A DNA stretch of 64,000 nucleotides from Owenia fusiformis. Lineage: Eukaryota > Annelida > Polychaeta > Sabellida > Oweniidae. Shown here in pieces: positions 1-64,000 of this stretch. Position 1 is the stretch's first letter. Every line of letters starts with the position of its first letter. A program made the position numbers and the translations under genes. The stretch is taken from positions 21,466,931-21,530,930 of the forward strand of contig CAIIXF020000003.1 in the NCBI GenBank assembly GCA_903813345.2, given 5' to 3'. The notes under the pieces are model-generated. The model was not told the origin of the DNA and did no database searches. It saw nothing but the letters and a program-made list of their open reading frames with translations.

Positions 1-96
1 GAAATATCACAATAGTTGTGCTATAACTGTCTACCTTTACGTTGCGATATTGTTAATTTCCATAATTTTGAACAGTGGTGTATTCATTCACGTATA

Positions 97-220
97 CAGG
101 GCGATCCAGAAGTAACGTTTTAGTTGTTTCCATTTCATTACTACCGGACTAATCCTTTTGAAAATTGGTACAGTTGTATTGCAATTGCAGCAACTTTGAC
201 GTTACTTCTGGTTCACCCTG
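97..220. mobile_element. Small TIR element (mariner-like MITE)
   Basis: The ends are imperfect inverted repeats of about 24 bp: CAGGGCGATCCAGAAGTAAC on the left and its counterpart ending in GGTTCACCCTG on the right. A TA dinucleotide flanks each side (95-96 and 221-222), as expected of a Tc1/mariner target duplication. The 124-bp body has no coding capacity. The superfamily is inferred from the TA flanks and the end style only. Confidence 0.6.
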
Positions 221-1142
221 TATATATCAGTACACGCTATTGCTATACACGAATTGTGCGACAAATGGCCACTGACAACTATGTGATCATGTACTACGCT
301 ACTGTATGCATTTTCTGGATGCCCCTTGGAACAATGATCTTCGTCACTTGCGGGTCAGCGTTCTCATCAATCAGGGACCATCTCATGATTATACAGGTTG
401 TATGGTAGACTTACATGTGACAGTGTCCAAGTTATTAGTGTTGTAAGCATCTTTAATAATGGGATCTGTATTATCAGGTCAGTGAGGTTAAGGGAAGAAA
501 TGGAGATATCCCATGATGCAAAATGGTGAAAATATTGTACTATGGGTACATCTTTGGAATTGTTCGGGAAGAACCTAAGGAAAACCTATGGAATTATATT
601 TTTGGATATTAGGATCAATCGAAATCAACCCGCTGGAATAAATAAATAAATGCCTAACTCCATATGATACTTGCCTGCTTGCTTTTAGTTGAGACATCAA
701 TTTCGGTATTCTAAAAGACTAAACATAAAAGAAAACGCACACATTAGATGGAAATCTGGAGCAGTACTTGTCGGTGAGGAGTGAAATTATCAGCGATACT
801 TTAATCTCTTCCTGCGAATATCGAGCAATGTTTTACATTTAAATTATGGATTATTTAAGCAGAAATGAAGGACGTCCGTTTCCATGGCAATCGATATAAT
901 TTTTATCAGATGTTGATGATATAAGTCGACACTTAATGACCGCTACTGGAACAAAGATAGTTATTGGTCAATGATTATGTAGATTAGTTCATTTGCATAT
1001 CCCCATAATCCCCAACTTGTACGAAGTTCGTACCTTAGGCATATGAGAAGCCGTCATTCCGTCCGTCCATACAGGAACTCTACTCGAGAACGAATTTTTC
1101 GTGTGATGTCATGAGTAAAGATTTTGCCAAGATATAATTAAT
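221..1142. other. No gene recognised
   Basis: A plus-strand open frame runs out of the MITE to 408 and contains a hydrophobic stretch with FWMP (about 300-345). This recalls transmembrane helix 6 of a rhodopsin-type receptor, but there is no NPxxY helix 7 and no good splice site. I do not call a gene. The rest is AT-rich unique sequence. Confidence 0.4.
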
Positions 1143-1280
1143 GCCCACCACAAGTGTTGACATATTGTTGTATGGTCTCCCTTTTGTAGACGGTGTTCGG
1201 CGGTTGGTGTTCGGTGTTCGTTGGTTGGCGTTTGTAACAAATGACAGGTTGTGACGTTTTGTATGTCAATGCCTTGTTTC
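1143..1280. repeat. Dispersed repeat, copy 1
   Basis: This is a diverged copy of a 110-140 bp dispersed repeat also seen at 5524-5644, 18286-18412 and, inverted, at 31440-31556. Shared features are a first block with the sense of GTGGTGACATATTGTTG, a central TTGGTGTTCGGCGT-like block, and a last block with the sense of GGTGGTGACATTTTGCATG. It has no coding capacity. The class is unknown; the two outer TGACA blocks are direct, not inverted. Confidence 0.5.
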
Positions 1281-1544
1281 TATGAATTCTACGAATTACG
1301 AGTGATTTGGAAAAAATGATCTTTTGGATTTGATACCAGGAGTCGTTTTTATTTTTAGGTGGATTTTTGATAATGCAATTACTAAAATATGCAATGTTGG
1401 ATCCAAAGTCCCTACTATCCATTTGAATAGAGATTCTTTTTTTATTTTTAGATAGAGATTCATAAGCTTTAGATAAAGATAGATTCTGATAAATCAGAAT
1501 GTAAAATATGCATTATATAAATTTATTAAAATGTTACCATGACT

Positions 1545-2765
1545 ACTTTTTGTATTGTGACTGTTATGACCACTAGTGTTGTTACCATGACTACATCTAT
1601 GTACCGTGCCTGTTGTTGCCATGACAACTGATGTACATTATGTCTATTGTAAATGTTTAATGCTCTACATCTTGCCAGTTGTTATCATGGCTTCTGCTGT
1701 ACATCTTGACTATTGTTACTATGACGACTAATGTACACTCCCCTCCATAAGTTTGGCAACCTTTTTTCCTCATTGAACTACGTGTTAAAGCCTCTTTACC
1801 TTTGCATTTTTATTTACTTAACCTGCGATGAAAATACTTATACTATTGATGGAAACGTAATTTGACTTTAATTCCAATACCTCCAAATTTTCTCAATTTT
1901 TTTCCTCAATTACAATAGGTCGAGAATTGATGATGAATTTGATGAATTTTTGAAAATCGACATTCCCATGTTAACCAATGGGAAATGGTAGGTTTGCCAC
2001 AAGTCATGTGACAGAATATCCATCCATCCGAGTCCTTGCAAAAAATACGAGTTAGGCAGGCAATTGAATTTGCTAACTTTATTTAACAAAAGATTGATAT
2101 GTTTCTTCAGGTTCAACAAAGTTATAGGGCTTTAAAGTCAAAGTTGTTTTTCAAAAAAACTCTCACATTGAAATAACACAGAGGGCGAAAAATTATTTTC
2201 AAAAATGACTTTGAAGCGCTGTAACTTTTATATTCATCAAATAAACTAAACACTTAGTGTTTTAAAAAGTTAGACAATTCAATTTTCTATATAAAAATAT
2301 TTTTTGCTGAATATTTTACTGAAAAGATTTCCTGATTTCTGATTTTCCCCGAACCCTCCATTTCCCATTGGATTACATGGGAATGACGATTTTCAAAAGT
2401 TCATCAAATTTATCATCAATTTTTGACCTATTGTAATTGAGGAAAAAAATTGAGAAAATTTGGAGGTATTGGAAATAAGGTCAAGTTACGTTTCCATCAA
2501 TATTATAAGTTATTTCATCGCCGGTTAAGTAAATAAAAATTCAAAGGTAAGGAGGCTTTAACACGTAGTTCAATGGGGAAAAAAGGTTGCCAAACTTATG
2601 GAGGGGAGTGTACATCAGCCGCTGTATATTTTGTACACTTTGTCACTGCTGTACATTGTGAGTGTTGTTACAACGACAACTGCTGTTGTACATTTTGTCT
2701 GTTGTTGCCATGACTTCTTCTCTGAATCATTGTACATGTTGTTGTCAGTTGTGTTGTTGGCTCAA
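1545..2765. repeat. Degenerate minisatellite interrupted by a MITE
   Basis: Imperfect units of roughly 30-40 bp with the theme TTGTTACCATGACNACTGNTGTACAT lie at 1545-1735 and continue at 2613-2765. The two halves were one array before the element at 1736-2610 landed in it. The copies differ a good deal, so the array is old. Confidence 0.55.
1736..2610. mobile_element. Long-TIR element with TA duplication (Tc1/mariner-type MITE)
   Basis: The element starts CACTCCCCTCCATAAGTTTG at 1736 and ends with the exact complement at 2610, flanked by TA at 1734-1735 and 2611-2612. The inverted repeats are about 260 bp long and only slightly diverged, leaving a middle of roughly 350 bp with no transposase frame. 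The TA flanks and end style fit a non-autonomous Tc1/mariner element. It sits inside a degenerate minisatellite. Confidence 0.75.
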
Positions 2766-4654
2766 GATATACATACTTTTTGCTAGAATAATAGTAATAA
2801 CTTTTTGAGCCTATTTTAATATTCATTGATTGTAAACAGTAACCAGTTAACATGTTCCAATTCATGAATTGACCAATTTAATTTAAAACGAGTTTACGTA
2901 CATTGCTTAGTTTTGCATTAATAAATGTTCTTATATTGCAGATGATGTTGATGTTGATGTACAAGGTATAGTGTATTTTATTACATTATACCAAATTGAT
3001 ATAGTGTTTTTAATGATGAAGCATTTTGAATGCATCTTCATAAAGACCAATTCGCTCATAGCTAGGCAAGGTGTGTCAAATTCCAGCCAATCCGTATTAT
3101 TTCATATAAATGCACTTACACGTCTCACGAAACTGGGGACAATTAGTGTAACATTATGGCGTCAAAAAAACAAAACAAAACAATGAGCAGGCGCAAACAG
3201 TCTTACAACGTCAAAAACGACAAGCGTCACATTTTTTACAAGTTTAGTCAACCTAAAAATAAAATACTTTATTCTTATCTAATCATTACAAAATTTACAG
3301 GGTAGCAAGATCTCGAGGACAATATTTCTAAAATGTTTTTGAATTTTGAAAAAGGGTCAAAAAATCCACTTGGGGCGTTAGTAAAAATTGATATGTATGG
3401 AATTTGTGGTAAAAAATCGATGCGTCACATTTTTTCAAGTTTCGAAAACCAGCTCTTATTTTGATATTATTTGCAAAATAAACAAACCGGTTATTGTTTT
3501 GTAAATTTCGCCATGACAATATTCTGCAGTTAAATTTTCTTTCAAATCAGACCTAAATTAGAAGGTTAAATGAAGGTAAACGTATTGCTCGTCCCATTCG
3601 CCTTCAAAACCTTACACAATTTTGAAAATATTAAAAGCGTTCGTATAAGATAATTTGAAATGTAACCGTTAAGCAATTGTGACGTCATAAATGCAAATGT
3701 TCCATTGAATAAATTGTGAAATTTAAGTGGGATTTTGATCATTATTTCAAAAGTTATCTCAATTTCAACGAGCCCTGTAAGCGTAAAGTGTTACGTCTTA
3801 CAGCGTATTTGACGATGTCGGAGTATATTTAACTTTAAAAATGTGTTGGATCCCATCAAAATTTTGAAGGAAAAATAATTTCATTGAAATGCGAATAAAA
3901 AATACTTCAAAATGATATGTAAAACACATAGTTGGCTTTTTAAATAAGGCAGAGATTAACGTTCAAAGCTGAGATAAGCCCGCATTTCCCGAATTGTCCC
4001 CAGGTCCGTGCACGTCATAACTACATTATATAATCAACAACCCGCCTAAGGTTATTCATTGAATTGTTGTCAAGGTGACAACTTACCTCTATCGACTGAA
4101 ATTGATGCTCAAAAAGTTTCATTGAAAATATGTTCTGTTAATGATTTCGTAGAAAATATTTTGCAATGTGTGAATAGAATTTAAGCCCAAAACTTGATGC
4201 ATTATGGCTGATTAATTCCACTCAGGCGTTATTTCCTAAACGTCACATTCGGTGCTGCGCATCTCGTTCAGAGAAAGAACACCTTTTGAGAAATGATTCG
4301 GTCCACAAAACACTTGTCCAGGGCTTTTAAATCTTTAAATCATCAACCAGCCGCTTTACTTTTCCTGTTTATAGGGGCTTAAAGTCTTCAGGAATTTCAG
4401 GAAATTTCAGGAAAAATGGACCAAAATCTGACCCCATTGACTTCAATACAAATCTGACTTTATGTCTAGGGGGGGGGGGGGGTCAAGCAAGGATTTCAAA
4501 ATTAAGGTCATATTTGTTTAATTTTTTCCTATGAAAATACTTTTTTCTTCAAAATTTGAAATTATATGTAATGAGTCTACACTACTCTAAAGCACTCAAT
4601 CAAATCTCATTTTCCAAAATTTCTTGTAAGGAGAACCCGCCAAAACCCAGCGCT
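2766..4654. other. No gene recognised
   Basis: AT-rich sequence with short open frames only and no convincing exon. A homopolymer G run lies at about 4470-4482. A GGGGACAATT block near 3132 recurs inverted near 3991, which may mark a diverged inverted-repeat element, but I could not fix its ends. Confidence 0.4.
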
Positions 4655-5285
4655 CACTTTGTTACGCGGTATATGGTATACTTTCATGGTTGCGCGGTAT
4701 TTGTGATACGGGTGAATGTGCCATACTCACCTGCGGTATATGGCATATTTCGCAGGCGAGTATGCGCTATTCCGCAGTGAATATGCGATACATTGATTTC
4801 AGTGAATACCCGATACTCACCTGCGGAATATGTCATACTCACTTGCGGAATATGCCATATACCGCAGGTGAATATGACATATACCGCAGGTGAAAACGTG
4901 ATACAGAAAGCCTTGATTTGATTGGTTGCGAGAATCGACTCTAAATGTAAAACTACGCAGGATTATCAATATAGTTAGTGCTTCGAGTACTAATATATGA
5001 ATCCTGGTTTGATAGAGAAAGTTTATTACGCGAGATTGGTGAGTGATACCTCTGCTAAGTTAATATATTCGATACACAGTACTGTTGATGCAGTAATCAT
5101 TATGATAATTTATCACGTTTTACTTGTTCGTTCAATCGATGTAATTGACAATTGCGTACTTCGGCGTTCTCATTGGTTAGTGTGTATGCCGCAGGTGAAT
5201 CTGTCATACACCGCAAGTGAATATGCCATATTCGTTGCGGAATATGACATATTTTTGTATCGTGTTTACCGCGTGACACACTTGA
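4655..5285. repeat. Dyad-symmetric short repeat array
   Basis: About a dozen copies of a 20-22 bp motif occur in both orientations (core CATACTCACCTGCGGTATAT and its complement). They cluster at 4655-4905 and again at 5185-5285, with about 280 bp of unlike sequence between. The two clusters could be the subterminal repeats of one non-autonomous DNA transposon, but I see no clear target duplication. Short frames through it (4556-4893, 4997-5323) are by-products of the repeat. Confidence 0.5.
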
Positions 5286-5523
5286 CCCGCGTCTTTCGCC
5301 ATTCAATTTTCAGGAAATTTTAAATTTGTTGCTTTAAGCCATGATTATTGTGTTATGTTAAAGCATTCTGTGAGGAAAAGTGTGCGCATGAATATGGTGG
5401 CTACTACGCTTATCCTGGAAACTGCTGTCTCTTCATCATATGTAATAAGGTACCCCCAGTTGTACGTGGAACATTAGGTTAGTAATCGATGTACGTGAAC
5501 GTCCAAAGTAAAAAATATCGTTT

Positions 5524-5644
5524 TTATGTCACCACCAGAAGTGGGGTTATTGTTGTAGTATCCAACTAGCTTGTGTCCAGTGTTCGGCGTCTGTAATGTA
5601 ACAATTGGTAGGTGGTGACATTTTGCATGTTCATGCCTTGTTTC
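5524..5644. repeat. Dispersed repeat, copy 2
   Basis: This copy starts at TATGTCACCACCAGAAGTGG and ends near GGTGGTGACATTTTGCATG. It is the closest plus-orientation match to the inverted copy at 31440-31556. Confidence 0.55.
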
Positions 5645-5714
5645 TTGTTAATGTCCCCAGTTTATTGTCTCAGAGCCGTTCTATTTACAGATATCTGCAT
5701 GATCGTATGGTTAT

Positions 5715-5825
5715 TAGTCTTGCTTAAAATACCCTGTACTCCCCCCCTTTATCCTTCTCTCTCTGTATATTGCCAAGTAAAGAGAGTGGGGGGGGGGGGT
5801 GGATACAGTCTTATGAGCAAGACTA
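5715..5825. mobile_element. 111-bp MITE with 9-bp target duplication (a)
   Basis: Perfect terminal inverted repeats TAGTCTTGCT and AGCAAGACTA bound a 111-bp body with a C run, a CT-rich middle and a G run. The flanking 9-bp direct repeat TATGGTTAT (5706-5714 and 5826-5834) is exact. A 9-bp duplication is typical of Mutator-like elements; that assignment is inference. Confidence 0.7.
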
Positions 5826-5891
5826 TATGGTTATTTATTGGAGCATTTGAACCTGACCACTAGTGAAGCCATTGATAATTAATTAGTTATC

Positions 5892-5989
5892 TAGTCTTGC
5901 TTCAAGACCCCCGGCCCCTATGTACTTTACACCAGTGTTGTGTTGGAGAAGGAGATAAGGGGGGGGTCCAAAGTCTTGAAGCAAGACTA
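5892..5989. mobile_element. 98-bp MITE with 9-bp target duplication (b)
   Basis: It has the same termini as the element 66 bp to its left (TAGTCTTGCT and AGCAAGACTA), here extending inward as TTCAAGAC and GTCTTGAA. The flanks TTAGTTATC (5883-5891) and CTAGTTATC (5990-5998) differ at one position, supporting a 9-bp duplication. The body again carries a C run and a G run. Confidence 0.68.
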
Positions 5990-6494
5990 CTAGTTATCGA
6001 TCGAAGGAAACCCCTTCATTCCATAGATGAATACAATCATTTCACTTTCTCAAGTTTTCATTTGTTTTTGAACAAGATCCCCGAATGCTGTTTTGACTCC
6101 AGGCAAAGTTATATCAAGCGTGGCAAAGTGTTCAAAGCCGCTTGTATGGAACCAAGAGTCCTCCTCGTGTGACTTCGCCACTGATGCTCTCATCCAAGGA
6201 TGCAATGCAAACTGCCACGGTACGTAGACTATAAACACATCATGCGCTTCAACTTCAGAGAGGCGCCGAAGCGGGAATATATGCACCGAAGCGGGAGATA
6301 TGGAGGTTCTGGATATAGAAACCTCAAAATCAGGATACGGGATATATCTTACCAACTTATCTCCCTAAAACTCTACTTGGCATAGGATAAGCACTTTTAT
6401 TGGAAAGTTAGTACACACTTCACTTGACGATATTGGCATTGCATCAGCCACATCCATACATGCCATATCAATTGCGAATTATTTTTTATTATAG
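5990..6494. other. Region upstream of first visible exon; no gene recognised
   Basis: A 101-codon minus-strand frame (6050-6355) has no features I recognise and is probably chance. A polypyrimidine-poor acceptor ending in TATTATAG at 6494 leads into the exon that follows. Confidence 0.35.
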
Positions 6495-6551
6495 ACGCTA
6501 CCCCTGAGACGACTGCTGCGCCGACCCCGCCTGTCTTCTTCAACAAATCAG
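6495..6551 (+). CDS. Pif-like gene exon: Pro/Thr-rich linker
   Basis: This 57-bp exon lies between TATTATAG and GTAGGT and encodes ATPETTAAPTPPVFFNKS. It enters in phase 2 and leaves one base that joins the next exon. It is compositionally a flexible, possibly O-glycosylated spacer. The next exon is 11.5 kb away. Confidence 0.6.
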
Positions 6552-9500
6552 GTAGGTGGCAATATGTTATGTAAAATTTCTTTTATCTCCAACCCCTTTG
6601 GAAAAGAAACGTTCTATTGGCTGATTAAAAAGTCACTTATTAGACTCCAGATGTCAATCTGGAGTCTATTGTTTTTGCCAGTATTCTTATTCTTCTTATT
6701 AGACTCCAGATTGAAAATCTGGAGTCTATTGTTTTTGCCTGTTTTCTTATTATTCTTTCTTTCTTCCTCCTAACAGATTTTCTCTCCAACTATAACATCT
6801 TACTTAATCCAACCTACATGGTTGACTAGGGAATGTATCTGGCTTTCTGGGAAATTAGGTCAAATTTTTATCTAGGTCAAAGGTCAAGAACTAGGTCAAA
6901 TCTTACATTTTCAACATTCTTCATCATATCTTCGTCAATATTCTTCGTAACTCCTTCATCTTTTTTTCATCGTGTAGCTTAGAAAAAGGCGAATCAAAGA
7001 TATGACAGCAGAATTTTGATTACTCTTACCGATTTTGAGATATGGCGTCCGGAAAGTAGGTCAGAACAGAAAGTTCTCCAAATTCAACATGTGAGTTATG
7101 AAATAAGTGTAGAATGATCTCAGGAATCCGAATCTGCAAACCAAATTTGGATCAGACTTCCGGTTTGGAAGTAATGGCGTTTTGAAAGCTCAAAAATCGC
7201 TAAATTTGGTGCCTATGTTAAGTCAATGGGAAAAAAGACTTTTTCGAAGTGTAAAATACAAGATATAGACTGAGTACAGCTTAACATAATGAATGCTTAT
7301 AAAAGAAGGGGACCTCAAAAGCTACATAGCTTCAAAATTTGAACACCAAAATGCCTAGGTCAAAATCTAGGTCAAATTCATAGTTTTTCCTTATTTTTAC
7401 GATTCTGACACTACACTTTAATAATTTACTTCATAATTTTGTATAGAGGTAGCAAAGAGTGTGTTAATAGTGTTAGCCTTTTGCCGTCAGAAAGTATTTT
7501 GACCCACTTTTGAGATATGGTGTCCGAAAAGTAGGTCAAAATAAAAAGTTCTCCAGATCCAACGTATGAGTTATGAATTAGGGTAGAATTTTCTCAGGAA
7601 TCCGAATCTGCAAACCAAATTTCGATCCGACTTCCGGTTCGGAAGTTATGGCGTGTCCAAAAAGTAGGTCAAAATAAAAAAATTCCAAATTTACCGTATG
7701 AGTTATGAATTAGGGATAAAATTTTGTCAGGTATCCGAATCTGCAAACCAAATTTCGATCCGACTTCCGGTTCGAAAGTTATGGCGTTTTGAAAGCTCAA
7801 AAATCGCTAAATTTGGTGCCCCATGTTATGTCAATGAGAAAAAGGATTTTTTGAAGTGTAAAATACCAGATATAGACTGAGTACAGCTTAATATTCTGAA
7901 AGCCTATAAAAGGAGGGGACCTCGAAGACTATCTAGCTTTAAAATTTGGACGCAAAAATGCCTTGGTCAAAATCTAGGTCAAATTCATTGTTTTTCCTTA
8001 TTTTTGCGATTCTGACATTACACTTTAAGGATTTGCTTCAAAATTGTGTATACAGGTAGCAAAGAGTGTGCTTATAGTGTTAGCCTTCTGCCGTCAGAAA
8101 GTTTTTTGACCCACTTTTGAGATATGGTGTCCGAAATGTAGGTCAAAATAAAAAATTCTCCAAATTTAACGTATGAGTTATGAATTAAGGGTAGAATTTT
8201 CTCAGGAATCAGAATCTTTAAACCAAATTTCGGTCTGACTTCTGGTTAGATAGTTATAGCGGTTTGAAGTCTCGAAAAGTCGATATGATGATATCCCCAT
8301 GTTAAGCTAATAGAGTCGAAGATAGCCTTCTTAAAAGTTGTCTAAATGTCTATATTCTAGCTGACTCAGCTTATTCTGAATGACTCAGCTTACAAGTTCT
8401 GGATGACTCAGCTTAAACAAAGTTTGAAATCTGGAGTCTTAAATTGAACTTGTTCAATTTACATGTCTAGTGATTTTTGCTTTCGTATGTGCAAAAAGCA
8501 AAAATCCTCCTCACACACGTTCTCGCCAACGAGAGATATTTGGATAAATCTACTCATACACGTTGTTAGGGGGCTAGGCGTAGTTGGTGGGAAATTAGGT
8601 CAAATCCTTATCTGGGTCAAAGGTCGAAATCTAGGTCGAAATCTGCATTTCCGCTATTTCGGCCTCTCGAGCCTCCTTAAGAAGTCAGAATCGGAGGAAA
8701 ACTAGCTGGTCGGAAAGACAGTTTTCCGAGCGTTAAAAAAACAGTGAACCAAATTTCAATCCGACCATTAGTTATCGAGATATACGCGTTTGAAGTTCGC
8801 GTACGGGCCACCGTTGCCGTATATCTAGACGACACCTGGTATACACCATGTATACGTATCTCTGCGAACAACAGACATTTGAAAGAAAATAGGCCCGGAC
8901 GATGACTAGAGCATTTCTAAAACAACGTTTCCCTTCGTCCAACTAACGATTGCGGAATGTAGAACGACACGTACGCTGCTCGAATCTACGTCGAAAGCTC
9001 TATATGGACGTCTGGAAGGCCTCTTTTTTGAAGGACTATTTTTTGACCTCGACGGATCCGCGAAGCACGAGCCAGGCATTCTCCCCAACTACCTCCCTAG
9101 ATTCCCCGAGCTTTAATCGACCATTATAGGCCCTCAGAGCGTCCGTAGAGCCATTTCCCTCTATACGCGTATGGCCAAATCCTATTATGATTTTTGCTTT
9201 CGTATGTGCAAAAAGCAAAAATCCTCCTCACACACGTTCTCGCCAACGAGAGATATTTGGATAAATCTACTCATACACGTTGTTAGGGGGCTAGGCGTAG
9301 TTGGTGGGAAATTAGGTCAAATCCTTATCTGGGTCAAAGGTCGAAATCTAGGTCGAAATCTGCATTTCCGCTATTTCGGCCTCTCGAGCCTCCTTAAGAA
9401 GTCAGAATCGGAGGAAAACTAGCTGGTCGGAAAGACAGTTTTCCGAGCGTTAAAAAAACAGTGAACCAAATTTCAATCCGACCATTAGTTATCGAGATAT

Positions 9501-12500
9501 ACGCGTTTGAAGTTCGCGTACGGGCCACCGTTGCCGTATATCTAGACGACACCTGGTATACACCATGTATACGTATCTCTGCGAACAACAGACATTTGAA
9601 AGAAAATAGGCCCGGACGATGACTAGAGCATTTCTAAAACAACGTTTCCCTTCGTCCAACTAACGATTGCGGAATGTAGAACGACACGTACGCTGCTCGA
9701 ATCTACGTCGAAAGCTCTATATGGACGTCTGGAAGGCCTCTTTTTTGAAGGACTATTTTTTGACCTCGACGGATCCGCGAAGCACGAGCCAGGCATTCTC
9801 CCCAACTACCTCCCTAGATTCCCCGAGCTTTAATCGACCATTATAGGCCCTCAGAGCGTCCGTAGAGCCATTTCCCTCTATACGCGTATGGCCAAATCCT
9901 ATTATGATTTTTGCTTTCGTATGTGCAAAAAGCAAAAATCCTCCTCACACACGTTCTCGCCAACGAGAGATATTTGGATAAATCTACTCATACACGTTGT
10001 TAGGGGGCTAGGCGTAGTTGGTGGGAAATTAGGTCAAATCCTTATCTGGGTCAAAGGTCGAAATCTAGGTCGAAATCTGCATTTCCGCTATTTCGGCCTC
10101 TCGAGCCTCCTTAAGAAGTCAGAATCGGAGGAAAACTAGCTGGTCGGAAAGACAGTTTTCCGAGCGTTAAAAAAACAGTGAACCAAATTTCAATCCGACC
10201 ATTAGTTATCGAGATATACGCGTTTGAAGTTCGCGTACGGGCCACCGTTGCCGTATATCTAGACGACACCTGGTATACACCATGTATACGTATCTCTGCG
10301 AACAACAGACATTTGAAAGAAAATAGGCCCGGACGATGACTAGAGCATTTCTAAAACAACGTTTCCCTTCGTCCAACTAACGATTGCGGAATGTAGAACG
10401 ACACGTACGCTGCTCGAATCTACGTCGAAAGCTCTATATGGACGTCTGGAAGGCCTCTTTTTTGAAGGACTATTTTTTGACCTCGACGGATCCGCGAAGC
10501 ACGAGCCAGGCATTCTCCCCAACTACCTCCCTAGATTCCCCGAGCTTTAATCGACCATTATAGGCCCTCAGAGCGTCCGTAGAGCCATTTCCCTCTATAC
10601 GCGTATGGCCAAATCCTATTATGATTTTTGCTTTCGTATGTGCAAAAAGCAAAAATCCTCCTCACACACGTTCTCGCCAACGAGAGATATTTGGATAAAT
10701 CTACTCATACACGTTGTTAGGGGGCTAGGCGTAGTTGGTGGGAAATTAGGTCAAATCCTTATCTGGGTCAAAGGTCGAAATCTAGGTCGAAATCTGCATT
10801 TCCGCTATTTCGGCCTCTCGAGCCTCCTTAAGAAGTCAGAATCGGAGGAAAACTAGCTGGTCGGAAAGACAGTTTTCCGAGCGTTAAAAAAACAGTGAAC
10901 CAAATTTCAATCCGACCATTAGTTATCGAGATATACGCGTTTGAAGTTCGCGTACGGGCCACCGTTGCCGTATATCTAGACGACACCTGGTATACACCAT
11001 GTATACGTATCTCTGCGAACAACAGACATTTGAAAGAAAATAGGCCCGGACGATGACTAGAGCATTTCTAAAACAACGTTTCCCTTCGTCCAACTAACGA
11101 TTGCGGAATGTAGAACGACACGTACGCTGCTCGAATCTACGTCGAAAGCTCTATATGGACGTCTGGAAGGCCTCTTTTTTGAAGGACTATTTTTTGACCT
11201 CGACGGATCCGCGAAGCACGAGCCAGGCATTCTCCCCAACTACCTCCCTAGATTCCCCGAGCTTTAATCGACCATTATAGGCCCTCAGAGCGTCCGTAGA
11301 GCCATTTCCCTCTATACGCGTATGGCCAAATCCTATTATGATTTTTGCTTTCGTATGTGCAAAAAGCAAAAATCCTCCTCACACACGTTCTCGCCAACGA
11401 GAGATATTTGGATAAATCTACTCATACACGTTGTTAGGGGGCTAGGCGTAGTTGGTGGGAAATTAGGTCAAATCCTTATCTGGGTCAAAGGTCGAAATCT
11501 AGGTCGAAATCTGCATTTCCGCTATTTCGGCCTCTCGAGCCTCCTTAAGAAGTCAGAATCGGAGGAAAACTAGCTGGTCGGAAAGACAGTTTTCCGAGCG
11601 TTAAAAAAACAGTGAACCAAATTTCAATCCGACCATTAGTTATCGAGATATACGCGTTTGAAGTTCGCGTACGGGCCACCGTTGCCGTATATCTAGACGA
11701 CACCTGGTATACACCATGTATACGTATCTCTGCGAACAACAGACATTTGAAAGAAAATAGGCCCGGACGATGACTAGAGCATTTCTAAAACAACGTTTCC
11801 CTTCGTCCAACTAACGATTGCGGAATGTAGAACGACACGTACGCTGCTCGAATCTACGTCGAAAGCTCTATATGGACGTCTGGAAGGCCTCTTTTTTGAA
11901 GGACTATTTTTTGACCTCGACGGATCCGCGAAGCACGAGCCAGGCATTCTCCCCAACTACCTCCCTAGATTCCCCGAGCTTTAATCGACCATTATAGGCC
12001 CTCAGAGCGTCCGTAGAGCCATTTCCCTCTATACGCGTATGGCCAAATCCTATTATGATTTTTGCTTTCGTATGTGCAAAAAGCAAAAATCCTCCTCACA
12101 CACGTTCTCGCCAACGAGAGATATTTGGATAAATCTACTCATACACGTTGTTAGGGGGCTAGGCGTAGTTGGTGGGAAATTAGGTCAAATCCTTATCTGG
12201 GTCAAAGGTCGAAATCTAGGTCGAAATCTGCATTTCCGCTATTTCGGCCTCTCGAGCCTCCTTAAGAAGTCAGAATCGGAGGAAAACTAGCTGGTCGGAA
12301 AGACAGTTTTCCGAGCGTTAAAAAAACAGTGAACCAAATTTCAATCCGACCATTAGTTATCGAGATATACGCGTTTGAAGTTCGCGTACGGGCCACCGTT
12401 GCCGTATATCTAGACGACACCTGGTATACACCATGTATACGTATCTCTGCGAACAACAGACATTTGAAAGAAAATAGGCCCGGACGATGACTAGAGCATT

Positions 12501-15500
12501 TCTAAAACAACGTTTCCCTTCGTCCAACTAACGATTGCGGAATGTAGAACGACACGTACGCTGCTCGAATCTACGTCGAAAGCTCTATATGGACGTCTGG
12601 AAGGCCTCTTTTTTGAAGGACTATTTTTTGACCTCGACGGATCCGCGAAGCACGAGCCAGGCATTCTCCCCAACTACCTCCCTAGATTCCCCGAGCTTTA
12701 ATCGACCATTATAGGCCCTCAGAGCGTCCGTAGAGCCATTTCCCTCTATACGCGTATGGCCAAATCCTATTATGATTTTTGCTTTCGTATGTGCAAAAAG
12801 CAAAAATCCTCCTCACACACGTTCTCGCCAACGAGAGATATTTGGATAAATCTACTCATACACGTTGTTAGGGGGCTAGGCGTAGTTGGTGGGAAATTAG
12901 GTCAAATCCTTATCTGGGTCAAAGGTCGAAATCTAGGTCGAAATCTGCATTTCCGCTATTTCGGCCTCTCGAGCCTCCTTAAGAAGTCAGAATCGGAGGA
13001 AAACTAGCTGGTCGGAAAGACAGTTTTCCGAGCGTTAAAAAAACAGTGAACCAAATTTCAATCCGACCATTAGTTATCGAGATATACGCGTTTGAAGTTC
13101 GCGTACGGGCCACCGTTGCCGTATATCTAGACGACACCTGGTATACACCATGTATACGTATCTCTGCGAACAACAGACATTTGAAAGAAAATAGGCCCGG
13201 ACGATGACTAGAGCATTTCTAAAACAACGTTTCCCTTCGTCCAACTAACGATTGCGGAATGTAGAACGACACGTACGCTGCTCGAATCTACGTCGAAAGC
13301 TCTATATGGACGTCTGGAAGGCCTCTTTTTTGAAGGACTATTTTTTGACCTCGACGGATCCGCGAAGCACGAGCCAGGCATTCTCCCCAACTACCTCCCT
13401 AGATTCCCCGAGCTTTAATCGACCATTATAGGCCCTCAGAGCGTCCGTAGAGCCATTTCCCTCTATACGCGTATGGCCAAATCCTATTATTAGACTCCAG
13501 ATTGAAAATCTGGAGTCTATTGTTTTTGCCTGTTTTCTTTATTAGACTCCAGATGAAAATCTGGAGTCTATTGCTTTTGCCAGTTTTCTTTATTATTATT
13601 AGACTCCAGATTGAAAATCTGGAGTCTATTGTTTTTGCCTGTTTTCTTATTATTATTAGACTCCAGATGAAAATCTGGAGTCTATTGCTTTCGTCAGTTT
13701 TCTTTATTATTATTCTTTCAGAATCTTCCTCCTTCCCAGATTTCTCACCAACTAGAAGAGCTTACTTTAAGCTGCTTACATGATTAACTAGGGAATGTAT
13801 CTGGGATGATGGGAAATTAGGTCAAATTTTTATCTAGGTCAAAGGTTAAGAACTAGGTCAAATCCAGTACTTTGTCACTTTTTCCCATTATCTCGGTCGT
13901 CCTTCAATATTTTTGATCCTGGTTTTTTTCATTGTGTTCCCCATTAAAAAGTAGAAAACCTAGGGTCGATTTAGTTTTTTGGTATCTCAAACCGATTTCG
14001 AGATATCAGTGTCCGAAAACGAGGTCCAAAATAAATTTCACCGAATCCAATGTCCAGGATATCAGTCTTATAGGAAATTTTCTCAGGATTCCGAATCTGA
14101 AAACCAAATTTCGATCTGACTTCCGGTTCAGAAGTTATAGCGTTTTGAAAATTCAAAAATTGCTAAATTTGGTGCCCCATGTTAATTCAATGGGAAAAAA
14201 TATTTTTTTTCGAAGTGTAAAATACAGGATATTGACTAAGTACAGCTTAACATAATGAATGCTTATAAAAGAAGGGGACCTCAAAAGCTACATAACTTCA
14301 AAATTTGGACACCAAAATGCCTAGGTCAAAATCAAGGTCAAATTCATAGTTTTTCCTTATTTTTACGATTCTGACACTACACTTTAATAATTTACTTCAA
14401 AATTTTGTATACAGGTAGCAAAGAGTGTGCTAATAGTGTTAGCCTTTTGCCGTCAGAAAGTATATTGACCCACTTTTGAGATATGGTGTCCGAAAAGTAG
14501 GTCAAAATAAAAAGTTCTTCAAATTTAACGTATGAGTTATGAATTAAGGGTAGAATTTTCTCAGGAATCCAAATCTGCAAACCAAATTTCAATCCGACTT
14601 TTGGTTTGGAATTTATGTCGTTTTGATAGCTCAAAAATCGCTTAATTTGGTGCCCCATGTTATGGCAATGGGAAAAAAGATTTTTTTGAAGTGTAAAATA
14701 CAAGATATAGACTGAGTACAGCTTAATATAATGAAAGCCTATTTAAGAAGGGGATCTCGAAGGCTACTTAGCTCCAAAATTTGGACACCAAAATGCCTAG
14801 GTCAAAATCTAGGTCAAATTTATAGTTTTCCCTTATTTTTGCGATTCTGACACTATATTTAAATGATTTGCTTTAAAATTTTGTATACAGGTAGCAAAGA
14901 GTATGCTAATAGTGTTAACGTTTTGCCGTCAGAAAGTATTTTGACCCACTTTTGAGATATAGTGTGCAAAAAGTAGGCCAAAGTAAAAAGTTTTCCAAAT
15001 TTAACGTATGAGTTATGAATTAAGGGTAGAATTTTCTCAGAAATCTAGATCTGCAAACCAAATTTCGATCCGACTACTTGTTCTGAAGTTATGGCGTTTT
15101 GAGATCTCAAAAATCGCTAAATTTGGTGCCCCATGTTAAATCAATGGGACCGAATAATTTTTTGAAGTGTAAAAATACGAGATAAAGAATGAGTACAGCT
15201 AAACATAATGAAAGCCCATAGAAGAAGGGGACCTCAAAAGCTACTTTCCTTCAAAGTTTGGACACCAAAATACCTAGTTCAAAATCTAGGTCAAAAGCAT
15301 AGTTTTTTTTATTTAACGATTCTGACACTACACTTCAATGATATTCTCCAAAATTTTGTATACTTGTAGCAAAGATTGTGCTAATAATGTAACATTTTGC
15401 CGTCAATAAGTTTTTTGACCCACTTTTGAGATATGGTGTCCGAAATGTAGGTCAAAATAAAAAAAATCTCCAATTTTAAAGTATGAGTTATGAATTAGGG

Positions 15501-18500
15501 GTAGAATTTCCTCAGGAATCCGGATCTGAAATTAAAATTGCAATCCGACCCCCGGTTTAGATTCTACGCCATTTTGAAGTTTGAAATTCGCACTTGCCAG
15601 TATTCACGATGCAGATTGATTAAATATACTTTCAAAAATTCCTGCATACCCTACTTTACCTCTCTACCTACTCAGCTACTTATTTGACTACTTACTCAAT
15701 TACTTAATTAGTTATTACTTACTTAGCAACTTACTCAGCTACTAACTCAGGTACTTACTCAGCTACTTACTCAGCTACCTACTCAGCTTTTTACTCAGTT
15801 ACTTACTCAGCTACTTACTCAACTACTACTAAGGTACTTACTCAGCTAATTACTCAGTTACTTACTCAGCTCTTTACTGATCTATCTAGGTCAAATAAAT
15901 CTGGAGTCTTAAATTGAACTTGTTCAATTTCACAAATCTAGTTCTTATTATTCTTTTTGAGTTTTTTCAATAACTATAAAGTATCCAGTAAAGACCATAA
16001 TACAGTTCATTTAGGTTTAGTATCTAGTTGGTGGGAAATTGGGTCAAATTTTAATCTAGGTCAAAGGTCAAGAACTAGGTCAAATCCAGTACTTTGTCAC
16101 TTTTTTCGATTTTCTCCGTCATCCTTCAATATTTTGGATCCGGGTTTTTTTCATTGTGTTCCTCATAAAAAAGGAGGAAAGCCAGGGTCGATTTAGTTTT
16201 TTGATATCTCGAACCGATTTCGAGATATCAGTGTCCGAAAACGAGGTCCGAAAAAAAGTTCTCCAAATTTAATGTCTAGGGTATTAGTCTAATAGGAAAT
16301 TTTCTCAGGATTCCGAATCTGAAAACCGAATTGAAATCCGACTTCCGGTTCAGGAGTAATGACGTTTTGAAAGTTCGAGAAAAATCGACCTGATGATACC
16401 CTTATAGAATGTCAAGAAAAGTGAAAAAAATTGAAAAATACCAGTCCAGTCCATTTCCAGGTCCAAGTCAAGGTCCAGTCCAGGTCCAATTCCAGTGTTT
16501 GTCCAGGTCCAAGTCAAGTCTAGGTCTAAATCCAGTCCATGGCCTAGGTCAAAATCTAGGTCAAATTCAAAGTTTTTCCTTATTTTTGCGATTCTGACAC
16601 TGCACTTATATTATATTCTTCGAAATTGTGTATACATGTAGCCAAGAATGTGTTTATAGTGCTAGCCTTTTGCCGTCAGAAAGTATTTTGACCCACTTTT
16701 GAGATATGGTGTCCGAAAAATAGGTCAAAATAAAAAGTTCTCCAAATTCAAGCCATGAGTTATGAATTAAGGATAGAATTTTCTCAGGAATCCGATTCTG
16801 CAAACCAAATTTCGATCGGACTTCCGGTTTGGAAGTTATGGCGTTTTGAAAGCTCAAAATCGCTAAGTTTGGTGCCCTATGTTAAGTCAATGGGAAAAAA
16901 AGACTTTTTCGAAGTGTAAAATACAAGATATAGACTGAGTATAGCTTAACATAATGAATGCTTATAAAAGAAGGGGACCTCAAAAGCTACATAGCTTCAA
17001 AATTTGGACACCAAAATGCCTAGGTCAAAATCTAGGTCAAATTCATAGTTTTTCATTATTTTTACGATTCTGACACTACACTTTAATAATTTACTTCAAA
17101 ATTTTGTATACAGGTAACAAAGAGTGTGCTAATAGTGTTAGCCTTTTGCCGTCGGAAAGTATTTTGACCCACTTTTGAGATATGGTGTCCGAAAAGTAGG
17201 TCAAAATATAAAGTTCTCCAAATTTAACATATGAGCTATGAACGTAAGAGTTATGAATTAAGGGTAGAATTTCCCCAGGAATCCGAATCTGCAAACCAAA
17301 TTTCGATTCGATTTCCGGTTCGATAGTTGTGGCATTTTGAAATTTCGGGAAAAATCGACCTGATGGTATCCTGATAAAGAGTCAAGAGTAGCGAAGAAAA
17401 TATTGAAATATTCATCAATCCTTCCTATCTGATCCTATCCTATCCTTCCTATCTATCCTTCCTTCGTATCCTTTCCTTCCTATCCTTCCTATCCTATCCT
17501 CTCCTATCCTATCCTCTCCTATCACATCCTTTCTTCCTATTCTGTTCTATCCTATCCTTTCTTATTCTATCCTATCGTTCCTTCCCATTCTATCCTATCC
17601 TACCTTCCTATTTTATCCATCCATCTTATTCTGGATGACTCAGCTTATTCTGGATGACTGGGCTTATTTTAGATGACTGGGCTTAAAAAAAGTCTAGATC
17701 TGGAGTCTGAAATTGAACTTCGTTCAATTTCCAAAGTCTAGTTATGTATGTAAACTTTGTGTTTGGACATGAATTAAATCATTTATTTTTTTTACTCGAA
17801 ATATTATTTGCAGTAGAGTATAGGCTAATGCATTGATTTTGAAATCCAGAATTATATTCCCACCAGAACCACTCTTTATCTCGAGAGAGTATTCCAAGGG
17901 ATAGTGAAGGGTGTAGATCCCGCAATGATACTATGGCCTTAATATGTTAGAGCTATACCTTGCAGAAATAGATTATCATTTTGATGTAATTCACTGTGTT
18001 GATGTTTAAGTCGAGTGTTACCGTGATGGTAAGTATTATGAAAAGATTGCGAACTCGGACGAATGTTTCTATGTCAATGACGACAGAGCGGTCGAAGTGT
18101 GTTGTGATTTCGGACAGGTGTTTAACTTAACAGACTGTTGCTGTGAAGGAAATCTTCGAGGTATGTTGAATAGAGATGATTCTGAATGATACAAGTGCCA
18201 CTCACAGTTTATCAAAGTTCAATAATTTTTTTTGATGGATGATCTATTTAAATAAAACATAATGGAATTGGAATTGGACTAATTTAACAAGTGGTGACAT
18301 AGTCATCAGCTTTTTTGGACGGCGGTCGGGGTTGGGCGGTTGGTATTCGGCCGTCGTTGTCTGTGTAACTAATGGCAGGTAGTGACAATTTGCATCTTAA
18401 TGCCTTGTACATTTTTGGAATGCCAACTAAAGTTACATGGACATTGTTGTTATAGTTCCACTTTGCGATTGTGTCCTCGATGTACAATTTGTATGGGAAC

Positions 18501-20865
18501 CAGCTTTCGTTGTGTTCAGAAGTCATGAAGTCCGTGATGCGATACAAGGCCTATATCTAAACTACAGTGGGATAACAGTACCTTCAGTGTTTGAAGACAC
18601 GCAAAGAGGGTGTTTCAGCGGAGACAAGAGCTTCATCAAGATACCCCATCTGATCAATTTCAACTATGGCCCGACCTTCTCCATATCCGTGGCCTTCGAG
18701 ATCGACCAGGAGTACACGAATGACGCCGGTGATGTTGTCATAGATACAAAAATGGGAGTTTTATCAAATGGATGTTGCGATAAGGACGGTACCATTGAAG
18801 TTTGGTTGGAAGAGAATAGGGGCTACATTACGTTCATCACAGAGGACGAGGAGCTGAGGAACTATGAATTCACATCCACGGTATGAGTATCTATAATATA
18901 TTAACATATGAGATTACTAAAATGAATAACATGACAAGGGGAACATGGGTTACGTAGAGTACTGGAGTAAGATATTCTCAAATTGACCTGTAACTCTCTG
19001 GTTTATTCCTTGTAGTTAAACAAAAATGGTGGAGGCCTTCTTCCAATCATGGACGCTCCATTATTCAAAATATGTCCAGCTTTTTCGATTTCTCAAGTAA
19101 TTTGTTGTGCACGTGAATAAGTTACAAAAAGTCTATACAAGATCAAAAATGGTTCCTGCTACTGTCCAGCATTTTGAGATGTTTTCAGACAGAGACTCTG
19201 GTGACAGATCCAAAGCTACTGACCCTCACAATAGTGTACTGCGACCCCTATCTGACTGTGACATACAATGGGATAGTCCACGATGACATCACGCTAGGAG
19301 GTATGTATACTGCGACCCCTATCTGACTGTGACATACAATGGGATAGTCCACGATGACATCACATTAGGAGGTATGTATACTGCGACCCCTATCTGAATG
19401 TGACATTCAATGGGATACAGTAGTCCACGATGACATCACACTAGGAGGTATGTATACTGCGACCCCTATCTGACTGTGACATACAATGGGATAGTCCACG
19501 ATGACATCAGACTAGGAGGTATGTATACTGCGACCCCTATCTGACTGTGACATACAATGGGATACAGTAGTCAACGATGACATCACACTAGGAGGTATGT
19601 ATACTGCGACCCCTATCTGACTGTGACATACAATGGGATACAGTAGTCCACGATGACATCACACTAGGAGGTATGTATACTGCGACCCCTATCTGACTGT
19701 GACATAAAATGGGATAGTCCATGATGACATCAGGCTAGGAGGTATGTATAATGCGACTCCTATCTGACTGATACGATGGGAAAGTCCACAATGACATTAC
19801 ACTAGGAGGTAAATGTACTGCGCCCCTATCTGATTATCACGTCAAATAAATCGGCCCACGATGTCACCACACTGAGAAGTATACAGCGCCCCCTATCTGG
19901 CTATCATGTACAACACTATGTCATCTCACTGAATTAAGATTCACTTTTAACTATGTAATTATTTCACATCATAATTCATCTCTCATATTTCAATGTTATA
20001 TACAGATGCAGTGAAGTCCACAAAATGTCATCACTGAGATTTCATTGCATTATATACAGGGCCAGTCAAGTCACCAGTGTCATTTCTCATATTTCAATGT
20101 TTCATACAGGCGCAGTCAAATCCCCAAAGTGTCATTATTCATATTTCAATGTTAAATACAGGTGCAGTGAAGTCCACAAAGTGTCCTCTGACGTTTGGTG
20201 ATCTGAATGACATTGACGAGAGCGAATTTAAAGGCTGTATGAAAAACGTAAGTAAACACCTAAATGCAACATAGGATAGTAATATCGTAGCTTTATATCT
20301 TTAAGGAGTTGGCTATTGCCAAACATCGGCTTTACGTCCATGCTTAGAAGTTTACAGATCCGCAATTTTTTCTGAACAATCTTGACTGAGCATTTCCAAA
20401 TAATCTACAGGCGAATAACAATCGCGAACAGTCTTATTTTTGACTGAGGATATTGTTAGACCACACACTCCTCGTTTTACATTAGAACAATAGGTCATCT
20501 TCAACTTTAGCACAAAAGATAATAAAACTGTCAGTTGGATTTAACCGATTGATAATGGGTTAGTAGCCCATCTCAGTTTTTTAAAAGATGTTTTCCTCAT
20601 TTAAAACAGAACTCGTTTTCTCAAAATTGTTCGCGATCCTTTGCCTCAAAAACTTACTATTCTTACACTAATATAATGCGCCATTTTGTTCAAACAAAAG
20701 TAGATGGTTTTGAAGAGATATGTATGAAATTTGAAGACAGTTGAAAAACAATTTCTTTTTCAGATACTTGTGTGCAGAAACTGTTGGTCGGCAGAACAGC
20801 AAGACAGGCTTCATTCACCCGGGTTGGACAGCCGGGGTGCTCTTGGAGCAATAGACTGTTATTAG
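6495..20865 (+). CDS. Pif/BMSP-like extracellular protein: chitin-binding plus laminin-G-like domain (partial, 3' end)
   Basis: Six exons, 6495-6551, 18011-18160, 18456-18880, 19189-19300, 20162-20247 and 20764-20865, have GT-AG borders and compatible phases, giving 309 residues and a stop at 20863-20865. The order is a Pro/Thr-rich linker, an eight-cysteine segment with the CxxDGxYY...C...CC..GxVFN pattern of peritrophin-A (CBM14) domains, then a laminin-G/ConA-like sandwich ending FKGCMKN followed by CRNCWSAEQQ. That order matches the C-terminal half of Pif, BMSP and LamG3 proteins, secreted chitin- and mineral-associated matrix proteins of lophotrochozoans. The von Willebrand A domain they usually carry would lie upstream of the window. 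Family assignment is inferred from domain order. A general chitin-binding matrix protein is the alternative. Confidence 0.68.
6641..8470 (+). mobile_element. Non-autonomous Helentron (Helitron2/HINE-type), copy A
   Basis: The 5' end TAGACTCCAGATT folds on itself (…AATCTGGAGTCTA) and occurs twice, at 6641 and 6700. The same CTGGAGTCT is subterminal at the other end, followed by a hairpin AAATTGAACTTGTTCAATTT and CTAG before T (8467-8471). A terminal repeat at 5' matched by a subterminal repeat plus hairpin at 3', with no target duplication, is the asymmetric end structure of Helentrons. The body holds AGGTCAAA-rich tandem repeats of roughly 480-600 bp. No Rep/helicase frame is present, so the element depends on another copy. 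Confidence 0.7.
8471..13489. repeat. Seven-copy 717-bp tandem array
   Basis: The unit starts TGATTTTTGCTTTCG and repeats every 717 bp at 8471, 9188, 9905, 10622, 11339, 12056 and 12773, ending at 13489: exactly 7 x 717 bp. I saw no difference between copies, and all open frames recur unchanged. Each unit opens with a 12-bp-stem hairpin and shares the GGGAAATTAGGTCAAAT block with the Helentron bodies on both sides, so it derives from that family. It is richer in CpG than its surroundings. Recurrent 60-83-codon frames on both strands overlap one another and are not credible genes. Confidence 0.9.
13657..15941 (+). mobile_element. Non-autonomous Helentron, inner copy B
   Basis: It has a complete 5' end (13657), AGGTCAAA-type internal repeats of about 480 bp, an ACTCAGCTACTT minisatellite, and a 3' end with CTGGAGTCT, hairpin AAATTGAACTTGTTCAATTT and CTAG before T. 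It looks like an insertion between T and T in the outer element. Confidence 0.6.
15645..15880. repeat. TACTCAGCTACT minisatellite inside Helentron B
   Basis: About 18 imperfect copies of a 12-bp unit TACTTACTCAGC. Internal short tandem repeats are usual in HINE-type Helentrons. Confidence 0.8.
17402..17630. repeat. TATCC/TTCC microsatellite inside the outer Helentron
   Basis: Irregular (TATCCTTCC)n pyrimidine-strand microsatellite of about 230 bp. It lies just before three copies of a GATGACTSRGCTTA motif and the 3' end of the element. Confidence 0.8.
17742..18010. other. 3' part of Pif-like intron
   Basis: Unique AT-rich sequence between the Helentron cluster and the chitin-binding exon. 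Nothing further is recognised. Confidence 0.4.
18011..18160 (+). CDS. Pif-like gene exon: peritrophin-A-like chitin-binding segment
   Basis: The exon encodes ECYRDGKYYEKIANSDECF and then cysteines in a CC...CCC arrangement around FGQVFNLTD. The DGxYY and GxVFN elements and the cysteine order resemble CBM14, which binds chitin. The extra cysteine pair is unusual. It is bounded by TTTAAG and GTATGT. Confidence 0.65.
18286..18412. repeat. Dispersed repeat, copy 3
   Basis: A diverged member of the family at 1143, 5524 and 31440, with AAGTGGTGACAT at the left, GGGCGGTTGGTATTCGG in the middle and GGTAGTGACAATTTGCAT at the right. It fills most of the intron between the second and third visible exons and ends about 43 bp before the acceptor. 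Confidence 0.5.
18456..18880 (+). CDS. Pif-like gene exon: first part of laminin-G-like domain
   Basis: The phase match with the previous exon places the acceptor at TTGTTATAG (ends 18455), not at the nearby TGTTCAG, which would break frame. The product includes CFSGDKSFIKIPHLINFNY, then SISVAFEID and MGVLSNGCC, a typical strand pattern of a LamG sandwich. The donor is GTATGA. Confidence 0.65.
19189..19300 (+). CDS. Pif-like gene exon: laminin-G-like middle
   Basis: The exon encodes TETLVTDPKLLTLTIVYC and YLTVTYNGIVHDD, the hairpin that normally carries the surface-binding loops of LamG. It ends AGGAG before GTATGT. Its last 70 bp or so and the donor are repeated in tandem in the intron that follows. 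Confidence 0.68.
19226..19920 (+). repeat. Tandem copies of exon end plus splice donor
   Basis: The last part of the exon at 19189-19300 and its donor are repeated head to tail with a 71-77 bp period for about eight good copies and two decayed ones. AGGAG followed by GTATGT occurs seven times in succession, beginning with the true donor at 19301. Copies differ by small changes and by an inserted CAGTA in some. Confidence 0.85.
19995..20195 (+). repeat. Tandem copies of splice acceptor plus exon start
   Basis: Four copies of a 50-54 bp unit end in ATACAG at 20005, 20059, 20109 and 20161, each followed by a version of GTGCAGTGAAGTCC. Only the last leads into the open exon. The others diverge after about 25 bp. 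Confidence 0.75.
20162..20247 (+). CDS. Pif-like gene exon: laminin-G-like C-terminal strands
   Basis: The exon encodes AVKSTKCPLTFGDLNDID and EFKGCMKN, the closing strands of the fold. The acceptor is AAATACAG and the donor GTAAGT. The first part of the exon, with its acceptor, has three diverged copies just upstream. Confidence 0.68.
20248..20763. other. Last intron of the Pif-like gene
   Basis: AT-rich unique sequence with a donor GTAAGT at the left and a strong polypyrimidine acceptor at the right. Nothing else recognised. Confidence 0.5.
20764..20865 (+). CDS. Pif-like gene terminal exon
   Basis: Preceded by TTTCTTTTTCAG, this exon encodes ILVCRNCWSAEQQDRL and ends IDCY-stop. The CRNCWSAEQQDRLHS segment aligns in style with the CRRALTPEEV-type tail of Pif LamG domains. 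The stop lies 25 bp before a retrotransposon border. Confidence 0.62.
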   Translation: MLVCRNCWSAEQQDRLHSPGLDSRGALGAIDCY

Positions 20866-20889
20866 CCATAAATGGAATTATAAAGGAAT

Positions 20890-21504
20890 ATTTATAGGAA
20901 ACAAACAAATATATGTATATGTTATAATGAATATTTATCATTTAATATAAATATATACAAACATGTTGGCATCTGGGCATCTCATGAATTGACTGTGACA
21001 CTCTCTTGCGTATGAAGTCGCTTCGTTTGCGACATGTGAATGAACGTTGAATTCTCCTTCATAGCAAATGAAATCAGTAGCCCCATAATGTGGATGGTGC
21101 TATATTTGAAAGCACCATAATGTGGATGGTGCGGCGTTAGTCTGAAAGCGCCATAATGTGGATGGTGCTTAGGTCTGTAAGCCCCATAATGTGGATGGTG
21201 CTTGGTTCGGAATGCACCATAATGTGAATGGTGCTAGTCTGGGAGCGCCATAATGTGGATGGTGCTCGAGTCTGAAAGCGCCATAATGTGGATGGTGCTT
21301 GAGCGATTGCGCCATAATGTGGATGGCACAACTGTTTGAAGCGCCATAATGTGGATGGTGCTCGAACAGTTAGATTCCATAATGTAATGGAATTGACGAT
21401 TGCCATGAAGGAGATACGAAAAGTATGTGATTGAATAAGAATGCAATGAACATATGAATTTGAACCTTGGGAATGGAACGAACGCAAGTAAGTGACACAG
21501 CCAA
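20890..21504 (-). repeat. Ngaro split direct repeat B2
   Basis: This 615-bp copy matches 21806-22420 at an offset of 916. It carries about nine spaced copies of GCGCCATAATGTGGATGGTG, each ending in GTGC or GTGCT, separated by 10-20 variable bases. Confidence 0.85.
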
Positions 21505-21620
21505 GTCTTGTAGACGCCTATAACGTTAGTGTACAATTACAAATAATTATATCTTTAAGACTTTAAGATATCTTAAGATTGTTCATTTATGAGAAAGGAG
21601 GTGGTTGGGGAGGTTGGTGG
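21505..21620. other. Spacer between Ngaro repeats A2 and B2
   Basis: 116 bp that is found in neither the A1 nor the B1 copy. In the simplest Ngaro layout A2 and B2 lie next to each other, so this spacer is a departure or a lineage-specific segment. Confidence 0.5.
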
Positions 21621-21806
21621 ATAGCTATGGATAAATTGATGTTCGCTGGTCGCTAGGTTCAATCGAATAGAACGACTGTATCGTGTGTGCAACGGATAGA
21701 GTCACGTTCATCCATCCGAATGATTGACGTGAAGGCGGGGCATGAGAATCAGTATGAATATTTTTCAAGCTTCCTATAAACGATGCTTAACAATATTAAG
21801 CAACCA
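21621..21806 (-). repeat. Ngaro split direct repeat A2
   Basis: 186 bp matching 26391-26576 at an offset of 4770, starting ATAGCTATGGATAAATTG and ending TTAAGCAACCA on the plus strand. Confidence 0.85.
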
Positions 21807-22420
21807 TTTATAGGAAACAAACAAATATATGTATATGTTATAATGAATATTTATCATTTAATATAAATATATACAAACATGTTGGCATCTGGGCATCTCA
21901 TGAATTGACTGTGACACTCTCTTGCGTATGAAGTCGCTTCGTTTGCGACATGTGAATGAACGTTGAATTCTCCTTCATAGCAAATGAAATCAGTAGCCCC
22001 ATAATGTGGATGGTGCTATATTTGAAAGCACCATAATGTGGATGGTGCGGCGTTAGTCTGAAAGCGCCATAATGTGGATGGTGCTTAGGTCTGTAAGCCC
22101 CATAATGTGGATGGTGCTTGGTTCGGAATGCACCATAATGTGAATGGTGCTAGTCTGGGAGCGCCATAATGTGGATGGTGCTCGAGTCTGAAAGCGCCAT
22201 AATGTGGATGGTGCTTGAGCGATTGCGCCATAATGTGGATGGCACAACTGTTTGAAGCGCCATAATGTGGATGGTGCTCGAACAGTTAGATTCCATAATG
22301 TAATGGAATTGACGATTGCCATGAAGGAGATACGAAAAGTATGTGATTGAATAAGAATGCAATGAACATATGAATTTGAACCTTGGGAATGGAACGAACG
22401 CAAGTAAGTGACACAGCCAA
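21806..22420 (-). repeat. Ngaro split direct repeat B1
   Basis: Internal copy of the 615-bp B repeat, adjoining A2 directly and sharing the spaced GCGCCATAATGTGGATGGTG motifs. Confidence 0.85.
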
Positions 22421-22731
22421 ATCATGGTAGCATGGGTGCTACTATGAGAAACCCCAAGGTAAAGATAATATGTTTATGTATAGTAGCAAGTGTAGGATAT
22501 GATGTGATAACCACTAATTATAATATGATTATTCATCAAATTCGAACACATTTCCTCAAAAGCAGCACGATAAGTAACGAACCGTTGTATGATGATTGAC
22601 ATGCTAATAGTTCGTGGTGCTTTTGAATGGACGATTTAAATCGCTCTGACGTCGGATATATAGATACATAGTAAATACACAGATAAATGATAACTATTCC
22701 TGAGCAGTTTATGGAAATACGCCGATAACAA

Positions 22732-23775
22732 TCAGGTGTGTGGTGAAGCCATGGCCCGTTGGCCATCTTTAAGAAGTTGATCATTGGGGCGTATATATCG
22801 CCTGAATGAGTCTGATTTCCACCTGCCAAGTGTCATAATTAAACTATCTCCCAGGTGAGAATAAGCTGCACTTGATGCGGCGCCTATACGAAATGAATGT
22901 CCACTGAAGTGAGCCGGATCTAAGCCAATGTTATGTAAATGTTGTTTCATTGTACCGATAAAGCTGTCACGGCTTAATGTTGTGCCCTCCAGTGTGAGGA
23001 ACAGAGGTCCCGATGGGTTTGAAGAATGTTGTTTTTGCCTTACGTCGAGGTATAATTGCATAGCTTTAACCGCACATGTCACGGAATCCGGATTTGAATA
23101 AATGGGTATCGTGACGCCGTCGCCCGTACGATCGGTTTTAGATGACTTCAGGTGATATGTGAAATAGCCTTGGTACATTTTAATGTCCTGTAATAACACG
23201 ACGTTTTGCCCTGGTTGCGTTGTAAATTCTCCACATCTCAGAAATCCAAAGAAAGCCAATGTATAGACTGCCGTAAACATAATATTTTCGTACGGATCAA
23301 TGCGTTTCGTGACCAAGAATCTGCATAAAGTAGCGAGAATTTCATGAGTTATTGGGCGTCTTAGAGATTGTTTGTTATCCTGAAGCTTGAGTATCGTATT
23401 TAGGATCGTAGAAATCCGCGGCATGAGTGTCCCGTCAGCAAGATGGAAGGGGTTATTTATCCCAATACGCATGAACACGTATCTCAGTCCTGATAGGTAC
23501 AGTCGTATTGTTGAGTGCTTCAATCCCTTAAGATGACAATAAGATATGAAGCGCAGAACAATTGCTTCTGATATTGGAGGAATATTGTTGTGTGTGAATT
23601 CAACACCGTTAACCTTGAGGAATCCTAGATACGATTTATATCCCTCGTTATACACCTGTTTAGTTTTATGGCTGAGCGATAAGTCCCATAAATGATCCAA
23701 ATGCGCGTCGATAACACTCACTGCCAGATTACTTGCAGTGGGTTTGGACAGGGGCATGGTGCGGCGTCTGCCCAT
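22732..23775 (-). CDS. Ngaro tyrosine recombinase
   Basis: A 347-residue frame with a phage-integrase-like fold. An N-terminal core-binding part (about residues 25-120) is followed by a catalytic part. The box HSFRIGAASSAAYSH and the later GRWKSDSFRRYIR give the H-x-x-R and nucleophile tyrosine of the family. In DIRS-order elements this enzyme integrates a circular DNA intermediate without duplicating the target. Its start overlaps the end of the reverse transcriptase frame in another phase, as is common in the family. Confidence 0.88.
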   Translation of the reverse strand: MGRRRTMPLSKPTASNLAVSVIDAHLDHLWDLSLSHKTKQVYNEGYKSYLGFLKVNGVEFTHNNIPPISEAIVLRFISYCHLKGLKHSTIRLYLSGLRYVFMRIGINNPFHLADGTLMPRISTILNTILKLQDNKQSLRRPITHEILATLCRFLVTKRIDPYENIMFTAVYTLAFFGFLRCGEFTTQPGQNVVLLQDIKMYQGYFTYHLKSSKTDRTGDGVTIPIYSNPDSVTCAVKAMQLYLDVRQKQHSSNPSGPLFLTLEGTTLSRDSFIGTMKQHLHNIGLDPAHFSGHSFRIGAASSAAYSHLGDSLIMTLGRWKSDSFRRYIRPNDQLLKDGQRAMASPHT

Positions 23776-25337
23776 GGTACCAGCTCCTTGAAGCGATCTA
23801 TCTGCAAACGACTTAGACTGTCGGCGATATTGTTCGAATTGCCTTTAACGTGGCGAGCGTGAAAATGAAAATTACTTTCACAGGCTCGCCACGTAAGGTT
23901 GCGCATCAATTTCATGATAGGCAACACCTTGGACCGTCCTTTATTTATTATTGATACTGTTGCTTCATTGTCACACATGAACACGATGCTTTTCCGAGAC
24001 CAAAGACTCCCCCAGATGATGGCGGCCACGACAATGGGATATAGTTCTAAGAACGCAATGGAAAGATCATGGCACTCGATTGAAGGGAGTGTTTCGGGCC
24101 AAGGTTCGTAGAAATATGCCCCATTGTAGAAGCCGCCATGACCAAGGGAAGCTGCTGCGTCAGTATATAGGTGCATTTCATTTGATAATATTGGAACTTG
24201 TTCATAAAATAAATTCACTCCGTTCCAGTTCGTCAAAAATGTTTGCCACATTGTGAGATCCTCTCGACAATGCTTGTCGAGATATACGTGTTTAAATGGC
24301 GTGTCTACGGATGATGCAAGTTTATACAGATAAGATACAAAACTCCGTCCGGGCCTAATAACTCTCGAGGCGAATTGTAGGTGCCCGAGAAGTTGTAAGA
24401 GTTGTATTTTAGTACACGTTTTTTGCTTCGAAATAGTATTGATGAACGTTGAGATACGTTCTAATTTCTCGACCGGTAGCCTAGCTTCCATGTTACGTGA
24501 GTCTAATATAATCCCTAGATATTCGAGGCATGTAGTTGGTCCTACAACCTTATGCGGGGAAAGAGGGATATTTAACTTGTTAAACAACATGGTCATAATC
24601 GCCATGGTTCTGTGACCCTCTTCCCAACTTGACGTATTGATTGCCAGGTGATCATCCAATAAATGGATCAAGAAGTCGACATCGTATTTATTCTTGCCAA
24701 TCCATTCAACGGCTTGGGAAAGGGTATCATAGATCTTAGGGGAAGATCTACATCCGAAACTAAGCCGATGTGATACGTAATATTTATCCTTCCATTTGAT
24801 GCAGAACCAATGCCATTGTTCAGGTTTGACGGGAATAATTTTAAAAGCGTCTTTTACGTCCCATTTCGATAGTAACGCATTCCGCCCTTTAGATAAAATG
24901 CCTTTAATAGCAGTATCCAGAGTTACGTATTGCAGGCTGCATTTTTCCTTATCAATAAAATCGTTGATACTATAGTCCTGATCGTTATGGGGAGATGACA
25001 AGTCTATTATCATGCGTTTCTTTTTAGAGTATTTGCTTTCTGCTATTCCAATAGGGCTAACTCGAAAGTGCGCAAAAGGTGGTGTTACGAATGGGCCTAG
25101 TAAATATCCCTTAGATAATTCTGTATTCAGCAATTCTTCGACGATCTCTGGTTGCCGACGCGCTGATAATAAATTGTTACAGATTCTGTTGGGGATAGAG
25201 ATGCCTTCAGGTTGTTCTACTAGGGTGTCGAATCCATATTCGAGGCCGTTGCATAAGTAATTAACGAAATTCGCGTCGGGGTGGTGAATTAAATCCATTC
25301 GCAATTGAGGAATATTGATGGGGGTTGAAGCGTTCAT
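23718..25337 (-). CDS. Ngaro reverse transcriptase / RNase H
   Basis: A 539-residue frame. The reverse transcriptase part includes KWDVKDAFKIIPV (first catalytic aspartate region) and FLIHLLDDHLAI (the DD box), followed by the thumb and then RNase H with LYTDAAASLGHGG and FMCDNEATVSIINKG. The domain order without a DDE integrase, and the neighbouring recombinase, identify a DIRS-order element. It acts in cytoplasmic or nuclear copying of element RNA. Confidence 0.9.
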   Translation of the reverse strand: MNASTPINIPQLRMDLIHHPDANFVNYLCNGLEYGFDTLVEQPEGISIPNRICNNLLSARRQPEIVEELLNTELSKGYLLGPFVTPPFAHFRVSPIGIAESKYSKKKRMIIDLSSPHNDQDYSINDFIDKEKCSLQYVTLDTAIKGILSKGRNALLSKWDVKDAFKIIPVKPEQWHWFCIKWKDKYYVSHRLSFGCRSSPKIYDTLSQAVEWIGKNKYDVDFLIHLLDDHLAINTSSWEEGHRTMAIMTMLFNKLNIPLSPHKVVGPTTCLEYLGIILDSRNMEARLPVEKLERISTFINTISKQKTCTKIQLLQLLGHLQFASRVIRPGRSFVSYLYKLASSVDTPFKHVYLDKHCREDLTMWQTFLTNWNGVNLFYEQVPILSNEMHLYTDAAASLGHGGFYNGAYFYEPWPETLPSIECHDLSIAFLELYPIVVAAIIWGSLWSRKSIVFMCDNEATVSIINKGRSKVLPIMKLMRNLTWRACESNFHFHARHVKGNSNNIADSLSRLQIDRFKELVPWADAAPCPCPNPLQVIWQ

Positions 25338-25352
25338 GATGTCGGGAATCAG

Positions 25353-26363
25353 TCAATTTTTATTCTTTCCCTCGTTTTTCCTAGATGAACGAGAGGACGG
25401 GGAGATTTTCCTGCCTTCGGAATCTACGCGGACGTGAAGCCTGTAACAATCATCGTAATGACAGCCGCCTTCCGGGTTGAAGTTGTTGCAAACAGGTCTA
25501 GATCTTCCGCGTTCGTCTTCGGAGTATATCACTTTTCTGCCTTGTCTATCTGTGTTTTGTTTACCCCGTTTTGCCTCGGATTGTGATGTTTTTCCATTAT
25601 CGACATCAACGTGCTTTGAGTTGAGGACGAGCTGTAATAGGCGAGTGTCCACTTGTCCCCAGTCAACTTTGATTTGATGATTGATCCAAGCGGCGCACGC
25701 TCTTCCTGTGAATAACTTGTGGTATTCGTAGAATACGGCACCGTTTGTGTTGTGAATATCCAGAATATTGTACATGTATTGGCTAAGTTCATCGGCGCGG
25801 GAGGGGTAAGCGGCTAACATTATTCGCTTATACTTTTCGAAGGCCGTGATGAATTCTGCAATGGTGAGATGGCGCTTTAGTTTTGGGTCGTTATCCATAT
25901 TAACAGCCTTGAGCGTCAGTTTTCCGTCGGCCTCTGTATCCAGGGACGGGGCTTTTGATATCTCATAATACGGTATTAACAGACAAGCCATGTTGATGTA
26001 CTTTCCCGCGAGAATGGCCCGTTTTACACTCGGAGAAATTACATCAATCATCGGGATATCATTTGGATGGATACCTTTCTCGCCAAGTCCTCGTACGATT
26101 GTACTAGAAGATGCGTCCCAAGGCTCCAGGTTTCTCTCCGCCGATGACGAGGGTGTGGGCACCGGCGGGTCTGATGGTCCTGACGGGGCCTCTAGCTTGT
26201 CAACGAGAATGTTGACTGCCTTGGTTAGAGTCTCTACCGATTCCTTGAGATTACTATTAGTTGCCTCATTAGAGCTATCTGACGGCGTTTTCGCATACGG
26301 CTTCTCCACACTTTTCTTCTTTGTTTGTTTTTGATTTTTAGATTTTCCTCTAGTTGAAGGCAT
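25353..26363 (-). CDS. Ngaro Gag-like protein
   Basis: The frame is open from 26462, but the upstream part lies in repeat A1. I prefer the ATG at 26363 (MPSTRGKSKNQKQTKKK), giving a basic N-terminus, a variable middle, and a C-terminal finger CNNFNPEGGCHYDDCYRLH of C-x7-C-x4-C-x3-H type. A zinc finger near the C-terminus of the first frame is usual for Ngaro Gag-like proteins, which bind the element's RNA. Confidence 0.75.
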   Translation of the reverse strand: MPSTRGKSKNQKQTKKKSVEKPYAKTPSDSSNEATNSNLKESVETLTKAVNILVDKLEAPSGPSDPPVPTPSSSAERNLEPWDASSSTIVRGLGEKGIHPNDIPMIDVISPSVKRAILAGKYINMACLLIPYYEISKAPSLDTEADGKLTLKAVNMDNDPKLKRHLTIAEFITAFEKYKRIMLAAYPSRADELSQYMYNILDIHNTNGAVFYEYHKLFTGRACAAWINHQIKVDWGQVDTRLLQLVLNSKHVDVDNGKTSQSEAKRGKQNTDRQGRKVIYSEDERGRSRPVCNNFNPEGGCHYDDCYRLHVRVDSEGRKISPSSRSSRKNEGKNKN

Positions 26364-26390
26364 TGTTGAAATAATATTTTGGTTGATATA

Positions 26391-26576
26391 ATAGCTATGG
26401 ATAAATTGATGTTCGCTGGTCGCTAGGTTCAATCGAATAGAACGACTGTATCGTGTGTGCAACGGATAGAGTCACGTTCATCCATCCGAATGATTGACGT
26501 GAAGGCGGGGCATGAGAATCAGTATGAATATTTTTCAAGCTTCCTATAAACGATGCTTAACAATATTAAGCAACCA
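26391..26576 (-). repeat. Ngaro split direct repeat A1 (5' end)
   Basis: 186-bp 5'-terminal repeat of the element, identical by eye to 21621-21806. The right border of the insertion is after CAACCA. Confidence 0.85.
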
Positions 26577-27793
26577 AATAATTCGAAGTGATATGCATAT
26601 TTGCAAATGTTAAACTATACAGTTGTTGTTGTTAAATCATGTATTATTAGATGAGATAAATGTCAAGTGAATAATAAGACCGTAGCTACATAGAACGTCA
26701 TTCACTAGTAGAATAGTTTACTTATTCCATTTCAAATAATTATTGATGATGGGTGAATTGAATATTTATTTTAAAATATGAAATATACAGTACATCAAAA
26801 ACACCCTTCAAAAAGCATCCATGGTCTATAATGGACAATCGTCTGGACATATTTACATTGGCTAATGGCTACTGCCTTATGATTAAAGCTACTCGGTCAC
26901 CAAGTACCTGTAAAATTGTCACACTCAAGATATAGTAATATATGCAATTTTCAACTAATTTTGAATTAATTATAATAATATATGCAGTTGGTCTCATTAT
27001 TTGGAAATGTTTCAACGGCTTTATTCGGGTGGACCATATTATATTGAAAATATTGTATTCTGTTCAATAGATTCAGCTTCATTCTGTTGTTCAAGTTCAG
27101 TCAGTTCAACTCTTGGGATGAATTTAATTGCCTAATAAAGAATAAAATCTTAAATTTTGAGCCTGAAAAATTCAAATTTCTCCAGTGTCATCATCATCGT
27201 AATTATACTGATACTGAAAATGACATACATCTATAGACTGTGTCTTTTACTTCGCTCATTGCTCCTAGAGTATTCGCACCTTCACATACACCTGAGACTA
27301 ACATAAAATTGTTGATGATGGTCTCAGCATATACTGTACATACGAAACAGTGGAAGATGCCAATTTGTGAATTATGATAAAGAATACAATAAAATTATTT
27401 ATATTGCCTTTATTTACAATACAAATGTACATATATTTAATCATCATATTCATAAATAAATAAATGTTCAAAATTTACGATCTACTATACTAAGCACTGG
27501 ATGGACGCATTTTAAAATACTAGAATAGTAATATAATTTATTTGAGTATAAACTGTAATAATGTCTGTTGTGCAGATTCTTGAAAAAAATAGTTTGTATA
27601 TCAGTATCTAGTATAGCAGATAGATCTCAAGACAGATATACCACAGCTAACCTGCATCAATGCATTTCAACACTAAAATTATGTAATACCAGTGTAAACA
27701 AAATACACTGTACTAAAATTGTAGTGCTATAGTAACACTGCAAATATTGTAGTGCTAGTAACACTATATTATTGTAGTGCTCTTTACAATGTG
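26577..27793. other. Intergenic and RPGRIP1L 3' untranslated region
   Basis: AT-rich sequence between the retrotransposon and the RPGRIP1L stop. The minus-strand part nearest 27793 is the 3' UTR. No open frame of note. Confidence 0.5.
27410..27415 (-). terminator. Candidate polyadenylation signal for RPGRIP1L
   Basis: AATAAA on the minus strand about 380 nt after the stop codon. Another AATAAA lies nearer the stop, around 27538-27543, so the choice is uncertain. Confidence 0.35.
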
Positions 27794-27900
27794 CTATTGC
27801 TGTGCTTCATCCATTTCTTGTTGAATTGCAGCCAATGCAGCGTAACACTCTACTGTTAATCTCAATGATCCTATCACATCATCACCTTCAGCGTCATACA
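27794..27900 (-). CDS. RPGRIP1L: RPGRIP1L last exon
   Basis: Encodes [17 protein letters not shown] and QQEMDEAQQ-stop, matching the family C-terminus [20 protein letters not shown]. Confidence 0.93.
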
Positions 27901-30900
27901 CTGGAAAAATTAAACAAAATGTCTCTTATATTCAGGCGCCTGTTTCTTAAAATCATCGTCAATTATGATTCCAAGATTCAATTGTCTTTTTCGATAATTC
28001 CAGTCACTAGAATATCTAGGACAAACATTATAAGGTGTTAATCTCTATTATATAAAGTCATGAATTGCCATTAGCCTGACAAAAAAAAAATTAAAATACT
28101 ACATTTATCGTTAGAAAATAGTAATAGTATGTTCATTTATTTTACTGGAGACTGTTCAGATCCTCCCTTCTTGATTAAAAAATGGGGCTCACTTAAGCAC
28201 ACGCTTTGCTCGTCACGACATTTTTATTAGTAAACTTACATGGTACATCTTGATCAACAATATCATGCCCAGGTTTGAGAATATCATCTAGAAAGCTGAC
28301 ATAAGCAACACCTATGTCCTGACAGTCAGCGTTGGAATCTTCTTCTTCGTTTTCTGGAGGTTCAGATACAACAGTGAACCTTACCCTGCAGGGAAACACA
28401 CATGTTACATTCAAAGCAGTATAACATATCACCCAGGGAAACCAACTCTATATTAAAATAACGTGTTACATCCAAGGCCATATTATATCACCCGGTGAAC
28501 TTTTCCATACAGTAAACTAGAAAACAACTCATTGGAGTAGCAAATCCCAACGAACAAACTGTTCATAAATCTTAATGTGAAACAAAACAAAATTGTTCTG
28601 TTTATTTATGACACCTGGTGCATTTGTTCAAGTCTCCCTTTAATCTTAGAAGAGATGCTACAATATCAGGGAATTTGATAGTGTGTGTAGTGTGTTGTAC
28701 TGTACATATGACTCCATGTGCAATTTTGGCCATCAATGTATAACGAGTTAAATTATGTGTACATACAATCGGGGCCCAAGGAGGGGGTCAGGTCCAAGCC
28801 TTTTCAAAATAAGTTCTTGTTTCCTGGTCTTAAGAGAAGTGGGTAAAATATCCACCACTGAGCATACATTGAAATCAAAATTACATAGAATATATTTTAA
28901 AAATCTACTAACTTTCCTTCATTAGGGTCATCGGGTAGAAGCATGCTGGCTAGGTACTGTCTTACTTCAAAGTTCTCCTCGTAGTCAACATGGAACACTG
29001 CAAAAACAAATACATCATCAGTCACCAAGGTTACACACAGGCTTGCTATTCTACAGTCATGCACTCTTCATGTTAAAACAATTTTTAAGAATAATACAAA
29101 ACATATTTTCAGACCAGCGAAAAAGATATACTGTACGCCCGGTATTATTCGCGTGCGATTAACTTTCGCGCTTTTCGCGAGGGTGTTAAAATCGCGAAAA
29201 ATTATCGTCGCGAAATTGCCAATTAAATCCCCGGGAATTTGTTTTTACCCTGGGCTCTGATGCATTTCGTTTTGTCTACTAGTTTGGATCGAGTTATAGT
29301 ACTTAAATAGTACTGTGCAACTCCATGACTTTAAAATGCGCATGTGCGGCAATGAAAGAGCATGTGCGCACGATTGTTAACGTGATCGTAGCCTGCAATT
29401 TGATTGGACATCATATACTGGGGAATCCCCGAATACAATAAAATACAGTATTCGCGAAATTTGATAGCTGCGAAACCGTGTTTTCGCAAAATTCGCGAAA
29501 TTAAAGCTCGCGAATAATACCGGGCGTACAGTAGCCTAATTTTGATTGTTTTTTGTTGATATTGGTGTATTGTCTAGTTTTATTATTTTTTTAAAATGAA
29601 TAGATGGATGAACAGTTTTCTAGATATTTTGATGATAATATTTCTCAAGGTGCCCTCCTGCTCGCCTGCCCACCTATGAACACAAGACAAAAACAATGTA
29701 GCACTTCATAAGCATGATAAAATATTACCTTTCCTGAAATTGTAAGATGCTTCTCTGTTTGGTTTTGGTTTAGGTAAAGATACAGTTTCTAGTTCTTCAG
29801 GGGGATACTGTAGAAACCTGTATTCCACAAACAGCATTTGAACACTAGGGTCTGACATCACTGGGGAATCTTCATCTAGGCTCACACTTGAGATTGTGAT
29901 TATAACAACATTCGGGTTCTACAAATAACAGACAAGTCTTGATAAAATCAGTTTATTGACTTTTTAGCAATTTTGGTAATTTTATTCAATAACTAATAAT
30001 AAATGACTAATGTTAAGTTTTATGACTAATGACAGTTTCATTGGTTATTGTTTAATGTATACCATAGTCTTAACCCTATTAGTACTCTACAGTCCTTTTT
30101 GCTTGGTTGATGTTTAAAAACTGTATTTCAGTAAAAACATTTTGTATAAAAAAAATTGGGTTCCTAGTTCCAAGGACAGTATTTACCCCAGCCTGTGAGA
30201 CTGGCCTGGGGGGTGCAGGGGAGACTACTACCCCCTCGCTGTCAGACTCTCTCTCCAATGTCTCCCCATATGTATCAGCTAGACTATCCTGGGGGAGGTC
30301 TACCTCATCTCCAAGTGACGAATCTGAAACAGGAATACAATATTCCCCTAACAATATGTGATATTCCTGTATGTCTAGAAATCCAAATGATGAGGTGCAC
30401 TCATTGATAAGAAAAACTGTACATAATGAGGAATTATAATAATAACAATTCACTCTCACGTGTCAGATCTTCTTTGAAATACATTTCAAATACATGTCTT
30501 TACCATGCCATCCTGATGTCATTATTATATCATTACGATGTTATTTTTATATTCATTTTAGCATTAAGAGGCCACTCTGAAGAAGCTTATTCAATATTCA
30601 GCACTAAAAGTGAAACACATTCAACAATTACAGTATAAGAATCTATATTTAGGAGAAGGAATACCATTATATACATTGACCTACCCTCATCATCATCATC
30701 ACCTTGGTCACCAAACATTGTATCTGATTGTCCTGTTGCCATGGCTCCTGTTGCTACAACAATGTCATCATCACTGTCTTCTTCATCTTCCTCCTCGGGA
30801 GGTTGGGCAGCTTCTAAATAATAATGAAGGTGTAATATGTTAAAGGTGTATTACGTTATACATTTTGACTTCATTTTTTGAATCACACACTGATCTGTGA

Positions 30901-33900
30901 TGGTATGCAGTGCATCAGTTATGTAGCAATATATAGACTTTTGGCATAGTCTCTACTAAAAATATTTCTTACCTTGTGAATTTCCTTTTTATATTTACAA
31001 ATCTACTCAGAAATTTGATATGTGACTCAATAAAACATTGAGATCTCTATTAACACTATCTATTAATTATTTAGATTTAGATTTTCCAATAGCCTAGAAT
31101 ACTTCAATTCAAAAATGAATCAAACCTTTAGACTTTTTCTTGTCCTTCTTGTCTTTCTTACTGTCTTCTTTCCCTGTAAGAAGAGATAGTTGATAAATTA
31201 TATGTGAGTGTTTTGTACACACACAATTTATTACAATCCTATTACAGCAAGACAGTGATGTTCAAAATTCTACATAACTTGGATATAATGAACTTGTTGG
31301 CTTTCACTGTTATCATTCTTATTGTTATATCTAGAGTAATCATGGTAAAATGTTTAATCTAATTTGAATTAATTAATTCCTACTAAAAATAAACTACCTG
31401 TAGAATGATTTTAGTGATAATTACAAACGAGGCAGTTACATGCAAAATGTCACCACCTGACATTAATATTACAGATGCGGAGCCTCAAACACCAACCGCT
31501 GCCAAGAATGTTGGAGACTTTAACAATATGTCACCACTTCTGGTGGCGACATAAAAACTACATTTCAATGGTGATCAACTTGGAATGTGAAACTAGGTGT
31601 AGACCACACAAGGTCAAGGTCACGATCAAGACAAGGCCATGTGTAAAATCCATACATGATTAGAATAAGCAAATATCAGATTGTGAACTGGCTAGTATAA
31701 AAATAAATCACAATTAATTAATATTTAGTTAGTTACATACTTTATTGTCAAACTATGATACATAAATTATACATCAACTGACACTTGGATGACAGTGACA
31801 GGATTACTTTGATGACAGTTTAAAATTTAAGATATTACAATGCATGTACTGAATACATATGTGTCAAGAACAATTCCACTACAAACAGAAACCAAACATG
31901 TTTTCATTAATTCAAGACAGCCACCTGCAGACCTGTAAAAAGTAAAGTTAATTGATTTAGTAGGCTACTTATTCACATTAGAAAAATCATCAAATCAAAA
32001 AACAAGAAACAAAACACAACTAAAGTTATAACTATGAAAACATAAACAGTGAAGACACTCCACACAAACACTGTGAGTTGGTGAAAATACCTTTGTTTTT
32101 ACTAAACAAGCCTTTGAAGGTGAATTTTCCCTTTTTCTTTTTATCTGAATGAGAACTGTCCTGGGAGCCTTCCTGGGAAACATCATCCGCTTCATTTTCC
32201 CTTTTCTTGTTCTTCTCATCCTTTCCTTCTTTTTTCTTGCCTGAACCCTTTTCCTTTGCTTCTTTCTTGGAAGGGGATGGAGACCGCCCAAATAAAGACT
32301 TTTTCTCCTTCTTCCCTTTAGATTTTTCTTCAGCTGGTGGTGTTTTATCAGAATCAGCTTCCAAAGATTTTGATTCTTGTTTTGATTTTTTAGGGTTGAT
32401 CCTCATTCCAGGATCAGTTGTCTCAAGTGTGTCATCTCCATCATCCAGTGTGTCATTTCCATCCCCCTGTGTGTCATCAAGCTCAGACACAGAGGACACT
32501 GTGAACGTTGTATCAGAGGCCTCGGTTAGACTAAGTGATGTTTTTGCGAGATCTCCCTCATCTTCTTCTAAGCCAAATTACATATACAAGTTAATTGGTT
32601 ATTATGATACAGAGATATGATTTTTATCCACCTGTGAATACAAATATTTTCTCATCAGAAAATGACAAATTATTGATATCCATAAGTTGATAAAAATCAT
32701 AAGAAAGAATAACTCTTTATTTTTTCAGATAAGTCTATGTACCTAAGTATATTGTAAACTCTATGTCTATATTATATGCTCTTTTTCTATGTTTCATACT
32801 CTATGTCTATTATGTCAAAACCTACATTCTAGTTAAAGCATCTGAAGTTTCTAGCATGTCTAATATTTAACATACTGCCCCAGTATATTGAGTTTAACTG
32901 AACCTAGGAAAGCAATCAGCTTCAAATCAACTTTGTATAGTCAATACCTTCTTCTTTGGTGGTTTTCTTTGATTCTTTATCAGATTTTGCATTCTGCTTT
33001 TTTAGGAGTGCCTTTCGCATCACTTCTTTTGCTTTTTTCACCTCCTGATCTGAAGAGCTCTCTTCTGTTTTATTGTTTTCTGTCCCTGAGCAAAGCAGAT
33101 ACAAAATAAGCCATGCATGGAAGCATATAATGTAATTGCAACACAATACATAAGATAAAAATATGTGTAAAAACTCAACCATACATTCTAACAAAAGAGC
33201 AAGAGCTAATTTTTGGAGTTATATCCCAAGAGAATGAACCATTTACATATTTGATATTTCACATTTATCATATTTAGAAGTTTTCGTCAATATATGTGAT
33301 CAAAACAAAAATTCAAAATCTAGTGCTATTAAAACAGACATATGTATGAGAAAAGTTTCCCAAGAATCAAATCACTCTTCTATCAGCACCCAGTGTAAAA
33401 AGCTACAAAATAGTTTTCAAAAAGAGTGTAGGGCAAAGGCGATAGAAACGATGTTCTTAGAAAGATGGCAGTCCAGTCTATATATCTATCTTCCCTTTGA
33501 GATAACATATGGACTGCACTACTGTCATCTTTGTATCGGACTAAAACCTCTCCTGCTCTCTTGACATGAGGTGGACGTGCAATAATAAAATGATCATCCT
33601 TTCAATGCAAAAAAAATAACAGCTTAACATAAAAATAAATTAAAATAAGAAGCAATTAAGCAAAGATGATGAACACAGAACTAGCAACATATCATCAAAT
33701 ACATAGAAACACAGAGACCAAGTTAAACACTGAATCAATATCAGAAATAAATCACTTTTTCATACAAAGTAGTATGTATATGGTATATAACCTTCTGAAA
33801 ATAATTTCTTTTGTATGTCATGTTTCTCTTCTAGGCTCTCTCTTAACTCTAAAATAAAACTTCATGAATTATCAATCAACAAATTAATTCATCAATGATC

Positions 33901-36900
33901 AAACGATCAATCTGTCAATCAATCAATCCCCACATCAAGCAACTATGAAATCATATAGCTTTACAGTAGCATAGTAATTAATCAAAGCATAGTAGCTGAC
34001 AAATTAACAATTAACTGCAATTAAAGTTGCAGCAAAGATTTGAGAATACAAAATACTGGCAGTAGATTTTTGAAAAGCATGCCAATGTCTTCCTTCCAAT
34101 CCTAATTTTTATTTTCTGAAAGTAATTTTGAGATATCTGATCAAAATTAACAAAAGTTTATTAAGGATTTAAGCAGAAGTAATGTCCAAATTTTTAAGAG
34201 TGAAGAGAATTTATTGCAAGATAACCAAAGCAAAAGATGACCCTTAAATGAAGCTAGTGTTTTAAGAGAATATTGTTAAACTGCAACAATGAAATTATAA
34301 TCAAGTTGTCTCTAGTCTTTGCCATGTTTGTTCACGAAAGAAATTCATAGAATATTTGTTTCCAGAAGAAATTACATTACAAATATTAACATCCAGAATT
34401 GGCTGCATGACATTGATATTTTCATTTGTGATTTCATGTATTCATTTATATTATGTGTAAGAATCTACGCAGCATGTACATAGCTTTTAAGTAGCTACAG
34501 TTTAGTAATAATAAACATCTGTAAAGCAAGATATGTTAGTATCACGTCACTTCTTTGGGTACCTTCATCTACATTCTGATTCCTTGACGACAAATCCTCA
34601 GTTTTCATTGGTTCATCTTCTACTGTACTATCACTTAATTCTAAAATTTAAAAGGCATGCAATCGGTTATATTCATAACAATCTCTAATCATCTGATGTA
34701 ACTGTCTTCCATATCAACAGCTATTGTTATAAAACATGCGTATATTCATAAAATTGTATGGTTTGTTGTACATTGTGATCACCTAGCAACCCTGGATTCA
34801 TCACCATGCTGGTCTAGCTTTTTCACTTTAGTTTCTCTCCCATTTTCTAAAATTCTATACAATTTAGAGTGTAGACCCTCTTCTCTTAATTTCGCTCTTT
34901 CCATTTGTATTTCACTCTAAAATTTGAATGAAGCCTTTGATATTCCCGCATCTCCATATATTTCAACTTCATCATTCCAATCTAATTCATTCCTTGCTGA
35001 TTCCACTCTTGCTTTGTGTGATAAAGCATGACTAACATGACATTCTATTTGTGGTATGGAGATTGAAGACTCCTTACCTCCATCATCATCATCTTCAATC
35101 ATCTCTCCTACGCTTGAATCGGTGATAGTTATTGTGGGGGTCTCTGCATTTGCCATAGCAACCCCTCCAGCCACAGCTGCCACACCAACAGCTGCTGCTG
35201 CAATTTTGCTGCCATCTTCTCGCTTGAGGGTCCGAGCTTTAGGTAGGGGCCTGGGTGGCTTCTGAGGGGTAGGGGGGTGAGGCTCCTAAAACAATATCGT
35301 ATTCAAAGTTTTACTTAACACACAAACCTCCACATAATATTTAGGACCAGTTTGTCAGGTTTATAAAAAGGGAGATATGACCAACATTCTATTTTTTACC
35401 ATTTTGATATTTTTGCTCATACAAGAAATTGTACATGCCTACTCTTGTAACTTATTAATATGTGACATTTTGTACCTTTAGAGGAGTCCCTGCTATCCCA
35501 GTGCTCTCTGGTTCATCTTGGTTGCTATCAGAAGCTGAGGCTGCTGATCCCTGATCCTCCTGTGGTGGAGACCTTTGTTTCTTCTGGCCTTGTACTACTT
35601 GGGGTTTCATTTGAACAACATCTGGTTTGTATGAGGACTTGGATGGTGTTGGTTGGGGCTGAAAATGTATTTGTAATTGTCTTTGGCTTGATACTAAACC
35701 TTCATATTAAAGTAGGCTAATCTTACAAACATAAGTCCACCAATTCTACCACAGATGCTGCAGTAAAAAGCATAAAGAATGTTTTAACATTAACGACATT
35801 GACATACCCTATTTTGAGCAGTACTGGGACGGATTTCTTTATCAATAGGAATGGGGGTAGACATTGCTTTTGGACCCGAGGGAGGTATTTCCCCAGGAGT
35901 CATAGCAAAGGTGACTGATCCAGACACTGCAGGACTCTGGGCTATCTCATCCTCCCCTGGAAGGAATATTGGTTGCCCTGGTTTCTCAGCTGGAGTTGTG
36001 GCTAATATCTTGAAATAAAATCCAAAAGTTAAACATCCCAATTTAAACAGTCTTAAGTAATACATGTACACTATTACAACTTTAAGTGACAATTTATATT
36101 GTCATTGGCCAAGCAAAGCTTTGGTTTCTTTCAAAGTCACGGGTATTGTATTTTGTATATATATTTTTTCCTTAGTAGCAGAAGTTTTAGTCACAACTTT
36201 AGGGTGAATAAGCAAAATTGCCTGATTACATGGCTTGAGGACAATGTTTGTACATGCATATTGCAACTACAAGTATTAAAGCAAGGATTTCAGTTCTTGC
36301 TTAAGGGGAACATATGTATAATGCAACTATTCAAGCAAAAATTTTAGTCCCCACTTTAGGGGAATATTTACATATGTATATTGCACCTATTCAAGAAAGA
36401 AGTTTTGTCCACACAGTATTATTGTCCTTACCTGAGCAGGAGTTTTAGTCCCCACTTTAGGAGGGATGTATGTATATTGCCATTGTAAGTACACTTCAAT
36501 AGTTCCATTTATAGCACCACTTTTCTGGAAATAACAGAAAAAATTAAATGAGACAATAATTGAGAAAATGCACTGTAAGAAAAAAAGATTTTGGAATCTT
36601 CCAAACAGCAAACTGATCACATAATGCACCATTCAAAAGTTTGTGTGAGACCCCCCACCCGGGGATGGATGGGGAATTTGACCAAAAAATTGCCTGTCTA
36701 ATTCCTTATAGCACCTAAGTCTACGATAATGATGTCTACTATACTATATATTCTAATAGGCCTACTGCAAACCTGTTTGAGCTCAAACGTCCCTTGTATT
36801 GCTTTATCATGTGCCAGGGCTAACAGAGGTACATCAGTTCTACCCAAATATTCCACCTCCTCAGGGTCAGTGTCATCAAATACATAGATTTGTAATGGCT

Positions 36901-39900
36901 GAAAATATGTCATAAGTCAATACAATTGGGGAATATAAAATAGATCATGCAGATGAAGTAAGTAAACTAAGTACATTTTTGCATGGACAGTAAAATGTAT
37001 GCAAACACGGTGAGAAACCTAACACTTGTTTCGGGTTCCATTCTGAGAAAATGTCCCATTGATACTGATGTGATATCATGAAATCTGAGTTAACTAAATG
37101 AAACACCATTCCCCCTAGTGTTCTTTTAATGAGTATATAATGAATGTATGTTCACTGAAACAATACCACATCTATGAGATTATTTTCTGTTTGAAACAAT
37201 TTATTCTACAAAATTAAATTCATTATCAAGAAATTGTTGACATTGTAAAGGTTCTAAAAGCTCCAAATAATTAACAGTTACTGTGCAGTGCACTAAATGT
37301 TGCTTGATGAACTTACATGGCTTTTAAGGTAGCGATCTAGGTCTGCTGTCATGGCAACTGGGAATGATTTATGGTCGTTGAACTGAGGCTCATTTGAACT
37401 CTGTATGATTGTAGTGTCATGGTCTGGGAAGTCGAAGAACTTGTAAACGCAATATGGCGAAGGCTGCACATCTGAAAATTGATATACATACCGTATATAA
37501 AATAAATGATATGCCAAATTCAAGTCCTACATGTTTGCATTGATGATACAATGGCAAATAACAAGAATTCATTCATTTTTTTACGAAAAAAATAGTACCG
37601 TGGGTACTGGGCTCACATGGTGTTGCTCAAAAGTGAACGATGGCTAAAATGGCAGAAAATAAAAAATAAAAATGGATGTAATTTTTGCCGATTTTTAGTA
37701 ACAGAATTATTTCATACAACTACTCTTTACAGTGACATGACTTTTTACAATGCAGGACACCTCAAATTATTTGTAAAGCTAGGAAATGGGCCACAAGTGA
37801 ATTTTGCAGGACAAAAATGGCGACTATTTTGAATTGTGGATTTCGCGAGATAGATTGACAAATCAATGTTAACTAAAATGGCTGAAAATAAAAAATACAG
37901 ATAAAATTTTTTGCCTATTTTTTGGAACAAAATTATTAAATACAACTACTCTTTACAGTGACATGGATATTTACAATGCAGGACACCTGAAATTATTTGT
38001 AAAGCTAGGAAATGGGCCAAAAGTGAATTCTGCGAGACAAAAATGGCGACCATTTTGAAAATAGGCGAGCTTTTGAACCATGAGTCATAGAGGAGTTTTC
38101 TACATTGATGTTGAACAAAAATAACTTAAAACGGAAATCCTATTGACAGAGGTTTTAAGGCAAATGGTCCAAAAGTGGATTTCGCGAAATAGATGGACAA
38201 ATCAATGGTAACTAAAATGGCTGAAAATAAAAAAAAAAGTGGATAAAAATTTTTGCCGATTTTTTGTAACAAAATTATTTCATACCTACTCTTTACAGTA
38301 GCATGGCTTTTTACAATGCAGGACACCTGAAATTATTTGTCAAGCTAGGAAATGGGCCAAAAGTGAATTTCACAAGACGAAAATGGCAACCATTTTGAAA
38401 ATAGGCGAGCTTTTGAACCAGGAGTCATAAGGGAGTTTTCTGTATTGATGTTGAACAAATATAACTTAAAACGGGAATCCTATCAACACAGGTTTGAAAG
38501 CAAACGGTCCAAAAGTGAATTTCGCGAGACAAAAATGGCGGCCATTTTGAATAGGCGAGCTTTTGAAACAGGAGTCATAGGGGGGTTTTCTATATTGATG
38601 TTGAACAAAAATAACTTAAAATGGGAATCCTGTTGACAGAGGCTTTAAAACTGGCCAATTGTTGACAGACGGACAGACAGTCAGACAGACAGATGGACAG
38701 ACAGACGGATAAGTGAGTGATTGCAATAGCTCACCATGTGAGCTAATAAAAAACAGCAAAATAGTGGTCGTTGTTTCTTGAAGTGCCTTTCAACATTCTC
38801 CTGGTCTGATGATATTCATAAGAGACACATGCATGAAACGTTAGCCCCAAAAACCCTCTAAACAGCACAGAGCCTGGAGATATGCCTGTTTTGATGCATA
38901 GAAAGAGATGCTAGTATATTTTAGCTAAAAGTGTCCCATCGCAAACCCCAAAATTTTGTTTGAATTTGCAATTTATAAGATCATATCTAGCTATTGAAGT
39001 CAGTCTCATTAAACATGAAATCAAAATACCCTTTCTCCTTGCTTTAATTCCTGCACATCTGATGACCTTTATCTGCAACTGATTGACATTGTCTGAAGGC
39101 CTCTGTGCAGCAGTTTCATCAAGGGCCTCAAGAGCTTGTTCTGTTGTCCTAAGATTGGTAGCCAAGTAACCCAGAGCTTTAGTTCTCTCCTGGAATTGTT
39201 ATATAGTAAGTTTTATCACCAATGTGAAAGTTGATATCTATGATCTCTCCTGAATAAAAGGAGTATAATTTCTCTTATTTGCCATATTTTACTAAGAAGC
39301 AGGAACTATATTTGGAGGAAAATTGTAATTTTCATCTGCGATATTATCCAAATTAAAAGTGCTGTAATAATTGTGTTCTGCTATGTACCTTGTATAATCG
39401 AAGTGCCTGGTCCATTGGCACTCTTAGTCTAACCCAGTATTCTACAGTGCCTAGGTTCAAGCCATTGCCTTCTCCATGTGATACCCCTGCAGTGAAACAT
39501 TCGTAATGAGTGAGAGTGACATAAATAACTGCGTATAATCTCAAAATTTCTCAATGGCTTAGCTTTCGATGAGTCCTTTGGGGGTGATAAACCCAATCAT
39601 TCTGCCATCTTTTATCTAAACAGCAGTTATTTAGTGAAAGCATGGTCATGCAAATTAATTTCTCTCCAAAAAGCCTAGAATTTAGAAATGTTATTTAAGG
39701 CAAATCCACTGAATAATACTAATTCAATTATTTTGAAGGTGTTTTACGATATCTCAATGTACCAAATAGGACACCCAACACAATCAGCCCCTCACAATTA
39801 TTCAAGAAACCTACCTAGAACTGTCACATTCCCATGGATTCTGCCACTTGGTTTATCAAATATATCAGTGAATTTCAACTGGCATGCCCCCACAGTACGA

Positions 39901-42900
39901 TAATCTGTGCCATATGATTGGTGGAGCTCTAATGTGGCGCCATCTTTCTGTAGGTAGTGGAGGAATATATCATCGACCTTGACCTCGTACTGGGAGGTGA
40001 AGTTAATATCTACCCTGAAAGTAAAAATATGAACAATGCCTACTTGTTGTATATAAATATACATCAACTGGTAATAAGTTGAATTAATACATGATTAAGT
40101 GTGTATAATTTTATTTTTTCTAGACTTCATTACAGTTTATAAACTAAAAAATTCATTCTTCAAAAGTGTGATGTATCATATATGTAATGTGTCTTCAAGC
40201 TGAACACTATCAAATCATTCTTTTAATTGCTATAGTATGGAACCATCTTTTGCTAGTGTAATCAATGCATCTAGGCATTTTATATATGAATTTTTCAATC
40301 AAATGTCTTACCATTTCTATACCTGTAAATATAAACATCCCAGAAAAGGGAAAAATGACTGGGGATTGAGATGAAACTATGAAATGTAAATAAATATTTC
40401 AATTTATGGCTATCTAGTATTCAACTATGAGGAAATATTCATTGAGATTAGAGAAAAATGTATGTACTTCCTTGCTACGTTACAATAATCTTAATTACAG
40501 GCAGATTAGCATTTTATGATAAGGTGACAAAGTTCAAATTGCTCATTAGCCTATATCGATTTGATCAAAACTGTTGATTATATAACATCGACATCTGATC
40601 ATTTCCCTTATATATTATATGTATTTTGTGAAAGTCATTGTAAGAACTCTGCATTAGGTTCACAGTCCATTTCAATAGCCAATGGTAATGGTAATACAAC
40701 CTACCAAAGGCCTTCTATGGAAGCATACTGAGTACTAAAAGTGTACACACTTCCTTGAAGAACATGTTTCGAGTTATGACATGTTAAATAGTGTGATACT
40801 TGACAAAATTGAGCACTTCTGTCTATACATACCTGGCACCTTTAACTACAGGCGTTGATTGGATTTCAAACTCGTAAAACTCCCAGGTACAGAACGTTGT
40901 AGGTTCATCATCTCCCAGGAATTTCAGAGCCTCTTTAGATAGCAGCACCTGTATTATAAAGCATAATTCACATCATTTAGGGGAGGGGGGGGGGCAGTTT
41001 GCCGCAGGAGGTTAATGATTCAAATATTTTGTTTTTGATCTGTTGCTTTCTTCTTTCAAATCCAGTGATACCGTAAGTAGTTTACGAGGAAATTCATTAT
41101 ACAAATATATTCAAGTATAAAAGAACATAAAGACAACAATATCGAAAAAAATGAATAAATGGCAAGTTCCAAAAACCAACATACCTTAGAAATGTGTATT
41201 TCAAACATATTATGTCCTCGTTCAAGATGTAAAGTTTCATCAATTTCTTCAACTTCACTTTCTTCCATCTCTCTGATCTTATATTGTTTAGTACCATATG
41301 CAACATCCTTCATTTGAGCCTCTAGTTTCTGAAAACAATAATGGAACTTTGTTTGTCAATTTTCCTGAATGGTAGTGGAGGGTGTCTCAAAAATGTACCA
41401 AAAAGTATATCGATAGCACAGGATATTTTCAGACATTTTTTGCATTGTTATGTAGCCAAAGCATGCAAGTTTTCTCCCCAATAAACAGTTTTTAGTTCAG
41501 TCTTGCCTTTCGATGCTTAATTCTTTTCATACCACATGATCAATGTAACTTCCTAATCGACCGATGACAGCCTACTTTTTTGAGACACCATGTTATTGGT
41601 CCAGGGGGGTTGTATTAGGCATTGTTACATTTAGTGTTACATTCCATTAATTAACAATTTTTGGGGTTGTTTACTTAAATATGACTGATTGCACTTTTTA
41701 AGCCTCTTTGGTCATTCCCTTTTGGAATTTATTAAGCTCACACACTTCAAGTGTGTGAGCTTAATAAATTCCAAAAAGTTTTCAAGGTTTCATCTATTTC
41801 TTCAAACATCAGTCACCCAACTTAACTTAAATTAGATTTTTTGACACATTTCTAAAAACAAAGTAATTCTCAACCGTCCATATACACGGAAAGACAAATT
41901 ATGGATTAAAATTTATCAATTGATTTTAGATGGTATTTTTCAACAACACGCTTTAAAATATGTTCCCCTTCTTGATTAATATACTATAATGAAACATAAA
42001 ACAAGTTTAAAGGGCCACAAATGTCCATAGTGTCTGAGAGATTTCAAAGATTTGCATTGAAATCAATTTAGAGGCATTATTATCATGCATATGCAAGGTA
42101 AAATATTCAATTTGAGTCAAGTGAGCTATATTACACCACTGCACAATATGAAAATATAATCCATTTATACAACTGAAAAATACACAAGAGTTCAAAAGTG
42201 ACACTTGTTTTGAACCTACTTCTGTTTTAGCAAGATATTTCCTCATTATACACATCTATCAAAACATTGTCAGGTTTTATCAATTATCACTCCAATAGGA
42301 TTTCACTTTTCCCCAATTCATGTCACTTTAATCAGCTTCCTTCTCCAGAAGTAGCAATTTGGAGAAGTAAATTTTTATGACTGGTGATAAAAACATCTTT
42401 GTTGACAGCTTCCTTTTCTCTTGGCTTGTGACACTCATCTCCATTTACTGACCTCTGGCTATTTAATTATACCTTATAATCGTCTAGTACTCTGATTGGG
42501 CAAGGACATTTCTTCTAAAAAACTTTGAGAGCAATGAAACAGTTCACACCAAGGATTGAAACAGAAAAATTAAGGCATTAACATGACAGAATGTCATCAT
42601 TTTAGTTACAATAATTCAGATGCCAGTAGGTAGTTATAAATTTCCTCACCAGGTGGCTAATTTGGGTCAGATAACATGGCACATATAGCAGAAAGTTCTT
42701 GAATATTTATCGATTTTAGTGGATCAATTATCATATTACCTTTATCTGTATCTGATAGGCCTATACAAACTAAAATATGTTCAGTAAAAGAAAATTTTAT
42801 CTGTCCGATACAAGAAAAGATGTGGAGAATCTACCTGACCTAGAAGTGTCATTTTCAAAGAATATCAAATTTTCAAAGTTGATAAAAAAATTTGAAACTA

Positions 42901-45900
42901 CATTTCTCATAATTTTACACTTAGATTTCAAATGTGATATCACTTTGACTGAATTTAAATGCAAATCAAGATTATTTCTAGTTGCATCTAGTCTATGAAT
43001 ATTGCTATGCTCATAGCCAAATGCTGGTCACAAAGATGGTGGCTAATAATATGTCACCACTTTCCAGTCAATAGTGACAAAAATCAAACTGAAAAGCCTA
43101 TCAATAGATCATTGACATATTATGACTAATTATACTAATTTACATTTGATATCAGTTTGATTATCTCAAATGAGCATAAAATAAAATTAATTTCAAAAGC
43201 TTCCCCCTCAGCTTTCCTCAACATCAAGGAGGGAAGTACGGGAAATTACTCATTTATCTCACTGGAGTAGCTGGGTATGGCAATGGGAGATTTTAAATAA
43301 ATTAAAATTCTTCTTTCGTTTCATAAAATAAAGAGGATCATGTTTGTGTAAAATTACGATGATGAAGACAAAGTGAAGCTGAAACACAATCCACAGACAA
43401 AGGGCAAGCATGGTACCTCTTAAATAAAAGACTTCTGAATACAAAACATTGATCGGCCTCAGTTACATTTATTCACTGGTTAGCCCCATTCACTTCATAG
43501 AGCCAGGCCAAAATCAATTTAATATACAAATGTGTATTGGATTCAGGTCCAGCATTTACTAAAAACAAGAACCTTTAAAGACTAGTGTTGAAGTCATCAA
43601 TATAAATGGAACAACACTGGAATCTATTACATAACACACTCACACTTGAGCACTAGGAATACTGCCATGGAGTCGACATTGCTCTTGATTTTAATAGCAG
43701 GTTATCTCATTGCAGCTTCTTTTGCAAATCCAACATGTCCAGGTAGGATAATATATATTTGTTATCAAATTTGATTTCGTCAATTCAAATGGGGAGGTGC
43801 ATTTCTGATAAAATTCTAAGCTGAGAACGCTTACAAAAATGACCCCATGTTTTTTTGTATTTCTTCTTAAAGAAACAAAAAGTGTATGAAACACCTTATT
43901 CTTTATTTGAATTATATTTCTGTTTGATGTATTACAGGTGACTGTTACTTTGGTGACTACCTGCTAGTAAGAGTCCCCGAGGCTACAAGTCCTGACTGTC
44001 AAGTATTGAATACAACTGATGATGTTAAGCACTCACGCGAGTTATGTTTTGCAAAAGCATGTGAACTAGGAGGAAATGTCATACAATATGGACAGGGGGG
44101 AAACTGTGGAATTTACAAATGTAACTCTAATATAAATGGAACAGATTGGGACTATGCATGGGTTGATAAAGGTATACACCAACCAGTCTACGCAAAGCCA
44201 CATCCGTATATACCAAGGTGCCACAGTTCGCATTTCATGAGAAGATGGTGGCAAGAATCAGTCTCATCACAGTGTGATTCTATCACTACAAACACTGTTA
44301 ATGACCTTCATGAATGCATGTCCATTGCTTGTCATGACAAGGCAAATGTGTTCAACTTTTACCCTAATGAAATGCCACAAAGATGTGAAACCAAGTTCTG
44401 TAAATGGAATGCTGAGGCCAATGATTACGATTTCAACTTCAGAGATGATGAGAATCATACAGTTTTGATTTATGGTTTATCTCATTTAGCTGTAAATTGT
44501 AACAATAGTCAGTTTAAAACTGAAAAAATACAACTTCCTGGTCCAGAGTGTAAGGAGACACATTTGTGTGGGAATCATACAGCTGGTGAGGTGTTTTGTA
44601 AAGCTGGTTCTAACGTTGTTACAAGGTTTACAAATTCAACAACTAATTTTTCTACAGCTTGGACATGTGGAAGTAACCATGAGGGGACAGGATGGAAATA
44701 CTATAGTGATAAAAAAACTTGCTACCAAATAAAGTCAGAAACACAATTTGAGTGGCTAATTGAACCGTATCCCGGAACCCCCCTATGCAATTCTTCTATG
44801 TATGTAATGAAAAGACTTAAACATCAATGTTTGATGTCAATGTGTACCCAATCAGTTGTAATCCACCAAGCAAAGGACTTAAGGCAGTGTATGTTATACG
44901 CCTGTGAATACAAGGCCAATGTCATAAATTACTTCAGCAACATTAACAGTTCTGACAATTTATGTGATCTTAGATACTGTAACATAAATCACAGTGGTGA
45001 ATATGACTTACAGCTGGGAGATACTAATCCAGGATATGATATCTATGCCATTGTTATCCAGGATGAGACATCTACATCCTCCACTGTGATGACTTCAATG
45101 GTAACTGTTATAGCAACAAGTACAAGTGGTCCAAATAGTACAACAGAGCCTGTTACTGACTATTTTACAAATTCAACTTTGAACTATATGCCTTCTCTTT
45201 CTCCTCTGAATAATGCTACTTTTGAAGCTCAAACAAATACCAAACCATTTGACTTCAGATTAGCTACAATTATTCTTGGAGCCATTCTGTTTGTTGCATT
45301 ACTTGTGATGGTTGTTATATTGGTTCTGTGTAGAAGGCAGCAAAATAAAGGAATCAATGTCTCAGACAGTGCAGGTGGTGAAAACATCACCGCTATTGAA
45401 GGTCCTGCCACAACTTATGAAGACCTTGATGAAAGAAATAACAGCATAGTAGTGGGTATAAAATATGAGAGTTTAGAAAATAAGTGCTGTGATGAGTATG
45501 AGGATGTCATCATCCCAAGGCTAAACAAAGCAGGAGACACAAAAACCAAAACTGGTCAGAACCAACCTGGAGAATCCAATGAATATACTGATATGAAACC
45601 TTTATCAAACAATACCAGCAATTCAAATGCCAAAAGTATTCAGAACCAATCTGAAGAGGCTACTGAATATGATGAGGTGAATTCCTGGTTGACCCCAGGA
45701 AACAAAGAAATGAAAAGTCATGAACTTCCAATTGAATGCTCTGGTGAATATGCTGAGGTTAAAACCACTTCAAACAACACAGGAGTACAAAGCTACCTTG
45801 AAGTCTCTAATGAATATACAGAGCCTAAAACCACATCAATCAATACAGGAGTACAAAGCCACCCTGAAGTCTCTAATGAATATGCTGAGGTTCAAACCAC

Positions 45901-48900
45901 ATCAAACAATACAAAACGTCAACCTGAAGTCTCTAATGAATATACAGAGCCTAAAACCACATCAGTCAATACAGGAGTACAAAGCCACCTTGAAGTCTCT
46001 TATGAATATGCTGAGGTTCAAACCACATCAAACAATACAAAACGTCAACCTGAAGTCTCTAATGAATATACAGAGCCTAAAACCACATCAATCAATACAG
46101 GAGTACAAAGCCACCTTGAAGTCTCTAATGAATATGCTGAGGTTCAAACCACATCAAACAATACTAAAAGTCAACCTGAAGTCTCTAATGAATATACAGA
46201 GCCTAAAACCACATCAATCAATAAAGGAGTACAGAGCCACCTTGAAGTCTCTAATGAATATGCTGAGGTTCAAACCACATCAAACAATACAAAAAGTCAA
46301 CCTGAAGTCTCTAATGAATATGCAGAAGTTAAAACTTCATCAAACAAAACAAGGGTACAAAGCCACCTTGAAGTCTCTAATGAATATGCTGATGTTCAAA
46401 CCACATCAAAAAATACAAAAAGTCAACCTGAATTCTCTAATGAATATGCTGATGTAAGTATCTCTACAAATGATGCCAGAGAAATTTCAAAATCAAAAGA
46501 TGACAGTATTCAGAAAGAAGTTATCAGCTCAAATGAATACACTGAAGCTGAAATGTCACCAAATGATGAAGAAACTTCAAAGGTTAATATTGTGCAGAAC
46601 CAATTTGAAGGTGCAATTGAGTATGATGAAATCAACAACTTGCGATGTATAAGAGATACAAAAGATGAAGGCATTCAAAGCAAACTTGAAAAGTCTGGTG
46701 AATATGCTGAGGTTATCCCTGCACCAATCAATATAGATTGTTCAAATTCAAATGGTGCGATCCATGGTGACAGTGCTAATAATAACACATATATGGAAAT
46801 GTCAGGCTCTAGCCGGAATAGTCTGAACCAATTTGGAGACTCTTACGTACATGCTGATACTGACCTTCAGCCAAGTAACATAGCAGAATCAGACAACAAA
46901 GATATGGAGACTCAACTTGGAAGGTCTGATGAGTATAAGTCTCCCAAACCATGGATAAAACAATCAAAAGATGAAAGCATTCAGACCAATTTTGAAGATT
47001 CCACCCAGTATGATCTCCCAAATCCTACATGGCCAAACATTATTGGAGACCCACTTTATGGTAATATTCAAAATCAAATGCAAGGAACAAATGCTATAGT
47101 CTGTAGTGACTATGAAGTTCCTATATCTGTCCATTATGCTCCAAATGAGGAATATGATGAGGTGAAGAACTGGTTGAGCTAAATAGCTGATAAAGTAATA
47201 TAATATTATGTATGATTTTGTAAATGGCATTTTAATATTTCATAGTTTTATATACATGTAGAATATGTAGTGCTTCTATCAAACCATGGTGTTATGAAAT
47301 GTCAACGCTGTGTGGCGTAATTGATTGTTTTTTTAAATACTATAGATTGGGTTAATTTGGCGCTAATTAATTTGGCGATTTTGCATAATGGCGGCTAACT
47401 TCCATATACACTGGACTAAAATAAAAATTATTACACATATTCCTTCAATTCAACTACTATATCTCGCCAGTAATTTATTATAGACAGAATCCTTGTGGTA
47501 ATGCTCAATCATATTGATGTTTATTCAGCTTATCCTTTTCAGATTTTGTAAAAACTAAACTTAAAGTGACTTAAATACACCGGACAATAGTATAGTTTCT
47601 AAATAGCTAAATAAAGCTGAATAAAGCTGACATAATAGATGTCACCTTTGTTCATCTTGGGCCAACCTTCCATTGAGTTCTATGCTAAAAGCTTGCAATA
47701 GTCACTTATTTCCATGATTTATCAAGGGGGTTAGTTAAATCTGTCTGAAACTTGAATGGCATACTATTAAATGACCCTGTCAATGAACATATTGTGATTA
47801 AACATGAAAATGTCGGTTGTCATACGATTAAACCATGGTTTTAAAGAATTTTAGCATAACATCAATGGAGATTTGGCTCAAGTTTTTTTAAAATGTCATG
47901 GAGAATGATTTAAATGACATTAATGTGTAAATCAAAGCTATTATTGTAGGAAACATATCGCTGAATTCAAATATGCTATTAAAAACAAAGAAAAGTAAGT
48001 CATTAGAGGTAAAATGTGCAAATCTCTTAAAATCTCATGAAAAAAACGAGAATAAGCGAGATTTCAAAATCATTTAGAAACTCCTCTATTAAAGTGGGCA
48101 CCAAATTAACCCAATCTACAGTATGCTATAAGCATTGGACATACATACATGTCTATTTTTCATTTTCAGACAAATGACAAGATTAATAATGCTTTGTTAT
48201 ATATTATACATATTGTATTTATCTGTTTTGTAGTTTTATCCACTTTGTGAATTAATTTTGTACTCGAATGTGAAATACAATATCTCATACAGCCAAATTA
48301 ATTTTATTTTCAAAGGGTAATGTGGAAATGCACTGGTACATACACCAAGTGTTGTTAATTCATAAAATAAACTTTGAATCTCTGTGTTCTTGCTATATTT
48401 TAGGCATTAGATTTGTATAGCCTTTCATGTTTTCAAAACCTAATTTCAAATTTATGATGGCCATAAACAGAAATGGTATAAGAAATATCTAAAGCATGAA
48501 AAACAAGGTATGAATATACTAGTGTAGTGTAGCAATAAATGTAGTATACATTATTTTTATCTCTTGTGTTCACAAATACTTGCGCTAAAGCCGAGGAAAT
48601 AAGCAGAAATATAAATTAAAATTGAGTGCTCCCTTTCTATAGTCTTGTTGAAACACACTTTTCTATATGTACAAAGCAGGTTCCAGAATCAAAAAGAAAT
48701 ATAACCCAAATTAAATTATGATTATTCATAAGAGGACATTTAAATCTACAAGATGTAAAAATATCAAAATTGTCCAAAGAAGGCGACACATGCAGTAGAC
48801 CAATTCAATAAAAAACAAGTCTCGATTTGGAGAAAGAAGTTCATCAGTGTACTGCGTCAATAATCTTTTTGAAAAATATAGAAATGTCACCCAAATTGAA

Positions 48901-51900
48901 TTATTAATATTAAATAGAGGACATTCAAATCTACGATATGTAAAAATATCATAATTGTCCAAAGCAGGCGTAACGTGCAGTAGACCGATTCAATAAAAAA
49001 CAAATCTCGATTTGGAGAAAGAAGTTCATCAGTGTACTGCGTTAATAATTTTTCTTTGAAAAATATGGAAATGTCACCCAAATTAAATTATGGATATTCA
49101 GAAGAGGACATTTAAATCTACGATATGTAAAAATATCAAAATTGTCCAAAGCAGGCGTAAGGTGCAGTAGACTGATGAACTTTGTTCTCCAAACCGAAAT
49201 TCCAATATCAGAGCTGCACAATGAGACCTTCATAGCGTTTGTGCCAGCTATCAGGTGATAGCATCTGTCAGTCAGTTCAATCAGTCTCAAAAAACTTGTC
49301 TGTGTGTCAGTTCTATTGATGTGTTTCAAAAAATCAAAAATCTGTTCTGTCCAAAATTTCAGTTTTGAAGGATTAACAATGCCTTACTGTGAAAACGATA
49401 AGGCTAATATTGAAGCCTGTTTCAAGGTGAAAGGATGGGTGGAAGATGAATTGTAAAGGAATTAAGGTCAAGAGTTTGAGTCACATAACTGTAAATAGAC
49501 TCATGAACAAAAATGCACTACATCCAACATGCATTAAAGGATGAGATAATCATGTCATGGGAGGCGATATCATTGAAAGAAATACACACAGGCATTTTTT
49601 CTTGGAAAACGGCTTCTTCCAGACTGAAATAAGTGATTTTTTCTGTTGATATTGGATATTTTGGCATGCTGAAAAAAAGAATTTGGCTATCAATTGCTTA
49701 AAAAATACTTGTCAAAAAGAGGATCACTTTTTTGGGGACACCCGATATATTAATTTGCCCAAATACCCAACATTAAGTTCTTAAGGCACAAACTGCGTAA
49801 TCTGAAACCTACAAAAGTTAAGGAAAAATTCTTATACAGGTCCTAGTCAATTAAAATAAGGAAAATCAACAAAATATATTAGGCTAATTTCCGCTTAAAA
49901 TTCCCGAATTAAATCAACTTCCTACTTGAGAAGTATCACTCAAAGGCCCATAAAATATCTTAATAATAATAACTAAAGTTTCAAGTATTTTTCAAAATCA
50001 TTTTAAAATAACATTTCCATAAGGCAAATCATGCCAAATGGAAGAATATTGCCAAATAATCAGTCAAATGTGCCTTGATTTCCCTCTCTCACCACATGAC
50101 GTGTTATTACCATGCTAGTTGGTGAAAATAATGGACTGAGAGTGATAGCCATGTCAATTAATGAAGTGCATGGGGCAAGACCCAATATAGAGCTTTGATT
50201 TGAGCCACCTGTCTTTCCTTATTGAAAATACTTATATAATTCCAAAGTAGGTAGTTAAAGTAATATCCTGTTCATTTATCCTCATTGAAGATACTTTATA
50301 TCGATCAAAAATTTTCAATAAGCATCTTCCTTACATTTAAACATTTTAAAGGGTTTTGTCTATTTAAAATATCTTTGAGAAGTGATTCATTTTGAGCGAA
50401 TCAGGAACAACATAAAGAGTTTGCTTGGATAATGCAATCACTTTATATATTTGTTTCATAACTTCACAATGAAACATGATTCACTTATCATATATTTTTG
50501 GATCTAAGAAGTGGTATCGGTTAGGGGTACCGCGAGCGCTCGAGTGTTCGAGCGCTCCAGCAATTCACCTCCGATACAAGCTGTATCGATACATAAAAAA
50601 AATATCGGTCGTATCGTTTTTTGACCGGAAGTCCCTTCTTACTTACCCAAAGGAAGGGAAAAACTCAGCGCTTAGAGATGACAGACAGTCATAGTTACGT
50701 ATTTTGCTTGCCACCTTCGTTTGCCCCTCTAGTTCCCAAATATCACACGTCGTTAAGATGTTTTAATCGATGTTAGCATATTTTACACCTTTCTTTGTCG
50801 TGATGTGAAATTAACGTAATCCGGCTGAAGTACTTCCGGCTTTACACGTTTGAAAGATTAGAATAAAATTCAGTTTTACTTCAATTTACGCTGTATCATT
50901 GTATCGTATCGTTCGTATCGTATCGTGAGGTCAGTATCGTAGATACGTATCAATATTCAGTTTCTCGTATCGTGGTACCCCTAGTATCGATATGGAGAAC
51001 TGAATTCAAAAATGTTTTTTTCTTAAACCAATCATTGAAAACATTCTGTAAAACAACACAGTATTTTATGTTATGTTGACTGATTGACAACAATTTAATG
51101 CGAAAATTATTTAGAAATACTTTATACAACTGTTTTTGTTAAAAAATTTTGTTTTTTAGTGCAATTATTTTTGCTCCTTTCTACCAATTCTTGAGAATGA
51201 AATAAAATGTCTTTCCGAACCTTGTTGGAACAAAATAGCATATGCAACATGTTTTGAGAGTATTATAGTTATACAAAGGAATTTTTGGTTGATTTTAAAA
51301 AAGTGTTCAAAAAATTAAAACAAAATCCACCCAAAATCATAAATAAAAATCAAGATAAACCTTTTATTTCATTAACAAGACACTTTTTAAAATCAACCAA
51401 AATTTCCTTTGTACAATTACAATATTGAGAGACCTAATCATGTTCTGTTGTGTTTATGTCGCTTTGTTCCAATGAGGTTCGGAAAGATGCTTCATTTCAC
51501 TCTGGAAACATGATACCAAGAACAAAACAAGTGTTTGATGTGTTTTCTAAAACAATATAGATGAAAGTATATATATATTTTTCAAATTATATTGTTACCA
51601 TTCAAAAGATGACCATTAAATTGACGATGTGTTAAATTTTTAATTTTTTTATGACTGGTTTAAGAGAAACATGTTTTCAAAAAGTTCTCCATATTGATAC
51701 CACTTCTTTATGTTTTATGGATTATGACATGTGGTGTAGTGTAAAGTCTCCGATAAATCGGACTACGTATACCGCCGTGTTTACATTAGGGGATTAGAAG
51801 AGTTTACTTTTATTTAGGTGTGCAAGCAATATCAATATTAGGCCTTCATGCATGTACTCGTGTGTACAATCAGCATGCCCTTCAATATTATATAAACCAG

Positions 51901-54900
51901 GCTATTCAAGTACTACATAATGTACACTATTTATGTGTGTACTACATGGGAATACGATTCCCTGGGAAACAAAACACAAATACTTTTTATATGTTCAAAA
52001 TGAGCCATTTGATTGATGCATACACTTAATAGCTCATTAATCACCCTATGCAGACAGAGCCTGTGGGAAATATTGGGTGCGGAGCAAATGAGCGGAGGGT
52101 GCGGAGCTAGCGGTCATTTTTGAATTTAAATTTGGGATATTTCTGAAACTAAACCGTTTTGGGACTTCAAATATACCAAGATATGTGTATTTGACACCAA
52201 ATATCAATACAATTGTGAAAATAGTAGCGCAATTCATTCTATAGCGACGCAGTGTGCCTTAAACTTTTCCCAGACCTATATATGAGTCCCCAGCATTCAT
52301 AAAAAATGTAGTTCAAGGTACACTATCTATACAAATTATTTTTGCATCTTGGAAGCCAGGCAGTATCTGTGTGATTTTATAAAAATTCGGAAATGTTTTT
52401 CAGATATGAGCCCCCTCTAAATATTGGGTGCGGAGGAGCTCCATAAACGTACCTCCGCACCCAATATTTAGAGGGGGCTCATATAGCATATCTTTATGTT
52501 TTATGGATTATGACATGTGGTTTAAAGTTGAAAGCCAATACTCATAGCATCAGAAAAGCTGTAGATACTATACTAGTATCCATAATATTCAGCATTCAGT
52601 CCCAAGCGATGTGGGACAGAAGTCCATTAGCATATCTTTATGTTTTATGGATTATGACATGTTGTTTAAAGTTGAAAGCCAATATTCATAGCATCAGAAA
52701 AGCTGTAGATACTATACTAGTATCCATAATATTCAGCATTCAGTCCCAAGCGATGTGGGACAGAAGTCCATTAGCATATCTTTATGTTTTATGGATTATG
52801 ACATGTGGTTTAAAGTTGAAAGCCAATACTCATAGCATCAGAAAAGCTGTAGATACTATACTAGTATCCATAATATTCAGCATTCAGTCCCAAGCGATGT
52901 GGGACAGAAGTCCATTAGCATATCTTTATGTTTTATGGATTATGACATGTGGTTTAAAGTTGAAAGCCAATATTCATAGCATCAGAAAAGCTGTAGATAC
53001 TATACTAGTATCCATAATATTCAGCATTCAGTCCCAAGCGATGTGGGACAGACAAAATCTAGTCTCAAAGTCCATTAGCATATCAAATGGTCAACATCCA
53101 TCTGCAAAGCCAGCACCCTAATCCATAAATCGCCATATTTCACAGTTGTCACCAGGAGAAAACTATGGCTGGTTTTTATCTGTATTTCTCAACCATAACT
53201 GGTCATAAGAAGAAATCTCACAATATCCCAAACCCAGGCCCAAACTGTGATCTAACTATAAAGAAACACCTTCTCCATCATCTAGAAATCTTCTGATATC
53301 AATATCCTCATCCAGAAATCACATCCAAAACCACAGGACCTTTCAACATTTAATTCATACTGAAGTTATTGAAATACATGATGATGACCAAATAAAAGAG
53401 AATTTCAAATACCTAATTTCAACATTGAGCTGATACTGGGTGTTGAAGATCAAGGCACAAACATTTATCAAAAACAAGAACCTTTAAATATAGAGACCCC
53501 TTTATAAATGAACGCATTGCAACTGGATGTCACTCGCTCTCTCTGCTCTACTGATTAAGTACAACACATGGTAGCCATGAAGATCATAATTATATTGATG
53601 ATACATGGAGCATGTCTCATTTTTGCTTCTCTTGGGCCCCCAGCATGTCCAGGTAGGGTATTATCTATTATTTGTACAATTTAGTGTTTGAAAGTAGTTA
53701 AAAATTTAACACAATTTATCAAGTCAACTAAACTTAATTTTCCTCTGATATTTTTCTTTCAAGAATTGATGACTATTAGTCTATATGATGTCTCATTAAA
53801 AACAGAATTAAAGATATATGGAATGGCAAAATTGCAATCAACATGCACAATTAACCTGCCATGTATTTTGCTCCTCCAAAAAGACCTGTTAAATCTTATC
53901 AAATTGGAAAGTTATTTAAGAAAAAAAGCCAAAATTAAGTTGGTTCAACCAAATAATAAATATAGATATACTACACATTTCTAGAAAAATGAACACATAA
54001 ATGTCAATTTTCATGGTTTTGCTGGAATGAAGTATGAACTTTGGGAATCAACAAAATAAATATGACAAAAATGATGTGGTTCTATTATAACCTTTTCTAA
54101 AATTCAAACAACTGTTTGAATGAAATGTTGTTTGCTAGATCAACACCATTTGGCACAGACAAATAACTCAAATTTTTGATATTTCTAAATTAAATATATG
54201 TGTATTACAGGTGATTGCTACTTTGGTGACTATCTAGTGGTAAGAATGCCTGAGCCAGATGATCACTTTGCAATTCCTTCATGTCCTATATTGAGCAAAA
54301 CAGAAGGTATATATAACACAAGCCAGTTATGTTTTGCAAAAGCTTGTGAACTAGGAGGAAATGTTATACAACACCGACCATGGACGGCGGGTCATCATTG
54401 CGGAATTTACAATTGTAGTTCCAATGTGGACGGGACTGACTGGGACTTCAAATGGACTCACGATGAGAGCATTTATCCGCAGATTTATGCAAAGCCACAT
54501 CCTTATTCCCAAAGGTGTCACAGTTCTTATTTCATGAGAAGAACATGGCGAATCGGTATGACATCAGTTGCCTCTCAGTGTCTCCCTATCGCTACAAGAC
54601 CTGTTGCTAATTTGAGTGAATGTATGCATGCTGCTTGTCATGACAAGGCAAACGTGTTCAACTTTTACCCCAATGAAGCACCACATAGATGTGAAACTAA
54701 GCACTGCAAATGGAATGTCAATGCCAATGATTATGATTTCAAATTCAGCAATGTAGAAAACAGTGTGGTATTGGTTTATAGTTTATCCCACTTAGCCACA
54801 CATTGCAACAGTACTCAGTTTAAAAGTGAACCAATACAACTATATCCTAAGTGTAGAAGAGCATCTGTCTGTGGACAGGGTAATGTGGAAGAGTTCTGCA

Positions 54901-57900
54901 AAGGTGGCTCAAATGTCATCTCACATCATCCCAAAACTAACGATTCTTTTGATGCATGGACATGTTCCAGTAACCATGAGGGAACAGAGTGGCAATTACA
55001 TTATAAAGATAATGACACATGTTACATTTCAGTAGAATATACAGAGTGGCTAATTCTACCATATCCAGGAACTCCAGTCTGCCATTCTTCCATATATGCG
55101 ATAAAAAGACTCAGCAATAGATGTCGCATGTCAACATGCATGAAGTCAATTATGATCCACCAGGCAAGGGACTTGAGGCAATGTATGGTATATGCCTGTG
55201 AATATGAGGCTAATGTCATCAATTACTACAGTAACAGTTCTGAAAACTCTGTGATTTGTGATCTTCGATTTTGTAATTCATTTCAAGATGGTGAATATGA
55301 GTTACAGTTGGAGCGAAGTTCACCTGGATATGATATTTATGCCCTTGTTGTCCAGCCTGGAACTACAACAGAAACTGTCGTGGTTGATGGATCTACTCGT
55401 ACTTGCAATTATGATGCAGAAACTACAAAATTGAGAACAACTGCTATCATTCTTGGGTCTGTTCTGTTCGTTGCAATAAGTGTGATAGTTGTTCTATCAG
55501 TTATGTACAGGAAGCAGCAATTGCAGGTGTTGCAACATGGAAAGGGAACCACTATCTCACACAATGCGGTAACTGATAACATTACAATTGAAAATACTGC
55601 CAACATGTATGAAGACATACATGACAGAACAGATGCAAACAACACAAGAGACTCAGGATATGAATGTATTCAGAACCAACTACAAAAATCAAATACTGAA
55701 ATCTGTAATGGTCCCTATGAAGTCCCTAGCCCTAACAAACTCCAAAACTAAGGGAGTCTAATGTGTAAATGTAGAAAACATTAAGTGGGGAATTTCTGGT
55801 CATTTAAAGGGCAATTTATAGGAAAAATTTAGTTTCCATATTGCACATTTCTAGCAGTTGTCATCATGGCAGAGTTCCGTCCACATGTGTGTGACAGTTA
55901 TGTACAAAGATATATAGATAGGATTCATACAGTGGCTTATAGGGAGGCTAGAGACTCTGGTGCGACCTTTATCACTAAAAATGGGTAGCAGACAAGGGGA
56001 ACAGATCACCAAACTGAGTCCAAAAATGACCAGAAATTTCGCTCTAAATGACCCCATACACACATACTTTGATACATTGTATCTTTTTTCAGGGACACCC
56101 CTGGATTCTGAACTTTGCAATCTTATGTAACTTCCCATAAAGAACAAAATGATATAAAATAACATGATAGGGTAGTAATGCCATATGTATGAGTTTATGG
56201 GGGTGTATACATATGAAAAACCCTGTATAATCACTGCTACCCACCTAATTACACAGCTGATCGTCGGTGTATCATGGCGGAACTTCCTCCGGGACTAGGT
56301 TTCGGCTTTACACCTACTTATAAGTCACGTTGTGGATAATAATTTGGCTCGAAGTTAAGGAAGATAGTCTAGTTTGAGAATGTGTCGATGGTTTTAGGTT
56401 TTATATGTTAACAAAGACACAATTCACGTATTTAGTCCCTCGCTTTTCTTACACTGACGATCGGCATTAATATTGCCAATATTACACTGATATTGGTCGT
56501 TCGTCAGTGTAAGAAAAGCGAGTGACTAAATACGTGATTTGTGTCTTTGTTAACATATAAAACCTAAAACCATCGACACATTCTCAAACTAGACTATCTT
56601 CCTTAACTTTGAGCCAAATTATTATCCACAATGTGACTTATAAGTGTGTGTAAAGCCGAAACCTAGTCCCGGAGGAAGTTCCGCCATGATACACCGACGA
56701 TACGTCTGTGTAATTAGGTGGGTAGCAGTGATAATTAAGTTTTACAAAAGTCTGTTTAAAACTATGTACTTTGTACTTGTATTTAGCTATCATAATTTTA
56801 TGATAGTTGTTACAGTACTAATGTCTGGTGTAAACAATATATTGTATTCGGTACATAATATAAAATGCCTTTATTACAAAAATCAGTGATCCTTTGAACA
56901 GATCTAGAATATAGTGATAAAAATATGAGGCAACGCAGAAAAGAATCCCAATGGAGAAAACCTTTAAAAAGTTGAATCTATCACTGTCTATCGGATTATT
57001 TCATGAACTATAGAAAAATCTACTAAGAAAATAGAGAAGTACTTTTTAAGTTAAGTTTACCTTAATTCTAGCTGCCCTGATATCCAGCAGTTGTGCATAT
57101 TCCTCTAACTTTGTCTCATATTCTTTACGATTTTCCTCCATCTTTGAAGTCACTGCTGCCACCTATTATATATTCATAGAAATGATGCAGTTGCTTGTTG
57201 AAAATCATATTTAAAATATTTCACTAATTAATCAATTGTGAGATCTTTACAAAATGATTCTTTGAGCTGAGCCAATATGCTACTACAACATATGTAACAA
57301 TTAATACTGTGTATAAAAATAAAGATATATATGTATAAAAAATTAGTTCATACTTTTTTAACCTTTGATACTTGGTTATCTGATTGACCCGTATGATGAA
57401 AAACTATCTAACTAGAAAAAAGAGGGCAGGTGGATATTATACCTCTGTCTGGTAGTCTTTATTGATCCTATGTTGCACTATCAACATGTTACGTGTCTTC
57501 TCTAGTTCATTAATGGTTTCAGCATACTCTGCTTGGATCTCAAGAATTTCCTTAGTAGCATCTGAAATACAACATATACAAAAATATAAATAAATAATAA
57601 TTGCATTTTTAAGTTTATATTACAAATGTTATGTATACTCTTGTTAACATATATCACAACATTTTAGGATTCAAATATGCATTGAATTGAATTTATTGAT
57701 TATAAAGTTTCTTTTATTACGATTAGTGGTCTCAAAGATTTTCATGGAAAAACTAAACAGAAGTTGTGATAACCCATTTCCCCCAAATTAGCAGGCATTA
57801 ATGAAATTGCAATGGACATCAGTATGAAAAAAAAAGTTTAATCTGAATCACAAATGACACTCTGGCAGATTTCTCAGTTTAAGTGATTTTTACAATTCAT

Positions 57901-60900
57901 TGTTTTCTTCCAATTATATTTTCTCCAACAGTTGCCTTTCAAGAGAGTGGCATGCAGTTTAGCGTGACCTCAATTATAAAATGCACACAACACTATGCTT
58001 CTTGTTCATTGTAAAATGTGCAGAGAATGTATAATGTTTCACATTTAAAACATGAAACATTCTATAACAAATGCCAAACAATTGTATTTTAACAAGAGTA
58101 TAAACAGGGAGAGACTTTTTTAATTTTGTTTTATTTTTTAATATTCATATATTTTCTCTCTTTTGTTTTTGTTTAGCAGGAGTTTAAAAAAGAAGTTGGA
58201 AGTGCAATTTTTGTAAAACATGAGTTAAGACAAATGAAAGCATGAGTAACATTTTTATTCTCAAATGTAATAAAATTTCCTGTAAAATTAAATCCACTTT
58301 AAGATTTTAACAAATGGTTTAAAACTATATCCTAAACAAATAAATATAAAATTCTGTCACTCCATTATTTGCAAGGGTGTGAAGCAATTTATGATCTATG
58401 ACATATTGATCTGCTTGTCTTTTTTATGTCAGAATAATTTCAGCCAGGGCATTATTAGCACTCAATGGCTATCAATTAAAAACACTATTGTGACAATCAA
58501 TTATATTGATACCTGTAATGCACTAACCTGCACATTTCAACATTATATCTACTAAGAAAAATATTTCGACATTTTTTAAATTGCCAAACATTGCATTTGT
58601 CTTTTCATGGCTAAAACATCATATAATGAATATACTCAACCATACAAACTGGTTATTAAGTTTTATTTTGAGTTTGAATAAAATTAAATGTGAAGTTTTA
58701 TTTATGGGTTCAGCCTTCACCTATAGATAGTTCTTTTGTCATTTCATTAGGTTCATAATCACTATGTATTGTTTTCCAATTAGACTTCCTGAGAGTGTCT
58801 AGGCGTTAAAATATGATGTCTCTCTGGGGTAGCATTGAAGCCACAGCATAGAGGGCTCCTTCATTAGCTACTGGCCCCATGGGTATCAAACACCAGGTAT
58901 ATTACCTGTCAAGTGTTTTTCCCCTTTCAAGAAATGTCACTCTAACATGTATTTTAAAGCCTATGTGTTGTAAAAATGTATGTGTAGTATAATGTTTTAT
59001 ATATCAGAGGCCAAGCTACAAGGAATGCTATTTTCTCGATGAGTAATATCCTGGGTTTTACTGTCTTTGGACAGAATATACAGTTTAGTTCAGACAATAT
59101 AGTTAGAATTTTATATTGGGGGATACATTTTCACCTCTAGCCCCCCAGTCAACCTGTCAAGTTTTATCAAGGCCACTAATGATAATCAGTTTTCCGATTC
59201 GCTGAATTCAATCCCCAAGGATGTATATTAATGGAATTTAATGTATAAATCGCCATTGTCCTTGCTTAGAAAATACCTTTGAAATATAGGTGAGACATTA
59301 AATGAACAGCCACTTAATGTTATATCTCAATTCATCATTTAGCATTATTGAATATTAAGGTGCTAAAAATGAGAGTTGCAAATTGTGAACATAAAATCGT
59401 AATCAGGTAGCCCATAAGCTGTCAATGTTTAGGGGCATTATAACAATGTATTGTGGTTAGCGTTTTAGCATCTACTCCGACTACATGAAAAGCCCCTTAC
59501 CACTAACTTTATCATAACCCATTATGAGCTGAATGTGCCTTTTATTGGGCACATATGTTTTCAGATGTTCAAAAGTGGAAAACATTGTAATACCAGAACT
59601 AGAACAGGATTTAGAGTGTATCAAATCGTGAACATAAAAGTAAAATTAATTTGCTTGTCATGGTTAACCGATTATATGCAGACATAACCCTTTCAGGCAA
59701 AATCAAGAATCTTTTATTATTTTCAAGAAAATGTAGATGATAAAACAGCTAGTAATATACAATTCTCAAATATCAAATCAAAAGTAGGCACATTTTAATT
59801 GATTTATCATTAATCGCTCATCTTGATATATTTCTTGGTTGAAACAATATACTTATTTCGTGCCAAAGTGTCACATTCTAGACTATTTATTGGATGTATT
59901 GTAAATTGGTTGTCATGAAGATGACATCCTATTGCATGGCGTATAACATATGTTCAGTGGTATTTTTACATGTCACAAAGATAAGTTATGGTATAGATTG
60001 GAATAACATGGTATAATATGGTATAACAAATCTGTTGATGCCCTATTCTAGAACATGTTACAGATTATGTTCTATGGTGGTTCCACTTGTCTAGTAGTTA
60101 CGGTATGTTCTGATTACAGTATGTTCTGAAACTGTCATTTTTGTGCTATGTTGAAATTTTCAGTTGTTGACTCTGTTGAATCTGTTTCAGTGGAGAGAAT
60201 TAACTCTGATATTTGGCAGAATATTTCAAATGGTGATGGGAATATGAACTTTGTCTTTTTTACTTCTTGACACATTTTTGAAGATATCTATCCCTGTCCC
60301 TAAACCAACATTTTCAGATTTCTTTTAAGAATCCAGTACCAACAAGAAGTGAAATGTTAACATGTGGTATTATGCTAAATAAATGACTTACTCAGATAAA
60401 TTTTAAAGCACTTGAAAAACTTTGAGAAATCTGTATAATGTTTGCACAAATTTTGCGTAATGAACTTATAAAAGTATTTGATTAGTGCTGTAGAAAAATT
60501 ACGATTGGAAATAAAATTTTTGATATAAAAAAAATAAATAATTTTCACATTTCCTTTAAGAATCCAGTACCTACCAGAAATGAAGTGTAAACATGTGGTA
60601 TTATGCTAAATGAATGACTCACTTGGATAAATCTTAAAGCTTCTTGGACTATCATTCAAGTCAATAATTTGGCCATTTCCCCTAAGAGAACTGTAAATAT
60701 GTGTAAAAACTAAGCTTTGGATGAAATAATCTTTCTATACCCAACAGTCTAAATTAGGGATGGGTTCTGGGAAATGTGAAAAAGATTTGTTGATTTCAGG
60801 GACAGAAATTTTAAAGTTTAAATCACTGACATTTCTTTCCATCACTTACTCAATTCCCTCCACTATTCCAGAGGAAATATTAAGTTCTTGAAGCACTATT

Positions 60901-63597
60901 GCAGTGCATGTTACATTTGTTTCCATGGCGATTCTACATGTACATACAAGCTACATGATTAATGGCATTATTGCAATTATGATTTGTGGAATACATAGAG
61001 AGCTTATATAGAGTCTGTAGATACACAGATGCAGCATGATCCACATATGTTATTTGGTGTTTTACATGCTCCCTACATAACTTATGGCATGTATCAGAAT
61101 TATGATTTGTAGGATCAATCATAGAGTTTGTTGATGCAGCGTATACAGTGTCTGATGTTATCACTTGATGCATTCTGTAACACCTTGCACAAAACTGATC
61201 GAAGTGAAAGTAGCAGAAATGGTAATAATTTTACGATGTTTCAACTTAACAATAAACCAAGCACTAGGATTGAACAAAATTAAAAAGGATGTGTCCGGGT
61301 ATATGCCCTTTTGGTCCCTCAGTCAAATGTATGTAAAATATGGTTTTTATTACTGTCCTAGTTATATTTGATAAGTATATTTACTTTTTCATGAATTTTG
61401 ATGCATAATTAGCCCCCTGCTAAGAGTCAGAATAAGTAGCCTAACAAAACAAAAAATAGTCATTATCATAGAAAAAAACACCAATGGCAACATGTATGAC
61501 ATACAAAGAAGAAATAACTTAAGACCCATGAAGAATTAAAAAGAAAATCATATTTTTGAAATATATTTAAGGATTAAAATTTTTTTCAAATTTTTGAATT
61601 TCCCGCCAGTTTAATTTGAAGGGGGGAAAACAAGATGGCTGCCATTTGATGTAAGAAATATCAGAAAAAAAGTTGCTTCACTTTTAGTTTTCACAATGAG
61701 CACAGTTTTCCGGTTTGGGTTTTTTGACTGATTCTGACTCTTCATCACCAGGGTCATGTATAGAGATTATAATATTGAAACCAAAATGTTGTGCTCAGCA
61801 TGAATTTGACTGAAATATGTGTAACTTCACCAACACAACTGAAGTCTCAAAACTGGATGCTCAGTAACTTTGAGTGACTATAATCTCTTGATTACCCAGA
61901 TAAACACCAATTCACTTATCCAGAAATACCATTCAATGTCTATACAAAGAAAATAAGAAATGTTTTGGAGGATATGTTTCAAACTTTTTGTATAAATAAT
62001 TCATTTAATATTTGCCATTGATTTTTTTTCAATTCTGACAAAGTGATTTGCACTGTCTTTGATGCCAATATTCTTCATCAATTGTGATACAAATTGATAT
62101 TTTAGTAATCTCAGAAGAAGGATAAGATATTGAAGTCTAATAATATGTGTGATTGAGTTGTTTTTCAGACATTACAATTTTCAATATTTTCTAAGTCGAT
62201 ACCCAGACTCATTCCCAGACTCATCCTTTGTGAATAAAATGAGAATTTTGTGATTCAAATGAAACGAAATGTAGTAGTTCCTGTTAGTTGTCTTGTCTTG
62301 TGTTGTCTGTCTTGTCCAATTGTCTTGGGGACCAGTTGACGTGTTACCAAAATGACTACTGTACTATTTTTGACCACCTTGAGCATATCCCTGATTACTA
62401 AATATTTATTCAATCTACCTTTCTGTTTGACACCATCTACTTTCTCCAAGAAGTCCAGATCTTGAGTCCCTTTCTCTTTTCTCTGTTTAACAATCACAAG
62501 AGCTTCTTCTATCTCTTGGAAGTCAACAGCTGATTCCTGGAACAATAAGACACACTCATCTAAAAATTGTTGAACTTTTTGAAGTAGGACATGGCAGTAA
62601 AAATAGCAGTATGAGTCAAATGGGGTTGATGTTTATTACATTATGTACATTTACTAATGCTAGGCTTGGAAGCAATTGTACAAATATTATTGTTAGTACC
62701 TCAGTTGAAATACTCGATTTTGATTGGTCAACGAGCGGTGGATAATTTTAACTGTACACCGCGCAATGCATTGCCGGTGAATAATATTCCCAGCATTCCA
62801 CTAAAATGACGTCATTATCAGACGATAAAATGGCCGCCGCTAGCACTAGCCGTTTCAAAAATGTTGAAGATGAGGATATTATTAGTCTCTTAGAGAGTAA
62901 AGACAGTCAAAATACGAAGAAAAATCTAAAACTTTGTACAAAGCTTTTAGTGGACTTCGCCCAGGAGAGTAATTTGACTCCATTGAGTGAACTTACTACC
63001 GATATACTGAAATACAACACGTCTCGAGGGTCTGGATCCAACTACAAGTCAACTTCAAGGGTCAAAAAAATCTAAGATATTCTTCCGACTAACAAAACAA
63101 TTATTGACCTCTCCAGAGGTTTACTGTCAAAATTATATCCCTCGACTGTAAACCTCGACCTACGGTCTCGGTTTACAGTCTCGGGATATAATTTTGACAG
63201 TAAACCTCTGGAGAGGTCAATAATTGTATATTGTACATTTATTATATTAGTGTACTGTATATCTGCCTATACCCAAAACAGAAAGGAGAAATATTGTTGC
63301 ACTTGGATTGAATAAAATGAGAATTTTGTGATTCAAATAAATCAGTAGTTCCTGTGGGTTTTAAAACAGTTACAGCAGTTTATTTAAAATTCTGGGATAG
63401 AACTGTGGTTTAGCAAAACAGAAATAGAGTTAAACAGCTCACACATTCATTGTAATTTTCTCCTCAAGAACCTGAAGGACCTGTACTTACACGTGTGAAG
63501 AACTGCATCTTCTGAGACAGTTCATCATGCTCCTCCTTCAGTTGGAAATATTTCACTTGGACCTCCCTGAAGTCATTCTGTAGCTGTTCGTGGTCCT
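27794..63597 (-). CDS. RPGRIP1L: RPGRIP1L, 26 visible exons (5' end outside window)
   Basis: RPGRIP1L scaffolds the ciliary transition zone, joining the NPHP-module proteins and binding RPGR. Twenty-six minus-strand exons with GT-AG borders keep one frame for 1239 residues to the stop at 27794-27796. Family hallmarks are [19 protein letters not shown] and LLDIRAARI (coiled coil), [28 protein letters not shown] and [19 protein letters not shown] (first C2), [16 protein letters not shown] and FELKQ (second C2), and [12 protein letters not shown] to the end (RPGR-interacting domain). The linker between second C2 and final domain is about 550 residues, rich in Pro, then Lys/Glu/Asp, so the protein is longer than the 1315-residue human one. 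RPGRIP1 is the vertebrate paralogue; a single invertebrate orthologue is expected. Confidence 0.95.
28240..28385 (-). CDS. RPGRIP1L: RPGRIP1L visible exon 25: RPGR-interacting domain
   Basis: [17 protein letters not shown] and [19 protein letters not shown] match the conserved KFTVVSDP and VGYAYLQLWQILESGRD boxes. Confidence 0.95.
28913..28997 (-). CDS. RPGRIP1L: RPGRIP1L visible exon 24: RPGR-interacting domain
   Basis: [19 protein letters not shown] and PDDPNEGK correspond to the vertebrate HFSKVIDLD... and FNMLNGQDPDQG stretch. Confidence 0.9.
29131..29531. mobile_element. 401-bp TIR element in RPGRIP1L intron
   Basis: CTGTACGCCCGGTATTATTC and its exact complement form the ends, with TA on both flanks (29129-29130, 29532-29533). 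The interior is rich in TTCGCGAAA-type motifs. No transposase. A non-autonomous TA-targeting DNA transposon. Confidence 0.78.
29729..29918 (-). CDS. RPGRIP1L: RPGRIP1L visible exon 23: RPGR-interacting domain
   Basis: [18 protein letters not shown] and [16 protein letters not shown] match the start of the C-terminal domain that binds RPGR. Confidence 0.93.
30187..30323 (-). CDS. RPGRIP1L: RPGRIP1L visible exon 22: acidic linker before final domain
   Basis: Encodes [19 protein letters not shown] and ends PPRPVSQAG. Joins the next exon in phase 0. Confidence 0.82.
30685..30813 (-). CDS. RPGRIP1L: RPGRIP1L visible exon 21: acidic linker
   Basis: Encodes [19 protein letters not shown] and ends GDQGDDDDE. 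Confidence 0.8.
31126..31173 (-). CDS. RPGRIP1L: RPGRIP1L visible exon 20: Lys-rich micro-exon
   Basis: 48 bp encoding [15 protein letters not shown], bounded by TTACAG and GTTTGA. Symmetrical phase, a candidate for alternative use. Confidence 0.72.
31440..31556. repeat. Dispersed repeat, copy 4 (inverted)
   Basis: Inverted relative to the copies at 1143, 5524 and 18286. Its complement starts TTTTATGTCGCCACCAGAAG and ends GGTGGTGACATTTTGCATG. Lies in an RPGRIP1L intron. Confidence 0.55.
32091..32567 (-). CDS. RPGRIP1L: RPGRIP1L visible exon 19: long charged linker
   Basis: 477 bp, the largest exon. An acidic half ([16 protein letters not shown]) is followed by a very basic half with a [19 protein letters not shown]-type run and [13 protein letters not shown] at the end. 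Basic clusters could act as nuclear or microtubule contacts; that is inference. Confidence 0.83.
32948..33085 (-). CDS. RPGRIP1L: RPGRIP1L visible exon 18: Lys/Glu-rich linker
   Basis: 138 bp encoding [19 protein letters not shown] and further Lys/Ser/Glu repeats. Symmetrical phase 1 borders. Confidence 0.8.
33792..33848 (-). CDS. RPGRIP1L: RPGRIP1L visible exon 17: short charged linker
   Basis: 57 bp encoding [18 protein letters not shown], bounded by TTTTAG and GTTATA. Same phase as its neighbours, so it could be skipped without breaking frame. Confidence 0.7.
34563..34640 (-). CDS. RPGRIP1L: RPGRIP1L visible exon 16: acidic linker
   Basis: 26 codons including [18 protein letters not shown]. 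Phase 1 at both borders, like its neighbours. Confidence 0.78.
35078..35285 (-). CDS. RPGRIP1L: RPGRIP1L visible exon 15: Pro-rich then acidic linker
   Basis: Begins [16 protein letters not shown], a possible SH3-binding stretch, then an Ala-rich part, ending in a DDDD run before GTAAGG. The frame stays open for 161 bp beyond the donor. Confidence 0.83.
35476..35658 (-). CDS. RPGRIP1L: RPGRIP1L visible exon 14: Pro/Gln-rich linker
   Basis: 61 codons in phase 0, beginning [18 protein letters not shown] and ending AGTPLK. Confidence 0.83.
35808..36008 (-). CDS. RPGRIP1L: RPGRIP1L visible exon 13: Pro/Ser-rich linker
   Basis: 67 codons in phase 0, rich in Pro, Ser and Thr (for example [19 protein letters not shown]). 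Predicted disordered. Confidence 0.82.
36432..36524 (-). CDS. RPGRIP1L: RPGRIP1L visible exon 12: end of second C2
   Basis: [18 protein letters not shown] is the last C2 strand (compare GTVEVSLKWKF). 31 codons, phase 0. Confidence 0.92.
36773..36898 (-). CDS. RPGRIP1L: RPGRIP1L visible exon 11: second C2
   Basis: [19 protein letters not shown] and [19 protein letters not shown]. 42 codons, phase 0. Confidence 0.94.
37317..37471 (-). CDS. RPGRIP1L: RPGRIP1L visible exon 10: second C2
   Basis: [32 protein letters not shown] and LDRYLKSH are close to the vertebrate second C2 domain. Confidence 0.96.
37611..38746 (+). mobile_element. Helitron-like non-autonomous element with internal tandem repeats
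   Basis: GCTCACATGGTG at the left is the complement of CACCATGTGAGC at the right. The right copy lies within a hairpin GCTCAC-CAT-GTGAGC that is followed at once by CTAA and T. The body consists of 2-3 imperfect copies of a roughly 340-bp unit (AAATGGGCCAAAAGTGAATT and AACTTAAAACGGAAATCC blocks) and a GACAGACG microsatellite near the right end. The hairpin and CTRR-T end suggest a Helitron; the hairpin sits closer to the end than usual. Confidence 0.45.
39030..39189 (-). CDS. RPGRIP1L: RPGRIP1L visible exon 9: inter-C2 linker and start of second C2
   Basis: [18 protein letters not shown] matches the ERAKALGYITSN linker. [18 protein letters not shown] starts the second C2. Confidence 0.92.
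39389..39486 (-). CDS. RPGRIP1L: RPGRIP1L visible exon 8: end of first C2
   Basis: [19 protein letters not shown] is nearly invariant in the family. Confidence 0.96.
39815..40014 (-). CDS. RPGRIP1L: RPGRIP1L visible exon 7: first C2
   Basis: [29 protein letters not shown] and [16 protein letters not shown] are family signatures of the first C2 domain. Confidence 0.96.
40833..40948 (-). CDS. RPGRIP1L: RPGRIP1L visible exon 6: first C2
   Basis: [17 protein letters not shown] is the counterpart of the vertebrate FCTYAFYDFELQTTPVV strand pair. Confidence 0.95.
41185..41328 (-). CDS. RPGRIP1L: RPGRIP1L visible exon 5: start of first C2
   Basis: [17 protein letters not shown] and [16 protein letters not shown] match the start of the RPGRIP1-type C2 domain. 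48 codons, phase 0 at both ends. Confidence 0.95.
41329..43560. other. Intron sequence between RPGRIP1L exon 5 and nested gene 1
   Basis: Mostly unique AT-rich DNA. Apart from the palindrome at 41720 and a weak relative of the dispersed repeat near 43030-43085, I recognise nothing. Confidence 0.4.
41720..41776. repeat. 57-bp perfect palindrome
   Basis: Two 28-bp arms, the left beginning TTTTGGAATTTATTAAGC, are exact complements around a single central C at 41748. It lies in the large RPGRIP1L intron about 390 bp from exon 5. Could extrude as a cruciform; function unknown. Confidence 0.85.
43561..43608 (+). promoter_or_regulatory. Putative core promoter of nested gene 1
   Basis: AAAAACAAGAACCTTTAAA at 43561-43579 is followed by TATAAATG at 43601-43608, 59 bp before the ATG. 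The same two blocks precede the paralogue, whereas the sequence around them differs. Confidence 0.5.
43667..47182 (+). CDS. Nested gene 1: Cys-rich transmembrane receptor with multi-tyrosine tail
   Basis: Exons 43667-43742 and 43938-47182 join in phase 1 to give 1106 residues. A signal peptide ([18 protein letters not shown]) is followed by an ectodomain to about residue 466 built from two related halves, each with two C...AC..xANVIN..C..C units; the pattern loosely resembles PAN/apple modules. A Ser/Thr-rich stalk leads to one membrane span (about 467-490, [20 protein letters not shown]) and a tail of about 616 residues. The tail has 30 tyrosines, 17 in Y-x-[DE]-[VILM], including seven EYAEV, and repeats with a period near 42 residues. 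No kinase or other catalytic domain is present. The likely role is ligand binding outside and SH2-protein docking inside. Family unknown. Confidence 0.85.
45740..46460 (+). repeat. Tandem 126-bp repeats coding the tyrosine tail
   Basis: Five to six head-to-tail copies of about 126 bp alternate [11 protein letters not shown] and [11 protein letters not shown] units. Copies are close at the DNA level (GAAGTCTCTAATGAATAT recurs), pointing to recent expansion or homogenisation. Because the period is a multiple of three, a second frame (45720-46457) also stays open. Confidence 0.85.
47183..47339. other. Start of 3' region of nested gene 1
   Basis: AT-rich 3' untranslated or flanking sequence. No AATAAA is seen before the MITE at 47340; the first ones (AATAAAG near 47611 and 47620) lie inside it. 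Confidence 0.4.
47340..48121. mobile_element. 782-bp TIR element between nested genes
   Basis: Ends CTATAGATTGGGTTAATTTG and the complement of CTGTAGATTGGGTTAATTTG, with TA flanks at 47338-47339 and 48122-48123. No coding capacity. The CTRTA start and TA target resemble the element at 29131-29531. Confidence 0.7.
48704..49175. repeat. 186-bp tandem repeat, about 2.5 copies
   Basis: ACCCAAATTRAATTAT begins copies at 48704, 48889 and 49076. The last breaks off after the CAGGCGTAA block. Copies are a few per cent diverged. The overlapping minus-strand frames are not credible genes. Confidence 0.75.
49176..50506. other. Intergenic sequence between nested genes; nothing recognised
   Basis: AT-rich, with short open frames only. 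Confidence 0.4.
50507..51713. repeat. 1.2-kb imperfect palindrome (foldback element)
   Basis: AAGAAGTGGTATC at 50507 and GATACCACTTCTT near 51713 are the outer ends. Inner matches include CTTTCCGAACCTTGTTGGAA against TTCCAATGAGGTTCGGAAAG, and TACAAAGGAATTTTTGGTTG against its near-complement at about 51395-51414. The centre is near 51345. A hAT-like MITE sits in the left arm only, so it arrived later. Confidence 0.65.
50522..50983. mobile_element. 462-bp hAT-like MITE
   Basis: Termini TAGGGGTACC and GGTACCCCTA are exact complements, flanked by GTATCGGT (50514-50521) and GTATCGAT (50984-50991), an 8-bp duplication with one change. Ends with TAGGGGT and an 8-bp duplication fit hAT. The interior has GTATCG repeats and no transposase. 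Confidence 0.72.
51738..52403. other. Unique segment; nothing recognised
   Basis: It separates a lone copy of the 144-bp repeat start (51709-51737) from the main array, so it may be an insertion. GGAAATATTGGGTGCGGAG at about 52067 resembles the stem at 52404-52484. Confidence 0.4.
52404..52484. repeat. Perfect 33-bp stem hairpin
   Basis: 52404-52436 (ATATGAGCCCCCTCTAAATA onward) is the exact complement of 52452-52484, with a 15-base loop. It may be the end of a foldback element. No gene context suggests a transcript. Confidence 0.85.
52487..53085. repeat. 144-bp tandem repeat, four copies
   Basis: TTTATGTTTTATGGATTATG recurs every 144 bp at about 52494, 52638, 52782 and 52926. Copies differ by only a few bases, and because 144 is a multiple of three a 203-codon frame (52510-53121) stays open; I do not regard that as a gene. 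Confidence 0.9.
53471..53510 (+). promoter_or_regulatory. Putative core promoter of nested gene 2
   Basis: AAAACAAGAACCTTTAAAT at 53471-53489 and TATAAATG at 53503-53510, 66 bp before the ATG. The same pair of blocks stands upstream of nested gene 1. Confidence 0.5.
53577..55751 (+). CDS. Nested gene 2: short-tailed paralogue of the Cys-rich receptor
   Basis: Exons 53577-53652 and 54211-55751 give 538 residues. The first exon is 76 bp, as in gene 1, and the intron lies at the same codon (CPG, phase 1). After a signal peptide ([18 protein letters not shown]) comes the same two-fold ectodomain ([51 protein letters not shown]), a membrane span at about 436-459 ([17 protein letters not shown]) and a tail of only about 79 residues with YEDI, YECI and YEVP. 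It lacks the tail repeats. It was produced by tandem duplication with gene 1. A decoy, an inhibitory partner or a low-valency receptor are all possible; none is shown. Confidence 0.85.
55752..56226. other. 3' flank of nested gene 2
   Basis: AT-rich. A 127-codon minus-strand frame (55851-56234) has no recognisable features and is probably chance. Confidence 0.4.
56227..56739. mobile_element. About 515-bp palindromic foldback element
   Basis: Arms of about 230 bp match with few differences from AATCACTGCTACCCACCTAA at the left to TTAGGTGGGTAGCAGTGAT at the right, around a 40-base centre with ATATTGCCAATATT. Small insertions distinguish the arms. No coding capacity. A MITE or foldback element; the target duplication is unclear. 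Confidence 0.7.
57061..57162 (-). CDS. RPGRIP1L: RPGRIP1L visible exon 4: end of coiled coil
   Basis: Contains [17 protein letters not shown], then donor GTAAAC. The following 15.7-kb intron hosts two genes on the other strand. Confidence 0.93.
57443..57561 (-). CDS. RPGRIP1L: RPGRIP1L visible exon 3: coiled coil
   Basis: Contains [19 protein letters not shown], the most conserved coiled-coil block of the family. Confidence 0.93.
57562..62418. other. RPGRIP1L intron between visible exons 2 and 3
   Basis: 4.9 kb of AT-rich unique DNA. Apart from a 110-bp duplication near 60311-60650 nothing is recognised. Confidence 0.5.
60311..60650. repeat. Pair of 110-bp direct repeats
   Basis: TTTAAGAATCCAGTACC followed by ACATGTGGTATTATGCTAAA at 60311-60419 recurs, about 15 per cent changed, at 60541-60650. 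Confidence 0.65.
62419..62536 (-). CDS. RPGRIP1L: RPGRIP1L visible exon 2: coiled coil
   Basis: Encodes [18 protein letters not shown] and LDFLEKVD, close to the conserved SEALLLIKAQKE and LSFLVKVD segments of vertebrate proteins. Confidence 0.9.
62700..63230 (+). mobile_element. Crypton-like tyrosine-recombinase fragment with palindromic tail
   Basis: A plus-strand frame (62806-63075, 89 codons) begins [17 protein letters not shown] and contains [20 protein letters not shown] and [18 protein letters not shown]. The F-x-x-V-x-x-x-D-I-x-x-L-L-x-x-K-D-S-x-N-T-K-K theme is the N-terminal (core-binding) part of Crypton-type recombinases and the proteins derived from them. The catalytic part is absent. 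It is followed by a 129-bp palindrome at 63098-63226. Located in an RPGRIP1L intron on the opposite strand. Element ends are not defined. Confidence 0.55.
63098..63226. repeat. 129-bp hairpin
   Basis: Arms of about 60 bp from CAATTATTGACCTCTCCAGA to its complement at 63226 around CTCGACCTACGG. It holds further short GTAAACC inversions inside. Probably the terminal part of the element next to it. Confidence 0.75.
63491..63597 (-). CDS. RPGRIP1L: RPGRIP1L exon 1 of 26 visible: coiled coil
   Basis: Encodes [19 protein letters not shown] with heptad-like spacing, ending FFTR before GTAAGT. Enters in phase 2, so at least one more exon lies upstream of the window. Confidence 0.85.
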
Positions 63598-64000
63598 CTA
63601 CAATGTAAAAACACATATTAGTATCCTTATGTAATCAACTTCACATATGAAATTGCTTTAGAACTAGTGACCATACACAAATGTCCATCCAATGCCCATA
63701 TTATGTACAAACCATAGCTATGCCCCTGGTTACTTAACAAATAATGTTGTGCTTATCAAGGACAAAAACAATAACAAAAAGTATAATTCTGCTGGAATTA
63801 TGATCACTAAAGTGATAGATAGCACTCTTGATATATTTCAGACATTAAACTTTAAGGTTGATTGAAGGGTGTTCATTAAGACAAGGACTGTAAAACATGT
63901 TCAGAGGAACACATAAGTGGAACAGGTTTCAGAGTCCCATGAATAATTGACTTAATGTTAAATGAACCTCTGTAAGTGGAACATATCCCAAATGGAACAC
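63598..64000. other. RPGRIP1L intron at right edge
   Basis: Polypyrimidine-poor acceptor ACATTGTAG next to exon 1. No further exon seen before the window ends. Confidence 0.5.

Follow-up and report, generated by a model that had tools for sequence, protein, structure and literature searches.

Two paralogous receptor-like genes with predicted PAN/apple-like modules and tyrosine-bearing tails nested in an RPGRIP1/RPGRIP1L intron of Owenia fusiformis

What are the two genes, here called A and B, that lie on the opposite strand within one intron of an RPGRIP1/RPGRIP1L gene of the annelid Owenia fusiformis, and how might the proteins that they encode work? The window analyzed here is a stretch of 64,000 nucleotides from contig CAIIXF020000003.1. 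The host gene lies on its minus strand and is recognized by Pfam matches to C2-C2_1 (PF11618; E 1.8e-13 and 7.4e-25) and RPGR1_C (PF18111; E 2.8e-11 and 1.1e-9), in exons located downstream of the intron on the same strand. The intron itself, 41329-57060 on the minus strand (15,732 bp), has its GT donor at 57060 and its AG acceptor at 41329, and the two exons that flank it are probably neighbors, judging from continuity of frame and from the human protein. The host exons upstream of the intron, for which there was no Pfam match, presumably encode the coiled-coil part of the protein, by our reading; the Pfam scan for host exons covered the minus strand on either side of positions 43601-56000. 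The coding parts of A and B (43667-55751) are contained wholly within the intron on the opposite strand, and the sequence-only reading of this DNA, which had placed both genes in a single RPGRIP1L intron of 15.7 kb, was thus correct on this point. Nesting is in itself an arrangement already known. PMC3786989 describes nested genes as residing mostly in large introns and often on the opposite strand; by its figures they make up ~6% of the genes of Drosophila melanogaster, with lower shares for C. elegans (2.1%) and human (0.5%). No paper combining a nested gene, RPGRIP1L and an intron was found in the open-access literature.

The two genes have the same construction. Gene A consists of exon 1 (43667-43742, plus strand), which encodes a hydrophobic leader and is followed by a GT-AG intron, and exon 2 (43938-47182, plus strand), which encodes four PAN-like modules, a stalk, a membrane span and a tail; gene B has a leader exon at 53577-53652 (plus strand), likewise followed by a GT-AG intron, and a second exon at 54211-55751 (plus strand) for four PAN-like modules, a span and a tail. 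Both frames are open, with predicted products of 1106 (A) and 538 (B) amino acids, and the introns are in phase 1 in the same glycine codon, as expected from the earlier description of two two-exon genes with a common intron position and phase. The signal peptides of that description correspond to the leaders, which we judged to be hydrophobic by reading the sequence. Each protein has a single strong hydrophobic span (~467-492 in A, ~435-458 in B), and the tails that follow are 616 residues long in A and ~79 in B, the lengths first proposed. The proteins can be aligned by BLASTP with 279 identities in 562 columns (50%; E 1e-180), and the architecture of both supports the view that they are receptor-like paralogues. 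Upstream of gene A, at 43561-43579 on the plus strand, is a 19-nt block, AAAAACAAGAACCTTTAAA, followed by TATAAATG at 43601; the same block lies upstream of gene B at 53470-53488 (plus strand), followed by TATAAATG at 53503, and the 19-mer occurs nowhere else in the window. The presence of two long frames with a common intron, the shared upstream block and an ectodomain dN/dS of 0.29 at a dS of ~1.0 (373 codons) means that A and B are not chance frames. The same observations, together with the matching splice sites, make it very improbable that the two are untranscribed copies or pseudogenes. The sequence-only reading saw in A and B a taxon-restricted pair that might have more copies elsewhere; within the window, no third copy was detected by tblastn at E <= 1. 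The window had no match in Rfam.

The ectodomain is built from four tandem modules of ~95 residues each, which in A occupy about residues 28-402. The Cys-rich repeats noted at the outset are real, and they number four rather than the two copies first read as a duplication. Between A and B, 227 of 376 aligned ectodomain residues are identical (60%) and all 26 of 26 cysteines are common to both; dN/dS for modules 1 to 4 is 0.21, 0.29, 0.34 and 0.29. An Asn-Val pair is invariant in 8 of the 8 modules. Searches of sequence libraries gave no family for them: nothing in Pfam exceeded the curated cut-off for A 1-496, the whole of B, the A tail or any of the eight modules singly, and no PAN or MANEC profile matched A 1-496, the whole of B or any of the eight modules. 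Sub-threshold Pfam matches were set aside for A 1-496 (PH_21, E 0.021; TMEM154, 0.16; DUF2970, 0.21), for B (DUF2187, E 0.35) and for single modules, where DBD_Tnp_Mut, DUF2187 and DUF7418 each matched just one at E 0.11-0.16. Among PDB sequences, nothing significant was found for A 1-496, the A tail or a profile of the modules; the weak matches, to an ErbB-2 membrane peptide (E 1.3) and to MOB1, p300 and others (E 0.23-1.6), were rejected. Collections of prokaryote and viral sequences, which are silent on animals, yielded pattern matches alone (80 and 18 stretches, respectively) and no confirmed relatives.

Structure prediction gave a clearer lead. Module 2 of A was modeled with AlphaFold2 from an alignment of eight rows, all from the one gene pair; the best model has a mean pLDDT of 73.3 (87-91 for residues 21-60) and a pTM of 0.69, the other four lie at pLDDT 62.6-65.4, and a whole-ectodomain model from two rows (pLDDT 34.9) was kept out of the fold searches. 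In this model, of one of the eight modules, the elements follow the order E-E-H-E-E-E, which is that of the PAN/apple fold, where a sheet of five strands surrounds a single helix. A Foldseek search of the PDB placed PAN/apple-type proteins, including HGF, HAI-1, Wsc1 and factor XI, at the top of the list, and we took 44 of the best 50 of 88 matches to be of this type, with probabilities of up to 0.97. Of these, 25 were assigned by title or from PMC9024836, among them entries for HGF, Wsc1, factor XI, kallikrein, copper oxidase, Eimeria PAN and Toxoplasma apple. The other 19 are HAI-1 MANEC (presumably a PAN-type domain), SML-2, AMA1, SRK, plasminogen and saratin entries, which we take to be of the same type. 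TM-scores over the query were mostly 0.3-0.55 and rmsd values mostly 4.7-8.5; no PDB match reached E <= 0.001, and since the best stood at E 0.026 the assignment is a lead and not a proof. Of the best 50 of 165 matches in BFVD, 21 were named PAN or Apple, 18 were unnamed and 11 were named otherwise.

The cysteines point in the same direction. A Cys-x(4)-Cys motif lies on both helix and strand of the modules, and cysteines 33 and 38 (helix) and 56 and 61 (strand) are placed as in the PAN core of Wsc1, for which PMC9024836 describes a helix-to-strand cysteine arrangement. In module 3 of both A and B, cysteines 33 and 56 are missing together, which fits the pairing of the PAN core, where two disulfides run from the helix to the fourth strand; the corresponding bonds here would be 33-56 and 38-61. 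We think it rather improbable that the ectodomain has a separate disulfide-rich fold and that its resemblance to PAN is an artefact of a weak model. The best Foldseek E value, the eight-row alignment from a single gene pair and the pLDDT of the five models (62.6-73.3) would all be compatible with such an artefact, but PAN/apple-type proteins head the lists of two libraries, PDB and BFVD, and the joint absence of two cysteines in module 3 is in keeping with the PAN core. Each module is therefore, on a strong lead that falls short of proof, probably a PAN/apple (MANEC/WSC-like) fold. The earlier claim that the ectodomain belongs to no described family holds for the sequence libraries (Pfam, PDB), whereas the modeled fold points to the PAN/apple superfamily. 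Like members of that superfamily (MANEC of HAI-1, WSC of Wsc1/Kremen), the modeled module shows the E-E-H-E-E-E order, two helix cysteines with two on the fourth main strand, and Foldseek matches; unlike them, the modules of A and B lack a sequence-family match, carry Cys-x(4)-Cys on helix and strand and the invariant Asn-Val, and stand four in tandem on a receptor with a tyrosine tail.

The tail of A has no Pfam domain at E <= 1, and no Pfam kinase domain, as would be expected of a receptor tyrosine kinase, was found in it or in B. It contains 30 tyrosines, with an acidic residue at -1 in 21, an acidic residue at +2 in 22 and I, L, V, M or P at +3 in 26, counts each equalled in 0 of 2000 shuffles; the +3 residue is P at 7 of 30 (YxxP) and I, L or V at 17 of 30. 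Fourteen of the tyrosines fall in a tandem array (45745-46452, plus strand) of 66/60-nt units within a 126-nt super-unit, and a tyrosine unit of 69 nt can be traced 14 times in the tail at >=64% identity. Read in its coding frame, the array has a pN/pS of 0.87, against 0.49 and 1.34 for the two alternative frames, and given the lower value in one of these it is without clear constraint. The 16 tyrosines outside it follow the same pattern (9 acidic at -1, 9 acidic at +2, 13 with I/L/V/M/P at +3), and these counts were reached in 2, 1 and 0 of 2000 shuffles.

An extended repeat of this kind could suit adhesion or mechanosensing, with the PAN-like modules holding matrix or neighboring cells and the tail acting as a stretchable, p130Cas-like substrate. 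Two papers offer precedents: PMC9024836 presents Wsc1, which has a PAN/apple-fold domain, as a sensor in the membrane that presumably responds to mechanical force, and PMC5390273 describes Cas as a docking protein whose substrate domain can be stretched. The array is however absent from B, and the sequence gives no reason to prefer force or matrix to a soluble ligand, so that we regard this role as unlikely.

The three tyrosines in the B tail (YEDI, YECI, YEVP) are all followed directly by E and have either I or P at +3, patterns reached in 5 and 26 of 2000 shuffles, respectively; with an acidic residue at -1 in 0 of 3 and at +2 in 1 of 3, they are less A-like than the +3 rule suggests. The B tail resembles both ends of the A tail, with scores of 53 and 56 in local alignments, so that the difference between the two tails may be an internal stretch that was gained or lost. 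It had been proposed that A and B are a long signaling and a short non-signaling member of a pair, and a decoy of this sort, in which B competes with A for ligand without signaling, would accord with tails of ~79 and 616 residues beneath ectodomains that are 60% identical, and with the fact that no B tyrosine has an acidic residue at -1, where most of those in the A tail have one. In that form the proposal finds no support, for B retains its three tyrosines and a tail like both ends of that of A, and since 40% of the aligned ectodomain sites are different and a single glycosylation motif is common to both, out of 10 in A and 7 in B, the two need not bind the same ligand; we consider a decoy improbable.

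We favor instead, with a probability of roughly 0.6, the reading that A and B are kinase-lacking, type I single-pass receptors with PAN/apple-like modules and multi-site SH2 docking. Known systems offer partial parallels. For ITIM/ITAM immunoreceptors, the ITAM rule is YxxI/L-x(6-12)-YxxI/L, and A has YEDL-x12-YESL, at the upper limit of that spacing, while the B spacing of x13 is one over. The long/short pair of tails and the YxxI/L sites near the membrane recall these receptors, but A and B lack an Ig or lectin Pfam match and, by reading, the -2 position of the A sites is seldom I, V, L or S. The substrate domain of p130Cas is a long series of tyrosine docking sites, as the series of tyrosines in the A tail may be, but Cas is cytosolic and has an SH3 domain, whereas A is transmembrane by prediction and the majority of its +3 residues are I, L or V rather than P. 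A parallel in YxxP sites might be with DCBLD1 and DCBLD2, described in PMC6029619 as transmembrane scaffolds with a CUB, LCCL and discoidin ectodomain, in which several tail YxxP recruit the SH2 domain of CRKL after phosphorylation by Src-family kinases or Abl. A and B are also predicted to be transmembrane, with YxxP at 7 sites in the A tail but only 1 in B, and unlike the DCBLD proteins they have no CUB, LCCL or discoidin Pfam match in A 1-496 or in B.

Under the docking-receptor reading, the modules would bind a protein or glycan ligand, and clustering of the receptors would allow phosphorylation of the tail by a kinase of the cytosol that resembles Src, Abl or Syk; the phosphotyrosines of the tail (xEYxEV, YxxI/L, YxxP) might then attract SH2 adaptors, for example Crk or Nck. 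The long A tail would provide high-valency docking and the short B tail, with about three sites, a weaker or different output, the difference in length having perhaps arisen by internal gain or loss of the repeated tyrosine unit. More tentatively, A and B may belong to an undescribed family of animal receptors that combines tandem divergent PAN/apple modules with a high-valency phosphotyrosine tail, in which tyrosine units gained or lost set how strongly each paralogue signals, perhaps in immune or self recognition of invertebrates. The parts are already known and it is their combination that is unusual; among the titles listed by searches of the open-access literature, a scope outside which most subscription journals lie, there was no such tyrosine-docking receptor with a PAN/apple ectodomain. 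If A and B are transcribed and phosphorylated, the kinase-lacking receptors that signal through multi-site tyrosine docking would gain a class with a PAN/apple ectodomain, and, because the two are paralogues with related ectodomains and 30 versus 3 tail tyrosines, they would offer a compact natural experiment on how output depends on docking-site number.

Genes A and B, two paralogous receptor-like genes on the plus strand, each consist of two exons, at 43667-43742 and 43938-47182 for A (1106 amino acids) and at 53577-53652 and 54211-55751 for B (538 amino acids), coordinates that confirm where the sequence-only reading had placed them. Both introns are GT-AG and of phase 1, and they split the same glycine codon. 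The proteins are identical in 279 of 562 columns (BLASTP, E 1e-180) and in 227 of 376 aligned ectodomain residues, with all 26 ectodomain cysteines common to both. Comparison of A with B (NG86) gave a dN/dS of 0.29 for the ectodomain (373 codons, dS about 1.0; 0.21, 0.29, 0.34 and 0.29 for modules 1-4), 0.45 for the membrane and juxtamembrane stretch (74 codons) and 1.27 for the short leader (22 codons). The low ratios outside the leader fit the maintenance of A and B as two proteins. An identical 19-nt block, with no further copy in the window, lies 106 and 107 bases ahead of the respective ATG codons and is followed in both genes by TATAAATG, 66 and 74 bases ahead of the ATG. The latter is by itself not rare (the window has eight copies, four on each strand); together the two elements may represent the core promoters of A and B.

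The coding parts of both genes are contained in one predicted 15,732-bp intron (donor 57060, acceptor 41329) of a minus-strand host gene. Pfam matches on that strand to the first C2 domain of RPGR-interacting protein 1 (PF11618, two exons, E 1.8e-13 and 7.4e-25) and to the RPGR1_C domain (PF18111, on two exons) fit RPGRIP1 and RPGRIP1L alike and do not discriminate between them; the name RPGRIP1L, given earlier, would agree with the human protein around the intron. A Pfam scan of the host strand that covered 56001-64000 in all three frames found no match at E <= 0.01, and for this reason the putative upstream coiled-coil exons of the host were assigned by reading. Gene nesting is a known arrangement, as described in PMC3786989. 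The same host intron holds, 3' of gene B, a hairpin-type element at 56260-56701 (a 204-nt inverted repeat, arms 97% complementary and 34 nt apart, with a further 30-nt pair outside), and 5' of gene B four copies of a 144-bp unit (52484-53052, 98% matches) with a related 42-nt piece at 51697.

Elsewhere in the window, a minus-strand retroelement at 22732-26471, presumably DIRS-like, has three adjoining reading frames, one matching reverse transcriptase (PF00078, E 5.6e-10), one tyrosine recombinase (PF02899, E 9.5e-6) and a third without a Pfam match; a 285-bp minisatellite block is repeated on one side of it (21079-21363 and 21995-22279). Seven occurrences of one 15-nt tandem motif in 717-base steps at 9015-13348 suggest a satellite-like array of 717-bp units. 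A plus-strand open frame of 151 amino acids at 18431-18886 had no hit in Pfam (E <= 0.01) and may belong to a further extracellular protein as one of its exons.

The ectodomain had been read as a two-fold repeat, and comparison of its eight pieces of ~95 residues corrects this to four tandem modules per protein. Six positions are invariant in all eight modules, namely cysteines 1, 19, 38 and 61 and Asn43-Val44 (numbered after module 2 of A); module 3 is the most divergent and jointly lacks cysteines 33 and 56 in both proteins. None of the eight modules matched a Pfam family (best E 0.11, unrelated families), and PDB searches by sequence (A queries) and by module profile gave no convincing match. 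A whole-ectodomain model failed, and the evidence for the fold comes from one module, module 2 of A, modelled from the eight-row module alignment. The model used, one of five, had a mean pLDDT of 73.3 and a pTM of 0.69 (pLDDT 62.6-65.4 for the other four), with 87-91 over residues 21-60 and 51-59 in four other ten-residue blocks, and its elements run E-E-H-E-E-E. Foldseek returned 88 PDB matches at E <= 10, none of them at E <= 0.001, headed by HGF NK1/NK2 (E 0.026), HAI-1 (0.059 and 0.08) and Wsc1 (0.062), then SML-2 and factor XI. Among the best 50 of the 88, 44 are taken to be of PAN/apple type, 19 of these being assumed so, and ranks 30, 42, 44, 45, 47 and 48 are not. The other 25 were judged by title or by PMC9024836, which gives Wsc1 the PAN/apple fold of HGF, factor XI and fungal copper oxidase, with two disulfides joining helix to strand 4. 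Viral structure models gave 165 matches, none at E <= 0.001; the best 50 comprise 21 named PAN or Apple, 18 nameless and 11 with other names. The predicted fold thus points to a divergent PAN/apple-type module, with a probability of roughly four in five.

Neither Pfam nor the PDB matched the tail of A (616 residues; query 497-1106) at E <= 1. Its 30 tyrosines are preceded by an acidic residue at -1 in 21 cases and followed by one at +2 in 22 and by I, L, V, M or P at +3 in 26, against shuffle means of 5.2, 5.1 and 6.1 (each observed value reached by 0 of 2000 shuffles). Fourteen of the 30 fall within one tandem array and hence are not independent; the 16 outside it show 9, 9 and 13, counts that were matched or exceeded in 2, 1 and 0 of 2000 shuffles. 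A 126-nt unit is repeated 5.2 times in the array (95% matches), and the pN/pS of the array is 0.87 in the coding frame and 0.49 in another frame; this identity and these ratios do not support constraint and indicate that the array is young or homogenised.

The unequal tails had suggested a pair in which long A signals and short B does not. That proposal keeps the difference in length in its favour and is weakened by the motifs YEDI, YECI and YEVP in the B tail, in each of which E stands at +1 and either I or P at +3 (acidic at -1 in 0/3, at +2 in 1/3). The start of the B tail aligns with the juxtamembrane YEDL/YESL of A (BLASTP) and its end with the far end of A (YGNIQNQ...YEVP; local score 56, with an agreeing DNA alignment); the middle tyrosine is alignable to either end, and the end pieces alone are weak by tblastn (E 0.47-0.48). 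The simplest reading is that the B tail would correspond to both ends of the A tail minus its expanded middle, either state possibly being the older. With the module count and the B tail so corrected, the original observation is sound.

The best supported interpretation, drawn from the architecture and the tyrosine-motif enrichment, is that A and B are kinase-lacking type I receptors. A ligand would bind the ectodomain, receptor clustering would make the tail accessible to kinases resembling Src, Abl or Syk, and once phosphorylated the tail might recruit SH2 adaptors. Such scaffolds exist: DCBLD1/2, according to PMC6029619, are transmembrane YxxP scaffolds that bind CRKL, although their ectodomains are unlike those of A and B. 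Judging from sequence libraries and from the titles listed in literature searches, a receptor of this kind may be undescribed. Lineage-restricted receptors made of common modules are frequent in invertebrates, and the combination of this module type with a tyrosine tail seems to be new.
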